Origin: an uncultured Actinomycetes bacterium
GTDB lineage: Bacteria; Actinomycetota; Actinomycetes; Nanopelagicales; Nanopelagicaceae
Direction of reading: 5' to 3'
Length of the DNA: 64,000 nucleotides
Assembly: GCA_903878415.1 (NCBI GenBank)
Contig: CAIRHO010000038.1
Coordinates: 1 to 64,000, forward strand
Shown here: in pieces, positions 1 to 64,000 of the stretch
How positions within the stretch are numbered: position 1 is the stretch's first letter
Layout: every line of letters starts with the position of its first letter
Notes under the pieces: generated by a model
What the model was told of the DNA's origin: nothing
Databases searched by the model: none
What the model saw: only the letters and a program-made list of their open reading frames with translations
Made by a program: the position numbers and the translations under genes

Positions 1-2427
1 TAAGAATTTCGCACCGATTACGGCAAGTTCGGTTGGAAGATAAGTCATAAGAATATGTTTGCCAAGCGATGGTGCTGATCCTGCGCTAGTTACATATGAA
101 TGCCGGCCGTGTGCATCGGTAATAGTCTCACCAGCAAGAGTGAGAATAGGTTCTTTGCCCATCATGTATCGGTTTTCACCGCTCTTGGATTTATGGTCAT
201 CGACAAAGAGTGAAACTAAGGTCGCAACTGGTTTTGATTCGCGGTGCGCAATATGTGCTGCTTTCCCAATGAATTCTTGTTCTTTTAACTTCGGCGTCTG
301 CATCCCAGCTTCAACAACGTTGTATTCGGTTTCTAGTTCATGGCCATAGGCGCGGTAACTTTTTTCGAGTCGTCCAGTACTTCCATAAACACCGATACCC
401 ACCGGAATCGCACCGAACTTTGCGCCAGATTTCCAGAGCGCATCCCAAAGCTTTTCGCCTTCAGCGACGGGGATATAAAGCTCCCAACCAAGATCGCCAA
501 CATAGGAAATTCGGGAAGCTAAAACTTTAAGCGATCCGATTTCAATCTCTTTGCAAGTACTAAACTTAAAAGCATCCTTTGATAAATCTGCGTTTGTAAT
601 TGCACTTAAAATGTCGCGAGCTTTTGGACCCCAAACTCCAACTGTCACATAACTTGTAGTTAAGTCGATGATAGTTGTGGATCCATCCTCGGGAAGTTGG
701 TCTTTAAACCATTTTAAATCTGTCATGCCGTGAGCACCGCCGGTAACAACTCGGAATTGGTTTTCGGCTAACCGCATAATTGTTAAATCTGATCTGAATC
801 CACCATTAAATCCAAGGACTGGCGTGTAAACCACGCGTCCGATGGCGACATCCATTTGGCGGAGCGCAACTTTTTGAACTAAGGCAAGTGCGCCAGATCC
901 AGTTACATCGAAGATTGCGAAAGCGCTTAAGTCCACGATGCCAGCAGTTTCGCGCATCTGTAAATGTTCGGCATTAATTATTGGTGACCACCAACGTGAT
1001 TCCCATTCGGCGGTTCGGGGCATAACGCGAGCGCCAAATTTTTCAACTAACTTGGCATTTGATTCATACCAAAATGGCCGTTCCCAACCAGCAGTTTCAT
1101 AGAAAACTGCGCCAAGTTCTTTTTCGCGTTCGTAAAATGGCGAAAGTCGCACATTGCGATTGCTCGACCACTGTTCATTTGGATGGACGATGCCATAAGT
1201 TTTGACAAAACCTTCAGCACAGCGCGCCTTAACATGGCTATCCAGTTTTTGATGTTCACTAAAGCGGGCAATATTAGAAGCATGTAAATCTATTTCGGAT
1301 TCGCCCAAAACCATCCATTCTGCAACTGCCTTTCCAGTACCAGGAGCCTCTCTTACCCAGACTGCAGCAACCGACCAAAGTCCCTTTACCTCTGGAGTTT
1401 CACCAAGAATTGACATGCCATCAGGAGTTAACGAAAGAATTCCGTTAATTGCATACTTTTCACGCACATTCTTATCGCTAACTATTGTTGGCATAAGTTC
1501 AAGTGAATGTTTATCTTGCATATCAAAATCAGCCTGCGTAAATGGAAATTCAGTTGGTGAAAGTGATGCAGCGGCATTTGATGGAATATCTTCGGGCGAG
1601 TAAAGAATTGGTCGATGCGCGTAGGAACCAATTTCCAGAGAAGTTCCATGTTGTCGTTCATACATGCCGGCATCCATGTCACGAACAATGGGCCATTCGA
1701 TATCACCTTTGGCATCTTTAAAGAATGGAACTGGCCCGATATCTTTCATCTGATGAACTGCTGGCGTAAGCGGAATGTACGCACCTGCCATTGCAGCTAA
1801 TTTTGAACTCCAACAACCAGTTGCAATAACAACGTACTCGGCTTCAATATCACCGTGATCGGTACGGACTCGCTTTATTCGACCACCTTCTACATCCATT
1901 CCAAGAACTTCAATATTTGCAAATGTTTGCGCTGCTCCCATTGCAATTGCATCTTCGCGCATTAGAGTCCCCGCACGAAGGCCATCCACGACTCCAACTG
2001 ATGGTGAGTAGAAACCTCCAAGAATTACCGTTTCATCAATGTAAGGAACTAGCGCTTTCACTTCAGAAGGCGTTAGCAACTTAGCATCAGAGACGCCCCA
2101 AGATTTTGCCGATGTCATACGTCTTGTAAGTTCTTGCATACGTTCGGGTGTGCGAGCTACTTCGATTCCACCGCACGCCGTGAATGTGCCACGTTCTTTA
2201 TATTGACGGACGCTATCTGCAATTATTGTAGAGATTACCTTTGAATGATCAGTTGGGAAAATGAAATTAGATGCGTGACCAGTAGATCCGCCTGGGTTTG
2301 GCAATGGGCCTTTATCGATCTGAACTAGATCGCGCCAACCAAGTCGAGCTAAGTGATAAAGCATGCTGTTACCGACGATGCCTGCGCCAATTACAACTAC
2401 TTTAGCCTTGCTTGGGAGGGAGCTCAT
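1..2427 (-). CDS. FAD-dependent dimethylglycine/sarcosine dehydrogenase-like protein with GcvT domain (C-terminus beyond window)
   Basis: The reading frame is open for all 809 codons and runs off base 1, so the C-terminus is missing. The N-terminus has a Rossmann FAD motif (VVVIGAGIVGNS, residues about 9-20), then a STGHAS segment whose His aligns with the covalent-flavin His of dimethylglycine and sarcosine dehydrogenases. Residues about 430-800 resemble the GcvT aminomethyltransferase fold that passes the released one-carbon unit to tetrahydrofolate (SYVGDLGWELYIP, TGRLEKSYRAYGHEL). The family oxidatively demethylates N-methyl amines in choline/betaine breakdown. The ATG start follows an AAGGAT ribosome site. 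It is the last visible gene of the leftward operon that begins with the ABC transporter. Exact substrate is not determinable; other GcvT-type oxidases are possible. Confidence 0.85.
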   Translation of the reverse strand, partial: MSSLPSKAKVVVIGAGIVGNSMLYHLARLGWRDLVQIDKGPLPNPGGSTGHASNFIFPTDHSKVISTIIADSVRQYKERGTFTACGGIEVARTPERMQELTRRMTSAKSWGVSDAKLLTPSEVKALVPYIDETVILGGFYSPSVGVVDGLRAGTLMREDAIAMGAAQTFANIEVLGMDVEGGRIKRVRTDHGDIEAEYVVIATGCWSSKLAAMAGAYIPLTPAVHQMKDIGPVPFFKDAKGDIEWPIVRDMDAGMYERQHGTSLEIGSYAHRPILYSPEDIPSNAAASLSPTEFPFTQADFDMQDKHSLELMPTIVSDKNVREKYAINGILSLTPDGMSILGETPEVKGLWSVAAVWVREAPGTGKAVAEWMVLGESEIDLHASNIARFSEHQKLDSHVKARCAEGFVKTYGIVHPNEQWSSNRNVRLSPFYEREKELGAVFYETAGWERPFWYESNAKLVEKFGARVMPRTAEWESRWWSPIINAEHLQMRETAGIVDLSAFAIFDVTGSGALALVQKVALRQMDVAIGRVVYTPVLGFNGGFRSDLTIMRLAENQFRVVTGGAHGMTDLKWFKDQLPEDGSTTIIDLTTSYVTVGVWGPKARDILSAITNADLSKDAFKFSTCKEIEIGSLKVLASRISYVGDLGWELYIPVAEGEKLWDALWKSGAKFGAIPVGIGVYGSTGRLEKSYRAYGHELETEYNVVEAGMQTPKLKEQEFIGKAAHIAHRESKPVATLVSLFVDDHKSKSGENRYMMGKEPILTLAGETITDAHGRHSYVTSAGSAPSLGKHILMTYLPTELAVIGAKFL

Positions 2428-2443
2428 TTTGATCCTTAGGTTG

Positions 2444-3649
2444 TTACTTATCCGAACTATATTCCATCTCGGCTGCTAATTTTTTCGAGAGCGAAGGTGA
2501 TACTTTCCACATTGCGACTAATTCTCGATACTTTTTGGCTTCGGTTGCATCAGATTTTACACCAGTTAGCACCGCTCTAATCATTAGGTTTCGCGGCGTA
2601 TGTTCGCCTCCAATAAATTCAATTACTTCAACGCGATAACCTAACAATTTAAGAATTTGTGCTCTAAGTGCATCTGTCAATAAATCAGAGAGCCGCTCCT
2701 TTATTAAACCGTGCTTAGTTAAGAGCGACCAGGGCTCTGGGGAATCTTTAATTTGCGATTGCAGATCATGATGACAACATGGCGCAATCAATAATAGTTT
2801 TGCCTTACTTTTCACAGCCCAGGCAATTGCGTCATCAGTTGCGGTATCACATGCATGAAGCGCAATCGCAACATCAGCGCTGGTTTCAGTTGTATCTGAA
2901 ATTGTTTCAACCTTGAATTGAATAGTTTTGGAAATTCCTAACTTTTTTGCAATCTCTGAATTTTTCTCGCGAAACTCAGAGCGGTTATCTATCCCAACTA
3001 CTTGAATCGGAATGTTCTTAGAAGTTAAGAATTGATGGGCTGCGAAAGTTAAATAAGCGCTTCCAGATCCCAAGTCCACAATTTTAAGTGGGCGCTCCTG
3101 GCTCGGTTTCTCAATATGCCCCGCATCAATTGCGGAATTTAGCGTAGGCCAAAGTAATCTGAGGAACTCTTCGACTTGTTTATATTTATCCTGGCGCGAA
3201 GGTTTAACGATGCCATTACTATCTGAAATTCCTACTTCAATTAAGAACGGATCTGATGATTTTAATAACCGTTCTTTCACTCGGTCATGTGTAAGTTCTG
3301 GAGTATTAATACCAATATCCCGATGCACAATTACTTTATCTTTCTTAGTAAATTGAATCGCGATAGAACCGGCTAGGTGTTCAACTAAGATATTTGCATA
3401 ACCTTGTTGCAGTAATTCATCAATTTTTAGTTCACCTGGTAGATAATTTTTCGTAATGGTCTGTCGACCATCATTTGAAAGCATTTGATAGTGTGGAATT
3501 TCCTTGAGTAATATGGGGCGAATATCAATTCTTTCAAAGCTTGGACTCAGGTCTTTTCTCGCTCCAGAGAGCAAAACCCGAACCAACTCTTCTAGCTTTG
3601 CAATTTGAGCCGCCACTTCGGCTAGCGCACCATCACTTTCAGATGACAT
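2444..3649 (-). CDS. SAM-dependent methyltransferase, Methyltransf_32-like
   Basis: This 401-residue protein has a class I methyltransferase core in its second half. Motif I is VDLGSGSAYLTFAAHQF, followed by the acidic motif VVGIDNRSEF, and later the segment ALHACDTATDDA and APCCHHDL. The LHAC...APCCHH pair is the hallmark of the Methyltransf_32 family (PF13679), whose members are mostly uncharacterised and include relatives of METTL25 and GSTCD. The N-terminal 170 residues are a less recognisable helical region. It sits 3 bases after the GDPD-phosphatase fusion and 16 bases before the dehydrogenase, so it is almost surely cotranscribed. The substrate is unknown and no link to the flanking catabolic enzymes can be shown from the sequence. 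Confidence 0.8.
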   Translation of the reverse strand: MSSESDGALAEVAAQIAKLEELVRVLLSGARKDLSPSFERIDIRPILLKEIPHYQMLSNDGRQTITKNYLPGELKIDELLQQGYANILVEHLAGSIAIQFTKKDKVIVHRDIGINTPELTHDRVKERLLKSSDPFLIEVGISDSNGIVKPSRQDKYKQVEEFLRLLWPTLNSAIDAGHIEKPSQERPLKIVDLGSGSAYLTFAAHQFLTSKNIPIQVVGIDNRSEFREKNSEIAKKLGISKTIQFKVETISDTTETSADVAIALHACDTATDDAIAWAVKSKAKLLLIAPCCHHDLQSQIKDSPEPWSLLTKHGLIKERLSDLLTDALRAQILKLLGYRVEVIEFIGGEHTPRNLMIRAVLTGVKSDATEAKKYRELVAMWKVSPSLSKKLAAEMEYSSDK

Positions 3650-3652
3650 AGT

Positions 3653-5167
3653 TTATGAAATAACTTTCTGCCAGATTTTGTAAAGTGCATCCGCAGCCGC
3701 TGGCGTTGCAGTCATAATTCCACCAGTTTCTGGAAATAGGTTTACAGTTCCAGTCTCGTCGTACACCACGCCGCCAGCTTCATGCACAATAATTGCTGCG
3801 GCAAGGTGATCAATTGGGCTGAAATGTCCGATAACTGCACCAACACCACGATTAGCGGCTACGCCATTCAAAGTTAAGGTTCCGGATCCCATAATTCGCA
3901 TGGTGCAGAAGTTTTTCGCAAGTTCATCAAGTAGCCCAAGCATTCCGGGCCAAGGTTGATATGCAGCTAACTCTGTAGAAACTATTCGACTGCTCAGCGG
4001 ATTATCTATCCCAATTAAATTTTCAACTTTGAGTGGCTTGCCATTTAATTTTGCACCTTTGTCTTTTGCTGCTTCATATAGTTCATCGCGCCATGGATCA
4101 ATTACGATTCCAAGTAATGGCGTGCGATTAAAAGCTAGCGCAAGTGAGAATGAACTCCATGGCATGCGGTTTGCAAAATTTGTGGTGCCATCAATTGGGT
4201 CTAAATACCAAGCAGGCTGATCGGCAAGATAGGTGCCGCCCATCTCTTCGCCCACGAAATTATGGCCAGGAAAATTTGCCGAAATTACTTCTCGAACATG
4301 AGCTTCAATCATCACATCGATCTCGGTAACAATGTCTGCTGGATTTTGTTTCAATTCAATTTTTCCTGGGTCCATCGATTTTGCAACTAAAATCGCCCAT
4401 TTTCCAAGATCTCTGGCAACTACTAGAGCGCGATCTAGGTCAATATCCGCAGCGCTCTTCTCATTCTTTGATGCTAGTTCTGGTTCGCTAAGTACTCGCT
4501 TTAATAGCGCAAGCTCATTAGTAGTTACAGAATCAATTCCGATGACTTTTGCCCAACGCATTGTGGCTTCATCATCAACGGTCCAAATTGAAACTTTACA
4601 ACCAAGCGCATGAATAGCATCAACTTTGCTCTTGGTTAAGAATGAATAGTGGGAATTTATGAAAGTTGGCTTTAGCTTTGCAATATCCGCAGATGTCAAA
4701 GTTGCATTAACATTCCAAGGCATCCAGATATTAGCGCTCTCTGAAAGGGAGCGAATTATCTGCATTCCTTCTAGATTTCCGCACCAATAAATAGTTGCGC
4801 CACTCTTTGATGCAACTTCAAATGCTAATTTGGCAGGATCGCTCTCTTCCATGTCAATCATCAAAATTGATTGTGAATTTTCAAAGAGTGGCAATACATC
4901 GGAAAGCAGCGGAACTTTATTCTCGCCTGCCCCTAGTTCAGAAATTTCTGCCCATGTAACTTCCGAAACTTTTTTATCTAAACCCCAGAGCCGTTCAAAC
5001 GTTGGGTCGTGGATTACAACCACTTTGCCATCTTTAGAAATCCGCACATCGATTTCAACTACTGCAGCACCAGCATCAATCGCAGATTTTATTGCAACGA
5101 CTGTGTTTTCCCGGAAGCGACTAGAATCGCCACGATGCGCAGAAATATTTGTTGAGTTAGTGGACAT
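3653..5167 (-). CDS. Fusion protein: glycerophosphodiester phosphodiesterase + inositol monophosphatase
   Basis: Two enzymes occupy one 504-residue chain. Residues about 7-225 are a compact GDPD domain: HR at 11-12, metal-binding E38 and D40, H53-D54, a later MIDME at 104-107, and the closing VSIWTVDDE...IDSVTTNE segment. Residues about 245-504 are an inositol monophosphatase-type domain: GEE at 306-308, DPIDGTTNF at 323-331 and the third metal site SPID at 450-453, where the usual Trp before Asp is Ile. GDPDs cleave glycerophosphodiesters, and IMPases remove phosphate from inositol phosphates. Both active sites look complete and no signal peptide is seen, so it should be cytoplasmic. It follows the ABC ATPase gene by 5 bases. 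Hydrolysis of imported glycerophosphoinositol to inositol is an inference. Confidence 0.88.
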   Translation of the reverse strand: MSTNSTNISAHRGDSSRFRENTVVAIKSAIDAGAAVVEIDVRISKDGKVVVIHDPTFERLWGLDKKVSEVTWAEISELGAGENKVPLLSDVLPLFENSQSILMIDMEESDPAKLAFEVASKSGATIYWCGNLEGMQIIRSLSESANIWMPWNVNATLTSADIAKLKPTFINSHYSFLTKSKVDAIHALGCKVSIWTVDDEATMRWAKVIGIDSVTTNELALLKRVLSEPELASKNEKSAADIDLDRALVVARDLGKWAILVAKSMDPGKIELKQNPADIVTEIDVMIEAHVREVISANFPGHNFVGEEMGGTYLADQPAWYLDPIDGTTNFANRMPWSSFSLALAFNRTPLLGIVIDPWRDELYEAAKDKGAKLNGKPLKVENLIGIDNPLSSRIVSTELAAYQPWPGMLGLLDELAKNFCTMRIMGSGTLTLNGVAANRGVGAVIGHFSPIDHLAAAIIVHEAGGVVYDETGTVNLFPETGGIMTATPAAADALYKIWQKVIS

Positions 5168-5172
5168 TAAAA

Positions 5173-6189
5173 TTAAGCAGTTCTTACTAGCTTGCCATCC
5201 CGATAAATCAGCGCTTTAGTGATGTTAGCAAAGCCGGCATCGCCAGCTTTAGGAACTTCACTTGATACAAATGCGCGTAGTTCTGCATCATTACGCTTTA
5301 AGTAAACTTCATAAAAATGTCCGCGTGGCACAACTAAAGTAACGGTTGCAGCAACGCTGCCAGGTACTTGGTTTTTGCTAAAGAAAACATCTTCCGGTCG
5401 AATTCCAATGACATCACTACCAGCTGAAATCGCGCCGTTTTCATAGGATCCGGTAACACGATTGAGCGATCCAATAAAGTTCGCTACATATTCAGTTTGT
5501 GGAGCATCATAAAGTTCTTGCGGTGTACTAAATTGTTCAATCCGACCATCGTTCATAACTGCAATTCGATCTGAGATTGAAAGTGCTTCATCTTGGTCAT
5601 GGGTCACAATTACTGTAGTAATGCCAAGTCGACGCTGTAGTTCACGAATATCTTCTCTAACTTTAACGCGAAGCTTTGCGTCAAGATTCGAAAGTGGTTC
5701 ATCGAGCAAGAGAATGTCCGGTTCTTGAACTAAAGCTCGAGCGAGTGCAACACGTTGTTGTTCGCCGCCAGATATTTGAGCTGGGCGCGAATCTTTATGG
5801 TGCATTAGGTTCACCAATTCAAGGACATCGTGTACTCGTTTTTCAATCTCAGATTTCGACATTTTTCTTACCTTTAGCGGATATGCAACGTTCTTAAAAA
5901 CTGTCATGTGTGGCCAGAGCGCATAATTTTGGAAAACCATTGCACTTGGACGCTTCTCTGGTCCTATTTCAGTGACATCTTTACCGGCTAGGAAAACTTT
6001 TCCAGATTCCGGAATTAAAAATCCAGCAATCATGCGAAGTGTCGTGGTTTTGCCGCAACCTGATGGACCGAGCAGTGAAACCATCTCGCCCTTGTTAACT
6101 ACAAGGTTTAAGTCATCGATGATTACTCGACCACCTAATATTTTGCGTAGGCCGACGAGCTCGAGACCTTGTCCATTTTGATTCGCCAT
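5173..6189 (-). CDS. ABC transporter ATP-binding protein (PotA/FbpC-like)
   Basis: A complete nucleotide-binding subunit of 338 residues. It carries Walker A GPSGCGKTT (about 42-50), the signature SGGEQQRVALARAL, Walker B ILLLDEPLSNLD and the switch His in VIVTHDQDEA. A C-terminal TOBE-like region (GIRPEDVFF onwards) is typical of importers for polyamines, ferric iron, 2-aminoethylphosphonate and glycerol phosphates. It lies downstream of the binding protein and two permeases and directly upstream of the GDPD-IMPase fusion, which resembles the arrangement of ugp loci where a diesterase travels with the importer. Substrate class cannot be set from the ATPase alone. Confidence 0.93.
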   Translation of the reverse strand: MANQNGQGLELVGLRKILGGRVIIDDLNLVVNKGEMVSLLGPSGCGKTTTLRMIAGFLIPESGKVFLAGKDVTEIGPEKRPSAMVFQNYALWPHMTVFKNVAYPLKVRKMSKSEIEKRVHDVLELVNLMHHKDSRPAQISGGEQQRVALARALVQEPDILLLDEPLSNLDAKLRVKVREDIRELQRRLGITTVIVTHDQDEALSISDRIAVMNDGRIEQFSTPQELYDAPQTEYVANFIGSLNRVTGSYENGAISAGSDVIGIRPEDVFFSKNQVPGSVAATVTLVVPRGHFYEVYLKRNDAELRAFVSSEVPKAGDAGFANITKALIYRDGKLVRTA

Positions 6190-6208
6190 TGCTATCTACT
6201 CGCTTTCA

Positions 6209-7051
6209 TCATTTGATTTGGAAACCTTCAGCCAATTGGCCACCGATGATGTGCTTACGTGCTAAACCTATTAGGAGGACTGATGGGATCGTTAAAAGTA
6301 TCGAAAACACAGCAGTAACTTGAATTGGGTAAGTTTCGACAATCGCATACATCGCAGTTGGCATTGTATAAATCTGTGGCGCACCTACTAAATATGTGCC
6401 TTGTGCTTCATCGAACGAATAAATGAATGACATAACCATCGCAACTAGAATTCCAGGCATTGCCATTCGAAGCGTAATTGTGCGAAATACCCGGAACTTG
6501 CTGGCACCGGCATCTCGAGCTGCTTCTTCTAATGATTTCGGAACGGCGGCAAAGGCCGCAGCTGGGATCCAGGTCATAAAAATAATGGTCCCTAGTACTT
6601 GCACAATAATTACGCCAACCATTGTGCCCATCAAATTTAAGAAGTAATAAAGCGTTGCAATTGTTGCGAAGAGTCCAATCTTTGGAAATGCATTAGATGC
6701 GAACATCATAATTAGAAATGTTCTACGGCCCCAATAATTATAACGAGCCGATGCATAAGCGGCCGGCAAGCAGATTACTGCTGAAACGATTACTACTATT
6801 GGAGAAATAATTAGCGAATACCTTATTGCAGAAACAAGCGTTGGAACTTCAAATACTTTACGGAACCATTCCAAAGTCCATCCAGTTGGCTTGTAACTTG
6901 GATAGAGCCACTCCACCACAAAAGCGTGAAGCGCTAACCAGATCAAAGGTCCGACAATTAAAAGCATCATAAAGATAGAAAAAGCTACGAGTATTGCTTT
7001 TACACCCATTGACTTAGTGTGGAGATTAAGCGGCTGTACATCATTGGCCAT
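6209..7051 (-). CDS. ABC transporter permease (PotC/PhnV-like)
   Basis: An integral membrane permease of 280 residues with about six hydrophobic segments and the coupling-loop EAA motif (SLEEAARDAGASKFRVFRTI). The frame can be extended upstream to 7093, but the start chosen here is ATG at 7051, which shares one base with the TGA of the previous permease (TGATG) and follows a GGGAGAG ribosome site. This arrangement implies translational coupling and equal production of the two permeases. It forms the membrane channel together with the 7051-7992 product. Confidence 0.9.
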   Translation of the reverse strand: MANDVQPLNLHTKSMGVKAILVAFSIFMMLLIVGPLIWLALHAFVVEWLYPSYKPTGWTLEWFRKVFEVPTLVSAIRYSLIISPIVVIVSAVICLPAAYASARYNYWGRRTFLIMMFASNAFPKIGLFATIATLYYFLNLMGTMVGVIIVQVLGTIIFMTWIPAAAFAAVPKSLEEAARDAGASKFRVFRTITLRMAMPGILVAMVMSFIYSFDEAQGTYLVGAPQIYTMPTAMYAIVETYPIQVTAVFSILLTIPSVLLIGLARKHIIGGQLAEGFQIK

Positions 7052-7992
7052 CAGACTCTCCCACTCTCTTTCGCACTTCGGAAATTTGCCCAAATATAAG
7101 ATATGGCAATACCGGAAGCGGCTGCGAAAACTATGAATGCCATGACGACCGATTGTTGTGGTCGATTGTATGCAGTAAAGAAATTAGTAATTTCCACACC
7201 AAACATGGTTGGCTGATTTGGTCCTAAGAAGTATGGAATAGTAAAAGAACCTAACACCCCGATAGAGGTGAAGGTTGCAACGATAATTATTGGGATTAAG
7301 GCGAGCGGCAACATTACAGTTCTAATAATCGTTATTAAACTCGCGCCAGCATCTTGTGCCGCCTCAATTAAAGCATTCGGAACCGATTGAAATCCAGATG
7401 TGACCATCAATATTGCAAATGGCAGCGAAGTCCAAATGGAACCGATAATCACGGCAAGCATTGTTGAAGTTATTTGCGGAATATCAAGCCCGAATGAGTT
7501 GAAAATTGTGCGATAAAGGCCAGCACTTCCATAAAATGTGTAAAGCGCCCAAGATGAAATAACTACCGGAATAAATAGCGGTGTGAGCGAAAGTCCAGTT
7601 AATATCGAGGAAAGTTTTCCACCGCGGAGTCGTTGCAATAAGCCAACTCCAATTGAAAAAATTAATACCAATATAGTTGCGACAAATGAAACTATTAGCG
7701 TTGTTTTTAGATCTCCGGCAAAACGTGGATCCGCAATTACATCTTTATAAGCCTGTAGGGTAAATAACTTGCCATCTCGGCCGCGAACATCTTGACCAAT
7801 AATTGAAATTACTTCGTTGAGGCCACCGGTATATCCAATGGAAAGAAAAAAAGCTAAACCAATTGGTAGCCCGATAAATATGCCGAGCACCAAAATAGGT
7901 GGCAAGGCCATGAAGAAACCAAGAAGAGAGAGCTTTGAGTCTTTCGACTCAAAGCTCTCTTTAGCGACTTGGTTTGTAACCGCAGCGCTCAA
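7051..7992 (-). CDS. ABC transporter permease (PotB-like)
   Basis: A 313-residue permease with about six membrane segments and the EAA loop (LIEAAQDAGASLITIIRTV). The longest frame starts at TTG 7992 (MSAAVTNQ), 5 bases after the binding-protein stop, but no good ribosome site precedes it. An internal ATG (MALPPILVL, residue 28) would remove most of the cytoplasmic N-terminus. A strong 15-bp hairpin lies within codons about 11-22 of the longer form, so if the internal ATG were used, the hairpin would sit in the untranslated leader. Start assignment is therefore uncertain; function as importer subunit is clear. Confidence 0.88.
   Translation of the reverse strand: MSAAVTNQVAKESFESKDSKLSLLGFFMALPPILVLGIFIGLPIGLAFFLSIGYTGGLNEVISIIGQDVRGRDGKLFTLQAYKDVIADPRFAGDLKTTLIVSFVATILVLIFSIGVGLLQRLRGGKLSSILTGLSLTPLFIPVVISSWALYTFYGSAGLYRTIFNSFGLDIPQITSTMLAVIIGSIWTSLPFAILMVTSGFQSVPNALIEAAQDAGASLITIIRTVMLPLALIPIIIVATFTSIGVLGSFTIPYFLGPNQPTMFGVEITNFFTAYNRPQQSVVMAFIVFAAASGIAISYIWANFRSAKESGRV
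7927..7960 (-). repeat. Perfect 15-bp inverted repeat with GAAA tetraloop at the permease start
   Basis: Bases 7927-7941 (AGAGAGCTTTGAGTC) are the exact reverse complement of 7946-7960. In the leftward transcript the four-base loop reads GAAA, a GNRA tetraloop that stabilises RNA hairpins. It lies 40-75 bases downstream of the substrate-binding-protein stop. Such hairpins commonly protect or attenuate the mRNA after the binding-protein gene, giving more binding protein than permease. The unusual point is that it lies inside the longest permease reading frame. Confidence 0.85.
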
Positions 7993-7997
7993 TCTAT

Positions 7998-9140
7998 TTA
8001 CTTGCCAGGAACTTCAAGCGCCCATTGATTTTTGAAGTCAGTTGAGTTACTTGATAGGTAGCCAGGACGAAGTGTTGAGATATCTGTACCAACAGCAAAC
8101 TTGCTTTGGTTAGCTTCGCTCAACAGCGTTACTGGAATTACTGGATAACCGTTAAGTGTGCCACCAACGATGATGTTCTGAGCTGCTGGTGAAAGTACCC
8201 AGTTAATGAAACGTTGCGCTGCAACACCTTGGCGAGAGCCCTTTGGGACTCCTAACATTGCTGGGCCACCAGTTAAAGCTGGTCCGCTGATTTGAGCAAC
8301 TTTCCAATAACTTGGAATTGTTCCGGCTTTTAGACCGCTAAGGAACTGATCTGACCAAACTGTTGCCATATCGACTGATCCATTAGAGACCAACGAAAGA
8401 GTTGCAGCATTGCCGGATGGGTAAGTTCCATTTTTGCCATATGTGTAAGGGTTTAGAGATTTGAGTACATCAAATCCTGCCTTCCATTTAGCTTGGAGCG
8501 GCTTGTTAACTTCATTTACCAATGTCTTGATATCTGCATCAGTCATGTACTTATCGATAACGGATTGTGCGAATGCATATCCACTACCGCCGCCTGATGG
8601 CTGGTTGTATGTGAAACGACCTGGGTTTGCTTTGATCCAAACAAGAAGGTCATCCATTGTCTTTGGTGGCGTGGCAACAACTTTTGAATTGTAAGCCAAG
8701 AGAACTGTTGAAGCACGATATGGAATTCCGCCCTTAGCCAACTCCATTAATGAATCAGGCACTTTGGAAATATTTGGAATTCGAGAAGTTGAAGGAATTG
8801 TTAAAAATCCTTTTAATCCAAGTTCCTGAACAAATCCAGCTTCAATAACATCAAATCCTGCATCTTTCTTTAATTTGGCCGCAGCCATAATTTTCGCGAG
8901 AGTAAGCGCATCATTTTTTCCATGAAGATCGAAAGAAGATACGTCAACGTTGTAATTTGGGTTTGCTTTTTCAAATGCAGGAATTAATTCTGTAAGCCAC
9001 ATTTTTTCAACGTTGGTATCTCCCGATACATACAAACGAACTTGAAATACTGCAGCGTGGCTTGTGGATGCAGTGAAGCCAAGAGTGGCGACTGCTAAAC
9101 CAGCTACTGCAAGTATTGATACGAGTTTATTTTTACGCAC
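7998..9140 (-). CDS. ABC transporter substrate-binding protein, secreted
   Basis: A periplasmic/extracellular solute-binding protein of 380 residues. The N-terminus (MRKNKLVSILAVAGL) is a classic Sec signal peptide ending at SHA-A, with no lipobox Cys, so it may be soluble or held by another anchor. The body fits the SBP_bac_1/6 fold of iron, polyamine and phosphonate binders (AYNSKVVATPPKTMDDLLVW; LGVPKGSRQGVAAQRFINWVLSP). The frame extends to a TTG at 9158, but a strong GGAGGAGG ribosome site lies 8 bases before GTG 9140, which is the start chosen. It is the first gene of the seven-gene operon. Confidence 0.92.
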   Translation of the reverse strand: MRKNKLVSILAVAGLAVATLGFTASTSHAAVFQVRLYVSGDTNVEKMWLTELIPAFEKANPNYNVDVSSFDLHGKNDALTLAKIMAAAKLKKDAGFDVIEAGFVQELGLKGFLTIPSTSRIPNISKVPDSLMELAKGGIPYRASTVLLAYNSKVVATPPKTMDDLLVWIKANPGRFTYNQPSGGGSGYAFAQSVIDKYMTDADIKTLVNEVNKPLQAKWKAGFDVLKSLNPYTYGKNGTYPSGNAATLSLVSNGSVDMATVWSDQFLSGLKAGTIPSYWKVAQISGPALTGGPAMLGVPKGSRQGVAAQRFINWVLSPAAQNIIVGGTLNGYPVIPVTLLSEANQSKFAVGTDISTLRPGYLSSNSTDFKNQWALEVPGK

Positions 9141-9206
9141 TAAAAGTGCCTCCTCCAAGTAATAAGGAATAGACCGGATGTCGATTTCCTTCGAATAGGT
9201 AAGATA

Positions 9207-9212
9207 TAAACT
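9207..9212 (+). promoter_or_regulatory. Candidate -10 (TAAACT) for leaderless start at ATG 9219
   Basis: TAAACT is followed by exactly six bases and then ATG 9219, the same layout seen before many genes in this window. That ATG opens only a 20-codon frame that overlaps the start of the DUF6454-like gene. Inferred from spacing alone. Confidence 0.45.
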
Positions 9213-9218
9213 AGCAGT

Positions 9219-9281
9219 ATGTTAGGCATCTTCGAAGAGTTAGGCTCAATTCCGAATGAAATCCGCGTTAACTATCCTTGA
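9219..9281 (+). CDS. Possible leaderless 20-codon upstream ORF
   Basis: ATG at 9219 opens a 20-residue frame (MLGIFEELGSIPNEIRVNYP) ending at TGA 9279-9281. It starts at the expected position for a leaderless message and spans the ATG (9256) of the next gene in another frame, so it could control that gene by reinitiation or by blocking. No homology is recognised and the ORF could be fortuitous. Confidence 0.3.
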   Translation: MLGIFEELGSIPNEIRVNYP

Positions 9282-10107
9282 ACTTGTAGCGCGCCTAAAT
9301 CGGGGTACGAAATGGGAGCTAGCAGAGCGAATTCCTCTTGCTTTCCCAACTCATCACCCCCAAGGTTTAGCTTTTGTAGGCGATTACATTTTCCTTTCAT
9401 CGGTCGAGGTTTTAGAAAAACCACTAAATGTATTTGATCCGACGCTATCGACCCCTGGGCGCGGTATTGGTCACATGTTTGTAACCGATCACGCTGGGAA
9501 ACTACTAAAAGATATAACCATAGGTTCTGGCGATATGTATCACCCTGGCGGAATAGATTTCGATGGCACAAATGTTTGGGTGCCGGTCGGAGAATATAGA
9601 CCAAACGGTAAGAGCATGATGTTAACTATTGATGCAAAAAATTTTCAGGTTACCGAAAGGTTTCAAGTAAAGGATTCGATTGGGTGGGCGTTAAGTAACT
9701 CAGAGACCGGTTCCATATATGGTGGAAATTGGGGATCTCGCGAGTTTTATGCTTGGAGCTCTGATGGTAGAGAACTCGATCGTTGGAAAAATCCAAGTAG
9801 TTTTATTGACTATCAAGATTCTCAGTTCGCTGGTAACGGTCACGTGATTTGCGGTGGAATCGCCAACTTGCCGCAGTCAAATGGGTTAGGCGATTATGAA
9901 TTGGGCGGGATGGCCATAGTTGACTTTACTAACCGACGAATTAATTATGAAACACCAATTCAATTCTTCAGCAAGGCGGGTCATGTACTGACCCGAAATC
10001 CATTTGCACTCACAAGCGAAAACGATGATTTGTTCCTGCATGTTGCACCTGATGATGGTTTTGATCTTAATGGCACGGAGTTATTGAAGTTCAAGGCCTG
10101 TAATTAA
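9256..10107 (+). CDS. DUF6454-like beta-propeller protein of unknown function
   Basis: This 283-residue protein has repeated propeller-like blades with Gly/Trp/Asp turns (THHPQGLAFVGDYIFLSSVEV; YHPGGIDFDGTNVWVPVGEYRP; SIYGGNWGSREFYAWS; FAGNGHVICGGIANLP). The opening THHPQG and the YRP and NWG motifs match my memory of the DUF6454 family, but the assignment is not certain. No signal peptide is visible. It is divergent from the importer operon and the only rightward gene before iolC. ATG 9256 has only a weak upstream AGG; a 20-codon ORF overlaps its start. A carbohydrate- or lactone-related role fits the neighbourhood but is not shown. Confidence 0.7.
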   Translation: MKSALTILELVARLNRGTKWELAERIPLAFPTHHPQGLAFVGDYIFLSSVEVLEKPLNVFDPTLSTPGRGIGHMFVTDHAGKLLKDITIGSGDMYHPGGIDFDGTNVWVPVGEYRPNGKSMMLTIDAKNFQVTERFQVKDSIGWALSNSETGSIYGGNWGSREFYAWSSDGRELDRWKNPSSFIDYQDSQFAGNGHVICGGIANLPQSNGLGDYELGGMAIVDFTNRRINYETPIQFFSKAGHVLTRNPFALTSENDDLFLHVAPDDGFDLNGTELLKFKACN

Positions 10108-10167
10108 TTACTTTAGGAAATTTTAATTCTTTATCACTGCATAAATCGGTCTCGCACCTCTAAAAAA

Positions 10168-11046
10168 TCAAAGTATAGATTTTAGAAATTCAATACTTTC
10201 TCTAACCGCTGAAATTGGACCGGCTCCAACTGCTGGAGCTTGATCGAGCATCACATCTTGTTCTAATACTAGTTTGCCTTCGTAATTAATACCATCAAGA
10301 AAGCGAATTACTTCAGAAATTTGAGCATCGCCCTTGCCAAGCGGCTTGTACATGCCATTTTTTACCTCAGTCGAATATGTAGAAGTTCGATTTTGAATCC
10401 GTGCGGCGGCGACTGCATCGCAATCTTTTAGATGAACATGTTTAACTCGTGAACCCGCGCGTTTAGCAATATCTAAAGGTTTGCCGCCACCAACCACAAT
10501 GTGCCCAGTATCAAGACATAAGTTGATATCAGTTTCATTTAGCAAGAAATCTAAATCATTGGGAGTTTCAAACATTGTGCCAGCATGTGGATGTAACACC
10601 ATTTCCAAACCAAATTCTTTGGCAATCTCAGTGATCATCGGTAGTGACTCCGAAAAAACTGCCTTAGCTTCGGCATCCATCGGATCTCGAGAGTCGTAAT
10701 CGCCATCTTCAGCTGGCGTAGCCAATACAAAATTACCAGCGTTGAGCTCGGCTAAGACTTCTGCTTGGCGGCGTGCCCTTTCATAGGACGCTTTCAAGCG
10801 ATCTTTTTTATGCAGAACAATTGGCACGAAAGCGCCACATAAATCCAAGCCATGTCCATCTAAAACTCTTGCTAACTCTTTTGCATCTTGCGGCAGGTAA
10901 CCATCCGGGCCTAACTCAGTTGCGGTAATTCCGCATTCGCGCATTTCACTTAATACTCGGTCGGCTTCAATTTGATAACCCCAACCGTTTGCTTCGCAAA
11001 CGCCCCATGAAATTGGCGCGCCGGCTAATTGCTTTTTCAAATCCAA
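10168..11046 (-). CDS. IolE-like TIM-barrel sugar isomerase/inosose dehydratase family
   Basis: A 292-residue AP_endonuc_2-type TIM barrel (PF01261). Family features are the opening APISWGVCE, the ITATELGPDGYLP strand, metal-ligand segments MVLHPHAGTMFETP, NLCLDTGHIVVGGG and VKHVHLKD, and the closing LVLEQDV. The family includes inosose dehydratase (IolE), which removes water from scyllo-inosose, and various 3-keto sugar epimerases. It is read from TTG 11046, which follows GGAG by 9 bases and overlaps the end of the upstream sugar kinase region. Its position beside iolCBD favours inositol catabolism. A second homologue lies at 15543-16424, and which of the two is the true IolE cannot be decided here. 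Confidence 0.85.
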   Translation of the reverse strand: MDLKKQLAGAPISWGVCEANGWGYQIEADRVLSEMRECGITATELGPDGYLPQDAKELARVLDGHGLDLCGAFVPIVLHKKDRLKASYERARRQAEVLAELNAGNFVLATPAEDGDYDSRDPMDAEAKAVFSESLPMITEIAKEFGLEMVLHPHAGTMFETPNDLDFLLNETDINLCLDTGHIVVGGGKPLDIAKRAGSRVKHVHLKDCDAVAAARIQNRTSTYSTEVKNGMYKPLGKGDAQISEVIRFLDGINYEGKLVLEQDVMLDQAPAVGAGPISAVRESIEFLKSIL

Positions 11047-11817
11047 TTAAATTTGCTCCAAAGACCAGGCTTTAACGCCACCTAAAATTCCGGCGGTATT
11101 AGAAACTATCACTACGTCATCGCCTAAAACTTGCAGAACTTCAGTGCGAATACGACGTGAATTACCGCCGCCGATATAGAGGCGATCCCAATGAAAAACT
11201 TTCCGTAGATCTTCAACCATTAATCGAATTCGGCGAGACCAGAATAGATCGCCAAGGCGCCTAAGTTCAGTCTCGCCAACCCAAGTGTCATAAGTGGTAT
11301 TTCTACGTACTGGCGCCATCGACATTTCAAAGTGCGGTGCAAGTTTTCCGCCATCAAACATTGAAAAACCAAGTCCAGTTCCGAGCGTAATTACAACTTC
11401 TAAACCAGAGCCATTGATAACTCCAGCGCCATGCACTTCAGCATCGTTTAAAACGATTGCAGGTTTTTTGAAATGTTCTGCAAATGCTCGTTGGATGTCA
11501 AAGCCTTTCCATTGCTTTTCTAGCTCTGGCTCAATTCGAGTGCGTGGACCTTTTGCATTTATATAGTGAGGTGTGTGTACAACAACGCCATGTCGCAACA
11601 TGCCGGGCATTCCTACGGTTAGGCGATCAAAATTCGGTAAACCTTTTGAAATGTCATCAATAGTTTGAATCAAATGTGTGGGTGAAAGTGGATATGGAGT
11701 TGGCACAGCTACTGGCTGCGCATGCAAAGTGCCAGCGCTATCTAGTACCGAGCCTTTGATAAATAACCCGCCACAATCTATGGCGAGAGTCATCACGCTG
11801 GTTGAATGCATCTCCAT
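11047..11817 (-). CDS. ROK-family sugar kinase, polyphosphate-glucokinase-like
   Basis: An actin-fold kinase of about 256 residues. It has a phosphate-1 motif (AIDCGGLFIKGSVLD), the substrate Asp segment VLNDAEVHGAG, an LGTGLGF phosphate-2 motif and a GGGNSRR adenosine-type turn. The compact size and TPYPLSP segment resemble actinobacterial polyphosphate/ATP glucokinases. The start is uncertain: TTG 11829, ATG 11817, ATG 11811 and ATG 11793 are in frame and none has a well-spaced ribosome site. Divergent from iolC, it leads a two-gene unit with the IolE-like protein, so an inositol-derived or related keto-sugar may be the substrate (inference). Confidence 0.82.
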   Translation of the reverse strand: MEMHSTSVMTLAIDCGGLFIKGSVLDSAGTLHAQPVAVPTPYPLSPTHLIQTIDDISKGLPNFDRLTVGMPGMLRHGVVVHTPHYINAKGPRTRIEPELEKQWKGFDIQRAFAEHFKKPAIVLNDAEVHGAGVINGSGLEVVITLGTGLGFSMFDGGKLAPHFEMSMAPVRRNTTYDTWVGETELRRLGDLFWSRRIRLMVEDLRKVFHWDRLYIGGGNSRRIRTEVLQVLGDDVVIVSNTAGILGGVKAWSLEQI

Positions 11818-11891
11818 GTATATAGTCAAGCAAAATCTCGTTCAGAAAGATAATCGGAGTGCTCGGGATATCTTTGCTACGCGCATATATG

Positions 11892-11897
11892 TAGAAT
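11892..11897 (+). promoter_or_regulatory. Candidate -10 (TAGAAT) of leaderless iolC
   Basis: TAGAAT, then six bases, then the iolC ATG with no ribosome site between. This predicts transcription starting at or next to the start codon. No clear -35 is visible. Confidence 0.6.
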
Positions 11898-11903
11898 CCA
11901 CAC

Positions 11904-12845
11904 ATGTTAGACCTCCTCACCATTGGCAGAATTAGTGTTGATTTATATGGTCAGGAAGAAGGTCACGGCTTATCTGATCCGCAAACATTTCAGAAATCTG
12001 TCGGTGGCAGCCCTACAAATGTTGCGATCGGGACCGCTCGATACGGCCATAAAACAGCGGTAATTACTGGAGTAGCAAGTGATGCGCTCGGCGAATTTGC
12101 AATTGGTGAATTGAAGAAATTCAGCGTCTCAACAGAATTTGTAATTAAAACTCCTGCTGGCAAAACCCCAATTGTGGTTGCGGGAATAAAAGATCCAGAT
12201 AGCCCAGAATTTATTTTTTATCGCGATAGCAGCGCGCCAGATACTAAAATTGAAACCTCAGCATCATTAATATCAGCAGTTAAGGCTGCCAAGTATTTTT
12301 GGTTTACTGGATCTACGCTTTCGCAAGCGCCGCTTTCAAATACCGTAATTGAGCTACTCAAATCCAGAAATGGTGAAGTTATCTTTGACCTGGATTATCG
12401 ACCTTCGTTTTGGAGCTCTCCAGAGTCTGCTCATAAAGAAATTTCAGCTGCGGTTAAATATGCAACAGTTGCGATTGGAAACTTGGAAGAGTGCGCTGTT
12501 GCAACTGGCTTACCGAAAAACTCTAGCGCTGCGGAATTTGCTGCTGCTTTACTTACAATGGGACCTAAGTTAGCAATTGTTAAGGGCGGCGCTACAGGCG
12601 TATTGGTAGCTCATGGACATAGCGCCACTGCAATTCCAGGGTTACGTATAAAAACTAAATGTGGCTTAGGTGCCGGCGATGCATTTGGAGCAGGCGTGGT
12701 GCACGGTTTGTTATCTGGCTGGAGTCCAGAAGATTCAGTTTCCTTTGCAAATGGCGCTGGAGCTTATGTTGCTTCCCAATTAATGTGCAGTGATGCAATG
12801 CCCACTGAAGTTCAAGTTCGCGAATTGATGGAGCGTTCAAAGTGA
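11904..12845 (+). CDS. iolC: 5-dehydro-2-deoxygluconokinase
   Basis: A 313-residue PfkB-family kinase. The N-terminal LTIGRISVDLYGQEEG and GGSPTNVAIGTARYG are close to known IolC proteins, and the anion-hole/catalytic-base motif GLGAGDAFGAG lies at about residues 254-264. IolC phosphorylates 5-dehydro-2-deoxy-D-gluconate in myo-inositol breakdown. It begins a three-gene operon, overlapping iolB by four bases (GTGA), and appears leaderless. The following steps (IolJ aldolase, IolA) are not in the window. Confidence 0.92.
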   Translation: MLDLLTIGRISVDLYGQEEGHGLSDPQTFQKSVGGSPTNVAIGTARYGHKTAVITGVASDALGEFAIGELKKFSVSTEFVIKTPAGKTPIVVAGIKDPDSPEFIFYRDSSAPDTKIETSASLISAVKAAKYFWFTGSTLSQAPLSNTVIELLKSRNGEVIFDLDYRPSFWSSPESAHKEISAAVKYATVAIGNLEECAVATGLPKNSSAAEFAAALLTMGPKLAIVKGGATGVLVAHGHSATAIPGLRIKTKCGLGAGDAFGAGVVHGLLSGWSPEDSVSFANGAGAYVASQLMCSDAMPTEVQVRELMERSK

Positions 12846-13720
12846 GCCAACGCTTCTTCCCATTTAGCTCTGGCATTAAATCGATAACTCCAGAAATGGC
12901 TGGGTGGCAATATTCCGGATTACAAGTAATAAGCATTCCGGCTGGGAAAACCGATATTTCTCAATACTTTTCTGGAGATATTGAAGCGGCTTTGATTCCA
13001 TTAAACCTGCAAAATTTTAAAGTTTCCATTTCTGGCAAAGAATATTTATTAATTGGGCGATCCGGAGTTTTTGTTGGTGCGAGTGATTGGGTTTATGTAG
13101 CATCTAATGAAAAGGTTGAGATAAGTACAGATACCGCTGGAGAAGTTGCAATTGCAACCGCTTCTGTAAAATCAAACTTCCCAAGTCGATATGTTGCGAA
13201 AATTAGTAAAGTGGAAATTCGTGGAGCAGGCATAGCTACCCGTGAAGTTCGCCCCTTTATGCATCCAGATCTATTTCCAGATGCAGAAAAATTGATGGCA
13301 GTTGAAGTTATTACTCCAGATGGCAATGTATCTAGCTTTCCGCCACACCGACATGATGGCATCAAAGGTTGCGAAGTGGAGAATGAAGAAATTTATTATT
13401 TCAGAATCGGCAAGATTTCAAGTGCCCATGGCGAAAGCGAAGGTTTCGGACTTCATCGAACTTATTCTGCGCCGGAAGATCCTGAATTCTTTGATGACAC
13501 CGTCACAATTCATGATGGCGATATTTACTTAGTTCCCCGTGGTTACCACGGACCTTGCGCTGCGATGCCGGGTTATCCGATGTACTACTTAAATGTTCTC
13601 GCAGGTCCGAGCCGAAAGCGCACTATGGATTTTTGCGACGATCCCAACCATGCTTGGCTTAGAGATAGTTGGAAGAACCAAATTCCCGATCCCCGAGCTC
13701 CCTGGCAGGTGAAGCAATGA
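12842..13720 (+). CDS. iolB: 5-deoxy-glucuronate isomerase
   Basis: A 292-residue bicupin of the KduI/IolB family. The metal-binding cupin segment FPPHRHDG and later GFGLHRTYS with YLVPRGYHGPCAAMPGYPMYYLN match IolB, which converts 5-deoxy-glucuronate to 5-dehydro-2-deoxygluconate. It starts at GTG 12842, overlapping the iolC stop. The next gene, iolD, starts within its stop codon (ATGA), so the three are translationally coupled. Confidence 0.92.
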   Translation: MSQRFFPFSSGIKSITPEMAGWQYSGLQVISIPAGKTDISQYFSGDIEAALIPLNLQNFKVSISGKEYLLIGRSGVFVGASDWVYVASNEKVEISTDTAGEVAIATASVKSNFPSRYVAKISKVEIRGAGIATREVRPFMHPDLFPDAEKLMAVEVITPDGNVSSFPPHRHDGIKGCEVENEEIYYFRIGKISSAHGESEGFGLHRTYSAPEDPEFFDDTVTIHDGDIYLVPRGYHGPCAAMPGYPMYYLNVLAGPSRKRTMDFCDDPNHAWLRDSWKNQIPDPRAPWQVKQ

Positions 13721-15546
13721 CTTTGATGACGACATCGCAAGCCATAGTTCGCTGGTTGACGGCGCAGAAAATAATTATTGATGGTGAAGTTAAACCTTAC
13801 TTTGCTGGAACATTTGCAATTTTTGGCCATGGCAATGCGCTCAGCCTTGGTGATGCGCTCTTTGATTCACAAAATGAGATGAAAACTTTCCGTGGCCAAA
13901 GTGAAGAAGGAATGGGTTTAGCTGCGGTTGCTTATGCCAAGGCAATGCGCCGCCAACAGTGCATGGTGGTAACAACTTCAATCGGACCAGGTGCGTTAAA
14001 TGTCGTTACTGCAGCCGGAACTGCGTTGGCAAATCGATTACCGATGTTAATTTTGGTTGGCGATACATTTCAGAGCAGAACACCGGATCCAGTTCTGCAA
14101 CAAGTCGAACATTTTGGTGAACCATCAACAACGGTTAACGATGCGTTCCGTCCAGTAGTTAGATTCTGGGATCGGATTACTAACCCTTCTCAAATTTTAA
14201 GTGCGTTACCGCAAGCGTTAATGACGATGTTAGATCCAGCTAGTTGCGGTCCAACTTTTTTTGCGTTGCCACAAGATGTGCAAGCAACAGCATTTGATTA
14301 TCCGGCAGAATTCTTTAACGAAACTACTCATGAAGTCCCAAGACCTCGCCCTGATTTAAATGAATTGAATAAGTGCGTTGCTCTGATAAATAACGCCAAG
14401 CGCCCAGTATTAGTTGCGGGTGGTGGCGTTCATTACTCACTTGCCGAAAAAGAACTTGCAGCTTTTGCCAAAGAACAACAGATTCCTGTAGTTGAAACTA
14501 TGGCGGGAAAATCTTCGCTCCCGTGGAGCAATCCCCTACTTGTTGGCCCACTAGGTGTTACTGGCTCAGATCCAGTTAATGAATTGGTAAGTGAATCCGA
14601 TTTAATTATTGCAATCGGTACTCGGTTGCAAGATTTCACTACTGGTTCTTGGACCTTATTTGGAGATAAAGATATCGTCGCTATAAATGCCGCCCGCTTT
14701 GATGCAACTAAACGACGTGCAAGCGCCGTAGTTGGTGACGCACTAGCCACAATTTCAGAGTTAAGAACCCAAGTTAAGCCAACTAATAGAGCTGATTGGA
14801 TCGCTCGAGCTAAAACGTTAAAAAATAGCAGCGTGGTGTTACGTACTAGCCGTGAGAAATTGAAATCTGAATTACCAACATATGCCCAAGTTGTAATTGC
14901 GGCTAATGAAATTGCTCGCCCTGAAGATTATGTTTTAACCGCAGCCGGAGGTTTGCCTGGCGAGTTAAATAACAATTGGCTCTCCAAATCAGTTGCTTCA
15001 TTTGATTGCGAATATGGTTTTTCATGTATGGGATATGAAATTAGCGGTGCATTTGGCGCAGCTATTGCGCAGAAAGATATGAAGAAAACCGGCCGGGTGA
15101 TTGCAATGACCGGCGATGGTTCTTACATGATGCTTAACTCAGATATTTACAGCGCTGTACTCCATGGATATCCATTGACTTTAATACTCTGTGATAACGG
15201 TGGCTTTGCTGTGATTTCTAGATTACAGACCGGTAATGGCGCAGCTTCATTTAGAACCATGATTACTGAAAATGAGTCCGCCGCCAGGGTCGATTTTGTA
15301 GCGCATGCAAAATCTATGGGAGCTAATTCCCATCGAGTTACTTCAGTTTCAGAACTTACTAAGAAATTACTAGATACTGCTAACTCCAAAGAAGTTGAAG
15401 TAATTGTTATTAATACGGCACCAACTACTTGGACTGAAGGTGGCGCATTCTGGGAAGTTGGTATTCCTGAGGTTTCTGATAAGAAATCAATTCAAGAAGC
15501 TCGTGCTAAATTAATTGATGGCAAGAAAGCCCAGCGGAAGTTTTAG
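13717..15546 (+). CDS. iolD: 3D-(3,5/4)-trihydroxycyclohexane-1,2-dione hydrolase (ThDP-dependent)
   Basis: A 609-residue ThDP enzyme that opens the ring of diketo-inositol. The N-terminal domain has FRGQSEEGMGLAAVAYAKA with the catalytic Glu. The central NAD/FAD-like domain follows (VLVAGGGVHYS; DLIIAIGTRLQDFT). The C-terminal cofactor domain has MTGDGSYMM ... CDNGGFAVI, the GDG-X-NN-type Mg-ThDP motif. The frame extends to 13669, but ATG 13717 overlapping the iolB TGA (ATGA) is preferred. Its last four bases overlap the convergent IolE-like gene. Confidence 0.93.
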   Translation: MTLMTTSQAIVRWLTAQKIIIDGEVKPYFAGTFAIFGHGNALSLGDALFDSQNEMKTFRGQSEEGMGLAAVAYAKAMRRQQCMVVTTSIGPGALNVVTAAGTALANRLPMLILVGDTFQSRTPDPVLQQVEHFGEPSTTVNDAFRPVVRFWDRITNPSQILSALPQALMTMLDPASCGPTFFALPQDVQATAFDYPAEFFNETTHEVPRPRPDLNELNKCVALINNAKRPVLVAGGGVHYSLAEKELAAFAKEQQIPVVETMAGKSSLPWSNPLLVGPLGVTGSDPVNELVSESDLIIAIGTRLQDFTTGSWTLFGDKDIVAINAARFDATKRRASAVVGDALATISELRTQVKPTNRADWIARAKTLKNSSVVLRTSREKLKSELPTYAQVVIAANEIARPEDYVLTAAGGLPGELNNNWLSKSVASFDCEYGFSCMGYEISGAFGAAIAQKDMKKTGRVIAMTGDGSYMMLNSDIYSAVLHGYPLTLILCDNGGFAVISRLQTGNGAASFRTMITENESAARVDFVAHAKSMGANSHRVTSVSELTKKLLDTANSKEVEVIVINTAPTTWTEGGAFWEVGIPEVSDKKSIQEARAKLIDGKKAQRKF

Positions 15547-16424
15547 TTAGTTAGCGCAGCTTGAATATTAGCCATCGACACCGCAGAAGCTTCTTGCGAA
15601 GGCTCCCAGGCAGTGTCTTGTTCGCTCATTAACCATCCAGAATAATTTAATTTATCGAGCGCAATAAATAACTCTTTAACTTTCAATAGTCCGGTGCCAG
15701 CTGGAACAAAGAGTTTTAACTCATCAACCGCAAAACCCATGGTTTCAACTTCTTTTGAGAGCATCTTCGCGAGTACTTCCCCGCTGACATCCTTCACATG
15801 TATGTGAGTTATTCGATGGCCATATTCAGATACTGCTACAACTGGATCACCGCCGCCAACAATCCAATGACCCACATCTAAACAGAGCCCTATTTTTTCA
15901 CTAAGCATTGCCATTAATTTCTTAGTTTCGCGCGGAGTTTCGATATAGGTAGCACCATGTGGATGAAATGAAGATTTCATCCCGTGGCTTGCAGCAACCG
16001 CCGCATGCCGCTCTACGAATTCAGCCATAACTTTAAAACCCGTTTCGGAAAGTCCGGGACCGTTATCCGCATTTCCAGCGCTCCGGTCGCGATCTTCGGA
16101 ACCATCCGCCGCAAACACAATCATTTCAACGCCAGCACCCGCAGCCTGCTTAATTATTAATTCAGCTTCAGCTTCTGCTCCTGGCAACAGACCATCCTCA
16201 TTACATTTAATTGGCAAATATTGTTCGGCAGGCGCAACGTTATATTTTTTCATCAACTCGCGAAATTCCGAGGATTCGGCTTGTTCACCTGAAACTTGAA
16301 TTCCTGCAAAACCATACTGAGCGATTTCTAAAAGAAATTTCTCTTTTTGGTTCGGATCATATTTCCAATTCAAGGGAACTATGCCAACTTTTGCATTGTG
16401 CAATCTAATTCTCGGATTTGTCAT
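15543..16424 (-). CDS. Second IolE-like TIM-barrel isomerase/dehydratase
   Basis: A 293-residue sugar isomerase/epimerase barrel. It has the metal segments KSSFHPHGATYIETP, IGLCLDVGHWIVGGG and ITHIHVKDVSGE, and closes with WLMSEQDTAWEP. The HPHG...TGHW/DVGHW...HVKD pattern fits inosose dehydratase and inosose isomerase relatives (IolE/IolI/IolH). It is leftward, convergent with iolD with a 4-base overlap, and shares one base with the upstream glycoside hydrolase stop (TAATG). With the homologue at 10168-11046 it brackets the iolCBD genes. Assignment to IolE or IolI is open. Confidence 0.83.
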   Translation of the reverse strand: MTNPRIRLHNAKVGIVPLNWKYDPNQKEKFLLEIAQYGFAGIQVSGEQAESSEFRELMKKYNVAPAEQYLPIKCNEDGLLPGAEAEAELIIKQAAGAGVEMIVFAADGSEDRDRSAGNADNGPGLSETGFKVMAEFVERHAAVAASHGMKSSFHPHGATYIETPRETKKLMAMLSEKIGLCLDVGHWIVGGGDPVVAVSEYGHRITHIHVKDVSGEVLAKMLSKEVETMGFAVDELKLFVPAGTGLLKVKELFIALDKLNYSGWLMSEQDTAWEPSQEASAVSMANIQAALTN

Positions 16425-17707
16425 TAGAGAACCATCATAACCAAATCAAGGAGAATAGTTGACCAACTAAAATCTGGTGCGCCGCGGCCAGAGGCGCTCT
16501 GTGGGTTGTAATATTCACGAACACCACTTTTACGCATCGCAACGATGCTTTGATTCGCAATCACTCGAGCAAGATCTACTCTTCCATGTCGCAATAAGCC
16601 ACGCGCTAAATACCAATTGCTATTAATCCAAGTTGGTCCGCGCCACACTAGATTTCCGCCAACCGTTTCTGGACGATAAGTCGGATGGTTCATTGCAGTG
16701 CTAGGTATTGGAAATTCCGCCCAATACTCCTCTGGATTGAGCAGATGAGCCATCAATGCTTCGACTTTTTTAGGCGCTAAATCTGCCAACAAGAGCGGCA
16801 TTAGCGAGGTAAATGTATTAACTCGAAGTTTCTCATTCTCTTTGCCGTTTACATCGTAATAGAGGCCATCTGTTTCATCCCAACAAAGTTCTTCTAAGGA
16901 ATCTCGAGCTTTCGCTGCACGAGCTATATAAATAGCGGCCCCAGCCTCATCTTTAATTTGCAGGCAGAGCTCTGCAAGAACTCTTAAATTTTCAATATAA
17001 ATTACATTTACCATTACATCTGCAACAACAAAATGATTTAACGCAATCATCTTCTTTGGATCTCGATTAAATTTATCGTAGGGGTCGCAAATCGAGTGCC
17101 AACCGCGATCCCAACTTTCGTGCTCCTCATCTTGAATGTTCATTAGCTCATCCCACTTAGGAGAGTGATCGAGGCCAGTCTCATCGGGTTGGACCACGCG
17201 AATTAACCCGTCACCAAATGGATTTCTAACATTATGCAACCATTCATAGAACCTACGAACACTCGGCAATACTTCTTTGATGAATTCGTTGCCGCGGCCA
17301 CGTTGTGCGACTGCTTGCACAGCTTCAGCTAACAAGGGTGGTTGCATCTCATCTGATAAGTATTTTGATCGGAATGCAATCGCGTAAGTTGAAACCATCT
17401 CTTCAAAACTATCGCGTTGCCAGAATGTGACGTGCGAAACAAAGCCATCTTCGTGTTGATTCTTTAATAGACTTTTTATCTCAGCTTCGGCTTTTGCTAA
17501 ATCAATATGGCTCAGCGCAATTGCATGAAAACAAGAATCCCAGAACCATTGAAATGGGTAAGTTACTGAAGAAGGACATGTGAAATCAAAATCATGACCA
17601 CACCAAGTTGCGTGGCCGCGCTGGCGATTTTTTATATGGATATTTGTCACTACCGTTTTTAACCATTGCAAATCTTCCGGAGTAGGAGCGGTACTTTTTT
17701 CTATCAT
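16424..17707 (-). CDS. MGH1-like / GH63-type glycoside hydrolase
   Basis: A 427-residue (alpha/alpha)6-barrel glycosidase. Recognisable segments are FQWFWDSCFHAIALSHID, PDETGLDHSPKWDEL and VWRGPTWINSNWYLARGL, as in mannosylglycerate hydrolase MGH1 and related GH63 enzymes; D of WDSCF and the D/E region near the TGLD segment are expected to be catalytic. No signal peptide is seen, so it should act on an imported or internal glycoside such as glucosylglycerate, mannosylglycerate or a glycosylated polyol. It is translationally coupled to the IolE-like gene. ATG 17707 may be leaderless (AATAAT, seven bases). Confidence 0.78.
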   Translation of the reverse strand: MIEKSTAPTPEDLQWLKTVVTNIHIKNRQRGHATWCGHDFDFTCPSSVTYPFQWFWDSCFHAIALSHIDLAKAEAEIKSLLKNQHEDGFVSHVTFWQRDSFEEMVSTYAIAFRSKYLSDEMQPPLLAEAVQAVAQRGRGNEFIKEVLPSVRRFYEWLHNVRNPFGDGLIRVVQPDETGLDHSPKWDELMNIQDEEHESWDRGWHSICDPYDKFNRDPKKMIALNHFVVADVMVNVIYIENLRVLAELCLQIKDEAGAAIYIARAAKARDSLEELCWDETDGLYYDVNGKENEKLRVNTFTSLMPLLLADLAPKKVEALMAHLLNPEEYWAEFPIPSTAMNHPTYRPETVGGNLVWRGPTWINSNWYLARGLLRHGRVDLARVIANQSIVAMRKSGVREYYNPQSASGRGAPDFSWSTILLDLVMMVL

Positions 17708-17794
17708 GCTTCGAATTATTATGCAGATACTCGCTACTTTTTACCAAATTCGCTAAGATTTCATGGAAATAAGTCACATAATTTGGAGGAAAGC

Positions 17795-18922
17795 GTGAGC
17801 AATCAGATCGTTCGTGTAGGAGTAATAGGTGCTGGCGCGGTCGCTTCTTCCGTACACCTCCCGATTCTCACGCGACGGAGTGATCTCTTCGCAGTTGCTG
17901 CAATTGCCGATTTTAATATTGCTGCGGCTCATTTGCTGGCGGACCGTTTTGGAATAGTTAATAGATTTCCCTCTCCTGAAGAAATGTTTGCATCATCATT
18001 GATAGATGCCGTTGTAATTTTAAATTCGGGAAGCCATGCTGAAGTTGTCGTTAAAGCTCTCAATTCTGGCTTAGATGTATTCTGCGAAAAACCACTCGCC
18101 TACTCAAGAGAAGAAATGAAATCTATAGAAGTTGCACTAAGTACTTCTGGCAAAAAACTCATGATCGGTTACATGAAAACATTTGATCCCGCAGTAACAG
18201 CGGCAAAGAAACTTATTAAAAGTCGCCCACGTACGGTGGATGTTGTCGTGCTGCATCCAAGTGGCGAGAGCCAGCTTGCAACAACGGAAATTTCAGTAAC
18301 ATCTGCGCCAGCACCAAAAGAATTGATTGAGAAATTTAAGAGTAGCGACCGACAGATCCAAGTTACTGCCTTGGGCGAAGCTGCGGCGGATTCTTTTGGA
18401 AGTTTTTATACCGATGTAATTTTAGGTAGCGTTATTCATGAGTTATCCGTTTTACGGGCTCTAGATATACATATCAATGAAGTTGATTTTGTGGATCGTT
18501 GGCCAAATGACGGCAGTGAAAAAGCTCATTCCATAATTATTAATGCACGTACTGCCGACAATGTCAGAATCACAATTAGATGGTTCTATTTAGATCAATA
18601 CCCGCTCTACCAAGAAGAAATTCGATGGGTAAACGAGTTCGAAGGACATCACATCATCTTCCCTAGCCCATATATTCTTCGAGTTCCTACAAAATTGATT
18701 TCAACGAAACGAATCGGACTGGATCATGAAAATACCACCACGGAGTCGTATTTACCTTCATTCGAGATTGAACTAGCTGCTTTCCATACTCTTGCCACAA
18801 CTGGAAAACAAGATGCCGACCCAATTGCCGATGGAAACGAGGATTTAGAAATCTCGCTTAAAATTGCAAAAGGAATATGTATCCGCGAAGGAATTGCAGT
18901 AGGTGGAAACTTAAAAGCATAA
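17795..18922 (+). CDS. Gfo/Idh/MocA-family oxidoreductase
   Basis: A 375-residue NAD(P)-dependent oxidoreductase. The Rossmann motif VGVIGAGAVASSVHLPIL, the EKPLAYS cofactor motif (about residues 93-99 of this start) and a C-terminal alpha/beta substrate domain define the family. The reading frame extends to 17666, but GTG 17795 follows a clear GGAGGA site and places the Rossmann strand at the usual position. It could oxidise inositol or another sugar in place of the iolG that is missing from the iol operon, but it lacks features that would specifically name it IolG. It is divergent from the glycoside hydrolase. Confidence 0.85.
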   Translation: MSNQIVRVGVIGAGAVASSVHLPILTRRSDLFAVAAIADFNIAAAHLLADRFGIVNRFPSPEEMFASSLIDAVVILNSGSHAEVVVKALNSGLDVFCEKPLAYSREEMKSIEVALSTSGKKLMIGYMKTFDPAVTAAKKLIKSRPRTVDVVVLHPSGESQLATTEISVTSAPAPKELIEKFKSSDRQIQVTALGEAAADSFGSFYTDVILGSVIHELSVLRALDIHINEVDFVDRWPNDGSEKAHSIIINARTADNVRITIRWFYLDQYPLYQEEIRWVNEFEGHHIIFPSPYILRVPTKLISTKRIGLDHENTTTESYLPSFEIELAAFHTLATTGKQDADPIADGNEDLEISLKIAKGICIREGIAVGGNLKA

Positions 18923-18923
18923 C

Positions 18924-18940
18924 TAGTTTGTAGCAAACTA
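18924..18940. terminator. Short hairpin between convergent genes
   Basis: TAGTTTG-TAG-CAAACTA is a perfect 7-bp stem with a 3-base loop, filling the 19-base gap between the convergent oxidoreductase and argG stops. It has only weak T-runs, so termination is plausible in both directions but not strong. Confidence 0.5.
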
Positions 18941-18941
18941 A

Positions 18942-20297
<1,356 letters not shown>

Positions 20298-20308
20298 ACT
20301 TAGAGCCG

Positions 20309-20659
20309 CTATTTCTCGGGCGTAATTCTCGTTTCAAGGTCTCTAATTACCCGATGCATCTCTTGTGAAAGAACTTTTAACTCGGCCAGCTCCAGAAGTG
20401 TTGCAGCGTGGGTTTCATTTATAGTCTTCTCGAAGCTTTTGGATTGCACGTTCTGACCAACCATAATTATTGATAGCAATACCAGCTGCAAAAATGTCTG
20501 AGCAATCCAAGAAACTATTACGATCGTATCGCCGCTCTTAATTGCATTTGGGAGTGAAATTAACGCAATTGCAGCAAATATATAAGCACACCACATCGTA
20601 CTTACGCCGGCAGTTATCTTTAAAGCGATTTTGTTATTTAAATTAGAAGACGTACCCAT
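20309..20659 (-). CDS. Small two-helix membrane protein with cytoplasmic coiled tail
   Basis: This 116-residue protein has hydrophobic segments at about 18-38 and 48-68, then a polar helical tail rich in Glu/Leu (TINETHAATLLELAELKVL). The layout resembles DUF1003 proteins such as the 59072-59569 product, but I do not recognise the family with confidence. Its start codon lies inside a perfect 18-bp inverted repeat, so translation may be limited by that hairpin. It follows the cytochrome b operon on the same strand. Confidence 0.6.
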   Translation of the reverse strand: MGTSSNLNNKIALKITAGVSTMWCAYIFAAIALISLPNAIKSGDTIVIVSWIAQTFLQLVLLSIIMVGQNVQSKSFEKTINETHAATLLELAELKVLSQEMHRVIRDLETRITPEK

Positions 20660-20691
20660 GATTTAAGAATAGCCTTAAATCATGGGTACGT
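20650..20691. repeat. Perfect 18-bp inverted repeat over a start codon
   Basis: ACGTACCCATGATTTAAG at 20650-20667 is exactly matched by its reverse complement at 20674-20691, with the 6-base loop AATAGC. In the leftward transcript the AUG of the 116-residue membrane protein (20657-20659) sits in the second arm. The repeat begins 13 bases after the end of the cytochrome partner gene, so it can serve as its 3' hairpin and also hide the next start. Confidence 0.85.
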
Positions 20692-20703
20692 TCGAGTATG
20701 CGT

Positions 20704-21660
20704 TTATAAGCCTTCTTCTTCGTAGTAACGACGCCAAATCCTGCGATGGATTGGGATTAGCATCGGCAGCGAACGTACGCCTGGAATTAATGGAATCAAA
20801 ATTAACCCAAGTGACATACCGCCCATAATAAAGAGAATGTATGCATCGGCATTTGCGCCAATAGGTTTTGACTCTTCATTATTAAATGGTGGAATCTGAT
20901 ACCAGAAGGAGTAAAGCCAGAGCCAAGCCTGGCCTGGATACCTTCCAGTTTCATTCATCATTCCCCAAGTACCACCTTGTAGATTAGCTGCAGTTCCAGC
21001 ATCATCTAAGTACGCGCCATCACCAAAGAAAAGAATTTGTTTGGTGTTATCGGTTTGGAAGAAGCCGCCTTGCGAAAGCAGCGCAGCATCTAACCCACCA
21101 GATTTAGCCATACTTGTTAAACCCGCTGCAAGTGCTGGGACTGGACCATATGGGCCAGCAGGAACCGCGCCTATATCTCCTTCAACTTTATTAATTGCAT
21201 CATCATAAGATGCCGCCCAACTTTCTTTAACTGAATCCGATGCTGCATTCCAAGTAGCTAACGCAGATGCAATTTCAGTTGAGAGAACTTGAGTTGATAA
21301 CGGCGCAATCACGAAATCATTTGCGGCATCGATCATGTGAGTTACGCCAGCCCATTTTTGCAACCAGAGCGGACCAACATTTAAGCCGTCACCATTTTCA
21401 TTATATGGCGCGCCATAAGTTGCCGTCCCGCTACTCCCAGCAAGTTCTTGAACTGCAGTTGCATAGAAGTTATCAGCATTTGTGGTTGCCCAATTCTTAA
21501 AAGTTAACGGCTTTTCATCGGGCGATCCAAAAAAGGCTGATAGCGAGAGCGTTACTAACGAAACTACTACCAATGCAATTACACCCTCCTTTACAATGTC
21601 GTACTTTCGAGTGCGACCTTGCCAAGGATTGGCATCAAAAGCTTCTGAATTCCGTTTCAT
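20704..21660 (-). CDS. Cytochrome b partner subunit with large extracytoplasmic domain
   Basis: A 318-residue membrane protein. A helix at about 23-45 (IVKEGVIALVVVSLVTLSL) is followed by a long polar domain of roughly 225 residues and a second helix at about 272-294 (AYILFIMGGMSLGLILIPLIP), ending in a basic tail. The N-terminal NPWQGRTRKYDIVKEG and the FWYQIPPFNNEE region recall the C-terminal half of b-type cytochromes and their flanking subunits, but the long insertion is unlike subunit IV. It overlaps the cytochrome b gene by four bases (ATGA), which implies a fixed complex. No haem c CXXCH or Rieske motif is present. Confidence 0.65.
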   Translation of the reverse strand: MKRNSEAFDANPWQGRTRKYDIVKEGVIALVVVSLVTLSLSAFFGSPDEKPLTFKNWATTNADNFYATAVQELAGSSGTATYGAPYNENGDGLNVGPLWLQKWAGVTHMIDAANDFVIAPLSTQVLSTEIASALATWNAASDSVKESWAASYDDAINKVEGDIGAVPAGPYGPVPALAAGLTSMAKSGGLDAALLSQGGFFQTDNTKQILFFGDGAYLDDAGTAANLQGGTWGMMNETGRYPGQAWLWLYSFWYQIPPFNNEESKPIGANADAYILFIMGGMSLGLILIPLIPGVRSLPMLIPIHRRIWRRYYEEEGL

Positions 21661-22274
21661 AACTTCACCCCACTAATTGCTGCATCAATTGGCGGAACTA
21701 CGCCCTTTTTGCGAACCAACAGGACATGCATAACTGTTATTACGCCAAGAATTAACGGTAAAAATGCAACATGGAGTAGCAACATCTGACCAAGATTTGT
21801 AACGGTAAACCAAGCACCAACTCCTACCGAGTTAAAACCATCCTTGGCTTCAAATGTAATCCATTGTGAATCAAAATTGGTTTGAACTAAGTAACCGGTA
21901 AATGCGGTTGCAATTGAAGCCACAAACGCAACAGCGCCGGTCATCCAAGTCATCAACCTTCGACCTCGCCAAGCAGCCATCCAATACTTTCCCCAAAGAT
22001 GAACCACCATGAAGACAAAGAACAACTGCACACTCCAAAAGTGCAAACTATTCATGAAATGTCCAGCAGATGAAGTGTGGTACCAAGCTGGACCTTCAAA
22101 CGATAGAACGATTCCGGTAGCAATAATTACGCCAAGTGCGGCTAAAGTTAAAACTCCGAATACATAAATCCAGGAAGCCACATATGCTGGCTGATCATCT
22201 GGTAATAATTTATCAATAGGTAGATTCTTTTGCCAAGATTTTCTAAGCTTAGAAGTCCACATTTCGCTCATCAT
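21657..22274 (-). CDS. Cytochrome b, N-terminal type (b6-like dihaem subunit)
   Basis: A 205-residue four-helix dihaem protein. The haem-ligand pairs are His78/His92 in the second helix (LHFWSVQLFFVFMVVHLWG) and His168/His183 in the fourth (LLHVAFLPLILGVITVMHV). The spacings of 14 and 15 residues match cytochrome b6 rather than mitochondrial cytochrome b (14 and 14). The chain stops after this half, so cytochrome b is split. It is coupled to a small membrane protein upstream (TAATG) and a partner downstream (ATGA). The expected role is quinol oxidation or quinone reduction across the membrane. No Rieske protein or cytochrome c1 is adjacent. Confidence 0.88.
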   Translation of the reverse strand: MMSEMWTSKLRKSWQKNLPIDKLLPDDQPAYVASWIYVFGVLTLAALGVIIATGIVLSFEGPAWYHTSSAGHFMNSLHFWSVQLFFVFMVVHLWGKYWMAAWRGRRLMTWMTGAVAFVASIATAFTGYLVQTNFDSQWITFEAKDGFNSVGVGAWFTVTNLGQMLLLHVAFLPLILGVITVMHVLLVRKKGVVPPIDAAISGVKL

Positions 22275-22447
22275 TAATTACCACTGTTATTAGAATCATG
22301 ACTTTGGGGAAACGGCAAAAGTACTGCTAAAGCAAAAATTAACAACATCAGCAAAATAACAAGCAAATTTGAGATTGAGATTTGAAACCAACCCCATTTC
22401 AAATAAGTCGCAGATTTATTCATAAAATCAAAGAAAATACCTGACAC
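22274..22447 (-). CDS. Small single-helix membrane protein coupled to cytochrome b
   Basis: A short frame of 57 codons from GTG 22447, or 49 from ATG 22423. It encodes one strong hydrophobic helix (NLLVILLMLLIFALAVLLPF), preceded by a short polar, Trp-containing stretch and followed by a polar tail. Its TAA shares a base with the cytochrome b ATG (TAATG). GTG 22447 has a GGGAAGAGAG ribosome site about 6 bases upstream, whereas ATG 22423 has none, so the longer form is preferred. The coupling and size suggest a small assembly or structural subunit of the cytochrome complex. Confidence 0.65.
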   Translation of the reverse strand: MSGIFFDFMNKSATYLKWGWFQISISNLLVILLMLLIFALAVLLPFPQSHDSNNSGN

Positions 22448-22560
22448 CGTTTTCTCTCTTCCCGTAGAATTTAAAAATTCTTCATTTCCTTGACATTAGA
22501 CCTGAAGTTGAAATAGACCGAGAGTTTTGTAGAGAGGTGGCACTTAATGGGAGCCTCTGC

Positions 22561-22566
22561 AATAAT
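22561..22566 (+). promoter_or_regulatory. Candidate -10 (AATAAT) of leaderless gene 22573
   Basis: AATAAT is followed by six bases and ATG 22573. A TTGACA lies further upstream at 22490-22495, too far to pair with it, and could belong to a second promoter. Confidence 0.4.
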
Positions 22567-22572
22567 TGGCTA

Positions 22573-23085
22573 ATGAAATCAACCAAGCCGATTTATTGGC
22601 TGCTGTTACCAGCGTTGCTCTTACTGTCAGCAGGGTCAATTTGGGGAACTGTTCATTTTTACCCAGGTCAAAACTCACCAAGCGCCTCTCAAGTTCAAGA
22701 ATGCATAGATCTGAAGAGCTTTGTTTTAAATGAAGAATTAATTGGAAGTAAAAAATGGAGCGTTTATCATTCCGATGTTTTAAAGTACGAAACCGGTTTA
22801 TCAAATAAGAATCGAACTATTGTATTAGTTAAACTTATAGCGTCTGAAGCAATCGAAGTTTTACAATCTGATCTTCGGATATATGAAGAAATGGCGCTAC
22901 ATAATGATTGTTTGTTACCGGATTTCAAAAAACAACTTGCATCAGTTACAACCGATACTCAAACAAGTATTGATTTCTTACTCGGCCAAGGTGAAATAAG
23001 TGGCCAAATGTTTGATCCAAATCAAGGTATTTGGAATACCGCTTTTTATGATGCTTACGAATCTGCTATAAAGTATTTAAAATAA
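22573..23085 (+). CDS. Membrane-anchored or secreted protein of unknown function
   Basis: A 170-residue protein with an N-terminal hydrophobic helix (IYWLLLPALLLLSAGSIWG) that is a signal anchor or uncleaved signal, then a mostly helical polar domain with two Cys (ECIDL and NDCLL) that could form a disulphide outside the cell. I do not recognise the family. A GTG at 22537 would add 12 residues but lacks a spaced ribosome site; ATG 22573 fits the leaderless pattern. It is divergent from the cytochrome operon. Confidence 0.65.
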   Translation: MKSTKPIYWLLLPALLLLSAGSIWGTVHFYPGQNSPSASQVQECIDLKSFVLNEELIGSKKWSVYHSDVLKYETGLSNKNRTIVLVKLIASEAIEVLQSDLRIYEEMALHNDCLLPDFKKQLASVTTDTQTSIDFLLGQGEISGQMFDPNQGIWNTAFYDAYESAIKYLK

Positions 23086-23087
23086 AT

Positions 23088-23426
23088 TTAGCCAGCAGGT
23101 TTGTTTCGAATCGAGCCACGCTCTATATCTTTAGACTTTTCATGAACTTTTCTAATTTGCAATTCGAAATTCTTTATCGCGCCATCAAATGCCGCTAAAT
23201 CATTGAAATCTGAAGACTCCGACCTAAGTAACGGTCCACTTCCTCTGGATGTAAGTATAACTTTATGTGACTTCTTACCTAGCCGAGGATTTCCTTCATG
23301 TAGAACTTTCAATTCAATGCGATCAATTTTAACTTTAAATCTATTCATGCTCTCTAGTTTTTCTAAGGCAATTTTTTTGAAATCTTCTGCTAGAGCTGCG
23401 TTCCTTGGATGAATGATTATTTCCAT
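23088..23426 (-). CDS. Short-form ribosome hibernation promoting factor (HPF/RaiA family)
   Basis: A 112-residue basic protein with the S30AE/HPF fold pattern: beta-strand EIIIHPRNAAL, helix DFKKIALEKLESM, then strands IDRIELKVLHEG and HKVILTSRG, and a C-terminal helix FDGAIKNFELQIRKV. Family members bind the 30S decoding centre in resting cells. It lacks the C-terminal dimerisation domain of long HPFs, which most actinobacteria have between comF and secA. A strong AGGAGG precedes ATG 23426. Confidence 0.72.
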   Translation of the reverse strand: MEIIIHPRNAALAEDFKKIALEKLESMNRFKVKIDRIELKVLHEGNPRLGKKSHKVILTSRGSGPLLRSESSDFNDLAAFDGAIKNFELQIRKVHEKSKDIERGSIRNKPAG

Positions 23427-23514
23427 TTATTCCTCCTGCATTTGAAGATACTCCCTTTGAAATTTGAAATCAATGACTTAGAACTGGGAAGTTGCCGAGT
23501 ACTATGTAACCCTG

Positions 23515-24798
23515 ATGGCTTTATTCACCGAATTCCTTCCTTCTGCAAATGACTATAAGCCTTTTAAGAAAAACTTTCGCCATAACTTAATTGCCGGAAT
23601 ATCCGTTGGCGTTGTGGCGCTTCCGCTCGCACTTGGATTTGGTGTGACTACAGGTTCTGGTGCAGCGTCCGGGCTAATAACAGCGATTATTGCTGGACTA
23701 ATTGCTGCGGTTTTTGGCGGTTCTAATTTTCAAGTTAGCGGGCCAACTGGAGCAATGACAGTAGTTCTGGTACCAATAGTTTCTAAATATGGAGTAGCGG
23801 CGCTAGCTCCACTTGGAATTGCAGCTGGATTTCTAATCATTTTTTTGGGGTTTATTAAAGTTGGCAAATATATTGATCGTGTTCCTTTTGCAGTTATGGA
23901 AGGTTTTACTCTTGGAATTGCGTTAGTGATTGCATTGCAACAAGTCCCGTTAGTCTTGGGAATTCAACGCGCTCCAGGTTCGCATACAGTTTTAGTTGCC
24001 ATCGATACATTCAAGAGCGCAATATCAAATTCAATTAATTGGACTTCTATCTCAATTGTTATTTTTGCCTTAGTCATAAAATTCACTTGGCCCAAAATGA
24101 ATAAGATGGTTGCGCCGAAAGTGCATATCCCCGCCAGCATCGTGGTGGTACTACTAACTACGCTTATTGTGCATTTTCTAGGTATCAAAGTTGCAACTAT
24201 CGGCGCAATCCCTCGAAAATTTGAAGTTGCTGGCAATTATTTGGAAACATTTAACGCTATACCGATTAGGGAACTCGGATATGCCATTGTTGTGATTGCT
24301 CTCTTAGGAGCAATAGAGTCGTTACTTTCGGCTCGAGTTGCTGATGGTATGGCACACAAGATTATTGACCATGAACAGAGAAAACATCAGCCTAATCGTG
24401 AGTTATTCGGCCAAGGTCTAGCAACAATTGCCGCATCATTTTTAGGCGGAATGCCGGCTACCGGTGCAATTGCTAGAACTAGCGTCAATGTTAGAGCTGG
24501 AGCCAGAAGCAGATTCGCGTCGATCGTACATGCGTGTTTCCTACTTATGGTGGTGTTGTTTCTAGCGCCGGTAGTCTCAATCATTCCGACAGCTGCACTA
24601 GCTGGAGTATTAATTGGCACTTCATATCGAATTGCTAATCCGAAGAGCATCATCGAAGCGCTACGCACTACTTATGGGGAGAGAGCCGTCTTTATTGTCA
24701 CAGCTATTTCCGTGCTTGCGATCGATTTAATTTGGGGCCTTGTAATTGGTTTATTAACTAATTTGGTATTAAAAAAATTACTTTCTAGTCGCCGTTAA
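23515..24798 (+). CDS. SulP-family anion transporter without STAS domain
   Basis: A 427-residue transporter with about 12-14 membrane segments. It shows SulP core features: ISVGVVALPLALGFG, a FQVSGPTGAMTVVL anion-binding loop and LLGAIESLLSARVAD. The usual cytoplasmic C-terminal STAS domain is absent; the chain ends directly after the last helix. SulP proteins move sulfate, bicarbonate or other anions with Na+ or H+; the substrate is not determinable. TACTAT lies nine bases upstream of ATG, so it may be leaderless. The last 21 bases overlap the convergent TerC gene. Confidence 0.9.
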   Translation: MALFTEFLPSANDYKPFKKNFRHNLIAGISVGVVALPLALGFGVTTGSGAASGLITAIIAGLIAAVFGGSNFQVSGPTGAMTVVLVPIVSKYGVAALAPLGIAAGFLIIFLGFIKVGKYIDRVPFAVMEGFTLGIALVIALQQVPLVLGIQRAPGSHTVLVAIDTFKSAISNSINWTSISIVIFALVIKFTWPKMNKMVAPKVHIPASIVVVLLTTLIVHFLGIKVATIGAIPRKFEVAGNYLETFNAIPIRELGYAIVVIALLGAIESLLSARVADGMAHKIIDHEQRKHQPNRELFGQGLATIAASFLGGMPATGAIARTSVNVRAGARSRFASIVHACFLLMVVLFLAPVVSIIPTAALAGVLIGTSYRIANPKSIIEALRTTYGERAVFIVTAISVLAIDLIWGLVIGLLTNLVLKKLLSSRR

Positions 24799-25671
24799 AC
24801 TTATCAAAGTCGTAACAGATAACGCAGCTGCGATAACGCCTAGGCTCACCGCTAGAGTAATATGTGGGATTTCGTAGAAACCGATTTTATGGATACCTAC
24901 GCCATGCAATCCTTCAATGAAGAGCTTAAATCCAATAAATCCAAGAATTACCGCCAAGCCCTTCGAAAGATAAATTAGACGGTCAACTAACCCGGCCAGC
25001 AAGAAATAAAGTTGACGAAGTCCCATTAAAGCAAATGCATTTGCGGTAAAGACAATGTAAGGATCTTTGGTTAGACCAAAAATTGCAGGTATCGAATCAA
25101 GTGCAAATATCAAATCAGTGGTTCCGACTGCCACCAAAGCGATCGTGAAGGTAGACGCACCGCGCTTTCGAAGTGAGGTGATTATCCGGCCTTCTTTATA
25201 TACCTTTTCATCACCATGCTTTTCTTTTATTAGCTTCCAAGCAGTGGCTATTAAAATTATGGCGAAAATAAAGAATGCTGCAGAGAACTTAGAAATCAGT
25301 GCCGAACCTAGGGCAATAAAAATACCTCGCAAAACTAGTGCGATTGCTATGCCGGCCAATAAAATTAATTGTGCACTCTCCCGTTTAACGCTCAAATTCG
25401 CTAGCAATATTATGAAAATAAAGACGTTATCTACCGAGAGTGAATATTCCGTCAGCCACCCAGCAAAGAATTCTTCACCATGGCCAGCAACCCCATTAAA
25501 TTGGAGGTTTATTCCAAAGACAATCGCGGCAATCACATAAAAAATTGTCCAAAGCGCAGCTTCTTTTAGAGTGGTTTCTCGTTTGCGATTTTTAATTGCT
25601 AGTAGCAAATCAAAAACCAGTACTCCTAGTAGGACTGCAATCGTCACTCCCCAAGTTTTGGCATCAGTCAT
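24778..25671 (-). CDS. TerC-family membrane protein, copy 1
   Basis: A 297-residue polytopic protein with the TerC family core: FFAGWLTEYSLSVDNVFIFIILLAN, GTTDLIFALDSIPAIFGLTKDP and FALMGLRQLYFLLAGL. The conserved Asp residues in those helices are typical. TerC relatives act in metal handling (Mn2+ loading of exported proteins in Bacillus, tellurite resistance). It is closely similar to the protein at 28569-29462. The gene is in the same orientation as the two small genes and malY-like gene upstream of it. Confidence 0.9.
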   Translation of the reverse strand: MTDAKTWGVTIAVLLGVLVFDLLLAIKNRKRETTLKEAALWTIFYVIAAIVFGINLQFNGVAGHGEEFFAGWLTEYSLSVDNVFIFIILLANLSVKRESAQLILLAGIAIALVLRGIFIALGSALISKFSAAFFIFAIILIATAWKLIKEKHGDEKVYKEGRIITSLRKRGASTFTIALVAVGTTDLIFALDSIPAIFGLTKDPYIVFTANAFALMGLRQLYFLLAGLVDRLIYLSKGLAVILGFIGFKLFIEGLHGVGIHKIGFYEIPHITLAVSLGVIAAALSVTTLISLTATRK

Positions 25672-25700
25672 CTAAATTTCCGATTCTCTAAAAGCCTTTA

Positions 25701-26081
25701 TTAACGGGTAGCTAATACAAAAGCTATGGCAAGAACTAGCGCAAGTGCAGCTGATTGCATCAGAATAATTAAAGCGGTCTTACGGTCTGCAGCCCGATCT
25801 AATGGATTTTGTACTTTAGAAATTTCGCCCATTTTGCCAAGATTAAAAGTCCCTGCAAACCCATACGCTAAGCAGAATTTCTTTCTGGATTGTACAAAAC
25901 CGATTGCAAAAACCATGAGTGGCAGAATGATAGAAAATTTTCCAATTGTGGAAACGTCAGATGAAGCCAGAGTTGCGCCGCTAGAAATCGAAAAAGCTGC
26001 CCCGATTAGCGCAACAATTTGGCGACGACGAACTTCGCTCTTCCCTAAGTTACAAGTTCCAGGGATGTATTCAGTGCTCAA
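25701..26081 (-). CDS. Small membrane protein of unknown function
   Basis: A 126-residue protein with four hydrophobic stretches (for example QIVALIGAAFSISSGATL and ALALVLAIAFVLATR) and two CNLGK/FCLAYGF-FNLGKMG motifs, each pairing Cys or Phe with NLGK. I do not recognise the family. It starts at TTG 26081 with a GAGGA ribosome site six bases upstream. The TTG overlaps the stop of the small gene before it (TTGA). Confidence 0.6.
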   Translation of the reverse strand: MSTEYIPGTCNLGKSEVRRRQIVALIGAAFSISSGATLASSDVSTIGKFSIILPLMVFAIGFVQSRKKFCLAYGFAGTFNLGKMGEISKVQNPLDRAADRKTALIILMQSAALALVLAIAFVLATR

Positions 26082-26227
26082 CTTACTTCCTCGAATTCAT
26101 CTTCATCGACCCATGCGCTGGCAGATTCATCACTTCGTTCTACCCACGAGAGAAAAGTAAAAACTCCTTTGACTGCAAGGAGAAGCAATGCGAAAAGCGC
26201 AGTTATCCGGCGAATTGCTTTAAACAT
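26078..26227 (-). CDS. 49-residue single-helix membrane protein
   Basis: ATG 26227 opens a 49-codon frame: a basic start (MFKAIRRITAL), one hydrophobic helix (FALLLLAVKGVFTFLSW) and an acidic tail (WVDEDEFEEVS). The TGA overlaps the TTG start of the next gene by three bases, and the acidic tail codons supply that gene's GAGGA site. Such coupling supports real translation. Function is unknown. Confidence 0.55.
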   Translation of the reverse strand: MFKAIRRITALFALLLLAVKGVFTFLSWVERSDESASAWVDEDEFEEVS

Positions 26228-26236
26228 ATGAGAATT

Positions 26237-27385
26237 CTATAAGGAGTTAAGAATTCGTCCAATCGAATCGGTGATGATTTCGGGACTTGTTCCAAAATTT
26301 AAACGAACAAATTGTGAATAATCAGCGCCATATGAATGGCCAGGATTAATTGCCACTTTGCCTCTCTCTAAGAAATGGGCAGTCGGGTTTTCGCCTAAAT
26401 TCAACTCAGAAACATCTAACCAAGCTAAGTAACTGCAATCAGGAATTCGATACTTAATTGCTGGAACTTTGGCCGCTAACAGATCAGCAAGTAGGCGCCG
26501 ATTGTCATCCAAGGTTGTAAGTAGGCCACTTAACCATTCGTCACCGGCTTTATATGCGACGGCATTTGCAATTGCACCAAAAAGTGAGGCTCTAGCATGC
26601 ACTGACTTAGGCATCGTATCCAACATGGCATTTAATTTAGGATCCTGCGCGACGATAGTTGCACATTTCAAACCAGCAAGATTAAAAGCCTTACTTGCTG
26701 AAGTTACCGTGATACCAACTTTTTTTGCAATATCTGAGGCTGCTAGAAATGGCGTAAAGGTTGTATCTAAATAAGTTAGCGGAGCATGTATCTCATCACT
26801 AATCACTATTACGTCGTATTTATTCGCTAATTCTGCAATTTGCATCAACTCTGATTTCGTATAAACAGTTCCGACTGGATTGTGCGGATTGCAAAGTAAA
26901 TGAGTTTTAACGCCAGATTTATAAGCTGCTTCAATTCCTGCCATATCTAAAGTGAAATGCATGCCTTCACGCTTTAATGGGACTTCAACTTTTGTTAGCT
27001 TGAGTTCATTTATCCAGGTAAAAAAATTCTCGTAGACCGGAGTATTAATCATTAATTTATCGCCAACACTCATAAAGGTACGTAGAACTTCGATAACGCC
27101 AACTCCAACGTCGCAAGCGATTCGAACTTGTTCTGGATCTAAATTCCAATTCCATTTTCTACTAGCAAACCCTGCAAAATTTTCTTTCAATTCTGGAATC
27201 GGTCCTAAATAACCGGTATCTGAGCGTTCAACTAAATCGTGTAACGCAAACTTTATTGGATCTGCTATCGGAAAATCCATTTCGGCAACCGGCAACGGCA
27301 AAATATCGCTTGGGTAGAAACGCCATTTAGCACTAGATCTTTTCTTCAGTTGGGCTAAAGAATCTGCGATTACTTTTTCACTCAT
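26237..27385 (-). CDS. MalY/PatB-type cystathionine beta-lyase / aminotransferase
   Basis: A 382-residue fold-type I PLP enzyme. It has the MalY-like PLPVAEMDFPIADPI start, HLLCNPHNPVGTVYTKSEL, VISDEIHAPLTY and the Schiff-base Lys in SASKAFNLAGLK. The group cleaves cystathionine to homocysteine, pyruvate and ammonia. ATG is preceded by an AATACT-N6 pattern. Aminotransferase activity cannot be excluded. Confidence 0.88.
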   Translation of the reverse strand: MSEKVIADSLAQLKKRSSAKWRFYPSDILPLPVAEMDFPIADPIKFALHDLVERSDTGYLGPIPELKENFAGFASRKWNWNLDPEQVRIACDVGVGVIEVLRTFMSVGDKLMINTPVYENFFTWINELKLTKVEVPLKREGMHFTLDMAGIEAAYKSGVKTHLLCNPHNPVGTVYTKSELMQIAELANKYDVIVISDEIHAPLTYLDTTFTPFLAASDIAKKVGITVTSASKAFNLAGLKCATIVAQDPKLNAMLDTMPKSVHARASLFGAIANAVAYKAGDEWLSGLLTTLDDNRRLLADLLAAKVPAIKYRIPDCSYLAWLDVSELNLGENPTAHFLERGKVAINPGHSYGADYSQFVRLNFGTSPEIITDSIGRILNSL

Positions 27386-27416
27386 TGCGCCAGTATTCCA
27401 CTAAAAAAAAGTAGTT

Positions 27417-28454
27417 TTACACTTCGTCCGGTTCCAGCCTGCGCGTAGAGTTTCTAACAATGAGTGTTGTAGGAAGTGTAAGTGAATGTAATTCGCTTTT
27501 TGGCGCTTTTAACCGCTCCATTATCGACCAAGCAGCCATCTCGCCCATTACCGTTACTGGCTGTTCGATAGTGGTTAAATCAGAAAATTCAGCCATTTCA
27601 TGGCCATCAAAACCAATAATTGATATATCTTCTGGAACTTTTAATCCATGACGGCGAATCGCTTGTAGTGCGCCGAGTGCCATCTCATCGGATTCCGCAA
27701 AAATTGCAGTTGGTCTATTAGGCCGAGCTAATAAATCATCCATTGCTCTACTAGCACCGTGCATTGTGAAGTCTCCGTAAACTTCTCGAGCTGGATTCCA
27801 TTCGATTCCGCTCTCTGCAAGTACTGACATAAAACCATTTCGGCGATCTTGTGGAACGCTAAAACCAAATGGGTCATCGGGGCGGCCAGAAAGTAAGCCA
27901 ATCTTTTTGTGTCCTTGGTTTACTAAATGTTGAGTCGCGGTTCGTGCGCCAGCAACATCATCAATTGCAACACTTGAACAACGGTCGTGGTGCATTCCAA
28001 CTAACGCAATTGGAATACCCAGGCTAAGCATTGATTCGAATTCTTCTTCGGTTGGTGGCAAGCTAATAACAATTAACGCATCAACTCGACCTTTTAACAT
28101 CTGGTGTTGAAATAGTCGTTCTCGACCTTTCATTTGCGAAAAGTTATAGAGCAGTAGGTCCAAACCAGATTCACGTAGCGCTTGTTCGGCGCCGTTAATA
28201 ACTTGTGCGAAGTACCATCGAGATACATATGGTGCAACAACGCCAACGCTATTTGTTCGACCATATATGGCTTTTGCTGGAGCTTGTGGAATTGGGTAAT
28301 TCAATTTTTCAGCGGCATCAACAATTCTTCTTCTAGTTTCAGCATTTACATGCTGCAAGCCTCGTAATGCGCGCGAAACTGTTGCTGGTGAAACTCCTGC
28401 TTCAATTGCCACTTCTTTAATTCCGATCTTTGAATGGTCGATTTCTAAACTCAC
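27417..28454 (-). CDS. LacI-family transcriptional regulator
   Basis: A 345-residue repressor. The N-terminal helix-turn-helix and hinge are IGIKEVAIEAGVSPATVSRAL ... VNAETRRRIVDAAEKLNYP, followed by a periplasmic-binding-like effector domain (VGVVAPYVSRWYFAQVINGAEQ; SIIGFDGHEMAEF). GTG 28454, which follows a GGAGGT site, is preferred over the longer frame to 28496. A 16-bp palindrome lies just upstream of the start, consistent with autoregulation. The effector is probably a sugar but is not identifiable. No sugar operon is adjacent. Confidence 0.9.
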   Translation of the reverse strand: MSLEIDHSKIGIKEVAIEAGVSPATVSRALRGLQHVNAETRRRIVDAAEKLNYPIPQAPAKAIYGRTNSVGVVAPYVSRWYFAQVINGAEQALRESGLDLLLYNFSQMKGRERLFQHQMLKGRVDALIVISLPPTEEEFESMLSLGIPIALVGMHHDRCSSVAIDDVAGARTATQHLVNQGHKKIGLLSGRPDDPFGFSVPQDRRNGFMSVLAESGIEWNPAREVYGDFTMHGASRAMDDLLARPNRPTAIFAESDEMALGALQAIRRHGLKVPEDISIIGFDGHEMAEFSDLTTIEQPVTVMGEMAAWSIMERLKAPKSELHSLTLPTTLIVRNSTRRLEPDEV

Positions 28455-28478
28455 TCGAGACCTCCAATTAAAGAATGC

Positions 28479-28494
28479 GCTGCAAATTTGCAGC
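28479..28494. promoter_or_regulatory. Palindromic operator candidate (GCTGCAAATTTGCAGC)
   Basis: A perfect 16-bp palindrome 25 bases upstream of the LacI-type gene start. LacI-family proteins often repress their own genes from such sites. The centre is A-T rather than the more usual C-G, so the match to the family is partial. Confidence 0.6.
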
Positions 28495-28546
28495 AAAAAT
28501 TTGCGGAAAGGCTAAAAGTAGAGTGAAAATCGCAATCTGGCTAGCC

Positions 28547-28566
28547 GCAAATTGGTATTAATTTGC
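28547..28566. repeat. Inverted repeat of the same GCAAATT half-site
   Basis: GCAAATT, six bases, AATTTGC. The half-site matches the palindrome at 28479. It lies 3 bases from the stop of the upstream TerC gene, so it may be a second operator or a weak 3' hairpin of that gene. Confidence 0.45.
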
Positions 28567-28568
28567 AG

Positions 28569-29462
28569 TTAAGCGATTTTCTTTTGGCCTTTAAGCAGGC
28601 TAAGCACGGTAGTTAGTAGTAATACTCCAAGAATTACCGAAAGGCTTAATGCCAAAGAAATTTCCGGAATGGGCACGCCAAAGAATTTCTCCCACCCTTG
28701 AAAGTGAGAGGCCTCAAAAATCAATTTGAGTCCGATGAACCCTAAAATAATCGCAAGCCCTTCGGAGAGATAAATTAGTTTTTTCATTAAACCACCAATA
28801 ATAAAGTAAAGCTGCCTTAATCCCATTAGCGCAAAAATATTTGCTGTCACCACAATATATGGATCTTTAGTGAGACCAAATATAGCTGGAATGGAATCAA
28901 ATGCGAAAATAACATTTGTAGTTGCAATCGCTGATAGCGCAATTACGAAGTAGGAAGCACCTTTCTTATGAAGAAACCTAATAAACGGTCCCTCTTCATA
29001 CTCTTCTTCGGAATCCTCCGCGATCAATTTGTATGCTGTGTAAAGTAGGAAAGCTCCGAATATGAAAAATACCCACGACCATCGATTTACAAGCGCTGAT
29101 CCAGCTCCAATAAAGATTCCACGAAGGAAGAGTGACATCACAATTCCAATTAGTAGTACCAATTCTTCTTTCTCTTGGCTGACTTTCATCCGTGCCAAAA
29201 TTAAAATAAAGACAAATAAGTTATCCATTGAGAGCGAATACTCAGTTATCCAACCTGCGAAGAATTCTCCCTGTGCTTGCGCATTGCCCCAACTTCCCAT
29301 GGATAAACCGAATGCAATTGCAAGTGAAATATAAAAAACCGTCCAGATTGCAGCAGCTTTAATAGTTGTGACTTTATGTCGATTAGTAATAGCAATCAAG
29401 AGATCAATTGTGAGAATCAAGCCAAGAACTAATAGCGTTACTAACCATACTGTTGCACTCAT
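28569..29462 (-). CDS. TerC-family membrane protein, copy 2
   Basis: A 297-residue TerC protein, the same length as copy 1 and collinear with it throughout: FFAGWITEYSLSMDNLFVFILILA, ATTNVIFAFDSIPAIFGLTKDP and FALMGLRQLYFIIGGL. The DNA is clearly diverged, so the duplication is not recent. The presumed role is metal-ion export or supply to secreted proteins. TATGAT-N6-ATG suggests a leaderless message. Confidence 0.9.
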   Translation of the reverse strand: MSATVWLVTLLVLGLILTIDLLIAITNRHKVTTIKAAAIWTVFYISLAIAFGLSMGSWGNAQAQGEFFAGWITEYSLSMDNLFVFILILARMKVSQEKEELVLLIGIVMSLFLRGIFIGAGSALVNRWSWVFFIFGAFLLYTAYKLIAEDSEEEYEEGPFIRFLHKKGASYFVIALSAIATTNVIFAFDSIPAIFGLTKDPYIVVTANIFALMGLRQLYFIIGGLMKKLIYLSEGLAIILGFIGLKLIFEASHFQGWEKFFGVPIPEISLALSLSVILGVLLLTTVLSLLKGQKKIA

Positions 29463-29468
29463 AGGTGA

Positions 29469-29474
29469 ATCATA
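29469..29474 (-). promoter_or_regulatory. Candidate -10 (TATGAT) of leaderless terC copy 2
   Basis: Reading leftward, TATGAT is followed by TCACCT and ATG, with no ribosome site. Confidence 0.55.
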
Positions 29475-29519
29475 TTAAAGTAATTAAGTAATTGCACTTT
29501 ACTATGCGAAGGAGAACTT

Positions 29520-30107
29520 GTGTCCGCACAGATTGAGACCAATATCAAAGTTGAATTTAATTCTAGAGACCGAATTAGCGTGCTATTTAGGTTGATTTTG
29601 GTCGCGCCAATCGCAATTTACTCTTCTTCTTTTTCAATTTCAGACGCTACGAATGGCTGGCCCACTGCGTTCCTAGTTCTACCGGCGCTATTTGCACTAG
29701 TTTTTCGTGAGGTCTATCCAACTTATGTACTTAGTTTTAATAAAGCGCTTCTTGGGCTTTCAAATCGAATAGTCGCTTTTGTGCTTTTACTTCAAGATGG
29801 TTATCCATCAATTGAGTCGGATCCAAGAGTTGAAATAACTTTTCCAGAAATTGAAGGTGGTAAGAAATTAAATCGCTACTTACCTCTTGTTAAATGGATC
29901 TTGGCACTCCCACTTTATTTAGTAGGCGCGGTCTATGCCGTTTATGCATTGGCGCTCACAATTTTTGCGTGGATTTCGATTTTAACTTCTGGCGAGTATC
30001 CAGAATGGTGTTCTAAAGGTGTGGTCGGAACAATTTCATATTGGAACCGACTAGCGGGATATGCGTTCTTACTAGTAACAGATGAATACCCAGACTTTAA
30101 TATCTGA
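29520..30107 (+). CDS. DUF4389-like membrane protein
   Basis: A 195-residue protein with hydrophobic segments at about 22-42, 52-70 and 123-160. Residue patterns such as RISVLFRLILVAPIAI, LPLVKWILALPLYLVG and YWNRLAGYAFLLVTDEYPDF match the DUF4389 family, which has no known function. GTG 29520 is preceded by AGGAGA. Its 3' end overlaps the start of the alkA-like gene by 26 bases. Confidence 0.72.
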   Translation: MSAQIETNIKVEFNSRDRISVLFRLILVAPIAIYSSSFSISDATNGWPTAFLVLPALFALVFREVYPTYVLSFNKALLGLSNRIVAFVLLLQDGYPSIESDPRVEITFPEIEGGKKLNRYLPLVKWILALPLYLVGAVYAVYALALTIFAWISILTSGEYPEWCSKGVVGTISYWNRLAGYAFLLVTDEYPDFNI

Positions 30108-30717
30108 TAATAAGGCAAGAGCTATTGCAAAGAAGATAGTTGAGATTGATCCAGCCTTTACAAAAGTAATTTCCGAATCTAAATTATGTACTATTGGCAG
30201 AACAAAATCGGATCAAACCCATTTCAGTTCTCTTGCTGCATCAATTCTTTCCCAACAATTATCTACGAAGGCCGCAGATACGATCATTAAGCGAACCATT
30301 GAGACAGCGGGCGGAGAGTTGACGCCAAGAAGAGTTGCTAAATTGAGTCAAGAACAAATTCGTGCCTCTGGAGTTTCCGGAGCTAAAACTAGGTCCCTTA
30401 CCGAACTTAGTAATGTCTTTCTTGATAAGAAATCTGGTGTTCATAAATTGCATGAGCTATCTGATTCTGAAATTTCTGCGCTACTTCTTCCATTATTTGG
30501 CATCGGTCGATGGACTATAGAGATGTTCTTAATGTTTCAACTTGGCCGGCTAGATGTTTGGCCGGTTGGAGATCTAGGTGTTAGGCGTGGTTGGGAAAAG
30601 ATTCATAAAGCGAGAGTTGAATTAGAACCAAAAAAATTGGAAAAACTTGGCGATAAATTTGTGGGTTTTCGAAGTCATGTTGCTTGGTATTGCTGGCGTG
30701 GCACCGAACTTATTTAG
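30082..30717 (+). CDS. DNA-3-methyladenine glycosylase II (AlkA/HhH-GPD family)
   Basis: A 211-residue base-excision repair glycosylase. It has ASILSQQLSTKAADTI, a helix-hairpin-helix near ALLLPLFGIGRWTIEMFLMF and the catalytic Asp in VWPVGDLGVRRG, the G/P...D pattern. No iron-sulfur cysteines follow, which fits AlkA rather than EndoIII. The start overlaps the previous gene; no better start exists downstream. Confidence 0.88.
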   Translation: MNTQTLISDNKARAIAKKIVEIDPAFTKVISESKLCTIGRTKSDQTHFSSLAASILSQQLSTKAADTIIKRTIETAGGELTPRRVAKLSQEQIRASGVSGAKTRSLTELSNVFLDKKSGVHKLHELSDSEISALLLPLFGIGRWTIEMFLMFQLGRLDVWPVGDLGVRRGWEKIHKARVELEPKKLEKLGDKFVGFRSHVAWYCWRGTELI

Positions 30718-31153
30718 GTTCGAGAATTAACGAAACTGAATTAATGCACCAACGTTGATCTGTTGGCACGTCATAACCTTCGCCTTCAAAAACATGGCCG
30801 AGATGGGAGCCGCAAGATGCGCATCGCGCCTCAGTTCTAACTCTTGGGAAGAGTGACCGATCCTCAATCAAGAGAACTGCGTCATCTGTAGTGGGTGCGT
30901 AAAAAGATGGCCAACCGCAGCCAGAGTGAAATTTAGTTTCGCTCCGAAAAAGTTCAGCGTTGCAAGCTTTGCATTTATAAACACCAACAGTTTCAGAATC
31001 AGTATATTCACCAGTAAAAGGGCGTTCGGTTCCAGCTTTACGTAAGACATCAAAAGAGAGCGGATCTAATTTAGCTTTTAATTCCAGATCATTTAATTGA
31101 ATTGGAAATGCATTCCCGCTGGGAGTAACTAGCGGTAACTCTTCGTTATTCAT
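30710..31153 (-). CDS. msrB: Peptide-methionine (R)-S-oxide reductase
   Basis: A 147-residue MsrB. It shows the SelR fold motifs FHSGCGWPSFYAP and the catalytic region RCASCGSHLGHVFEGEG ... RWCINSVSL, with Cys of the RWCINS segment as the reactive residue, and two CXXC pairs for zinc. It repairs the R form of methionine sulfoxide. It overlaps msrA by eight bases in the same direction, and its end overlaps the convergent alkA-like gene. Confidence 0.95.
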   Translation of the reverse strand: MNNEELPLVTPSGNAFPIQLNDLELKAKLDPLSFDVLRKAGTERPFTGEYTDSETVGVYKCKACNAELFRSETKFHSGCGWPSFYAPTTDDAVLLIEDRSLFPRVRTEARCASCGSHLGHVFEGEGYDVPTDQRWCINSVSLILEPK

Positions 31154-31670
31154 GCGCAGCCATCGGAAATTCTATTCCGGTTGACGAATGACAATCGTAA
31201 CCATTTGGATTTTTTTCTAGGTAGCGTTGGTGATACTCCTCGGCAATCCAATACTTATGCTCGCCTACTTCTTGAATTTCGGTAACAATTTCACCGATTC
31301 CAACCTTCGTTAGTTCGGCTTCATAAATATCTCTAGTGTTTACCGCATCAATCATCTGCTCCGGAGTGGTGGTAAAGATTGCGCTGCGATACTGGGTGCC
31401 GATATCACCACCTTGTTTGTTAAGCGAAGTTGGATCATGCATAACCCAAAATTCTTCAAGTAAACGTTTGTAAGAAATTGCGCTTGAATCAAACTCAACT
31501 TTAACTAATTCTGCATGGCCCGTTTTCCCAGTACAAACTTCTTCATAAGTTGGATTAGAGGTAGCCCCTCCCATATAACCAACTGATGTATTTGTGACAC
31601 CATCGAGATTCCAAAATCTACGCTCAGCGCCCCAGAAGCAACCCGTTGCAAAATATGCGAAATCAGACAT
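31146..31670 (-). CDS. msrA: Peptide-methionine (S)-S-oxide reductase
   Basis: A 174-residue MsrA with the catalytic motif GCFWGAERRFW near the N-terminus, GYMGGATSNPTYEEVCTG, and EFWVMHDPTSLNKQGGDIGTQYRS. It reduces the S form of methionine sulfoxide in proteins. It overlaps msrB downstream, so both enzymes are produced together. Confidence 0.95.
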   Translation of the reverse strand: MSDFAYFATGCFWGAERRFWNLDGVTNTSVGYMGGATSNPTYEEVCTGKTGHAELVKVEFDSSAISYKRLLEEFWVMHDPTSLNKQGGDIGTQYRSAIFTTTPEQMIDAVNTRDIYEAELTKVGIGEIVTEIQEVGEHKYWIAEEYHQRYLEKNPNGYDCHSSTGIEFPMAAHE

Positions 31671-31761
31671 GACTATATTCTTTCAGGGATTATGAGATAA
31701 AGCACTTTAAGCGAATTGCCAGGTGAATGTCCTTGTTAATACAACTTTAAACAGGGAGAAT

Positions 31762-31881
31762 ATGCATATTGTCGATTCCGGCGATCAGCAGAAAATACAT
31801 TGGTTTTGGTTCGGTCATGTCGAAAGTCAAGACAGAGCCACGGTAAAAGTTAGGAGGGGTAGGAATGGATTGGCGTCATAA
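31762..31881 (+). CDS. Possible 39-codon leader ORF upstream of whiB1
   Basis: ATG 31762 follows GGGAGA closely and opens a 39-residue frame (ending RRGRNGLAS) that runs into the first codons of the whiB gene in another frame and covers its ribosome site. It could affect whiB translation, or be chance. The 193-base gap upstream of whiB holds nothing else I can support. Confidence 0.25.
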   Translation: MHIVDSGDQQKIHWFWFGHVESQDRATVKVRRGRNGLAS

Positions 31882-32134
31882 ATCAGCTTGTCGCGATGAA
31901 GATCCAGAACTCTTCTTCCCGATTGGTAATACCGGTCCTGCGTTAGCTCAAATTGAAGAAGCGAAAAAAGTCTGTAATCGCTGCGATGTAAGAGAAGCTT
32001 GCTTGGCTTGGGCGCTAGAAAGCGGACAGGATGCTGGCGTATGGGGTGGGCTTTCTGAAGATGAACGCCGCGCTATGAAACGCCGCGCTGCTAGAAACCG
32101 CGCTCGACAATTAGAAAATCAGAACCGCTTCTAA
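31865..32134 (+). CDS. whiB1: WhiB-family iron-sulfur regulator (WhiB1-like)
   Basis: An 89-residue Wbl protein. The four cluster cysteines are C9, C37, C40 and C46, followed by the GVWGG turn (58-62) and a basic C-terminus (MKRRAARNRARQ) for DNA contact. Wbl proteins hold a [4Fe-4S] cluster sensitive to NO or O2 and work with the major sigma factor. AGGAGGGG precedes the start. Convergent with the PdtaS-type kinase (4-base overlap), as in Mycobacterium Rv3219/Rv3220c, which supports the WhiB1 assignment. Confidence 0.92.
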   Translation: MDWRHKSACRDEDPELFFPIGNTGPALAQIEEAKKVCNRCDVREACLAWALESGQDAGVWGGLSEDERRAMKRRAARNRARQLENQNRF

Positions 32135-33612
32135 TTTCTAATCGGAAAAGTCACAATAGCTTCAGTGCCTTGCGATAACCGCTTAAATTCAATACTTCCA
32201 TTTAATTCATTAACTGTAAGAGTTTGCACAATTTGTAAACCTAAGTTTGCTTGATGCTCTGGTGTAAACCCTTCCGAAAGTCCACTGCCATTATCACTTA
32301 CATAAACTTTGCATAAAGTCTCACTTCGTTCGACCCGAAGTTCTAGCTTGGAGCCAATGCTCTCTAAGCCATGTTCAAGTGCATTATGAATTAGTTCGGT
32401 GAGTACTAAAGCAAGTGGCGTCGCAACTATCGCGGGAAAACCACCAAAATTACCAGTTCGTTCAATTGTGATTTCATTAGTTCTAGTACTTAATACCACT
32501 GCATTAGCCATTATTCGATCCATTACTTCATCGAAAGCAACTCTCTCTTTATCGCTTGTAGAAAGCGTTTCGTGCACAATCGCGATAGATGCAACTCTGC
32601 GCACAGCTTCCTCAAGCGCTGCACTAGCGTTTGGATCATCAATCCGCCGTGATTGCAATCTTAGTAAAGCTGAAACTGTCTGCAAATTATTCTTAACTCG
32701 ATGATGAATTTCCCGAATAGTTGCATCTTTTGAAAGTAGCGCTCTATCTCGTCTCCTTAATTCGGTAACGTTATGCGCTAACACAATTGCGCCAATTCGA
32801 TCGTTAGCTTGGGTTAATGGAATTGAAAGTAAATCAATGGTGCCAGTTTCGCAATCAAATTCCTCACGGCGTAGCGCTTTTCCACTCATTGCAACGTGCC
32901 AATTCTCTTCACGTGGAATGTGTCTGATGGTTCCAGTTTGCAGCGAATCCAAAACATCACCTAAATTATGGCCTTCTAAATCACTTGGCCAACCAACTTT
33001 ATTTAGCGCAGATCTCGCATTTGGACTAGCAAAAATCACTACGCCATTTACATCTAATCTGATTAAGCCATCTCCAACTCGAGGCGCTGACTCTGCGAGA
33101 TAGACACTTTCCTTTATTGGGAAGTTACCTTCGGAAACCATTCTGTAAATTTTATGAGCAATCTCGCGATAATTTAATTCGAGTTTGGATGGAGTGCGCA
33201 TTGTTTCAACATTACGATGGCGCGAAATTACGGCTATGAACTTTCCTTCAAAAAATACGGGCACAGTCTCTTCTTTTACAAGAATTTCGCCAACTTCTTC
33301 AGGTTCGGTGTCGCGGATTATTTCACCATTAGATAGCGCTTGGTCAATTCGAGGCTTGCTCCCCCAGAGAATTTCGTTACCAATTACATTCTGGCTAAAA
33401 ACCGTTGCTGCAGTTGTTGGGCGGATATGTGAAATTGCAATATGTCCTTCTGGCCATGACCGATAATCTTTTCGTCGAGGAACCCAGAGTATTAAATCTG
33501 CAAATGAGAGATCGGCTAATAATTGCCATTCAGCTACCAACTCGGATAATCGCAAAATATCAGATTCACTTAACGCAGTTCGTTGCGTAAGCGCGCTATT
33601 GAAAGTTTGCAT
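32131..33612 (-). CDS. pdtaS: PdtaS-type sensor histidine kinase
   Basis: A 493-residue soluble kinase with a GAF-like N-terminal domain, a PAS domain (about 175-290) and a HisKA_2 domain with IREIHHRVKNNLQTVSALLRL, where the phosphorylated His lies in HHRVKNN. The ATP-binding part has VLTELIHNALEHG and VSDNGSGLSEG. Its mycobacterial counterpart (Rv3220c) is cytosolic and signals to the RNA-binding antiterminator PdtaR, which is not in the window. TAGGAT-N6-ATG suggests a leaderless message. Confidence 0.92.
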   Translation of the reverse strand: MQTFNSALTQRTALSESDILRLSELVAEWQLLADLSFADLILWVPRRKDYRSWPEGHIAISHIRPTTAATVFSQNVIGNEILWGSKPRIDQALSNGEIIRDTEPEEVGEILVKEETVPVFFEGKFIAVISRHRNVETMRTPSKLELNYREIAHKIYRMVSEGNFPIKESVYLAESAPRVGDGLIRLDVNGVVIFASPNARSALNKVGWPSDLEGHNLGDVLDSLQTGTIRHIPREENWHVAMSGKALRREEFDCETGTIDLLSIPLTQANDRIGAIVLAHNVTELRRRDRALLSKDATIREIHHRVKNNLQTVSALLRLQSRRIDDPNASAALEEAVRRVASIAIVHETLSTSDKERVAFDEVMDRIMANAVVLSTRTNEITIERTGNFGGFPAIVATPLALVLTELIHNALEHGLESIGSKLELRVERSETLCKVYVSDNGSGLSEGFTPEHQANLGLQIVQTLTVNELNGSIEFKRLSQGTEAIVTFPIRN

Positions 33613-33618
33613 GGGGAA

Positions 33619-33624
33619 ATCCTA
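33619..33624 (-). promoter_or_regulatory. Candidate -10 (TAGGAT) of leaderless pdtaS
   Basis: Reading leftward, TAGGAT is followed by TTCCCC and then ATG. It sits in the short gap after the CpaE-like gene stop. Confidence 0.55.
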
Positions 33625-33633
33625 GCGAGAAGT

Positions 33634-34701
33634 TCAAGCCTCTAGATTCTCAATTCGAGCAAGCAGTTCAACGAAAGACTTTCGAATCGCGCTACGCGGG
33701 GCTACTCCGTGGATTGGCGAACAATTGGTTTGAGCCCGATCAAAAGATGAGTAGTCATAAGGAATTACCATTCCTAAATCAAGCGGCACCAAATCAAAAA
33801 ATCTCCGTTCAATAGCTTTGTGGCGTCTTGATGTCCCAGATTTATTAAGAATATAGAAATCTTTTATATTCTTCGGTAAATCTGCCCGGTTATCAATAAA
33901 CCTTTCAAGCGCACGTATTGAATATTCCTCGGAATTTGCAACATAAATGATCGCACTCAATTTCTCAAACCAATGCGCAAATTCTTGGGCTAATTTTCTA
34001 CGATCAATGATTGCATCTGAAATCTTTGGCATCACCCCAAGATCTACATAAATTTTGGAGTTTAAATCAATTAGCGCTTGGAATTTTTCATTAGTGGCGC
34101 TTAAGTCGGTATACAACGAAAGTTTCGCGGACACTTTAAATTCATTGCGCAATTTTTCGTCAGATTGTCCGAGCAAAAGTGCCATCGCAGGCGCAACATT
34201 ATCGGCGTCAACAATTGCAGTTTCGTGTTTTTGAGATGACTCTGCGGCAAGATTCATTGCTATTGAAGTTCGTCCTGGAGCACCGGCACTTCCGATGACA
34301 CCGACCAGCGATCGATATCTTGGCGATGTATTAAACGGTGCCGCAGAATTTGAATGAAGCAACGGATTACGTAGTGATCTAGCAATCAACTCATTTAGGG
34401 AGTTCAAATCTAGTGGAACTCCGCCAACGCCTAATTCAATTATTGAAGTTTCAGAATCGTTCCATTTTCCTAACTCGATAGCATTTATTCCAGGCAAGTC
34501 TTTAGCAAAAATTACGATCCATCTGGCACCGTCTAAAACTCTATTCTTTAGCGCTGCCATCAATTCTTCTCCCGAAATCGCCCTGGATATAATATTTTTC
34601 CCAGATTCAAAGAGAGTTCGAGCCACGAAAGATTCTCGCTCTGGATTAGCGATACCAGTGATTACATTTATTCCAGATTTAGATGTATTCAGATTAACCA
34701 T
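33634..34701 (-). CDS. CpaE/TadZ-like MinD-family protein with altered Walker A
   Basis: A 355-residue protein with an N-terminal receiver-like domain (about 1-110) and a MinD/ParA-fold C-terminus (SLVGVIGSAGAPGRTSIAMNLAA ... AIVDADNVAPAMALLLG). The deviant Walker A of active family members (KGGxGKT/S) is here SAGAPGRTS: the signature Lys is missing and the terminal Lys is Arg, so ATP binding may be weak or lost. Relatives localise Tad pili or act at the septum (Ssd). It overlaps the SAF-domain gene by eight bases. ATG 34701 lacks a clear ribosome site. Confidence 0.75.
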   Translation of the reverse strand: MVNLNTSKSGINVITGIANPERESFVARTLFESGKNIISRAISGEELMAALKNRVLDGARWIVIFAKDLPGINAIELGKWNDSETSIIELGVGGVPLDLNSLNELIARSLRNPLLHSNSAAPFNTSPRYRSLVGVIGSAGAPGRTSIAMNLAAESSQKHETAIVDADNVAPAMALLLGQSDEKLRNEFKVSAKLSLYTDLSATNEKFQALIDLNSKIYVDLGVMPKISDAIIDRRKLAQEFAHWFEKLSAIIYVANSEEYSIRALERFIDNRADLPKNIKDFYILNKSGTSRRHKAIERRFFDLVPLDLGMVIPYDYSSFDRAQTNCSPIHGVAPRSAIRKSFVELLARIENLEA

Positions 34702-35317
34702 GTTTAACCAGAACAATCCGATGCAACGGCACTTCTCCTAGAACTAATACCACTTGCGAAATCGGTAAAGAGATTACAACTCCCACGCTGCCACCTAAAT
34801 CTTTAGATTTCTGATCAACGGAAACCACTGAAATTTCGCTTGCTACTAAATGAGTCAAGTCACCTCTTCCAGCACTTTGCGAAACTTCATTAGGCAGTGC
34901 ATATATATCAACAATCGAACCACGGGATAAATCCATTGGTAAATCATTTTTCAACACTTCAATTGGGGTTGCTCGGGTATCGATTCCGTATGGCGCATTA
35001 GAGAGTGAATCGGCTGGAATCAACTCATGAGCACCCAGCTTCCGAAGAACAACAGTGCCAATTACATCTGCTTTTACCGATAGATAACGCCGGGAGTTCT
35101 CCGGCAACATAACTCGGATTGCAATCAGATCTGATTGCCCAACCACATCGCCAGGAGCTAGTTCGCCATAACTTCCCCATACAAGAACGGTTCGGTTGGA
35201 TTCTTTATTGATTAGCGCAGCAGCAAGAAAGGAAAGTAAAATCATCGAAATTCCGATGATGGTGCGAGAGTTAGATTTTATTCTTCTAGTTGTTATTAGC
35301 TTCTCTGGTATTTTCAT
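34694..35317 (-). CDS. SAF-domain protein (RcpC/CpaB-like)
   Basis: A 207-residue protein with an N-terminal membrane helix (TIIGISMILLSFLAAALI) and an exposed SAF/RcpC-like domain (APGDVVGQSDLIAIRVMLP; VIGTVVLRKLGAHELIPADSL; LSRGSIVDIYALPN). CpaB/RcpC proteins belong to Flp/Tad pilus assembly. Here it is paired only with the CpaE-like gene, with no TadA ATPase, TadB/C or pilin in the window. It may be a remnant or have a separate envelope role. Confidence 0.75.
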   Translation of the reverse strand: MKIPEKLITTRRIKSNSRTIIGISMILLSFLAAALINKESNRTVLVWGSYGELAPGDVVGQSDLIAIRVMLPENSRRYLSVKADVIGTVVLRKLGAHELIPADSLSNAPYGIDTRATPIEVLKNDLPMDLSRGSIVDIYALPNEVSQSAGRGDLTHLVASEISVVSVDQKSKDLGGSVGVVISLPISQVVLVLGEVPLHRIVLVKHG

Positions 35318-35437
35318 GACCGATAAGTAACCTAAAATCTGGAAATTTCTAAGAATTATCCACAGTCATACTTTCAGATGAGAGCGCCTCCTCCGTTTCT
35401 ATATTAACTCTCGTTATTAATCGGTAAAAATCGCACC

Positions 35438-35965
35438 ATGACAAATATTGAAATCGATGAATTAAAGTTTCACGAAGTAAATCTCGAGCAATCCAACTTT
35501 GATTTTGATAGTGATTTATGGGCCCACCCCATGCTTGCGCTATTTGAACCACCTCCAGAACCAATCGCTTTTCAAAAGAGTCGAAAACTTTATTTAGTGC
35601 CGTCTACTTTTGGAGATGAATATGACCCAGATTTTGCACCTCAACCAAGTTCTTTAGAAGAGCTGCCAGATATCGAACCGTGGTTGAAACGATTCGTTGT
35701 TAATTTGCTTGAAATATGGATCGGGCAAAGAGCACCGCAGCAACTTTCACGTTGGTGCCACCGAGCGATTTACCAAGAATTGGTAAGAAAAATAGGCTCA
35801 ATATCAACGTTGCCGCGCGTTAGAAAAATATACCGAAGTCAACCAATTGAAGGTGTTGAAGAAGTTACGGTAACTCTTAGATTTGGCGATCGAATTAGAT
35901 CATTGGTTCTCAGATTTGAAGGCGTAGATAAACGTTGGTTATGTACTGAACTTTTCCTAATTTAA
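35438..35965 (+). CDS. Rv3235-family (DUF6459-like) protein
   Basis: A 175-residue protein. The C-terminal half matches the actinobacterial Rv3235 family: WLKRFVVNLLEIWIGQRAPQQLSRWC, PRVRKIYRSQPIEGVEEVTVTLRFGDRI and ALRFEGVD-type RWLCTELFL end. The N-terminal half is acidic and low in pattern. The function is unknown. It is convergent with secA, three bases apart, as in related genomes where the family lies near secA. AAAAAT-N6-ATG is a possible leaderless start. Confidence 0.75.
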   Translation: MTNIEIDELKFHEVNLEQSNFDFDSDLWAHPMLALFEPPPEPIAFQKSRKLYLVPSTFGDEYDPDFAPQPSSLEELPDIEPWLKRFVVNLLEIWIGQRAPQQLSRWCHRAIYQELVRKIGSISTLPRVRKIYRSQPIEGVEEVTVTLRFGDRIRSLVLRFEGVDKRWLCTELFLI

Positions 35966-35968
35966 CGC

Positions 35969-38638
35969 TTAGTTAGAGGCGCCGTGGCATCGCTTGTATT
36001 TCTTGCCGGAACCACATGGACATGGTGAGTTTCTAGAAACTCCAGTATCTCTAGTAATTTCGCCAGAATCGCTAGGAGCCGTATATTTCAAATCTTGAGT
36101 TGATTTATTCTCTTGTAAACCTTTTGCGGCAACGCCATCAGATTCAACACTAACTTCTACATTAAAGAGATAACCGACCATCTCTTCTTTAATCGATTCC
36201 ATCATTGCAGCGAAAAGTTCGTAGCCTTCTTTTTGGTATTCAACTAATGGATCGCGTTGTGCCATCGCGCGTAATCCAATTCCTTCTTGTAAATAGTCCA
36301 TTTCGTAGAGGTGTTCTCGCCATTTACGATCTAGTACCGAGAGTAGAACTTTGCGCTCTAACTCGCGCATAACTTCCGGCGTTAAGTTAGTTTCTCGGTT
36401 TGTGTACTGAACTCTAGAATCTTCTGAAACTCTATTTAGTAAGAATTCGTTATCTAGGCCAGCTCTACTACCCACTTCCTTTTCCAAATCTTCAACTGTA
36501 AATGAGATTGGATATATAGACTTCAAGGCACTCCACAAAGTATCAAGATCCCAATCTTCTGGAAAACCTTCTACGGTGGCAGCGTTTACATATGCAGCAA
36601 TAGTGTCGTCGATAAATTCAGAAACTTGCTCACTTATATCTGCACCTTCTAATACTTCACGTCGCTCACCATATATAACTTCACGTTGGCGGTTCATGAC
36701 ATCGTCGTATTTCAAAACATTTTTACGCATTTCGAAGTTCTGAGATTCCACTTGAGTCTGCGCTGAACGAATGGCATTAGAGACCATCTTCGACTCAATC
36801 GGTTGGTCTTCTGGGATTCCAGCAGCAGTTAAGAAACGTTCCACCATCGCTGAATTAAATCGACGCATTAATTCATCTTGCAGCGAAAGGTAGAAACGAG
36901 ATTCGCCTGGATCACCTTGGCGCCCAGAACGACCACGTAATTGATTATCAATACGACGAGATTCATGGCGCTCGGTACCTAAAACATAAAGTCCACCTAG
37001 CGCAACTACCTCTTCATGCTCTTTGGCAACAGCTGCTTTCTGTTTAGCTATTTCAGCCGGCCATAAGTTCTCATATTGTTCCGCGTTATCGACTGGAGAA
37101 ATTCCTTGACGTTGTAATTCGAAATCTGCCATAAATTCTGGGTTACCACCAAGCATGATGTCGGTACCACGACCAGCCATATTTGTTGCGACTGTTACTG
37201 CACCTAGCGTTCCAGCTCGAGCAATTACAGCTGCTTCACGCTCATGTTGTTTCGCATTTAAAACTTCGTGTGGGATTCCTTTCTTTCGAAGAGTTTGCGA
37301 AAGTAATTCTGATTTTTCCACACTGACTGTACCAACTAAGACTGGTTGTCCTTTGCGATGACGTCCTACAATATCTCCTGCTACTGCTTCAAATTTTGCA
37401 GCTTCCGTTTTATAAACTAAGTCTGCTTGATCAAGACGTTGCATATCCTGGTTTGTTGGGATTGGAATTACACCAAGCTTGTAAATCTGCATGAACTCCG
37501 AAGCTTCAGTCATTGCAGTTCCAGTCATGCCCGAGATCTTCTCGTAAAGTCGGAAATAGTTCTGGAGTGTAATTGTGGCAAGTGTCTGGTTTTCATCCTT
37601 AATTTCCACTTTTTCTTTCGCTTCTAGCGCTTGGTGCAAACCTTCGCTATATCTGCGGCCAGAGAGCATGCGCCCAGTGTGTTCATCAACAATAAGTAAT
37701 TCGCCATTCATTACAACATAATCTTTATCTCTTTTAAAGAGTTCCTTTGCCCTGATTGCGTTATTCAAGTAACCGATCATTGGGGTATTTACAGATTCAT
37801 AAAGATTTTCAATGCGTAAGAATTCTTCAATCTTTGTAACGCCTTCGTCCAAAACTCCCACAGTGCGTTTCTTTTCATCAACTTCGTAGTGAGTATCTCG
37901 GGAAAGCCTGGCAACTATATTGGCAAATTCAACATACCATTTTGTGGCTTTATCGGCTGGTCCAGAAATGATTAACGGTGTGCGAGCCTCGTCAATTAAA
38001 ATTGAGTCAACTTCATCAACAATCGCATAATTATGTTTGCGTTGAACGCAATCTTCCAAAGTCCAAGCCATGTTGTCACGTAGATAATCAAAACCAAATT
38101 CATTGTTAGTGCCATAAGTAATATCTGCGGCATATTGTTCGCGACGCTCTGTAGGTGACATGGATGCAAGAATTACGCCAACCTTTAGTCCAAGAAAACG
38201 ATGGATACGGCCCATCCATTCGCTATCGCGCTCAGCCAAGTAATCATTAGTAGTAACAACATGCACGCCTTTTCCAGGTAGCGCATTTAAATATGCAGGA
38301 AGCGTTGCTACTAAAGTTTTACCTTCACCCGTACGCATTTCGGCAATATTGCCGCTATGCATAGCGGCACCGCCCATCATCTGAACATCGTAATGGCGCT
38401 GTCCCAGAGTTCGCTTTGCAGCTTCTCGAACAACTGCAAATGCCTCCGGCAATAAATCGTCGAGAGTTTCACCTTCGATAAGTCGTTTACGAAACTCATC
38501 GGTCTTGGCACGCAATTGATCATCAGTCAGAGCGAGAATTTGAGATTCTTCGGAGTTAACTTCGACTGCGATTTTTTGAAGTCGCTTTAGGGTGCGCCCT
38601 TCACCTGCGCGGAGAATTCTGTCGAAGATCGCAACCAT
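35969..38638 (-). CDS. secA: Preprotein translocase ATPase SecA
   Basis: An 889-residue motor of the Sec export pathway. It contains Walker A (MRTGEGKT), the [18 protein letters not shown]-type motif, [18 protein letters not shown], and the C-terminal zinc SEC-C motif [14 protein letters not shown]. The reading frame extends to 38689, but ATG 38638 ([14 protein letters not shown]) is the conserved SecA start. It has TACCAT six bases upstream and an AGG close by. In most actinobacteria an hpf gene separates secA and comF; here comF ends 4 bases from the SecA start. Confidence 0.97.
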
Positions 38639-38642
38639 TGGC

Positions 38643-39338
38643 CTATGGTATTCGCATTTGGTGCTGCGACGCACACGCAGCAATCGCACCCATAACTGTG
38701 ATTTTGCTGGCTTCTAAGGCAGAAATTGCTGATTTCAGGGTGGCACCGCTAGTTATCACATCATCCATTAATAAAACTGAGATTCTAGAACCGATATTCA
38801 TATCGATTATTCTGGGGTTCACATAGATGGCGCTATCCATATTTCGCTCTCGCTCTTTAGCACTCAACCCAGATTGATCCTTAACTTTTCGATTTTGCAT
38901 TAGAAATGGAAGTTTTGGAAGAGTTAAAGTTTTCTTTATAGCTAGATTGCGATTAGCCAAAAAAACTTTGGAAAGAGTAAAGAGATAGTCACCACCCCGG
39001 CTTCGATTTGCGGCCTTCGAAGATGGAATGGAAACTAAGAAAGTATTAATTGGTAATTCTTTTAATTGGCCGAATTTAACTAGCGCCGAATCTAAACCTA
39101 AGAGAATGCAATTCTTGGCAGCTTTGGCATTATCTTCTTTTGCAGATAATACAATTTTAGCAACACGTTCATCGTAAGGAATTCCAGCTGAGGTTACATA
39201 GTTGGAAATGCGAAAAATTTTGGCGGAGTGCAGCCACATTAATTTGCAAGAATCGCAAATTTCAAAATTTGGTTTATTACACATTATGCAACTGAGTGGA
39301 TAAACCAGCGTTCGTATTGCCGCGAGGAGCTCTTTCAT
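38643..39338 (-). CDS. comF: ComF-family phosphoribosyltransferase-like protein
   Basis: A 231-residue protein. An N-terminal Cys cluster ([15 protein letters not shown]) resembles the ComF zinc finger, and the C-terminal PRPP motif [18 protein letters not shown] is complete. [19 protein letters not shown] matches the ComF RGFN-type region. ComF proteins help DNA uptake in competent species; in actinobacteria the role is unclear. It precedes secA as in Mycobacterium Rv3242c. Confidence 0.9.
38645..38650 (-). promoter_or_regulatory. Candidate -10 (TACCAT) of leaderless secA
   Basis: TACCAT lies in the last codons of comF and is followed by AGGCCA and ATG. The AGG is too close for an ordinary ribosome site, so a leaderless start from within comF is likely. 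Confidence 0.5.
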
Positions 39339-39418
39339 CCTACTACTATCTCAAAATTTGAATTAGAGAAAAGTGCTATCTCTAGCTTTGGTTAACTAAA
39401 TTCCGCTGTGGATTAAAG

Positions 39419-40963
39419 CTAGCCAATCAAAATTTCGATTGGCTCTACTGTAATTTTTCCGCCACTTCTTCGCGGCAGTGTAAGAATAAATTGAGCTCCT
39501 TCATTTAACTTTCCCCAGGCTTTAAGAGTTCCCTTGTGTAAGTGGGCATCTTCTTGGGCTATTGATAGTCCAAGTCCGGTGCCTCCTCTAGTTCTGGTGC
39601 GAGCTGGATCAGCACGCCAGAATCTTTCAAACACCCGACTAATCAGATTGGGATCAATGCCAACTCCGTAATCTCGGATGCTTACCGAAAGCGCAGAATC
39701 ATTTGATTTTATAGTTACATCTACTGGTTTTTCTTCAGCATGATCTATCGCATTTGTGAGTAAGTTTCGTAATATCCTCTCAATTCTTCGAGCATCCACT
39801 TCAACAAAAGAGTTCGCGGAATCCTGTTGTAAGTTAACTACCACCATTTTCTCCTTAGAAATCAAGGAAAGATCTGCGATGCATCGAGACACCATTTCAT
39901 TCAAATCAATTTCACTAATCTCCATGGCAGCTTCGGTTGCATCAAATCTACTTACTTCTAAGAGATCTGCTAACAGGAGTTCAAATCGATCAATTTGCGA
40001 TTGCAATAACTCTGCACTTCGAGAAATATTTGGTTCGAATTTATCTCTATATGCATAAATCAAATCAGATGCCATTCTGATTGTAGTTAGTGGGGTTCTA
40101 AGTTCGTGCGAAACATCTGATACAAATCGCTGCTGCACTTGCGAAAGATTCTCCAACCTTTTAATCTGTTGCTCTAAGGAGAACGCCATAGCATTAAAGG
40201 AATTGCCTAGCCGTGAAATTTCATCGCTGCCAGCTACTGACATTCTCTTTGCAAAATCTCCCGCAGTGAATTGTTCTGCGATTCTTGCGGCGGCTTGGAC
40301 TGGAGAAATTACCTGCCTAATAACTAACCAAGTAATTCCAATAATTAGAAATAGTAGAATAAAACCAGCTAAGAACAGATAGCGTTTTATTAAATCAATA
40401 GTATGAGCTTGGCTTTCAAAACTAAATAGAAAGTAGATGTCGTAAGGTCCAACTCGAGGAATACTGATTTTATCGCCAACCACAATTCCTGGAACTTTGT
40501 TACCATTTACATACTGAATTGTTGATCGAGCCCAAAGCGGTTCACTACTATTCAATAGCCGCTCTCTGAGGTCGTTCGGAATGGAGTCGTAGGAAACTCG
40601 ATTAGAAACGGTATCTATCGCTACTGCTGGGTCTAAATTCTTAGCGGATCTAATTAAGATAACTTCCCGGCCAGAGTCAGTAGCCCGAATTGATTTCTTT
40701 GCATTAACAACTTCTTGCGCGATCTTCTTAAGTGATTCATCTGTGGTGCCACCGCTAGAGAACCTGAATTGAGCCGAAAAAACTGCAAGTGTTGATTCGG
40801 AGAGAGATGATTTAATTTTTTCATTTACTACACCTGTCGAGATTCGATTAAATAACGCAGAACCAACAACCCATAAAACAATTGTCGTTAAGACTAAAGT
40901 CGTGCTTAGAACTCGAAGCGTAAGTGAAGTGCGAAATCCTTTAAATGTTAGAAATCGCCGCAC
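39419..40963 (-). CDS. mtrB: Sensor histidine kinase MtrB
   Basis: A 514-residue membrane kinase. TM1 is at about 15-37 and TM2 at about 194-217, bounding an extracytoplasmic sensor of about 155 residues. HAMP follows at about 218-270. The phosphorylated His is H286 in VSDVSHELRTPL, and the ATP domain has LRNLLTNAIDHAE and GVGIDPNLISRVFERFWR. It is read from GTG 40963 with GAGG upstream, 2 bases after mtrA. The lipoprotein LpqB, normally encoded next, is absent. The system controls cell-envelope and division genes. Confidence 0.95.
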   Translation of the reverse strand: MRRFLTFKGFRTSLTLRVLSTTLVLTTIVLWVVGSALFNRISTGVVNEKIKSSLSESTLAVFSAQFRFSSGGTTDESLKKIAQEVVNAKKSIRATDSGREVILIRSAKNLDPAVAIDTVSNRVSYDSIPNDLRERLLNSSEPLWARSTIQYVNGNKVPGIVVGDKISIPRVGPYDIYFLFSFESQAHTIDLIKRYLFLAGFILLFLIIGITWLVIRQVISPVQAAARIAEQFTAGDFAKRMSVAGSDEISRLGNSFNAMAFSLEQQIKRLENLSQVQQRFVSDVSHELRTPLTTIRMASDLIYAYRDKFEPNISRSAELLQSQIDRFELLLADLLEVSRFDATEAAMEISEIDLNEMVSRCIADLSLISKEKMVVVNLQQDSANSFVEVDARRIERILRNLLTNAIDHAEEKPVDVTIKSNDSALSVSIRDYGVGIDPNLISRVFERFWRADPARTRTRGGTGLGLSIAQEDAHLHKGTLKAWGKLNEGAQFILTLPRRSGGKITVEPIEILIG

Positions 40964-40965
40964 GA

Positions 40966-41658
40966 TTAATGGCCTCGGGTTCCAGAAACTCCCGCTTTGT
41001 AACCAATGCCACGTACTGTTGTGATAATTGTTGGGTTCTCAGGGTCATGTTCAATCTTGGCTCGCAACCTTTGCACGTGAACATTTACCAGTCGAGTATC
41101 GGTTGAATGTCGATATCCCCATACTTCGCTTAATAACGCTTCTCTTGTAAATACTCGACCAGGCTCTTTAGCTAGTGCCACGAGTAAATCAAATTCAAGC
41201 CTTGTAAGTGCAATCTCATTTCCACCGCGAGTGATCGTATGATCAAGTACATCAATAGCAATATCAGACAGTGTTAAATTGCTAGCTAACTCTCCCGATG
41301 TTCTACGTAATCTTGTGCGAATTCTCGCTACAAGTTCCGATGGTTTAAATGGTTTTACCATGTAATCGTCAGCGCCAGCTTCTAAGCCAAGAACTACATC
41401 GTGAGTATCACCTTTTGCGGTGAGCATCACAATCGGAACTCTTTGCGAGAAAGCTCTAATTTGACGACAGACTTCGATGCCATCAAGACCAGGCAACATG
41501 ACATCAAGCAAAACTAAATCCGGCGGATTATTTCGGAAAACATCCATGACTTCGTCGCCACGACTGACTAAGTCAACTTCAATTCCTGCGCCGTTTAAAA
41601 CAATTCCCAACATTTCGGCAAGGTCTTGATCATCATCAACGACCAATACCGATGTCAT
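40966..41658 (-). CDS. mtrA: Response regulator MtrA
   Basis: A 230-residue OmpR-type regulator. The receiver domain has DDD at 8-10, phospho-acceptor D52 in LVLLDVMLPGLDG, T-A at VPIVMLTAKGD and Lys in DDYMVKPFKPSEL. The C-terminal winged helix ends with LVNVHVQRLRAKIEHDP and VRGIGYKAG. MtrA is the conserved actinobacterial envelope/cell-cycle regulator. Its ATG directly abuts the sahH stop (TAAATG), so it depends at least in part on sahH transcription. Confidence 0.96.
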   Translation of the reverse strand: MTSVLVVDDDQDLAEMLGIVLNGAGIEVDLVSRGDEVMDVFRNNPPDLVLLDVMLPGLDGIEVCRQIRAFSQRVPIVMLTAKGDTHDVVLGLEAGADDYMVKPFKPSELVARIRTRLRRTSGELASNLTLSDIAIDVLDHTITRGGNEIALTRLEFDLLVALAKEPGRVFTREALLSEVWGYRHSTDTRLVNVHVQRLRAKIEHDPENPTIITTVRGIGYKAGVSGTRGH

Positions 41659-42942
<1,284 letters not shown>

Positions 42943-42993
42943 TTAAAAAATCTCCTTATTAGATGTATTACTAGACCGGCAAGACGCCGTACT

Positions 42994-44385
42994 TTACCGC
43001 GACTTGATGAGCTTAAGCACCTCGTCTCGAATCTGGACCATGTCGCGTTCGGTATTGCCCTCGGCATTAAGCCTCAACAAGGGTTCGGTATTAGATGCTC
43101 GGACGTTGAACCACCATTTATCACTGGTAACGGTTAAGCCATCCAAATGATCGAATTCCAGGTTTAATGATTTCGCCTCGCTTAAGTCGCGATAATGGCT
43201 CTGAATAAATACAACAGCGGCAGATTGGTCTTTTACTACCGAATTAATCTCACCACTCGATTCATATCTTTGATAAGGCTTTAGTAATTTTGATAACGGC
43301 TCGGAACTTTCTTGAAGTGCTGCGATTGCATGAAGTGCTGCGAGCATTCCAGAATCAGCCCGCCAGAACTCTTTAAAATAAAAATGGCCGGAGTGTTCGC
43401 CACCAAATATTGCTCCGGATTCCTCCATCATTTTCTTTATGTAGGAATGACCGACTCGACTGCGTATTGGTATGCCACCATTTTCCAAGACAACTTCTGG
43501 AACCGCTTTGGAAGAAATTAAATTATAAATGATTGAAGAACCCGGTCGCTTTTTTAATTCTCGGTCAGCAATTAACGCCGTGAGCGCAGATGGGGCGACT
43601 AAAGAACCAGTCTCATCTACGAGAAAACAGCGATCAGCGTCACCATCAAAAGCCAGACCAATATCAGCATGCTTTCGCTTAACAAGTTTCTGTAAATCGA
43701 CTAAATTTTCAGGAGCAATTGGATTAGCTTCGTGATTTGGAAAAGATCCATCTAATTCGAAATAAATTGGGGAAACTTCAGCGTTTATTCTCGACATTAC
43801 CGCTGGCGCAGTGTGTCCAGCCATTCCATTTCCAGCATCGATTGCGATTTTTAAATTTCGCCCACTATCGAAATTATGGCCGAATAAAGAAAATAGATAT
43901 TCGACATATTCGTGCAACATATCTCGCGAAGTTTCGGTTCCAACTGGGCGGTTAGAAATCGGCATGCCGTTTGCAATTGTGTTTCGTATCCAGCCCAATC
44001 CAGATTCTTTACCTATTGGTCGTGCTCCACTTTTACATAATTTTATTCCGTTATATGCAGCGGGATTATGGCTTGCCGTAAACATCGCTCCTGGAAAATT
44101 TAGAAAGCCAGCCGCAAAGTACAGCTGATCAGTTGATGCTAAACCAATTCTGATTACATCCATTCCCTGGGATGTGACGCCATCAGAAAATGCATCAGCA
44201 AGTTGAGTAGAAGATGGCCGCATATCTTCTCCGATAAGAACAGTTGCGGGTTCGCGTTCTAACTCTAGAAATCTTGCAAAAGCTGAACCTGCTGCAAAAG
44301 TAAAATCAGTTGTTATTTCATTTTCGACTAAGCCACGAATATCATAAGCTTTAATAATTTTGTCGAGTAGTTCAGTGTTCATCAT
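42994..44385 (-). CDS. manB: Phosphomannomutase / phosphoglucomutase
   Basis: A 463-residue alpha-D-phosphohexomutase. The catalytic Ser is S105 in FTASHNPAAYNGIK; the metal loop is AFDGDADRCFLVD, the sugar loop is IFGGEHSGHFYF and the phosphate loop is VRASNTEPLLRLNAEG. It interconverts mannose-6-P and mannose-1-P (and likely glucose phosphates) for cell-wall glycans. It overlaps the DUF3499 gene by four bases. It sits in the same order as Mycobacterium Rv3257c. Confidence 0.95.
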   Translation of the reverse strand: MMNTELLDKIIKAYDIRGLVENEITTDFTFAAGSAFARFLELEREPATVLIGEDMRPSSTQLADAFSDGVTSQGMDVIRIGLASTDQLYFAAGFLNFPGAMFTASHNPAAYNGIKLCKSGARPIGKESGLGWIRNTIANGMPISNRPVGTETSRDMLHEYVEYLFSLFGHNFDSGRNLKIAIDAGNGMAGHTAPAVMSRINAEVSPIYFELDGSFPNHEANPIAPENLVDLQKLVKRKHADIGLAFDGDADRCFLVDETGSLVAPSALTALIADRELKKRPGSSIIYNLISSKAVPEVVLENGGIPIRSRVGHSYIKKMMEESGAIFGGEHSGHFYFKEFWRADSGMLAALHAIAALQESSEPLSKLLKPYQRYESSGEINSVVKDQSAAVVFIQSHYRDLSEAKSLNLEFDHLDGLTVTSDKWWFNVRASNTEPLLRLNAEGNTERDMVQIRDEVLKLIKSR

Positions 44386-44774
44386 GAAGGCAGAACGCGT
44401 AAGTGCCCTCGTCGACCAACTTCTTGTTGCGGCACTTGCTTTGCCACTTTCTCTTCTTTAGTGGTTTCACTCTTGCCGACATTTCGAATTGCATCAGCAA
44501 TCGCCATCAAATCATCATCGCTCGGTCCGACGTTATTTGTATCTGGCGAATGTTGAAGCACTGTCCAACCCATTGGGACTGTCATTTTTTCACTATGCGA
44601 ATTACATAAGTCATAAGCATGTGGTTCTGCATATGTCGCAAGCGGCCCAAGTACGGCAGTTGAATCTGCATAAATATAAGTGAGTGTCTTAATTGCGATT
44701 TTGCGGCACCCTGACCTGGAACAGGTCCGACTCAAACCACGCGAACGCGCAGTTGTTGCATCGCTATTACTCAT
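44382..44774 (-). CDS. DUF3499-family protein
   Basis: A 130-residue actinobacterial protein with the family core TCSRSGCRKIAIKTLTYIYAD ... STAVLGPLATYAEPHAYDLC, including paired Cys and His residues that look metal-binding (CSRSGC ... HAYDLCNSH). The C-terminal half is variable and ends in a basic RRGHLRVLP. Function unknown. It is first in an operon with manB and appears leaderless (TAATCT-N6-ATG). Confidence 0.9.
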   Translation of the reverse strand: MSNSDATTARSRGLSRTCSRSGCRKIAIKTLTYIYADSTAVLGPLATYAEPHAYDLCNSHSEKMTVPMGWTVLQHSPDTNNVGPSDDDLMAIADAIRNVGKSETTKEEKVAKQVPQQEVGRRGHLRVLPS

Positions 44775-44780
44775 GCCAAA

Positions 44781-44786
44781 AGATTA
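44781..44786 (-). promoter_or_regulatory. Candidate -10 (TAATCT) of leaderless DUF3499 gene
   Basis: Reading leftward, TAATCT is followed by TTTGGC and ATG, without a ribosome site. It would drive DUF3499-manB. Confidence 0.55.
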
Positions 44787-44847
44787 GTAGGTCGGCTCGC
44801 TAAAAGCTGGGATTTACTCGCATAGGAACTCTTGCTAAAGTAAATTT

Positions 44848-46161
44848 TTAGGAAATTACCGAAATGTTCGAAATTGGAAGACTTGAACTTTCTAAAATAG
44901 ATCCAGTTTTTAAGGGTAAGAATGCAATTCCGGCAGTTGAACCCCAAACAAAGCCAGCACCTTCAAGCGGTACTGAGGTTCTCAATGAAGTAACTTCAAT
45001 TAAGCGAGTATTTGCCGGCACTTTCCAGTTAATAAGGTCACTGGCGTGAATAGTTTTGATAAATGACTTATTCCTAAAATCGGTCCATTTAATGTTCACA
45101 TCTATTGATGATCCAGCCAAAGCAAGGGTTGGTTCTAGCCCATCAATATTTATTGAAGCTTTAATTAGATTTCCGCTGGGGGTACTCCAAGTGAAATCTC
45201 TGGAAGATTTACTTTCGATGTAGGTATAAACACTAGCAACTATTGGTTGGTCGCTAGTTATTTTTACGCCAATAGGGGTCTTGCCTAAATCTATATTTAA
45301 TGGGATTTCTTTCACTACCCCTGCTTTTAAAATAATAGAATCGAAACCAACTGGAGTAAATACGCCATTGCTTCCCAAGACTTGCAGGTTTACATTTGCA
45401 TTTGAGTCAAATGGCGCAAGAAAACGAACCGAGTGTGTAATTTTTCCATTCTTGCCAGCGTTTGTAAGTATTCCTGCAATGGAAATATTGATTTTGGGTG
45501 CAGATTGAGAATTTACAAAATCCCCACCGTAAAACTTCAATCCTTTTTTACGTTCATCAAAAAGATAACTTGTGACTCGACCTGATCTAGTTTCTAAATG
45601 TAAGACTGTGCTATTTGATCCAGGTGCAAAAGAATCTAATCGGATATTAACTTGTAAGTTCTGTTTGATAGTAATAGCGCGTTTTACTACACCTAAGTTT
45701 TCACTAAATGCAGAAATATCAACAATGGCTTCACTTAATCCGCTATTTACAATAGAGAGAACTGATTGGCTAGTTAATCCGCCAGAGCCTCCAACAAACC
45801 AGGAATCTGCAATCCCCGCAGTGCATATTGCTGCACCTGTCCAAGTACTGCCTTTGCTTTGAATCACTGCTGTAGTTGATGGATTCCCAGTAATCAATAT
45901 CGGCTTAGAACCTATAACTGGCGAATTACTGCCTGGTTTCCGGAATTTAAGTGCTGCTTTACCTGGTGCAATATCTCTAATTCTTAAATTCTTATTGGGC
46001 AATAGTGCGACCGCGTTTCCTGAATTAGCAGTGGTTGGGCATACTGTTGCCGGAAAACTTTGGGTAAATTCAATTTGTTGGTTCTCTTGCGGTAAATATG
46101 TTGCTGTAAGGAAACCAATAACAATAATTGCTAGATATGGTACAAATCCAAATTTCTTCAT
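44848..46161 (-). CDS. DUF5719-family membrane-anchored secreted protein
   Basis: A 437-residue protein with an N-terminal membrane helix (FGFVPYLAIIVIGFLTATYL) and an extracellular body of beta-rich repeats (SQSVLSIVNSGLSEAIVDISAF; SKSSRDFTWSTPSG; FVWGSTAGIAFLPL), with one disulphide pair likely (C37 of FPATVCPT and C112 of AAICTAG). This matches the DUF5719 family that follows the large glycosyltransferase gene in actinobacteria. It overlaps that gene by four bases (ATGA). Likely acts with it in envelope glycan assembly (inference). Confidence 0.8.
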   Translation of the reverse strand: MKKFGFVPYLAIIVIGFLTATYLPQENQQIEFTQSFPATVCPTTANSGNAVALLPNKNLRIRDIAPGKAALKFRKPGSNSPVIGSKPILITGNPSTTAVIQSKGSTWTGAAICTAGIADSWFVGGSGGLTSQSVLSIVNSGLSEAIVDISAFSENLGVVKRAITIKQNLQVNIRLDSFAPGSNSTVLHLETRSGRVTSYLFDERKKGLKFYGGDFVNSQSAPKINISIAGILTNAGKNGKITHSVRFLAPFDSNANVNLQVLGSNGVFTPVGFDSIILKAGVVKEIPLNIDLGKTPIGVKITSDQPIVASVYTYIESKSSRDFTWSTPSGNLIKASINIDGLEPTLALAGSSIDVNIKWTDFRNKSFIKTIHASDLINWKVPANTRLIEVTSLRTSVPLEGAGFVWGSTAGIAFLPLKTGSILESSSLPISNISVIS

Positions 46162-49100
46162 GATAACTCCTCATCCGCAAATTCTCGCTTGCGTCGTCGT
46201 CCAGGAGTAGCCAAAACAATTATAAAAATTACTAAGATTGCCTGAAGTGAAATCCAAGCTCGTCTTGAAGTGCCATCATGATAAATAATTACATCACCAG
46301 CACCTGTTACGTTAAATGATGGTAATCCAGTTTGATTCTCAATTAATTTCATTGGGGCGCCGTTTAATAACAATTTCCAACGACCATCAAAATTTTCACC
46401 AATTGTTACAGTTCCAGCTCCTGGAACCGTCGATTGTGTACCCACAGTTCCACTGACCATTCCGATCAAGCCATCGGATGTAGATAAATAAGATATTCGG
46501 TTTCGCGCGTCACTAATCTTCCAGGAAATACCATCTCTAGTTGCGGAAAGCCGCGTGAATCCACCTATTCCATCGATGGTACGAACAACTTCGTTATCTA
46601 CTGGGTTAGCCATAAAAACAAATTTGATACCAATCTCCCCCAAGTATTTACTACTTGTTACGCCGCTTCCATTTACTAGATCTCTAACTGCATCGTTAAA
46701 TAGATAGTTCGAAGTAAAAGATATGTCAGCATCTCCCAATTCAACACTGGCATCTCTAGCAACAAAAAAATTAAGAGCTTCATTATCTTTCTCTAACACC
46801 AAAGTTTTATACCGTTCATCAGTCTGGCCGCCTGCGCTTAGGAATGCTGGAAGTGGCGAGATATGGTGCGAATTAACTGCTGAATTTGCACCGCTAGTAA
46901 CCCACCAAGATGTGGCAAGCGATAAATATGCAACTGAAAGAAAGGAGATCATAAATACTAAAATGTGTCGAAAATTGAAGTGAGAAATTGATAGGCGTGG
47001 AATATGGCTATCGGAAAGGTTTATTCCGGCAAAAATTGCGCTTAATGTAGCAAGTATCAAAATACTGCCAGACCAAGTATGGAAATGCAGTGATATGCCA
47101 TTACCGGTAATTAGAAACCCATTTGTAAAAAGTGCAAAACCAATTAGAAAAATCGATAGCTCACCATACTCGCGGCTCTTAGTACTAAATAGCGCAATTA
47201 CGGCAAATGCTAAAACCGGCGAAACTATCCAGAACGGAAGTCCGCTTGATCCACCAGGATTTGTAAGCAAAGTACTTAAAGCACTGCCGCCTGGAACTGG
47301 AATACCAGGGGCTAGTAAGAAGCGAGATGGATTGCGGATTAGATTTAGCGACCAAGGAAGCGTTAGTAATAGTGGAGTTATTACTAAGAATTTTAACTTT
47401 AGCCCTAAATCTATATAAACTTGAAAAACCTCGCTCTTGTTCTTGGCAACTTTCAATAGCGAAATGATTTCTGGCAGTGATCTAATTAATTGCCAGAAAA
47501 ATATCGCCAGAAATGCCGACGGTGCAAAAACCAAGATGAAAGAATCAAAGAGCACAAAGGCGGCTAATTTCTCCCAGGAGTGAGATCTAAGATCTCGTCT
47601 GGAAAGTAGCGTTGTAAAGAAGAACGGCGCTAGCAGCGCCACGAATAAAGTTCCGAAAGATCCTGTATTGATCGCGCCTAATAATGGTGGTGAGAAGGCA
47701 TAGAGCATCGCTGCCATAAATGCGATGGTTCTAGATTCTGTTATTTTCCGGGCAAGTCTGTAGAGAAACACCAGGGCCATCGGAACTGCAACAATGAAGA
47801 GTAAAGCTATAAATAATTTAACGTTCCCTAATAACAGTATTGACGAAAACGCGACTAGAAAAATCCACGGTGGCGAGCTAGAACTAGAGCCAAGCCCAAT
47901 TGAGTGCCAAGAGTCAATATATTTCTTAAATAGATCGAAAGCGCTTGCTGGTGCTGTAGAAAGCGCGCCTCCAGCAAGAGATCCCAACCTATTTCGGGAT
48001 GCGACAAGAGTTAATATCAAAATCAGAAAGGTTAACGGATAAATTGGACGTTTTAAGATTGCGCGAATTTTAAGAAACTGTTGGGGCGAGTTATCTTCAG
48101 CTTCGGAATCTTCATTTCCTAAATCGATTGTGGGCAGAGTCAATTCACTGCGCTCTTCAATTGTTTTGCGACTTTCACCAAATCGAGAAATAGCAGCTCG
48201 CGCACGTTCTATCGCTAACCGTAGTTGGCTGCCTCTAGGTGGTACAAAACGTGCGACAGTTCTTGGCGATAATAAACGTGTCGTTTTTCGATTTTTACGA
48301 GCTTGAAAAATTAAATTCGGTTTAATAATTAGTAATCCGACCGCAGCAATTTCGTCCGCTGCATAGCCAGGAAGTTTTGCAAATAGGTAGCCGATCGCGC
48401 GCGCTAATGCAGAAGCAAATAATTGAATTCCTAATATTGGAATTAACCAATTTGATGAGTTAGCTAAAATTACATATGCCGCATTCCTGCGATCAAGTAG
48501 CAAAGGTCGATGCAAGAAAGCTTCGGAGACATCTACTGATCTTCGTTCTGATGCGGCAGCTTCCGCGTGAAAGATAACGGCGTTGGATACCGATATTACT
48601 GAGTGCCCGGCCACATTAGCGCGCCACCCAAAATCAACATCATCTCTAAAAAGTGAAAGGTTTGGATCTAACCCACCAAGCTCTTCATAAACATCGCGCC
48701 GAATTAACGCGCCAGCAGTGCTGACAGCTAACTCTTCTTTAATTCCGTCGCGTTGCCCTTGATCTTGTTCTCTATATTCAAGTCCAGTCCAGCGAGCGCC
48801 ATTACCAGCAATACTTACGCCGATTTCTAAAAGGTGGTTTCGATCATGCCATCCTTTAATTTTTGGCCCAGCAATTGCAACGCTCGGACGATCTGTAATT
48901 GCATCTAATAATTCGGCAAGCGCAGTTTTTGCTGGTGCTGAATCATCATGGATTAACCAAATCCATTCGGTAACGGTTTCGCAATCTTTGGAAGGCAATT
49001 TGCGAAGCGCTTCATCAATAGCGTCACCGAAACCGGTTCCGCGAGACATTGCAATAGTTGTGATTTTCGCACCTTGTAATTGCTTTACTGATCCATCTTT

Positions 49101-49247
49101 AGAACCTGTATCAATTGCAATTAATCGATCAATTTTTCTTGATTGCGATGTCAGCGCTGCAACAACTTCTGGAATCCAGGTAGCACCATCATGGGAAACA
49201 AGTACTGCAGTTACATATTGATTTAAATTATCTTGATTGCTTGCCAT
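46158..49247 (-). CDS. Large glycosyltransferase family 2 membrane protein
   Basis: A 1029-residue protein. Residues about 1-270 are a GT-A domain: VTAVLVSHDGATWIPEVVAAL, IAIDTGSKDGS, the metal-type IHDDS and DPNLSLFRDDVDFGWRANVAGH. About 12 or more membrane segments follow from residue 390 to 880, with a final helix at about 1000-1020 and an extracellular domain between them. Such proteins polymerise or transfer wall polysaccharide and are conserved in this synteny (Rv3260c neighbourhood). It is the first gene of a two-gene operon with the DUF5719 protein. Confidence 0.88.
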   Translation of the reverse strand: MASNQDNLNQYVTAVLVSHDGATWIPEVVAALTSQSRKIDRLIAIDTGSKDGSVKQLQGAKITTIAMSRGTGFGDAIDEALRKLPSKDCETVTEWIWLIHDDSAPAKTALAELLDAITDRPSVAIAGPKIKGWHDRNHLLEIGVSIAGNGARWTGLEYREQDQGQRDGIKEELAVSTAGALIRRDVYEELGGLDPNLSLFRDDVDFGWRANVAGHSVISVSNAVIFHAEAAASERRSVDVSEAFLHRPLLLDRRNAAYVILANSSNWLIPILGIQLFASALARAIGYLFAKLPGYAADEIAAVGLLIIKPNLIFQARKNRKTTRLLSPRTVARFVPPRGSQLRLAIERARAAISRFGESRKTIEERSELTLPTIDLGNEDSEAEDNSPQQFLKIRAILKRPIYPLTFLILILTLVASRNRLGSLAGGALSTAPASAFDLFKKYIDSWHSIGLGSSSSSPPWIFLVAFSSILLLGNVKLFIALLFIVAVPMALVFLYRLARKITESRTIAFMAAMLYAFSPPLLGAINTGSFGTLFVALLAPFFFTTLLSRRDLRSHSWEKLAAFVLFDSFILVFAPSAFLAIFFWQLIRSLPEIISLLKVAKNKSEVFQVYIDLGLKLKFLVITPLLLTLPWSLNLIRNPSRFLLAPGIPVPGGSALSTLLTNPGGSSGLPFWIVSPVLAFAVIALFSTKSREYGELSIFLIGFALFTNGFLITGNGISLHFHTWSGSILILATLSAIFAGINLSDSHIPRLSISHFNFRHILVFMISFLSVAYLSLATSWWVTSGANSAVNSHHISPLPAFLSAGGQTDERYKTLVLEKDNEALNFFVARDASVELGDADISFTSNYLFNDAVRDLVNGSGVTSSKYLGEIGIKFVFMANPVDNEVVRTIDGIGGFTRLSATRDGISWKISDARNRISYLSTSDGLIGMVSGTVGTQSTVPGAGTVTIGENFDGRWKLLLNGAPMKLIENQTGLPSFNVTGAGDVIIYHDGTSRRAWISLQAILVIFIIVLATPGRRRKREFADEELS

Positions 49248-49281
49248 AGTGTTTGCACCACCTTTGGCACTAACGTTGAAG

Positions 49282-49572
49282 TTACGCTGGACGTCGCTTC
49301 AATCGGCGGCGTTCGCGTTCTGATAATCCGCCCCAGATCCCAAATCTTTCATCATGAGCTAGTGCGTACTCGAGACATTCTGAGCGAACTTCACAGGACA
49401 TGCAAACTCGCTTAGCTTCTCTAGTAGAGCCACCTTTCTCAGGGAAGAAGGCTTCTGGGTCAGTTTGCGCACAGAGAGCACGCTCCTGCCATGAGAGTTC
49501 AACAATCTCGCCGTTTCCAAGTTGGATGCTGGGGCCGCTATTTACGTATTCAACTCGGCGTAGTTCAGACAT
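49282..49572 (-). CDS. whiB2: WhiB-family regulator (WhiB2-like)
   Basis: A 96-residue Wbl protein with cluster Cys C34, C57, C60 and C66, the GIWGG turn (78-82) and a basic end (ERRRLKRRPA). In Mycobacterium and Streptomyces the homologue (WhiB2/WhiB) controls septation together with WhiA. The start has GGAGAACG upstream. It lies 34 bases before the large glycosyltransferase start, as in the Rv3260c neighbourhood. Confidence 0.9.
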   Translation of the reverse strand: MSELRRVEYVNSGPSIQLGNGEIVELSWQERALCAQTDPEAFFPEKGGSTREAKRVCMSCEVRSECLEYALAHDERFGIWGGLSERERRRLKRRPA

Positions 49573-49689
49573 CTATCGTTCTCCTAAATGGATGGGCCGC
49601 CTCTCTGGCAGCGCTACAAGGGTAATTACACGCGTGTTATTCGTTTGAGTCAAGTCGGATTCGGGCAAAATCCAAAGTTTTTTAGCGGG

Positions 49690-50667
49690 TCAATATCCGA
49701 TAATTTCCGAGGTTGTCGAGGTATTAGCAGGAATTTTCGAATTTGGAGCGACAATTCCAGAAATTATGCGGCAATTATCGCCTATTTTCGCACCTTCGAA
49801 AATAATTGTCCCAATAATTTCGCAACCATCACCAATAAAAACACCTTTTGAAATTACCGATCCCCCAGAAATTTTTGTCGACTTTCCCAGAGTTGCGTCA
49901 TTAGCAATTAGCGCAAAACCATCATTTTTGGGAGTTGCTGGGGAGATTAATTTCTGCATAACTAAATCTTTGGAAGCGGTTATTAGCGCGGCGGGTGTGC
50001 CAATGTCGAGCCAGTAACTCAGATCTACAAAGCCTTTAACAACCAATCCTCGATTTAATAAATCTGGAAAAGTCTCTCGCTCAACGCTAATTACAATCTC
50101 TGATGGAATTAGTTCGAATACCGAACTATCAAAAATATAGCATCCGGCGTTTATTAAATTAGTTACTGGATTTTCCATTTTTTCTAAGAAAGCTAAAACG
50201 TTTTTCTCAGCATCTAATGGCACGCAACCAAAAGCGCGAGCATCCGCAACTTCAGTTAAGAAGAGCGTGACTGCAGCTTTTGAATTTTTATGAAAATCAA
50301 TTTGAGCTTTCAAATCATGGCCACTTAAGACATCCCCATTGAAAATAACTACTGAATCTCCAGGTTTTAGATCCAAGACTTTGCTGGCGTTCTTGATAGC
50401 TCCACCAGTTCCTAGAGCTTCGGTTTCTATTGCATAATGAATTTTCATACCTAGCGCAGAACCATCACCAAAATATGGCTGAAATACATCGGCCATATAA
50501 GAAGTTGCGAGCGCGATTTCAGTTATTCCAGCGGCTTTAGCTTTTGCTAATTGATGAGCAGTAAAAGGCACTCCAGCAACTTCTAACATTGGTTTTGGAG
50601 TGTGCTTCGTCAGTGGCATCAGCCTGGTGCCTTTGCCGCCAACCAGCAAAATACCTTTAACGCTCAT
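49690..50667 (-). CDS. NDP-sugar pyrophosphorylase (mannose-1-P guanylyltransferase-like)
   Basis: A 325-residue nucleotidyltransferase. It has the signature GGKGTRLMPLTKHTPKPMLEV, EALGTGGAIKNA and VIFNGDVLSG with the metal Asp, and C-terminal left-handed beta-helix repeats (KISGGSVISKGVFIGDGCEIIGT). It is the family of mycobacterial ManB/Rv3264c, which makes GDP-mannose. With manB at 42994 it would turn mannose-6-P into GDP-mannose. It shares one base with the dapC stop (TAATG). Confidence 0.88.
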   Translation of the reverse strand: MSVKGILLVGGKGTRLMPLTKHTPKPMLEVAGVPFTAHQLAKAKAAGITEIALATSYMADVFQPYFGDGSALGMKIHYAIETEALGTGGAIKNASKVLDLKPGDSVVIFNGDVLSGHDLKAQIDFHKNSKAAVTLFLTEVADARAFGCVPLDAEKNVLAFLEKMENPVTNLINAGCYIFDSSVFELIPSEIVISVERETFPDLLNRGLVVKGFVDLSYWLDIGTPAALITASKDLVMQKLISPATPKNDGFALIANDATLGKSTKISGGSVISKGVFIGDGCEIIGTIIFEGAKIGDNCRIISGIVAPNSKIPANTSTTSEIIGY

Positions 50668-51728
50668 TAGCCTTGTCGAATTCGATCAGCTGCAGCGTTA
50701 ATATTCTTATCGGTCGCTGTGAGTGAAATTCGCAAACAGTTTTTACCGGCTTGGCCATAAAAGCTGCCAGGTGTAGTTAATATTCCGCGGTCTGCAAACC
50801 AAGCAACCATCTCCCAATCGCTTTCACTTCTTGAGCACCATATATATAAACCGGCTTCTGAGAAATCGATTGTGAAACCGGCTGCAGTAAGCGCTGCAAC
50901 CAATACTTTCCTTCTAGCAACATACCGTGCGGCTTGCTCGTGCACATGAGTTTCATCGCTAAGTGCTGCAACCATCGCGGCTTGTACTGGAAGTGGCACC
51001 ATCAAACCGAGATGTTTCCGAACTTCCAAAAGTTGATTGATGATTCGGGGATCTCCAAAAATAAAGCCAGCTCGATATCCCGCTAAGTTTGATCGTTTTG
51101 AAAGCGAATGTGCAGCAATGATATTTCGATTGTCGCCTTTAGTTAATGAGAAAATTGAAATCGGTTTCTTCGAATCTGGGAACGGTACATAACATTCATC
51201 GACTGCCAATACTTTGGAACCTGATCTGGCCCATGCAATATTTCCATGTAACTCAGCTTCTGAGTGAACACGACCAGTTGGATTTGATGGCGTATTTACC
51301 CAGGCTAAATCGGCCTCCGGCCAAGTATTTGAGTCAATATCAACTTCGACTACTTCACTTTTACTAATCAAGCCACTTACTTGATATGACGGGTAGGCAA
51401 TCTTAGGAATCAAAACTTTATTAGATTCCAGCAAAGTGGGAAGTAGCGTGATTAACTCTTTCGAACCAATCGTTGGTAGTACCGCAAAATCTCCAGTAGC
51501 ACCGAGAATTTCAGTGGCGTAGCGTTTTAGCGATTTCTGTAATTCTGCAGTTCCAGCGGTGGCCGGATAAGCCGGAGAGTTTGCGCTATCACTAAGTGCT
51601 TTTTGAATAAAATCGGGTGTTGCATCAACCGGAGTACCAATAGATAAATCAATAATCCCAAGCGGATTACTTCGCGCTTTATCTCCGTATGGAGCGAGCG
51701 CGTCCCACGGAAAATCTGGAAGTTTCAG
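50667..51728 (-). CDS. dapC: N-succinyldiaminopimelate aminotransferase (DapC) with non-canonical start
   Basis: A fold-type I aminotransferase of lysine/peptidoglycan biosynthesis. Conserved sequence begins at LPDFPWDALAPYGDKA and continues with DLSIGTPVDATP, PAYPATAGTAELQ, VLPTIGSKELI and the PLP region AHSLSKRSNLAGYRAG. No ATG, GTG or TTG occurs in frame before TTG 51434, which is 98 codons too late. The nearest plausible start is CTG 51728, with GGAA 8 bases upstream and 5 bases after the fdxC stop; ATA 51737 is an alternative. This gives 353 residues, a normal length. The fdxC-dapC order is that of Mycobacterium Rv1177-Rv1178. Confidence 0.82.
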   Translation of the reverse strand: MKLPDFPWDALAPYGDKARSNPLGIIDLSIGTPVDATPDFIQKALSDSANSPAYPATAGTAELQKSLKRYATEILGATGDFAVLPTIGSKELITLLPTLLESNKVLIPKIAYPSYQVSGLISKSEVVEVDIDSNTWPEADLAWVNTPSNPTGRVHSEAELHGNIAWARSGSKVLAVDECYVPFPDSKKPISIFSLTKGDNRNIIAAHSLSKRSNLAGYRAGFIFGDPRIINQLLEVRKHLGLMVPLPVQAAMVAALSDETHVHEQAARYVARRKVLVAALTAAGFTIDFSEAGLYIWCSRSESDWEMVAWFADRGILTTPGSFYGQAGKNCLRISLTATDKNINAAADRIRQG

Positions 51729-51733
51729 TTTCG

Positions 51734-52060
51734 TTATTCCGTTACGGGTTTTTTCTGAATCGTCAGAATCAATGGGTGATCTTTGCCGGTTGCTCCGGTC
51801 TTGCCGGCACCTCCTGGCGAACCAAGTTCATCAAAAAATTCGATATTTGCTTTATGGAAATCTTTCCATTTTCCTGGAACATCATCCTCATAATAAATCG
51901 CTTCAACTGGGCAGACTGGTTCGCATGCGCCGCAATCGACGCATTCATCGGGCTGGATGTAAAGCATTCGATCGCCTTCATAAATGCAATCAACCGGACA
52001 CTCTTCGATACAAGACTTGTCTTTAATATCGACACATGGTTCCGCGATTATGTAGGTCAT
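51734..52060 (-). CDS. fdxC: 7Fe ferredoxin (FdxC-like)
   Basis: A 108-residue ferredoxin with Cys at 9, 17, 21, 25, 40, 43, 46 and 50; the pattern [21 protein letters not shown] ... [21 protein letters not shown] is that of [3Fe-4S][4Fe-4S] ferredoxins. The frame extends to 52219, but ATG 52060 follows GGAGAG and gives the normal length. It transfers electrons to partners such as cytochrome P450 or reductases. Divergent from the acetyltransferase gene. Confidence 0.95.
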
Positions 52061-52148
52061 CTGGCTCTCCTTTTTCTCTGCCCAATTTTCTATCGGTGTC
52101 GCTGGGTTCAACCCGCGAATACCCCGTAATCGTACAGAATAGGGCGGT

Positions 52149-53138
52149 ATGAGGACGCATCTAGCTGGGGCGCAATCTGAGAAAGAACTGGCGCCGCTAA
52201 TTGGGCATCGGGTTAGCATCCGCCTCCATGATGATGGCGGTGGTTATCGTGACATTCTTGGCTATTTAGAGAGTTCTAATTCGGTTAAGAAGAAGGATGG
52301 CGCAATCGCAGAGTTTGATCCGAAAAAAATAGCTGCGCTTCGCGTTGTGATCGATGCAGAATTTAGGGCAGGCGCGGGTGCACCACTATCTATGCGAATT
52401 CGAGATTTAGAAATTGCCGCTGCGAAAACTTGGCCAAGCGATTCCTTAGAGTTATTCGGGCAATGGCAAATTCGGATATCCAAAGGGTTTTCATACCGCG
52501 CTAATTCAGTCCTGCCCTTAGGTGCGCCACCTTTTGGAGATCCACCATTAGAAATTTCAGAGGCTGTTAATTACGTTGTATCAAAATACCTTGAACATAA
52601 ATTAGACCCAGTTTTTCATGTAACGCTGCCAATCCATCAAGAACTCGATCGCTACTTATCTGAAAAAGGTTGGGAATCGCCTTTTGAAATTCTCGTAATG
52701 GTAGGCGATACTCGAGAGCTAACTTTGAAAGAAGCACATGGCGAAATTATTAACGATAAGCAGCTCTCTGATTCCTGGTTAAATTTACAAGGCGATCACA
52801 CCGTTAATGAGATTCTTGAGCGTTACCCATCTCAATTCTTGCAATTATTAATAAATGAAGAAACTGTCTCCGTTGGCCGACTATCTATCGCTGACGGATG
52901 GGGAATTTTAACTCGGATATTTGTTGGAGAGGTCCATCGTAATAAAGGTTACGGCGAAGAAATAATTTCGGCGATGGCTCGTGCGGCCGAAAATCTCGAA
53001 TGTAATAAACTTGCATTACAAGTTAATTCTGACAATCTTGCAGCAATTAAACTCTATGAAAAAATGGGATTCAAAGTGCACCACACCTATCGATACCGCA
53101 AGCTACTTGAGAATAAGAATGTAGCGGAGTGCTGCTAA
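52149..53138 (+). CDS. N-acetylglutamate synthase, CG3035 family (GNAT)
   Basis: A 329-residue protein with an N-terminal SH3-like region ([13 protein letters not shown]) and a middle domain carrying [17 protein letters not shown]. The C-terminal GNAT fold has [16 protein letters not shown] for acetyl-CoA binding and [19 protein letters not shown]. This layout is that of cg3035/Rv0428c, an N-acetylglutamate synthase in Corynebacterium, giving the first step to arginine. ATG 52149 has a nearby AGGG. It lies apart from argG in this window. Confidence 0.8.
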
Positions 53139-53141
53139 AAA

Positions 53142-53453
53142 TTACTCCTTGGATAAGGTAGCAAGAATAGCTGCGATTGATCCTAGGAAAATAAAATAAG
53201 TACCAATATTGTCTCCCAATATTAAGATTTCATCGCCATTTCCAATTGTTCCGGCTCGGATTACAACAGCAATCCAACTAAGTGCACCGATTATTCGAAC
53301 TGCTCTCCCGCCAAATGTTTTTCCGATTAACCGAATCCCAATAAATGTAGCGATAATTACAAATATCAAGCCATATGGTGGCCATAAGTTATGAACTAAT
53401 ACTGTGGCAACGCCAAGTAGTGCACCAGCGAAAAGCGAAATTATATATTTCAT
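53142..53453 (-). CDS. Small membrane protein downstream of mshB
   Basis: A 103-residue protein with about four hydrophobic segments (YIISLFAGALLGVATVLV; GLIFVIIATFIGIRLIG; TYFIFLGSIAAILATL) and no charged catalytic pattern. It starts on the mshB stop (TAATG at 53453). A small membrane protein commonly accompanies mshB in actinobacteria (possibly the DUF6113 family), but I cannot confirm this match. Function unknown. Confidence 0.6.
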   Translation of the reverse strand: MKYIISLFAGALLGVATVLVHNLWPPYGLIFVIIATFIGIRLIGKTFGGRAVRIIGALSWIAVVIRAGTIGNGDEILILGDNIGTYFIFLGSIAAILATLSKE

Positions 53454-54331
53454 TAAAGCCCTGCAAATAAATCAGTCTCGCGACCGTTGGAATCTAACTC
53501 TCCTGATTTAACGCCTTTTACTAAGGTGTAAAACTCTTGACCCCATACTTTCAATCCCAACTTATTCGAAAGCGCGAAGAATGGACCATCCAAAGAAATT
53601 TGGGTTGCATGTGCTTTCATTGCTGCCATTTTATGTTCAACAAATTTTTCACCGTCTATAAGAGTTGTAACTAATTCATCAGGCTTGGCGAATGGTAAAT
53701 CTTCTGCACTTTCCGCGCCGAAGAAATCAGATCCAACTTCTTTCATTGCGCTTATGCCTTCCTCAATCACTGAAATCGGAATGGTGTTCCAATAAATTTT
53801 TGGAATATCCCAGGCGTCGCCTTCTCCAAAAGTTTTATCTGATGCAAGTTCGGCTGCTCGCATTGCTACCCGATGCGCCTGAATATGGTCGGGGTGGCCA
53901 TAGCCGCCTATTTCATCGTAGGTAACCATTACATTTGGTTTGACTTCGCGAATTATTTTTACTAATTCACCTGCAGCTAAATCTAAATTTGCTTGCCAAA
54001 ACACATCGGGTCGATTATTTGGTTCTGTTCCCAACATCCCACTATCGCGCCAAGAAATTTTTGGCGCCCCCAAGAATCTGAAATCTGTAACACCAAGGAC
54101 TTTCATCGCGGCTGCAAGTTCTATCTCACGGTGTTTTCCCAATTCGTCATCATGGATGCTCGCTAATTTTGATAGTTCCGGAACCAAAACTTCGCCTTCT
54201 TCGCCTCTAGTGCAGGTAACAAGAGTTACGAGTGCACCTTCAGCCACATATTTCGCCATTGTTGCGCCATTGTTTATAGTTTCATCATCAGGGTGTGCGT
54301 GAACTAGTAATAATCGAGCGTTCTTGGCCAT
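53453..54331 (-). CDS. mshB: N-acetyl-GlcN-inositol deacetylase (mycothiol biosynthesis)
   Basis: A 292-residue LmbE/PIG-L-type zinc deacetylase. The zinc ligands are in HAHPDDE (11-17) and GYGHPDHIQAH, with the catalytic Asp in the first motif. It removes acetyl from GlcNAc-inositol on the way to mycothiol, the main actinobacterial thiol. The Mca paralogue is an alternative, but the coupled small membrane gene and C-terminal pattern support MshB. A GGGGAG site precedes ATG 54331. Mycothiol needs myo-inositol, which links this gene to the inositol genes at the other end of the window. Confidence 0.85.
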   Translation of the reverse strand: MAKNARLLLVHAHPDDETINNGATMAKYVAEGALVTLVTCTRGEEGEVLVPELSKLASIHDDELGKHREIELAAAMKVLGVTDFRFLGAPKISWRDSGMLGTEPNNRPDVFWQANLDLAAGELVKIIREVKPNVMVTYDEIGGYGHPDHIQAHRVAMRAAELASDKTFGEGDAWDIPKIYWNTIPISVIEEGISAMKEVGSDFFGAESAEDLPFAKPDELVTTLIDGEKFVEHKMAAMKAHATQISLDGPFFALSNKLGLKVWGQEFYTLVKGVKSGELDSNGRETDLFAGL

Positions 54332-54404
54332 CTTCTCCCCTAGAAAATAAACTTAGTATTTACGATTAGAGCGTGACTTTAACCCATTGCAACAATTAAT
54401 GTCG

Positions 54405-54410
54405 TACGAT
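54405..54410 (+). promoter_or_regulatory. Candidate -10 (TACGAT) of leaderless tetR gene
   Basis: TACGAT is followed by GTTGCCA (seven bases) and ATG 54418, with no ribosome site. Confidence 0.5.
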
Positions 54411-54417
54411 GTTGCCA

Positions 54418-55056
54418 ATGAGCACAACCACTCCAGAAAATAAGAACGACAATCGCGCCCGTTTACCGCGAGATGAACGACGAGCACAACTTCTCGCTGC
54501 GGCGCTCGAAGTATTTACCGCCGCCGGTTATCACGCTGCGGCTATGGATGAAATTGCGGATCGGGCAAATGTTAGTAAACCGGTTCTTTATCAACACTTT
54601 CCATCAAAGCTTGAACTCTATTTGGCTGTTCTTGATGTTCATATTGACTCACTTGTTTTTGCCATTCAAAAAGCAATTGCATCAACACCAGATAATTCAT
54701 CTCGAGTAAAAGCTACGATTGATGCTTATTTTGGCTTTATCGATAGCGAAGGTGAAGCTTTTAGATTGTTATTTGAAAGCGATATGAGCGTCGAGCCACA
54801 AGTAAGAGAGCGTCTAAATCGAATGACTTACGATTGCGCAGCTGCTGTTAGCGCTGTTATCTCTTTAGACACTGGTCTACCTAAAGAGGCTTCGATGATT
54901 ATTGCAATTGGTGTGATTGGAAGTGCTCAAATAACTGCCCGTCACTGGTTGGATCGAGACGGAAAATTGAATCGAGAACAGGCTGCAAATTTAGTTACGA
55001 ACTTAATTTGGCGAGGAATTTCAGGTTTTCCTTTAAATCAGAACGAAAATAAGTAG
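54418..55056 (+). CDS. TetR-family transcriptional regulator
   Basis: A 212-residue TetR protein. The DNA-binding helix-turn-helix is AMDEIADRANVSKPVLYQHFPSK, and the ligand domain follows. Start at ATG 54418 fits the leaderless pattern; an ATG three codons upstream is possible. It precedes DUF3107 by 36 bases, the same pairing as mycobacterial Rv3208/Rv3208A. The target genes are unknown. Confidence 0.9.
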   Translation: MSTTTPENKNDNRARLPRDERRAQLLAAALEVFTAAGYHAAAMDEIADRANVSKPVLYQHFPSKLELYLAVLDVHIDSLVFAIQKAIASTPDNSSRVKATIDAYFGFIDSEGEAFRLLFESDMSVEPQVRERLNRMTYDCAAAVSAVISLDTGLPKEASMIIAIGVIGSAQITARHWLDRDGKLNREQAANLVTNLIWRGISGFPLNQNENK

Positions 55057-55080
55057 TTCTGCAAGAAATTAGAGAAACGA

Positions 55081-55086
55081 TAAGAT
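55081..55086 (+). promoter_or_regulatory. Candidate -10 (TAAGAT) of leaderless DUF3107 gene
   Basis: TAAGAT is followed by TCAGGT and ATG 55093. The AGG in the spacer is too close for a usual ribosome site. Confidence 0.45.
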
Positions 55087-55092
55087 TCAGGT

Positions 55093-55356
55093 ATGACAAC
55101 TAAGAAAAGTTCAACTAAAAGCGATTTAACCTGTGAAGTTAGAATTTCAATTTCAGATTTAAGTCGAGAAGTTGAGTTAGAAGTAGCGCAATCGAAAAGC
55201 GATGTACTTGCTCTCGTAAATGCTGCGATCGCATCTGGAACTGCACTCGTTCTTGATGATGTTAAAGGACGCCAAGTAATTATTCCAGCTACAAAAATTG
55301 GATTCGTAGAGATTGGTGATTCTACAGAACGTAAAGTTGGCTTTGGTTCACGCTAA
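55093..55356 (+). CDS. DUF3107-family protein
   Basis: An 87-residue small protein. The core EVRISISDLSREVELEVAQS ... GRQVIIPATKIGFVEIGDS and VGFG end are the DUF3107 (TB9.4-like) signature. It has no known function. Its last four bases overlap the convergent marC gene. Confidence 0.9.
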   Translation: MTTKKSSTKSDLTCEVRISISDLSREVELEVAQSKSDVLALVNAAIASGTALVLDDVKGRQVIIPATKIGFVEIGDSTERKVGFGSR

Positions 55357-55970
55357 AGATTGAAAAAAGCTTTAATCGAATTAATAACCATCTCAAATGC
55401 GATTGCTGCTAAGAGCAAGCCTGCGATTCGAGCGACTAACATGACGCCCGATTCTTTAATTAATGAAACAATCTTTGTTGAAAACATCAAAGAGATTCCA
55501 ATAACTAAATGAACTCCGACAATTGCAAGAAAAAGCGCTATGCCACTCTTCACGCCATCAACTTTTTGCACAAAGAGCATGGTTGCAACAATCGCTCCAG
55601 GTCCGGCAAGCAGTGGAGTCCCAAGTGGTACTAACGCAACGTTCACATCTTTCTGAGTAGAACTATTACCAGTTCCGCCTTGTAAGAGTTCTAAAGAAAC
55701 TAATAACAATAACAATCCGCCAGCTCCTTGTAATGCTGGAATAGAGATATTTAAGTAGTTCAAAATTAATCGTCCAAAGAGTGCAAAAAGAGTAATTACA
55801 AAGAATGAAACTGCAGCACCTTGCCAAGCTAATCGATTTCGAATTGCCGCTGGTTTATTTTGCACCAAACTCAAGAAGACTGGAGTAGCACCTGGTGGAT
55901 CCATAATCACAATTAGCGTCACAAATGCTTGCAGGCCAAATGTCACTGCAGAAACGTTATTTAGATTCAC
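55353..55970 (-). CDS. MarC/UPF0056-family membrane protein
   Basis: A 205-residue protein with six predicted membrane helices. It has the family motifs IVIMDPPGATPVFLSL near the N-terminus and LVPLGTPLLAGPGAIVATMLFV in the second half. The family's substrates are not known. It overlaps the PHP gene by four bases (ATGA) and the convergent DUF3107 gene. Confidence 0.9.
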   Translation of the reverse strand: MNLNNVSAVTFGLQAFVTLIVIMDPPGATPVFLSLVQNKPAAIRNRLAWQGAAVSFFVITLFALFGRLILNYLNISIPALQGAGGLLLLLVSLELLQGGTGNSSTQKDVNVALVPLGTPLLAGPGAIVATMLFVQKVDGVKSGIALFLAIVGVHLVIGISLMFSTKIVSLIKESGVMLVARIAGLLLAAIAFEMVINSIKAFFNL

Positions 55971-56812
55971 TTTCGCACCACCCTTCGATTATTTGCACGC
56001 AATTCAAGTTTTTCCCATTGTCTTAGTTCGGTTGTATTTTCTGCCAACTTATTTATTTTACCGCTTCCATGGTAATCGCTGGCACCAGTTATTGCTAAGC
56101 CATACGAATATGCCACGCGTAATAACGATGCTTTCTCAGTTTCACTGTGATCTCTATGATCAACTTCAATGCCGTCCAAACCAGCATCGACTAAACCTCT
56201 AAAAGATTCCGCTGTTATAACGCGTCCTCTATGAGATGCATATGGATGTGCAATTACTGCAACACCGCCAGCAGCTTTGATCAATCGAATCGCATCTTCC
56301 GGAGTTGGAGAATAGTGTGCAACATAATATTTAGATTGATTATGAAGGAGCGCGGTAAAAGCATCTTCTCGGCTGTTGACATGACCTTTCGCGATTAGTG
56401 CATCTGCAAGATGTGGCCGACCAAGAGTTGCACCATCGCTAAGTTGAGCCATTACATCTGCAATAGTTATCTCGATTCCTGCAACATTTAATTTTTCAAT
56501 TATTCGATCCATCCGAGATAATCGATTCTCTCGAGTCTTAGCTAATTCTGCTTGCAAAGCTTGATTTTCTGAATCAAATAGCAAACCCAACATATGGACA
56601 CTTATGCCACCTTCAGCTTGACAGGATATTTCTGCGCCAAGTACTAAATCCATTCCAGAAGTTAGGGAATCGCAAGCTTCTTGCCATCCGGAAGTTGTGT
56701 CATGATCGGTTAAAGCAAGCACTGAAATTCCAGCACTTTGAGCTTTTAAAATTAACTCTCTTGGGGAATCAGTTCCATCACTTATGTTGGAATGGGTATG
56801 CAAATCAATCAC
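55967..56812 (-). CDS. PHP-domain phosphoesterase (RNase AM/YciV-like)
   Basis: A 281-residue metal-dependent hydrolase. PHP motifs are IDLHTHSNISDGTDSP, VLALTDHDTTSGW, EISCQAEGGISVHMLGL, VAVIAHPYASHRG and GASDYHGSG, giving the His/Asp metal ligands. YciV-type members trim rRNA or RNA ends or degrade pAp. It is in an operon with marC downstream and the EamA transporter 4 bases upstream. Confidence 0.9.
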   Translation of the reverse strand: MIDLHTHSNISDGTDSPRELILKAQSAGISVLALTDHDTTSGWQEACDSLTSGMDLVLGAEISCQAEGGISVHMLGLLFDSENQALQAELAKTRENRLSRMDRIIEKLNVAGIEITIADVMAQLSDGATLGRPHLADALIAKGHVNSREDAFTALLHNQSKYYVAHYSPTPEDAIRLIKAAGGVAVIAHPYASHRGRVITAESFRGLVDAGLDGIEVDHRDHSETEKASLLRVAYSYGLAITGASDYHGSGKINKLAENTTELRQWEKLELRANNRRVVRK

Positions 56813-56816
56813 AGAA

Positions 56817-57731
56817 TCACGCTACCGGGTTAAAGCTTTTTTCAATTGATGGCTTACTTCGCATCACAAAAATTGCGCAACCGCTTAGAATTAATAGTAT
56901 GCCTGGAATTGTTGCTCTAGGAGGAATTTGTCCCATCCACCAAAATGCCAATATTGCACAAACTGGAACCTCAAAGAAGGCAAGTAGCGAAACTACTGTT
57001 GCCGAAACCCGCTTCAAAGTGAAGTTAAACATTGTGTGTCCCATAACTTGCGCTCCAAGAAATAAGAAAAACAATAGCATCCATTGATATTTCGTATAAT
57101 GAATCAAGTTGTACTTATTAAGTATTACAAACGGTAATACCGAAACGGCACACGATGCATAGCAGATTGTCGTGTAAGTTGAAGTAGCTATTTTACGCTG
57201 TGCATGTGAACCGATTATTAAATACATTGCGGACATTGCACCGCATCCGATTGCCGATAAATCTCCAATAAAAGCTCGAGTTGATAATTGAAAATCAATT
57301 CCGGTAATTAAAACCACTCCAGCAAATGAAATTAACATACCAATCCATGCTTGCCGTGAAATTTTTCCACCAAAAAATGTTACAAATATTGCAGCAAAAA
57401 TCGGTTGCATTGCTGCGAGAGCAGCTCCGGTTGCAACGCTGGTTAATCGCATTGCATAAAAGAATCCTATGAAATGTAGTGATAGCGCCAGCCCTGCAAT
57501 AATCGCAAAACCCATACCGCTTCGGTGGTCTTTACTTCGCCACTCTTTTGCTTTAATTGCAAATGGCAGCATCAGAATGCTTCCCGCGATATTGCGCCAT
57601 AAAATCAATACAAATACCGGCATGATGCTTAAGGCAACTATCGGTCCAGCAGTGCCGACACCGATAATTCCAATTAGCAATAACGGAATATCTCGCCCAG
57701 TGGGCATATCTGTGTGGTTCTGATCTTTCAC
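56817..57731 (-). CDS. EamA/DMT-superfamily exporter
   Basis: A 304-residue protein with ten membrane helices in two EamA repeats (LLIGIIGVGTAGPIVALSIM; ... GIPGILLILSGCAIFVM). Such proteins export amino acids or metabolites. GTG 57731 has TACGTT seven bases upstream, consistent with a leaderless message. It shares the divergent promoter region with the MgtE-N/CBS gene. Confidence 0.88.
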   Translation of the reverse strand: MKDQNHTDMPTGRDIPLLLIGIIGVGTAGPIVALSIMPVFVLILWRNIAGSILMLPFAIKAKEWRSKDHRSGMGFAIIAGLALSLHFIGFFYAMRLTSVATGAALAAMQPIFAAIFVTFFGGKISRQAWIGMLISFAGVVLITGIDFQLSTRAFIGDLSAIGCGAMSAMYLIIGSHAQRKIATSTYTTICYASCAVSVLPFVILNKYNLIHYTKYQWMLLFFLFLGAQVMGHTMFNFTLKRVSATVVSLLAFFEVPVCAILAFWWMGQIPPRATIPGILLILSGCAIFVMRSKPSIEKSFNPVA

Positions 57732-57738
57732 AGTCGCA

Positions 57739-57744
57739 AACGTA
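57739..57744 (-). promoter_or_regulatory. Candidate -10 (TACGTT) of leaderless EamA gene
   Basis: Reading leftward, TACGTT is followed by seven bases and GTG 57731. It lies back to back with the candidate -10 at 57770. Confidence 0.45.
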
Positions 57745-57769
57745 CACGCGCCATTGTGTTTTCAAGGAC

Positions 57770-57775
57770 TATCCT
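57770..57775 (+). promoter_or_regulatory. Candidate -10 (TATCCT) of leaderless MgtE-N/CBS gene
   Basis: TATCCT is followed by TTGCTCC (seven bases) and ATG 57783. Confidence 0.5.
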
Positions 57776-57782
57776 TTGCTCC

Positions 57783-59069
57783 ATGAGCGGGAATGTAATG
57801 GAACGCGTATTCCTCGCCCGGCTAGCAGGGACGGCAGTCTTTGAACCCAATGGGGATCAAGTTGGCAAGGTGCGAGATGCTGTGGCGACCCTGCGCACAA
57901 ATAATCAACCACCTCGTGTTTTAGGTTTAATTGTTGAAGTACCACCAAGGCGTCGAATTTTTATTCCAATTACTCGCGTTACTTCAATTGAGAACGGCAC
58001 TGTAGTTATTACTGGAACTCTAAATATGCGCCGTTACGAAAAACGTCAAAGTGAAATGTTGGTCATAGGTGAACTGCTTGATCGAACTGTTACTTTGGAA
58101 AGTTCTGCCGAAGCAGTATTGGTTGAAGATATTGCGATGGAAATTAATCGCACCGGTGATTGGTTTCTAACCCGCGTACATGTCATGCGAAAAAGTCGTG
58201 GCCTGCGTCGTCGTGGCGCTTCATCAACAGTTGATTGGGAAAACATTTCTGGAATTGCAACTTTGGAATCTAATCAAGGTGTTAGTAATTTGCTTGCAAC
58301 TTTGGCAAACTTACGAGCTCCAGACCTTGCATTGGTATTACATGATTTAGCACTAAAACGTCGAGTTGAAGTTGCGCGAGCTTTAGATGATGAGCGACTT
58401 GCAGATGTTCTCGAAGAGATGGATGAAGCCGCACGTGTAGAACTTCTTGCAGAACTTGAAGGCGAGCGAGCCGCGGATGTGCTTAGCGAAATGGATCCTG
58501 ATGATGCTGCTGACTTACTCCGCGAAATCGGGCAAGAACGCGCTCATACACTTTTAGAATTAATGGAGCCAGATGAAGCAGAAGATGTTCGGCGCTTGAT
58601 GCGTTACGAAGATTATTCAGCTGGTGGAATGATGACAACCGAACCAATTGTGTTGACAGCGGATACTTCAGTTGCAGAAGCACTTGCGACTGTAAGACAG
58701 AGTGAAATTCCACCAGCTCTAGCATCGCAAGTTTATGTTTGCCGCCCACCATTAGAAACGCCAACCGGACGATTTATTGGAATTGTGCATTTTCAACGAT
58801 TATTGCGCGAGCCACCAGCTACTTTGCTAGGTGCGATAGTTGATATTACGACTACTCCACTAGCTCCTGAAGTTCCACTTAGCGAGGTTTCCTCTTATCT
58901 AGCAAGTTACAACTTGTTGGCAGTGCCAATTGTGGACCCTAACGAGAGATTGCTTGGTGTAGTTACAGTCGATGATGTTTTGGATCACTTGTTACCTGAA
59001 AACTGGCGCCATGCAAATAACAATGGATTAAACGGCTCAGAAATTAATAGCACGAAAGCGGAGGAATAG
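57783..59069 (+). CDS. PRC-barrel + MgtE N-terminal + CBS protein (Rv1232c-like)
   Basis: A 428-residue soluble protein. An N-terminal PRC-barrel-like part (FLARLAGTAVFEPNGDQVGKV) precedes an MgtE-type helical superhelix (LADVLEEMDEAARVELLAEL; ADVLSEMDPDDAADLL) and two CBS repeats (AGGMMTTEPIVLTADTSVAEA; LLAVPIVDPNERLLGVVTVDD). The MgtE membrane channel is absent, so it probably senses Mg2+ or nucleotides. The longer frame to 57714 is not preferred because the leaderless pattern supports ATG 57783. It is followed by DUF1003 two bases later, as in Mycobacterium Rv1232c-Rv1231c. Confidence 0.88.
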   Translation: MSGNVMERVFLARLAGTAVFEPNGDQVGKVRDAVATLRTNNQPPRVLGLIVEVPPRRRIFIPITRVTSIENGTVVITGTLNMRRYEKRQSEMLVIGELLDRTVTLESSAEAVLVEDIAMEINRTGDWFLTRVHVMRKSRGLRRRGASSTVDWENISGIATLESNQGVSNLLATLANLRAPDLALVLHDLALKRRVEVARALDDERLADVLEEMDEAARVELLAELEGERAADVLSEMDPDDAADLLREIGQERAHTLLELMEPDEAEDVRRLMRYEDYSAGGMMTTEPIVLTADTSVAEALATVRQSEIPPALASQVYVCRPPLETPTGRFIGIVHFQRLLREPPATLLGAIVDITTTPLAPEVPLSEVSSYLASYNLLAVPIVDPNERLLGVVTVDDVLDHLLPENWRHANNNGLNGSEINSTKAEE

Positions 59070-59071
59070 AG

Positions 59072-59569
59072 ATGGCACGGTTTAAAGGTTTAGATACACC
59101 TCGCGAAGCGCGCCGTTCAATCCGGCCATCTTATGATCCAGAAACTTTTGGTGCGCTCTCTGAAAAATTTGCGCGTTTTCTTGGCACTGCTCGCTTCTTG
59201 GTTTACATGACAGTCTTTGTGCTCTCTTGGGCGTTATGGAATTCGTTAGCACCTGATAAGTGGCGCTTTGATAGCTACCCTTTTATATTCTTGACGTTAA
59301 TTCTTTCATTGCAAGCTTCTTATGCAGCACCGCTAATTTTGTTGGCCCAGAATCGACAAGCGGATCGAGATCGAATTCAATACCAAGAAGATCGCGCTCG
59401 AGATGATCGAAATCTTGCAGATACCGAATACTTAACAAGAGAGCTTGCGAGTTTGCGAACTGCTATCGGTGAGATTGCTACCCGTGATTTCGTACGTAGT
59501 GAATTACAAGATGCAGTTGAAGAAATTGTAAAGAACTCAAGTATTAAGTCCAAGCCGGACGCCAACTAA
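59072..59569 (+). CDS. DUF1003-family membrane protein
   Basis: A 165-residue protein. Two membrane helices (LVYMTVFVLSWALWNSL; FIFLTLILSLQASYAAPLILLA) are followed by the family's AQNRQADRDR motif and a long helical tail. The function is unknown. It is in an operon with the CBS protein. Its 3' end overlaps the convergent mrp gene by 33 bases. Confidence 0.9.
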   Translation: MARFKGLDTPREARRSIRPSYDPETFGALSEKFARFLGTARFLVYMTVFVLSWALWNSLAPDKWRFDSYPFIFLTLILSLQASYAAPLILLAQNRQADRDRIQYQEDRARDDRNLADTEYLTRELASLRTAIGEIATRDFVRSELQDAVEEIVKNSSIKSKPDAN

Positions 59570-60655
59570 AGATTTATTTCTCACTGTTAATTGATCGACA
59601 ATCGCTTCAAGTGCTTTTGCCGCATTTGATTCAGGGTTTCGCAGAACAAGTGGCGTTCCAGTGTCGCCGCCTTCTCTAAGGTTTGGATCAAATGGTATTT
59701 TTGCAAGCAATGGAACTTCAGCGCCAAGCAAACTACTTAATCGAGCCGCTGTTTCTGCCCCGCCATTTTGACCAAATAATGAAATTGATTCCCCACAATG
59801 TGGGCAAGGAAACTCAGACATATTTTCGACAACTCCGAGCAGATGCTGTTTGAGTTGATGGGCGATTCGACCGGCACGTTCGGCTACTTCAGCTGCAGCA
59901 ATTTGCGGTGTGGTTACTACCAATATTTCGGAAGCTGGAATTAATTGACCAAGCGAGATTGCGATATCACCCGTTCCTGGCGGTAGATCTAAATAAAGAA
60001 AATCAAGATCGCCCCAATACGCATCAGTCAATAATTGTTCAAGTACGCGATGTAATAGCGGACCTCGGTATGCAATCGGATCTGAACGTTCTGGCTTAAA
60101 CATCTCCATTGAGACAACTTTCACGCCATGCGCTTCTAGCGGAATAAAAGTTTGATCTATGGCAGTTGGTCGCTGGCCTTCTAATCCCATTAATCGCGGG
60201 ATTGAATGGCCATATACGTCAGCATCTAAAATTCCAACTTTAAACCCACGCTTAGCAGTTGCGACTGCAAGATTGACTGTAACTGAAGACTTTCCTACTC
60301 CGCCTTTTCCAGAAGCTATTCCGAAAACTCTAGTAAGCGAATCTGGCTGTGCAAACGGAATTATTTTCTCTCTGCCGCCTTGCAAAAGTTTTTTAACTGC
60401 ACCGCGTTGCGCTTCGTTCATTACGCCGAAATTTATTTTAACTTCTTTAACTTCCGAAATCGCCGTAACTGCTTTGGTTATGTCGGCAGTTAGTCGATCG
60501 CGCATCGGACATCCAGAAATTGTTAATAAAATTCCAAGTGTCGCTATACCAGAATCAAATGCAACCGATTCAACCATTCCTAATTCTGTAAGCGGCTTAT
60601 GAAGCTCTGGATCGGAAACGGTAGCAAGTGCAGCATTTATTTTCGAAAGCGTCAT
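59537..60655 (-). CDS. mrp: Mrp/ApbC-type iron-sulfur carrier ATPase
   Basis: A 372-residue P-loop protein. An N-terminal MIP18-like domain (about 1-90; LGILLTISGCPMRDRL) precedes the ATPase with GIASGKGGVGKSSVTVNLA and a C-terminal NMSEFPCPHCGE CXXC that holds a bridging cluster. It carries Fe-S clusters to target proteins. It overlaps tatB by four bases; in Mycobacterium the counterpart is Rv1229c. Confidence 0.93.
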   Translation of the reverse strand: MTLSKINAALATVSDPELHKPLTELGMVESVAFDSGIATLGILLTISGCPMRDRLTADITKAVTAISEVKEVKINFGVMNEAQRGAVKKLLQGGREKIIPFAQPDSLTRVFGIASGKGGVGKSSVTVNLAVATAKRGFKVGILDADVYGHSIPRLMGLEGQRPTAIDQTFIPLEAHGVKVVSMEMFKPERSDPIAYRGPLLHRVLEQLLTDAYWGDLDFLYLDLPPGTGDIAISLGQLIPASEILVVTTPQIAAAEVAERAGRIAHQLKQHLLGVVENMSEFPCPHCGESISLFGQNGGAETAARLSSLLGAEVPLLAKIPFDPNLREGGDTGTPLVLRNPESNAAKALEAIVDQLTVRNKSLVGVRLGLNT

Positions 60656-60966
60656 AATATTTCTGGGTCTAGTTTTGTAATTTTTTTAATTTCTTTAATC
60701 TCTTTTACTGCGCTTGCATTGTCCTCGATAACTTCATTTAAATGTTTCTTAATAAAAGTTTTTGGGTGTAGATCCTTTACATCTAAATCTTCAAAGCCTG
60801 GTCCAAGATTTTCGCGCAATTGCGTCGTGGCTAATTGAGAGAGATTCCGCGCTTTTTTTAATAATTTTGCGGCATCAACGGCTAGCTTGGGTAAGCGTTC
60901 TGGGCCGACTAGGAAAATTGCAATTATTCCTAAACCAATCATCTCGCCAGCGCCAATATCGAACAT
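60652..60966 (-). CDS. tatB: Sec-independent translocase TatB
   Basis: A 104-residue protein with one N-terminal helix (MIGLGIIAIFLVGPERLPKL), the FLVGPERLP hinge, and an amphipathic, charged tail. This fits TatB of the twin-arginine export system, and the position beside htrA and mrp matches Rv1224. TAGTAT-N6-ATG suggests a leaderless message. TatA and TatC are not in the window. Confidence 0.9.
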   Translation of the reverse strand: MFDIGAGEMIGLGIIAIFLVGPERLPKLAVDAAKLLKKARNLSQLATTQLRENLGPGFEDLDVKDLHPKTFIKKHLNEVIEDNASAVKEIKEIKKITKLDPEIL

Positions 60967-60972
60967 AGCCCA

Positions 60973-60978
60973 ATACTA
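60973..60978 (-). promoter_or_regulatory. Candidate -10 (TAGTAT) of leaderless tatB
   Basis: Reading leftward, TAGTAT is followed by TGGGCT and ATG 60966, without a ribosome site. Confidence 0.55.
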
Positions 60979-61018
60979 GGGTTAAGTTTGCAGACTCCTC
61001 AACCAGCCCAAATCGCGG

Positions 61019-62155
61019 TTAGTTCTTAGCGGCAGCTAACGTAACTTTTACCGTCGAAACTTTTCCGCTGCGAGAGTATGTAACTGAAATAACATCGCCA
61101 ACATCATGTGATCGAATTGCCACTATTAATTCATCAGAGGAATTAATCACAACCCCGTCAATTTTCAAGATGACATCGCCAGCCGTTAACCCCGCTTTTG
61201 CGGCTGGACCATCTGCAACTACAGAGCCAGAGCGATCTGAAATCTTCGATCCAGTGCCAGTGAATGAGGTGTCAACCATAACTCCCATAATTGGGTAAGT
61301 TGCTTTCCCGGTGTTTATTAATTGCTCTGCAGTCTTCTTTGCTTGATTAATCGGAATTGCAAAACCTAAACCGATTGAACCTGATTGGCTACCGTAAGAA
61401 GAACGAAGTGTTGCGATTGCCGAGTTAACTCCAACGACAGCTCCAGTTGAATCAACTAATGGCCCACCTGAATTTCCTGGGTTAATTGCAGCATCGGTTT
61501 GTAGCGCATTAATAAATGAACTTTCGTTAGTTCCAGATCCTGATGTTACGGCGCGATTTTTTGCGCTGATAATTCCGGAGGTTACCGTTCCAGAAAGGCC
61601 CAATGGTGATCCAATTGCGATCACATTATCGCCAACCTGGATTGCATCGCTGTCACCAAATTGCAGCGCAGACAGTCCGGTTGCGGAAATTTTTAAAACT
61701 GCAAGATCATATGCAGCATCTCTTCCAAGGATTCTTGCACCAAAAGTTTTTCCATCATTTAATGTAACTTTAATTTCACCTTTTTGATCTGCAGCATTAG
61801 CAATGACGTGATTATTTGTAAGAATGTAGCCATCGCTACGAATTACAAAACCAGAACCTGATGCTCCCCCCAATGAAGTATTGACTGTTATCGAAACCAC
61901 CGAAGGCAAAACTCGGGCAGCAATTCCAGCTATGGAATCCGGTTGCCGTTCTATAGTGCTACTAGCCGAAACCAATTTAACGTTTTTTGCTGAAATAGAT
62001 CCGCTGCCAAAGTAATTACCACCAATGCCTCCGATAATTCCAGCGATCAGCGCGATAGCTATCGTGCCAGATACTGGCTTGCGCGGTGCTTTTCGAGTAA
62101 CAGTTACATCGCGATCAGGATGGGACCACCAGGCTGGGACGATCTCTTGATACAT
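61019..62155 (-). CDS. htrA: HtrA-type serine protease with PDZ domain
   Basis: A 378-residue membrane-anchored protease. One helix (TIAIALIAGIIGGIGG, about 31-46) is followed by a trypsin-like domain with catalytic H116 (TNNHVIAN), D150 (YDLAVL) and S229 (NPGNSGGPLVD), and a C-terminal PDZ domain from about residue 290 (GPAAKAGLTAGDVILKIDG). It degrades misfolded proteins outside the membrane. ATG has AGGAGC upstream. The counterpart Rv1223 follows the sigE-rseA genes, which are absent here. Confidence 0.95.
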   Translation of the reverse strand: MYQEIVPAWWSHPDRDVTVTRKAPRKPVSGTIAIALIAGIIGGIGGNYFGSGSISAKNVKLVSASSTIERQPDSIAGIAARVLPSVVSITVNTSLGGASGSGFVIRSDGYILTNNHVIANAADQKGEIKVTLNDGKTFGARILGRDAAYDLAVLKISATGLSALQFGDSDAIQVGDNVIAIGSPLGLSGTVTSGIISAKNRAVTSGSGTNESSFINALQTDAAINPGNSGGPLVDSTGAVVGVNSAIATLRSSYGSQSGSIGLGFAIPINQAKKTAEQLINTGKATYPIMGVMVDTSFTGTGSKISDRSGSVVADGPAAKAGLTAGDVILKIDGVVINSSDELIVAIRSHDVGDVISVTYSRSGKVSTVKVTLAAAKN

Positions 62156-62175
62156 ATAATTGCTCCTAATTTAAA

Positions 62176-62790
62176 TTAATTTAATTTTGTGGCTACGAGA
62201 ACACCTTCGCCAAGAGGTAATAACATTGGCTCCCAGCGATCATCTGTCTCTTTAATTGACTTAATGGTTTCCCTTCGTGAAATTGTTATTGGATCACGTT
62301 GGGTTGGATCAGCAACTTTACCGCCACCAAGTGCGCTATCAATTAAGAGAATGCCGCCCGGACGCAGTGCCCGAAAACCTTGATCTACTGATTCAAGTAA
62401 GTCTTCAAAATCTCTAATCACAAACAAATCATAAAGACTATCGGCTAGTTTCGAAATTACATCTCGAGTGTTACCAGTGATTAATCTATATTGCGCAGCA
62501 TTAATATCGCCATCTTCAAAAGCAGTTCGAGCAATTTTAGAATTTTCAGCTTCTTCATCAATTGAAGTAAGCACTCCCTGTTTTGCTAGACCCTTGAATA
62601 TCCATAATCCACTTACGCCAGAACCAGTTCCAACTTCTACTACTGAAGTTGCACCAACCAAATGTGTTAAGTACCGAAGTAGTGAACCGACAATCGGCGT
62701 AGTATTTAAAGTTCCAATTTCGTCGCCACGAGCCCGAGCCCGTTGCGTAACTGTATCTTCCGGTAAATAATTTTCGGAGAATGAATTCAT
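62176..62790 (-). CDS. O-methyltransferase (Rv1220c-like)
   Basis: A class I SAM methyltransferase of 204-216 residues. Motif I is VVEVGTGSGVSGLWI, with TSIDEEAENSKIARTAF and DLFVIRDFEDLL. It belongs to the catechol-type O-methyltransferase family found beside sigE/htrA in actinobacteria. Two starts are possible: ATG 62826, which overlaps pepA by 19 bases, and ATG 62790 preceded closely by GGAG; family alignments favour the shorter form. Its substrate is unknown. Confidence 0.83.
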   Translation of the reverse strand: MNSFSENYLPEDTVTQRARARGDEIGTLNTTPIVGSLLRYLTHLVGATSVVEVGTGSGVSGLWIFKGLAKQGVLTSIDEEAENSKIARTAFEDGDINAAQYRLITGNTRDVISKLADSLYDLFVIRDFEDLLESVDQGFRALRPGGILLIDSALGGGKVADPTQRDPITISRRETIKSIKETDDRWEPMLLPLGEGVLVATKLN

Positions 62791-62807
62791 ATCTCCGCGC
62801 TGGATAC

Positions 62808-64000
62808 TCACAGAGTTGCGATCCATTCAGTTAAAAGTCGAACTGAGAAACCAGTTCCTCCTTTTACATACTCTCCTGCATCAACTTCGGATCGACCTGG
62901 ACCAGCGATATCAAAATGTACCCACTTGCGCTTTCCTACGAATTTCTCTAAAAATAGCGCCGCAGTTACTGAACCTGCCGAGAAGTGAAATTTATCTGCA
63001 GTGGTTGTAATCTGCAATATCGCTTTCAAGCGCAACTTCGTAATCATCAACTAGCGGCATATGCCAAACTCGATCACCAGAAATTTCACCAATTTCATGT
63101 AATTTCTTAGCTAACTTAGCGTCCCGGGTATACATCGCAGCGTATTGGCGACCGAGGCCAAGAGTTGCTGCGCCGGTCAACGTTGCAACATCAATTAAAT
63201 AATCTGGATCTAAATTCTTATCTGCAAACGCTAGGCCATCTGCTAAAACTAAACGCCCTTCGGCATCGGTATTTATAACTTCAACAGTCGTTCCGCCATA
63301 ATGCTTAATTACATCCGATGGTCTCTGTGCACTTCCAGAAAATGCATTTTCTGCACACATCATTAGCGCTGTTACTCGAACATTTGGAGCTAACTTAGAA
63401 ACGGCTACGACTGTTGCCAAAATTGCGGCTGCACCCGCCATATCGCTCTTCATCGCCATCATCGTGTCGTAGGGACGTTTTAACGAAACGCCACCAGTAT
63501 CAAAAGTGATTCCTTTGCCAACTAAAACGACATGTTTCCAATTCTTAGATCCGCGCGGCGCATAAGCAACTTGAACAAATCTAGGTGAATGAATTCTCGA
63601 GGAATTACCCACTGCTCGAAGACCACCAAACTCAGCCAATTCTTCTCCGCTCTTCACTGTTACTTTCACATCAGGATGTTTGGCTAGCATTTTTGCTTGG
63701 CTAGCCAACCAGGCTGGTGTCGCGATATTGGCAGGAGTGTGAATTAAATTTCGCGCAATCCATACAGATTCGATTTCAATCTGCGCGAGTTCAATCTCTT
63801 TTACAAATTTGCCCATTATGGAAAAACGTGGAGTTTCTGGTGCTGGCGTACTTTTTTCGGCCCAAGTGTATGTAGCGAGCGCTAACGCAACCGCATGAGC
63901 CTTTATGGATTCACTATCTGCCGAGCAAGCCGATAGCAGATGAGTACTACTGCCTTTAACTTTTCGACCAAGTAGTGCACCGACTTTACGCAAATCTGAC
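62808..64000 (-). pseudogene. pepA: Leucyl aminopeptidase (M17), frame disrupted near the 3' end; N-terminus beyond window
   Basis: Two frames join to one M17 peptidase. The upstream frame (63993 down to 62992, open beyond the window edge) has GKGITFDTGGVSLKRP, MKSDMAGAAAI and NTDAEGRLVLADGLAFA, the metal and catalytic region, and ends DIADYNHCR. The downstream frame (to 62808) carries FSAGSVTAALFLEKF, WVHFDIAGPGR and LTEWIATL, the conserved C-terminus. Removing one base near 63009 (the TT of GATTACA on the coding strand) rejoins them. Causes may be a true mutation, a sequence error or programmed frameshifting. The product, if active, cleaves N-terminal amino acids with two metal ions. Confidence 0.8.

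Follow-up and report, generated by a model that had tools for sequence, protein, structure and literature searches.

Gene organization of the locus

The window, by which we mean the whole 64,000-nucleotide stretch of DNA that was analysed, belongs to a draft genome of 1.36 Mb whose nearest relatives are labelled acI / Nanopelagicales. All of the genes that the original prediction had placed at 3653–16,424 were found there in their expected positions. The neighbourhood also includes genes for a DUF6454 protein, a GH63-type glycosidase and a Gfo/Idh dehydrogenase, all three of which had been missed. The features are as follows:

3653–5167, minus strand: GDPD plus inositol-monophosphatase (IMPase)-family fusion, 504 aa, cytosolic (no visible signal peptide), from Pfam domains and catalytic residues
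5173–6189, minus strand: ABC importer ATPase of the MalK/PotA/FbpC class, 67–98% identical in orthologous Nanopelagicales and Cryobacterium operons
6209–7051, minus strand: ABC permease 2; start probably at ~7051 (a TTG start called at 7093 overlaps permease 1)
7051–7992, minus strand: ABC permease 1
7927–7960, minus strand: conserved 15-bp stem-loop within the 5′ end of permease 1, just 3′ of the SBP gene
7998–9158, minus strand: extracellular solute-binding protein (SBP) of the importer; nearest outside relatives in SBP–permease–permease–ATPase–GDPD operons
9256–10,107, plus strand: DUF6454 beta-propeller protein with no signal peptide seen; operon partner gene
10,168–11,046, minus strand: IolE1, IolE-like TIM-barrel protein; importer neighbour wherever found
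11,047–11,829, minus strand: ROK-family sugar kinase, polyphosphate-glucokinase-like; codirectional with the importer in relatives
11,904–12,845, plus strand: IolC, 5-dehydro-2-deoxygluconokinase (304.5 bits, NCBIfam cut-off 300)
12,842–13,720, plus strand: IolB, 5-deoxyglucuronate isomerase (218.4 bits, NCBIfam cut-off 205)
13,669–15,546, plus strand: IolD, trihydroxycyclohexanedione hydrolase (749 bits, NCBIfam cut-off 715)
15,543–16,424, minus strand: IolE2, IolE-like, candidate inosose dehydratase; best solved relatives are IolE
16,424–17,707, minus strand: GH63/MGH1-like glycosidase, a relative of Thermus mannosylglycerate hydrolase
17,666–18,922, plus strand: Gfo/Idh/MocA dehydrogenase that probably catalyses the IolG step, with a weak IolG score; also next to iol genes at six other loci (L088, L090–L093, L095)

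A conserved five-gene unit

The importer and fusion genes had been described as part of a seven-gene operon. Comparison of 23 named loci carrying the fusion gave a conserved core of only five genes, in the order SBP, permease 1, permease 2, ATPase and GDPD–IMPase fusion. This order was kept wherever the sequence sufficed, the other loci being either cut off by a contig end or degraded. The methyltransferase and dehydrogenase genes lie outside the unit. We rejected the seven-gene operon on the closest relatives (L005 and L006), where the methyltransferase is ∼5 kb downstream of the fusion; at other loci the two genes are absent or located elsewhere.

The loci with the five-gene unit include Candidatus Planktophila lacus and three Cryobacterium (50% fusion identity), and the same five genes are found in a genome of a further actinobacterial family (G424; fusion identity 40%). 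Elsewhere the unit is rare: the SBP was found outside the family in one of 395 genomes sampled across the class, and a search for the fusion in 397 genomes across the phylum again returned only G424. The invariance of the five genes across families supports the proposal that the importer and the cytosolic GDPD-phosphatase form one phosphodiester-using unit.

Several individual loci had features of their own. G269 carries the fusion twice, the second copy being partial and on a different contig (L091 and L096); one copy adjoins iol genes and the other overlaps the DUF6454 gene. G277 likewise has two fusion pieces (L054 and L098). In G291 (L012, 10,001–11,507; L093, 16,842–18,381), the fusion, ATPase, ROK and IolB frames are apparently broken by frameshifts or stops, which are probably assembly errors. 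In a fusion relative from RH-23may17-982 (L026), the GDPD half is degraded and the phosphatase half looks intact; the gene adjoins those for ArgG and the methyltransferase. The contig CAMBGS010000004.1 (L010) is titled Bifidobacterium breve, and its operon is 46–85% identical to that of the window and matches acI-type loci; it is probably a mislabelled MAG. Upstream of the unit in one Cryobacterium (L022, 1639–3618), a HAD phosphatase is fused to Exo_endo_phos beside another importer ATPase. In G028 (L018, 16,676–20,881), genes that from their sequence resemble pst phosphate-uptake genes lie downstream of the fusion operon, at a distance of a few kb.

Active sites of the fused enzyme

Pfam assigned residues 11–219 of the fusion to GDPD (1.3e-33) and residues 261–502 to Inositol_P (5.3e-44). 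The HR...E-x-D...HD motif of the GDPD superfamily (PF03009) is present, with H11, R12, E38, D40, H53 and D54 invariant in 20 orthologues. So too are the GEE, DPxDGT and C-terminal Asp of the inositol monophosphatase superfamily (PF00459), where E307, E308, D323, D326, G327, T328 and D453 are invariant in the 20 orthologues.

The phosphatase half does not conform to the IMPA1/SuhB type. Residue 446 is Ile or Val in all 20 orthologues, in place of the equivalent of Glu213, which we take to be the inositol-contacting residue in IMPases of that type; the Glu is kept in SuhB and in the genome's own paralogue on C47. This replacement argues against a strict inositol-1-phosphatase role. The best NCBIfam score of the phosphatase half was 106 bits, against a cut-off of 332.

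Since a GDPD that released glycerol-3-phosphate would need no phosphatase, the fusion of the two activities points to a cleavage that leaves the phosphate on the part of the substrate that is harder to use. The SBP starts with a signal peptide and the fusion does not, as judged from their sequences, which fits import followed by cytosolic hydrolysis.

Relatives and probable cargo class of the importer

None of the importer subunits of the window reached the cut-off of a curated importer family in NCBIfam. For the Ugp family, the scores were 319 bits for UgpC (cut-off 432), 35 for UgpA (335) and 23 for UgpE (297), with no match to UgpB. The Pot models gave 337 bits for PotA (482), 59.5 for PotB (348) and 70 for PotC (326), and PhnT2 gave 352 (458). 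The ligand could not be read from the SBP either: a phmmer search of the PDB returned only a weak match to MalE, and Foldseek placed the fold in the PotD/FbpA/MalE class at a TM of ∼0.6, with no close ligand-bearing neighbour.

The moderate scores with PotA/PhnT2/FbpC-type models and the PotD/FbpA-like fold of the SBP would suit an importer of polyamines, iron or 2-aminoethylphosphonate, with an unrelated GDPD-phosphatase gene nearby by chance. We consider this highly improbable, given that every curated cut-off was missed and that neither between families nor in the nearest outside relatives is the GDPD gene separated from the importer. Moreover, Arg148 of the SBP is invariant, which argues for an anionic ligand.

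The best plasmid-borne relatives of the SBP were from Deinococcus aetherius and rhizobia. The operon on D. aetherius pDAETH-2 (L031) has the same gene order, with an SBP 37% identical to that of the window, permeases 37% and 48% identical, an ATPase 49% identical and a GDPD gene. Unlike the window, it has no IMPase domain, and no iol or DUF6454 genes were seen within 8 kb on either side. Both there and in Sinorhizobium sp. RAC02 a GDPD gene comes after that of the ATPase, and RAC02 also has an IMPase-family gene on the opposite strand. In the more distant rhizobial relative R. johnstonii (L033), an IMPase-family gene adjoins the importer and a GDPD gene does not. That importer and GDPD travel together over such long distances argues for a phosphodiester cargo, and we regard it as very probable that the unit imports and cleaves a phosphodiester.

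The Sinorhizobium operon (L032, 4648–13,411), from an algal phycosphere, comprises the related importer with a GntR regulator, a GH4 glycosidase, a PfkB kinase, the GDPD and the IMPase, and may itself encode a pathway for a glycosylated phosphodiester.

Comparison with known phosphodiester pathways

The layout had been thought to match no described pathway, but two precedents were found. The agrocinopine operon, accABCDEFG, combines an importer, the GDPD AccF and the IMPase-family protein AccG; AccF cleaves agrocinopine A to sucrose and arabinose-2-phosphate and AccG is a putative phosphatase (PMC4526662). As proposed here, cleavage in the cytosol is followed by dephosphorylation. The GDPD and phosphatase are separate genes in acc and fused in the window, the acc cargo is sucrose-phosphate-arabinose, and acc has no inositol genes.

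When plasmids were searched with the fusion, those of Agrobacterium proved to carry neighbouring GDPD and IMPase genes, with an ABC importer ahead of each pair; one of these loci (L028) we read, from its gene order, as the described acc operon. In a small comparison set, the halves of the fusion matched AccF (9e-16) and AccG (2e-15). AccG also lacks the inositol-contacting Glu, having Ser there. The analogy suggests that the phosphate is probably left on the less usable product, as with arabinose-2-phosphate.

These similarities raise the possibility that the cargo is itself a sugar-phosphate diester, from which the GDPD would free a sugar phosphate and the phosphatase half the sugar. The Agrobacterium gene order and the AccF and AccG matches favour such a cargo, as does the Sinorhizobium operon, which adds GH4 and PfkB genes to the set where the window cluster has GH63 and ROK. 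However, the AccA importer is of the oligopeptide type, unrelated in kind, and the window SBP does not match AccA at E<1; the Pot-type importer of A. larrymoorei has an SBP with only 23% identity to that of the window, over part of its length. The linkage to IolB, IolC, IolD and IolE would also be left unexplained, and we therefore think an agrocinopine-like cargo improbable.

The second precedent is the route in Mycobacterium tuberculosis, in which UgpABCE and GlpQ1 handle glycerophosphodiesters including glycerophosphoinositol, which accumulates without glpQ1 (PMC12722247). The Ugp systems with GlpQ1 or UgpQ (M. tuberculosis, Escherichia coli) resemble the window in importing and hydrolysing deacylated phospholipid head groups. 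They differ in that the window SBP is not Ugp-like by sequence, and in having neither a fused phosphatase nor linked iol genes. The kind of pathway is thus already known; what differs is the fusion and the connection to inositol. Our literature search found no paper on DUF6454, on this gene layout, or on a glycerophosphoinositol importer with an inositol monophosphatase.

Association with inositol catabolism

IolB, IolC and IolD, together with an IolA encoded elsewhere in the genome, scored above their family cut-offs, as in the iol clusters of Bacillus and Corynebacterium. The IolE and IolG cut-offs were not reached: the two IolE-like proteins, whose best solved relatives are IolE proteins, scored 149 and 124 bits (cut-off 290), and the best IolG-like protein scored 94 (cut-off 355). 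From their position, we infer that these proteins functionally stand in for IolE and IolG. Unlike the Bacillus and Corynebacterium clusters, that of the window shows no dedicated inositol transporter beside it, and has two divergent IolE-like genes, extra GH63 and ROK genes and an adjacent phosphodiester importer.

Co-occurrence with iol genes, which the original prediction had named as a check, was examined across 296 genomes of the order, of which 28 carry the fusion, 77 carry iolB or iolD, and 18 carry both. Thus iolB or iolD occurred in 18 of the 28 genomes with the fusion versus 59 of 268 others (p=8e-6), and among high-quality genomes in 12 of 16 with the fusion versus 24 of 92 without (p=3e-4). 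The fusion and iolB/iolD therefore occur together above chance. Stratification by genus gave p=0.002, mostly from one genus (g13), with G290 counted as an importer carrier and genus boundaries taken from the genome listing order.

An IolE1-type gene (at least 76% identity) was found in 10 of 71 genomes searched, in three genera. Nine of the ten have the importer as its immediate neighbour on a single contig, and in the remaining genome (G267) two contigs end at the expected point. The fusion is present in nine of the ten carriers; in the tenth (G290) the importer adjoins IolE1 and the contig ends inside the ATPase gene. Same-genus relatives have 109–200 bp between the end of IolE1 and the SBP.

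The importer operon and the iol genes had been described as separate transcripts; IolE1 and ROK are in fact codirectional with the importer. In G270 and G271 (L090 and L092), which belong to one genus, ROK, GH63, IolE2, IolE1, SBP, permeases, ATPase and fusion form a codirectional run with gaps of −19 to 163 bp, from which IolB, IolD and the Gfo/Idh dehydrogenase are divergent. In G028, a non-orthologous iolABD set (35–37% identical) occupies the neighbouring place. On the fusion tree the linked genomes are on separate branches and require about three changes, which could be gains, losses or transfers. At the level of sequence, these comparisons establish the integrity of the module, its active sites, the adjacency of its genes and their association with iol genes.

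The inositol link is not universal, however, although its linkage proved stronger than first seen and the association is non-random. Four genomes (G029, G030, G098 and G102; 94–99% complete) carry the unit but neither iolB nor iolD. In Cryobacterium, G424 and G098, no iol genes lie beside the unit, which in G098 stands between purine genes. Together with the loss of the inositol-contacting Glu, these genomes argue against glycerophosphoinositol as the universal ligand.

The unit might instead be a broad importer of glycerophosphodiesters (-choline, -ethanolamine, -glycerol and -inositol), used mainly for phosphorus and glycerol, with the iol adjacency a lineage-specific convenience. This would account for the unit standing alone in those genomes and for the Deinococcus relative, which has a GDPD with neither phosphatase nor iol genes, and M. 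tuberculosis UgpABCE/GlpQ1 is a known broad route (PMC12722247). Against it, all ten IolE1-type genes have the importer adjacent, the linkage recurs on about three branches, and a glycerol-3-phosphate product would leave the fused phosphatase without a role. We consider a broad importer possible but somewhat unlikely.

DUF6454 and a conserved stem-loop

Two further features are associated with the unit. The DUF6454 gene occurred in 8 of the 28 genomes with the fusion and in none of the other 43 searched (p=3e-4, a statistic that ignores relatedness). It adjoins the unit in several arrangements, and in Cryobacterium and G269 lies directly downstream of the fusion or overlaps it. Its predicted structure is a beta-propeller, for which a fold search gave generic propeller matches and no informative relative.

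The stem-loop at 7927–7960 recurs 3′ of the SBP stop codon in the operons of Nanopelagicales and Cryobacterium that were examined. Compensatory changes were seen in 14 of 16 pairs (15 sequences), compared with 5.9 in shuffles and at most 4 on sliding. Because the best hairpin of each region was chosen, the percentage of paired positions is inflated, and the covariation may be raised to some extent. Simple scans for sigma-70 promoters and terminators were at or below shuffle level, this stem-loop excepted. Intergenic elements are known in other ABC operons, and by analogy the stem-loop probably raises the level of the SBP over that of the permeases.

A proposed pathway and its significance

The explanation that we favour, at about even confidence, is a phosphodiester-scavenging module that in this lineage is coupled to inositol catabolism. 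The SBP and ABC importer would bring a small phosphodiester, of the deacylated-lipid head-group type, into the cytoplasm, where the GDPD half of the fusion would cut the diester and the IMPase-family half would strip the phosphate from the monoester product. The products would be Pi, an alcohol and inositol or a glycosyl-inositol; the latter, if formed, could be opened by the GH63-type enzyme and its sugar phosphorylated by the ROK kinase. Inositol would then pass through the Gfo/Idh dehydrogenase (the IolG step), IolE, IolD, IolB, IolC and the genome-encoded IolA.

The ligand, the order of the steps and the origin of the inositol in the imported compound are what we infer. Whether the cargo in the linked genomes bears inositol is, in our judgement, evenly balanced. 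Glycerophosphoinositol is one candidate, which we think unlikely, if plausible, as the actual cargo; a glycosylated inositol phosphodiester fits equally well. The presence of the GH63 enzyme, whose nearest relative is the Thermus mannosylglycerate hydrolase, and of the ROK kinase points to the release of a sugar as well. It is therefore conceivable, though rather unlikely, that the linked cluster is devoted to the catabolism of a glycosylated inositol phosphodiester, such as deacylated glycosyl- or mannosyl-phosphatidylinositol, with DUF6454 as a new functional partner. Import would then be followed by cleavage and dephosphorylation by the fused enzyme, GH63 hydrolysis, capture of the sugar by ROK and degradation by the Iol enzymes.

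Because the acI actinobacteria have small genomes and rank with the most abundant bacteria of fresh water, the compounds that they take up influence how dissolved organic phosphorus and lipid debris are turned over. If the proposal is correct, lipid head groups would be a food source for these bacteria, and a class of importer to which the label 'spermidine/putrescine' is readily given would gain a testable ligand. DUF6454 would be placed in a context for the first time. The fusion would also unite in one enzyme two steps for which the agrocinopine operon has separate genes.

Follow-up and report, generated by a model that had tools for sequence, protein, structure and literature searches.

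Among known systems, the acc operon of the Ti plasmid is the closest in logic and gene order to the cassette described here. It consists of ABC importer genes followed by the genes for a GDPD-family diesterase, AccF, and an inositol monophosphatase (IMPase) family phosphatase, AccG, which act on an imported phosphodiester (PMC4526662). The importer is of the peptide type, and accF and accG, which lie downstream of it, overlap by eight bases. While a two-enzyme phosphodiester catabolic module of this kind is already known, the form in which both enzymes are joined in one chain is new. Text searches of open-licence papers found no literature directly on a GDPD-IMPase fusion, and an earlier automatic annotation of it somewhere is quite possible.

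The window, i.e. the whole stretch of DNA analysed, comprises 64,000 nucleotides of a contig from an uncultured member of the Nanopelagicaceae (acI), which are among the most abundant lake bacteria. The fusion gene, its domains and its neighbours are as follows:

2444 to 3649, minus strand: methyltransferase gene (Methyltransf_32), which follows the fusion gene after 3 bp
3653 to 5167, minus strand: GDPD-IMPase fusion gene, a single open reading frame of 504 codons read from 5167 to 3653, with homologues
3662 to 4387, minus strand: inositol-monophosphatase-fold domain, residues 261-502 (Pfam PF00459, E 5.3e-44; also matched by Foldseek)
4439 to 4510, minus strand: short linker, residues 220-243, of varying length among aligned homologues (model pLDDT about 89-96)
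4511 to 5137, minus strand: GDPD domain, residues 11-219 (Pfam PF03009, E 1.3e-33; Foldseek match to the GDPD 2pz0, TMt 0.83)
5173 to 6189, minus strand: ABC ATPase, PotA/PhnT2-like, ending 5 bp before the fusion gene and kept in 26 of 27 loci
6209 to 7093, minus strand: ABC permease 2, the listed TTG start of which is probably too far upstream
7051 to 7992, minus strand: ABC permease 1
7998 to 9158, minus strand: solute-binding protein of the PotD/FbpA/PhnS fold group (model pTM 0.80; best Foldseek matches 3pu5 and 4r6y)
9256 to 10107, plus strand: DUF6454 protein, found repeatedly next to the cassette in Nanopelagicaceae and Cryobacterium
10168 to 11046, minus strand: IolE-like sugar isomerase/dehydratase (TIGR04379, 149 bits, below the cut-off of 290)
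11047 to 11829, minus strand: ROK family sugar kinase-like protein
11904 to 12845, plus strand: iolC, 5-dehydro-2-deoxygluconokinase (TIGR04382, 304.5 bits, above the cut-off of 300)
12842 to 13720, plus strand: iolB, 5-deoxy-glucuronate isomerase (TIGR04378, 218.4 bits, above the cut-off of 205)
13669 to 15546, plus strand: iolD, trihydroxycyclohexane-dione hydrolase (TIGR04377, 749.1 bits, above the cut-off of 715), the true start probably being slightly downstream
15543 to 16424, minus strand: second IolE-like protein (TIGR04379, 124.5 bits, below the cut-off of 290)
16424 to 17707, minus strand: MGH1/GH63-like glycoside hydrolase (PF22422, E 7.7e-80)
17666 to 18922, plus strand: Gfo/Idh/MocA dehydrogenase with a weak resemblance to IolG

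Both halves of the fusion protein pass their Pfam gathering thresholds, the GDPD half with 117.6 bits against PF03009 (threshold 23.6) and the IMPase half with 151.2 bits against PF00459 (threshold 27), with about 40 residues between the matched stretches. The opposite, plus strand over 3653-5167 contains many stops. The preliminary description of the window, which had placed the two domains in one protein at this position, is confirmed by Pfam, with the gene on the minus strand. In an AlphaFold2 model of the fusion, built with 27 homologues, the join between the domains is well predicted (mean pLDDT 89.9, pTM 0.89). Foldseek finds SuhB and human IMPase as best matches for the IMPase half (TMt about 0.8) and T. 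tengcongensis GDPD (2pz0) as a match for the GDPD half; among the 50 Foldseek matches listed, each covers one half and no solved structure spans both. The sequence shows no obvious signal peptide, which makes a cytosolic location probable.

Of 296 Nanopelagicaceae genomes, 28 carry the fusion, and these are spread over 6 of 17 genera; it also occurs in 8 of 150 Microbacteriaceae genomes and in one genome of another actinobacterial family. GTDB yields 23 loci with the fusion (a few of them partial), which come, among others, from three Cryobacterium species and from the complete chromosome of Candidatus Planktophila lacus. Fusions of PF03009 with PF00459 beyond Actinomycetota were sought in plasmid records only, where the best cases are separate genes.

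In the cassette, the genes for the binding protein, the two permeases, the ATPase and the fusion follow each other in this order and in one direction, 5 to 19 bases apart except for the permease genes, which overlap slightly. This order is kept in 26 of the 27 fusion loci for which the upstream sequence exceeds 4.3 kb, although some of these loci are close relatives and the independent cases are fewer; the one exception (L123) has no importer beside the fusion. The methyltransferase gene is probably a passenger, as it is not conserved beside the fusion in other loci. The DUF6454 protein may belong to the pathway of the cassette, next to which it occurs in two separate families. DUF6454 genes adjoin the cassette on either side (window 9256-10107, L025, L026, L040, L042, L043 and L045). 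The sequence of the binding protein gives only weak maltose-binding matches for its ligand, and by predicted fold it resembles ferric, polyamine and aminoethylphosphonate binders (16-18% identity), a result that names no ligand.

Compared to AccF and AccG, which are the products of two genes, the fusion is one chain with about 30% identity to them, its importer is of the Pot/PhnT2 type and not of the peptide type, and no DeoR-family regulator (AccR-like, as in acc) is present among the genes from 2444 to 12845. The substrate of the fusion must also differ from agrocinopine, because the latter is a crown-gall product. Pairs of separate GDPD and IMPase genes exist in further organisms. In Rhizobium rhizoryzae, the order is ATPase-permease-permease-binding protein-GDPD-IMPase, as read from translations, and in Agrobacterium vaccinii it is binding protein-permease-permease-UgpC-GDPD-IMPase, while in Marinovum a regulator gene separates the two within one operon. 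In four genomes of another actinobacterial family (L109, L110, L111 and L115), adjacent GDPD and IMPase genes lie beside ABC permeases and a binding protein. The IMPases of these four cassettes are 36-40% identical to the fused domain and branch near the fused clade, but the genes are separate and the importer is of a different family. As three kinds of importer are found beside GDPD and IMPase pairs, the pairing has come about, or been retained, more than once. The unfused pairs mark GDPD-then-IMPase as a recurrent nutrient module, with agrocinopine use as only one case. The AvrBs2/xanthosan system is only an analogy, because XanP is a 2H-phosphoesterase and not a GDPD (PMC12807533); the fusion gives only a weak match to the AvrBs2 model.

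By analogy with AccF plus AccG, the fusion probably acts in the cytosol and combines two activities, by which a single imported phosphodiester is broken down in two steps. The ABC importer encoded directly upstream, with its binding protein, two permeases and ATPase, would bring in a small polyol or sugar phosphodiester, which the GDPD domain would hydrolyse to an alcohol and a phosphomonoester. The IMPase-fold domain would then strip the phosphate from the monoester, giving two neutral carbon compounds and phosphate, in the way that AccF and AccG are thought to act in agrocinopine catabolism, with the enzymes here in one chain. We infer that both domains act on one substrate and in this order; hydrolysis of a diester and then of a monoester had also been suggested in the preliminary description and fits both the fixed importer cassette and the unfused pairs elsewhere. 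The locus without an importer, the noncanonical GDPD residues and the ten fusion carriers without iolD, the latter two discussed below, count against this two-step reading. It is a general one, and the glycerophosphoinositol, glycerol-3-phosphate and sugar diester explanations considered below are specific versions of it, with overlapping probabilities. A conserved importer together with a one-chain diesterase-phosphatase would imply that a particular dissolved phosphodiester supplies some Nanopelagicaceae with both carbon and phosphate. Both the fusion enzyme and the binding protein should be soluble.

The GDPD motif (HR...EN...ExD...HD) is present in the window protein as H11 R12, E20 N21, E38, D40 and H53 D54, and its HR, E, D and HD are conserved in all 34 fusions aligned. 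In the IMPase half, which has DPIDGTTNF from D323 and I452-D453, the metal ligands E307 (of G306 E307 E308), D323, D326, T328 and D453 are invariant in the fusions compared. All key residues listed in the preliminary description are at the positions it gave, yet the third metal ligand of the GDPD half is Asp105 instead of Glu, with Asp invariant across the 34 fusions, and the Lys two residues further on is replaced by Glu107 (Glu, Asp, Gly, Ala or Thr across the 34 fusions, Lys in none). In the GDPD of P. furiosus, the third metal ligand is Glu111 and Lys113 takes part in substrate binding (PMC4926365). The fused half thus shares its fold and the HR, E-x-D and HD residues with the bacterial cytosolic GDPDs (UgpQ, T. 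maritima 1o1z and T. tengcongensis 2pz0) but differs from them at both of these positions, so that the usual reaction with common glycerophosphodiesters cannot be taken for granted.

In human IMPase, the specificity for inositol depends on side-chain contacts from two residues only, namely Glu213, which touches the inositol ring, and Asp93. IMPases specific for inositol-1-phosphate have Glu or Gln at this position, and in M. tuberculosis SuhB the mutation of the Trp of the WD motif to Ala cripples the enzyme (PMC2080633). In the window fusion, the equivalent of Glu213 is Ile446 and that of the WD-motif Trp is Ile452, and both positions are occupied by Ile or Val in 34 of 34 fusions. The preliminary description had noted the Ile in front of the third-motif Asp and suspected an altered specificity; this remark is correct and applies to the family as a whole. 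Both IMPase paralogues of the window genome keep the Glu and the Trp. While the fused IMPase half has the fold and metal ligands of the inositol-1-monophosphatases SuhB and IMPA1, it lacks the inositol-recognition Glu and the WD-motif Trp, and because of these replacements an ordinary inositol-1-phosphatase function is very improbable, although it could conceivably act on an inositol phosphate bound in a different manner. Both halves stay below the curated cut-offs, the IMPase half with 105.7 bits against the equivalog NF008027 (cut-off 332) and the GDPD half with 69 bits against NF006989 (cut-off 264), and a canonical specificity of the fusion enzyme seems unlikely from its residues. In unfused IMPase partners, the Glu213 position is Ser in acc and Leu in A. 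vaccinii and the actinobacterial cassettes, the latter of which keep the GDPD Lys and the IMPase Trp; the paired IMPases of R. rhizoryzae and Marinovum keep the Glu. In three loci of family f19 (L106, L107 and L108), unfused IMPases that are 43% identical to the fused domain also have Ile or Val for the WD-motif Trp; their genes, at about 7.5-8.3, 8.0-8.8 and 7.4-8.2 kb, respectively, have no adjoining GDPD gene.

It is conceivable, if doubtful, that the cassette serves neither a standard glycerophosphodiester nor an agrocinopine but some other dissolved phosphodiester, and that the fusion is a purpose-built two-site enzyme with both pockets changed. If this were true, abundant freshwater actinobacteria would keep a dedicated importer for a nutrient that is new to aquatic microbiology.

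The genes next to the cassette have to be considered as well. In the window's genus, iolC, iolB and iolD of myo-inositol catabolism adjoin it, and in the window these three pass the curated NCBIfam cut-offs, but the cassette itself is no standard iol component. No IolG above the cut-off exists in the window genome (best 89 bits against 355); an iolA-type MMSDH (708 bits) and an inositol-phosphate synthase are encoded elsewhere in it. In related loci, the IolE-like gene immediately precedes the transporter genes. The cassette adjoins IolE-like, IolB and IolD genes in the window's genus and in L033-L036, and lies away from iol genes in most carrier loci. In two of these loci (L033 and L035), iolC is missing from the iol cluster next to the cassette, while iolB, iolD and both IolE-like genes are present, which raises the question of the kinase used. 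Within the Nanopelagicaceae, iolD is present in 18 of 28 fusion carriers against 56 of 268 other genomes (Fisher p 4e-6, uncorrected for relatedness), a co-occurrence carried mainly by two genera. All seven carriers of genus g4 have iolD. On the other hand, iolD is absent in 10 of the 28 carriers, five of the ten being more than 90% complete, and the association of the fusion with iolC outside the window's genus is at chance (p 0.46). These two observations rule out a strict dependence on inositol catabolism. Inositol is therefore a good guess for the window's genus but cannot be the whole story; there, a glycerophosphoinositol-type compound is the likeliest substrate because the cassette adjoins iolC, iolB and iolD.

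A sugar phosphodiester unrelated to inositol, as in the agrocinopines, would agree with the distance between cassette and iol genes in most loci, with the carriers that lack iolD and with the paired IMPases of acc, A. vaccinii and the unfused actinobacterial cassettes, which are also without the inositol Glu. The adjoining iol genes would then have to serve another purpose, which is difficult to combine with the position of the cassette beside iolB and iolD in the window's genus and L033-L036 and with the presence of iolD in every g4 carrier, making this explanation somewhat unlikely.

If glycerophosphoinositol or another glycerophosphodiester were cut in the usual GDPD direction, which yields glycerol-3-phosphate and an alcohol (PMC4926365), the IMPase-fold domain could dephosphorylate sn-glycerol-3-phosphate. 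The missing inositol-contacting Glu would not matter for such a small substrate, and M. tuberculosis SuhB weakly accepts glycerol-2-phosphate and other polyol phosphates (PMC2080633). Glycerol-3-phosphate is directly usable, however, and its destruction would be odd unless phosphate is wanted; this explanation is unlikely.

The preliminary description had proposed instead that inositol-1-phosphate, produced together with glycerol from glycerophosphoinositol, passes directly to the IMPase site and is converted to inositol. The neighbouring iolC, iolB and iolD genes, the co-occurrence with iolD and the predicted arrangement of two domains joined by a short linker (pTM 0.89) would all be compatible with such a hand-over, but the replacement of both the Glu213 equivalent and the WD-motif Trp in every fusion, with both residues kept by the paralogues of the same genome, and the ten carriers without iolD make it quite improbable. 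The intermediate of the two-step digestion may be a sugar or polyol phosphate or glycerol-3-phosphate, with inositol-1-phosphate the least likely on residue grounds.

A fusion does not necessarily imply consecutive steps, and the domains could have been joined for stability or co-expression only, with unrelated substrates. This is highly unlikely, as the GDPD and IMPase families are neighbours in importer operons of three ABC transporter types, which indicates a shared pathway. An assembly error or chimeric reading frame, which the preliminary description had named as a possible refutation and which a draft genome of 71 contigs might suggest, is refuted by the intact fusion in dozens of independent assemblies, including complete chromosomes such as that of Candidatus Planktophila lacus, and has practically no probability left.

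That the fusion is genuine follows from its spread over many genomes, from purifying selection and from the monophyly of each fused half. Compared to its two nearest homologues, the fusion has a dN/dS of about 0.05 (GDPD 0.07-0.08, IMPase 0.03), so that it is under strong purifying selection with both halves constrained and a pseudogene is ruled out. In trees of the single domains, which contain long branches and in which the placement of the outgroup is unsure, the support for a single clade is 100/98 for the fused IMPase domains and 97/93 for the fused GDPD domains. A single fusion event is thus the simplest history.

Several individual records deviate from the common form. At L030:10020-10150 (genome G001), the start of the GDPD part is out of frame and the HR and ExD residues are lost while the remainder is intact, owing either to a sequencing mistake in this assembly or to decay of the gene copy. 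L044:1-5306 contains a fusion gene that is truncated at about residue 85. It follows argG at a short distance, and the importer genes are missing upstream of it, which looks like the outcome of a deletion or misassembly. At L015:1006-2991 (genome G024), the fusion frame extends by about 150 residues into a membrane segment that resembles part of another protein, probably through a lost stop or a frameshift. The L028 contig, titled Bifidobacterium breve, is probably mislabelled; its fusion and neighbouring genes group with Candidatus Planktophila lacus in trees. Further along the window, two genes for TerC-like membrane proteins (24778-25671 and 28569-29462) are separated by about 3 kb, in which there are a LacI-family gene and one for an aminotransferase-like protein, all judged by their translations only.
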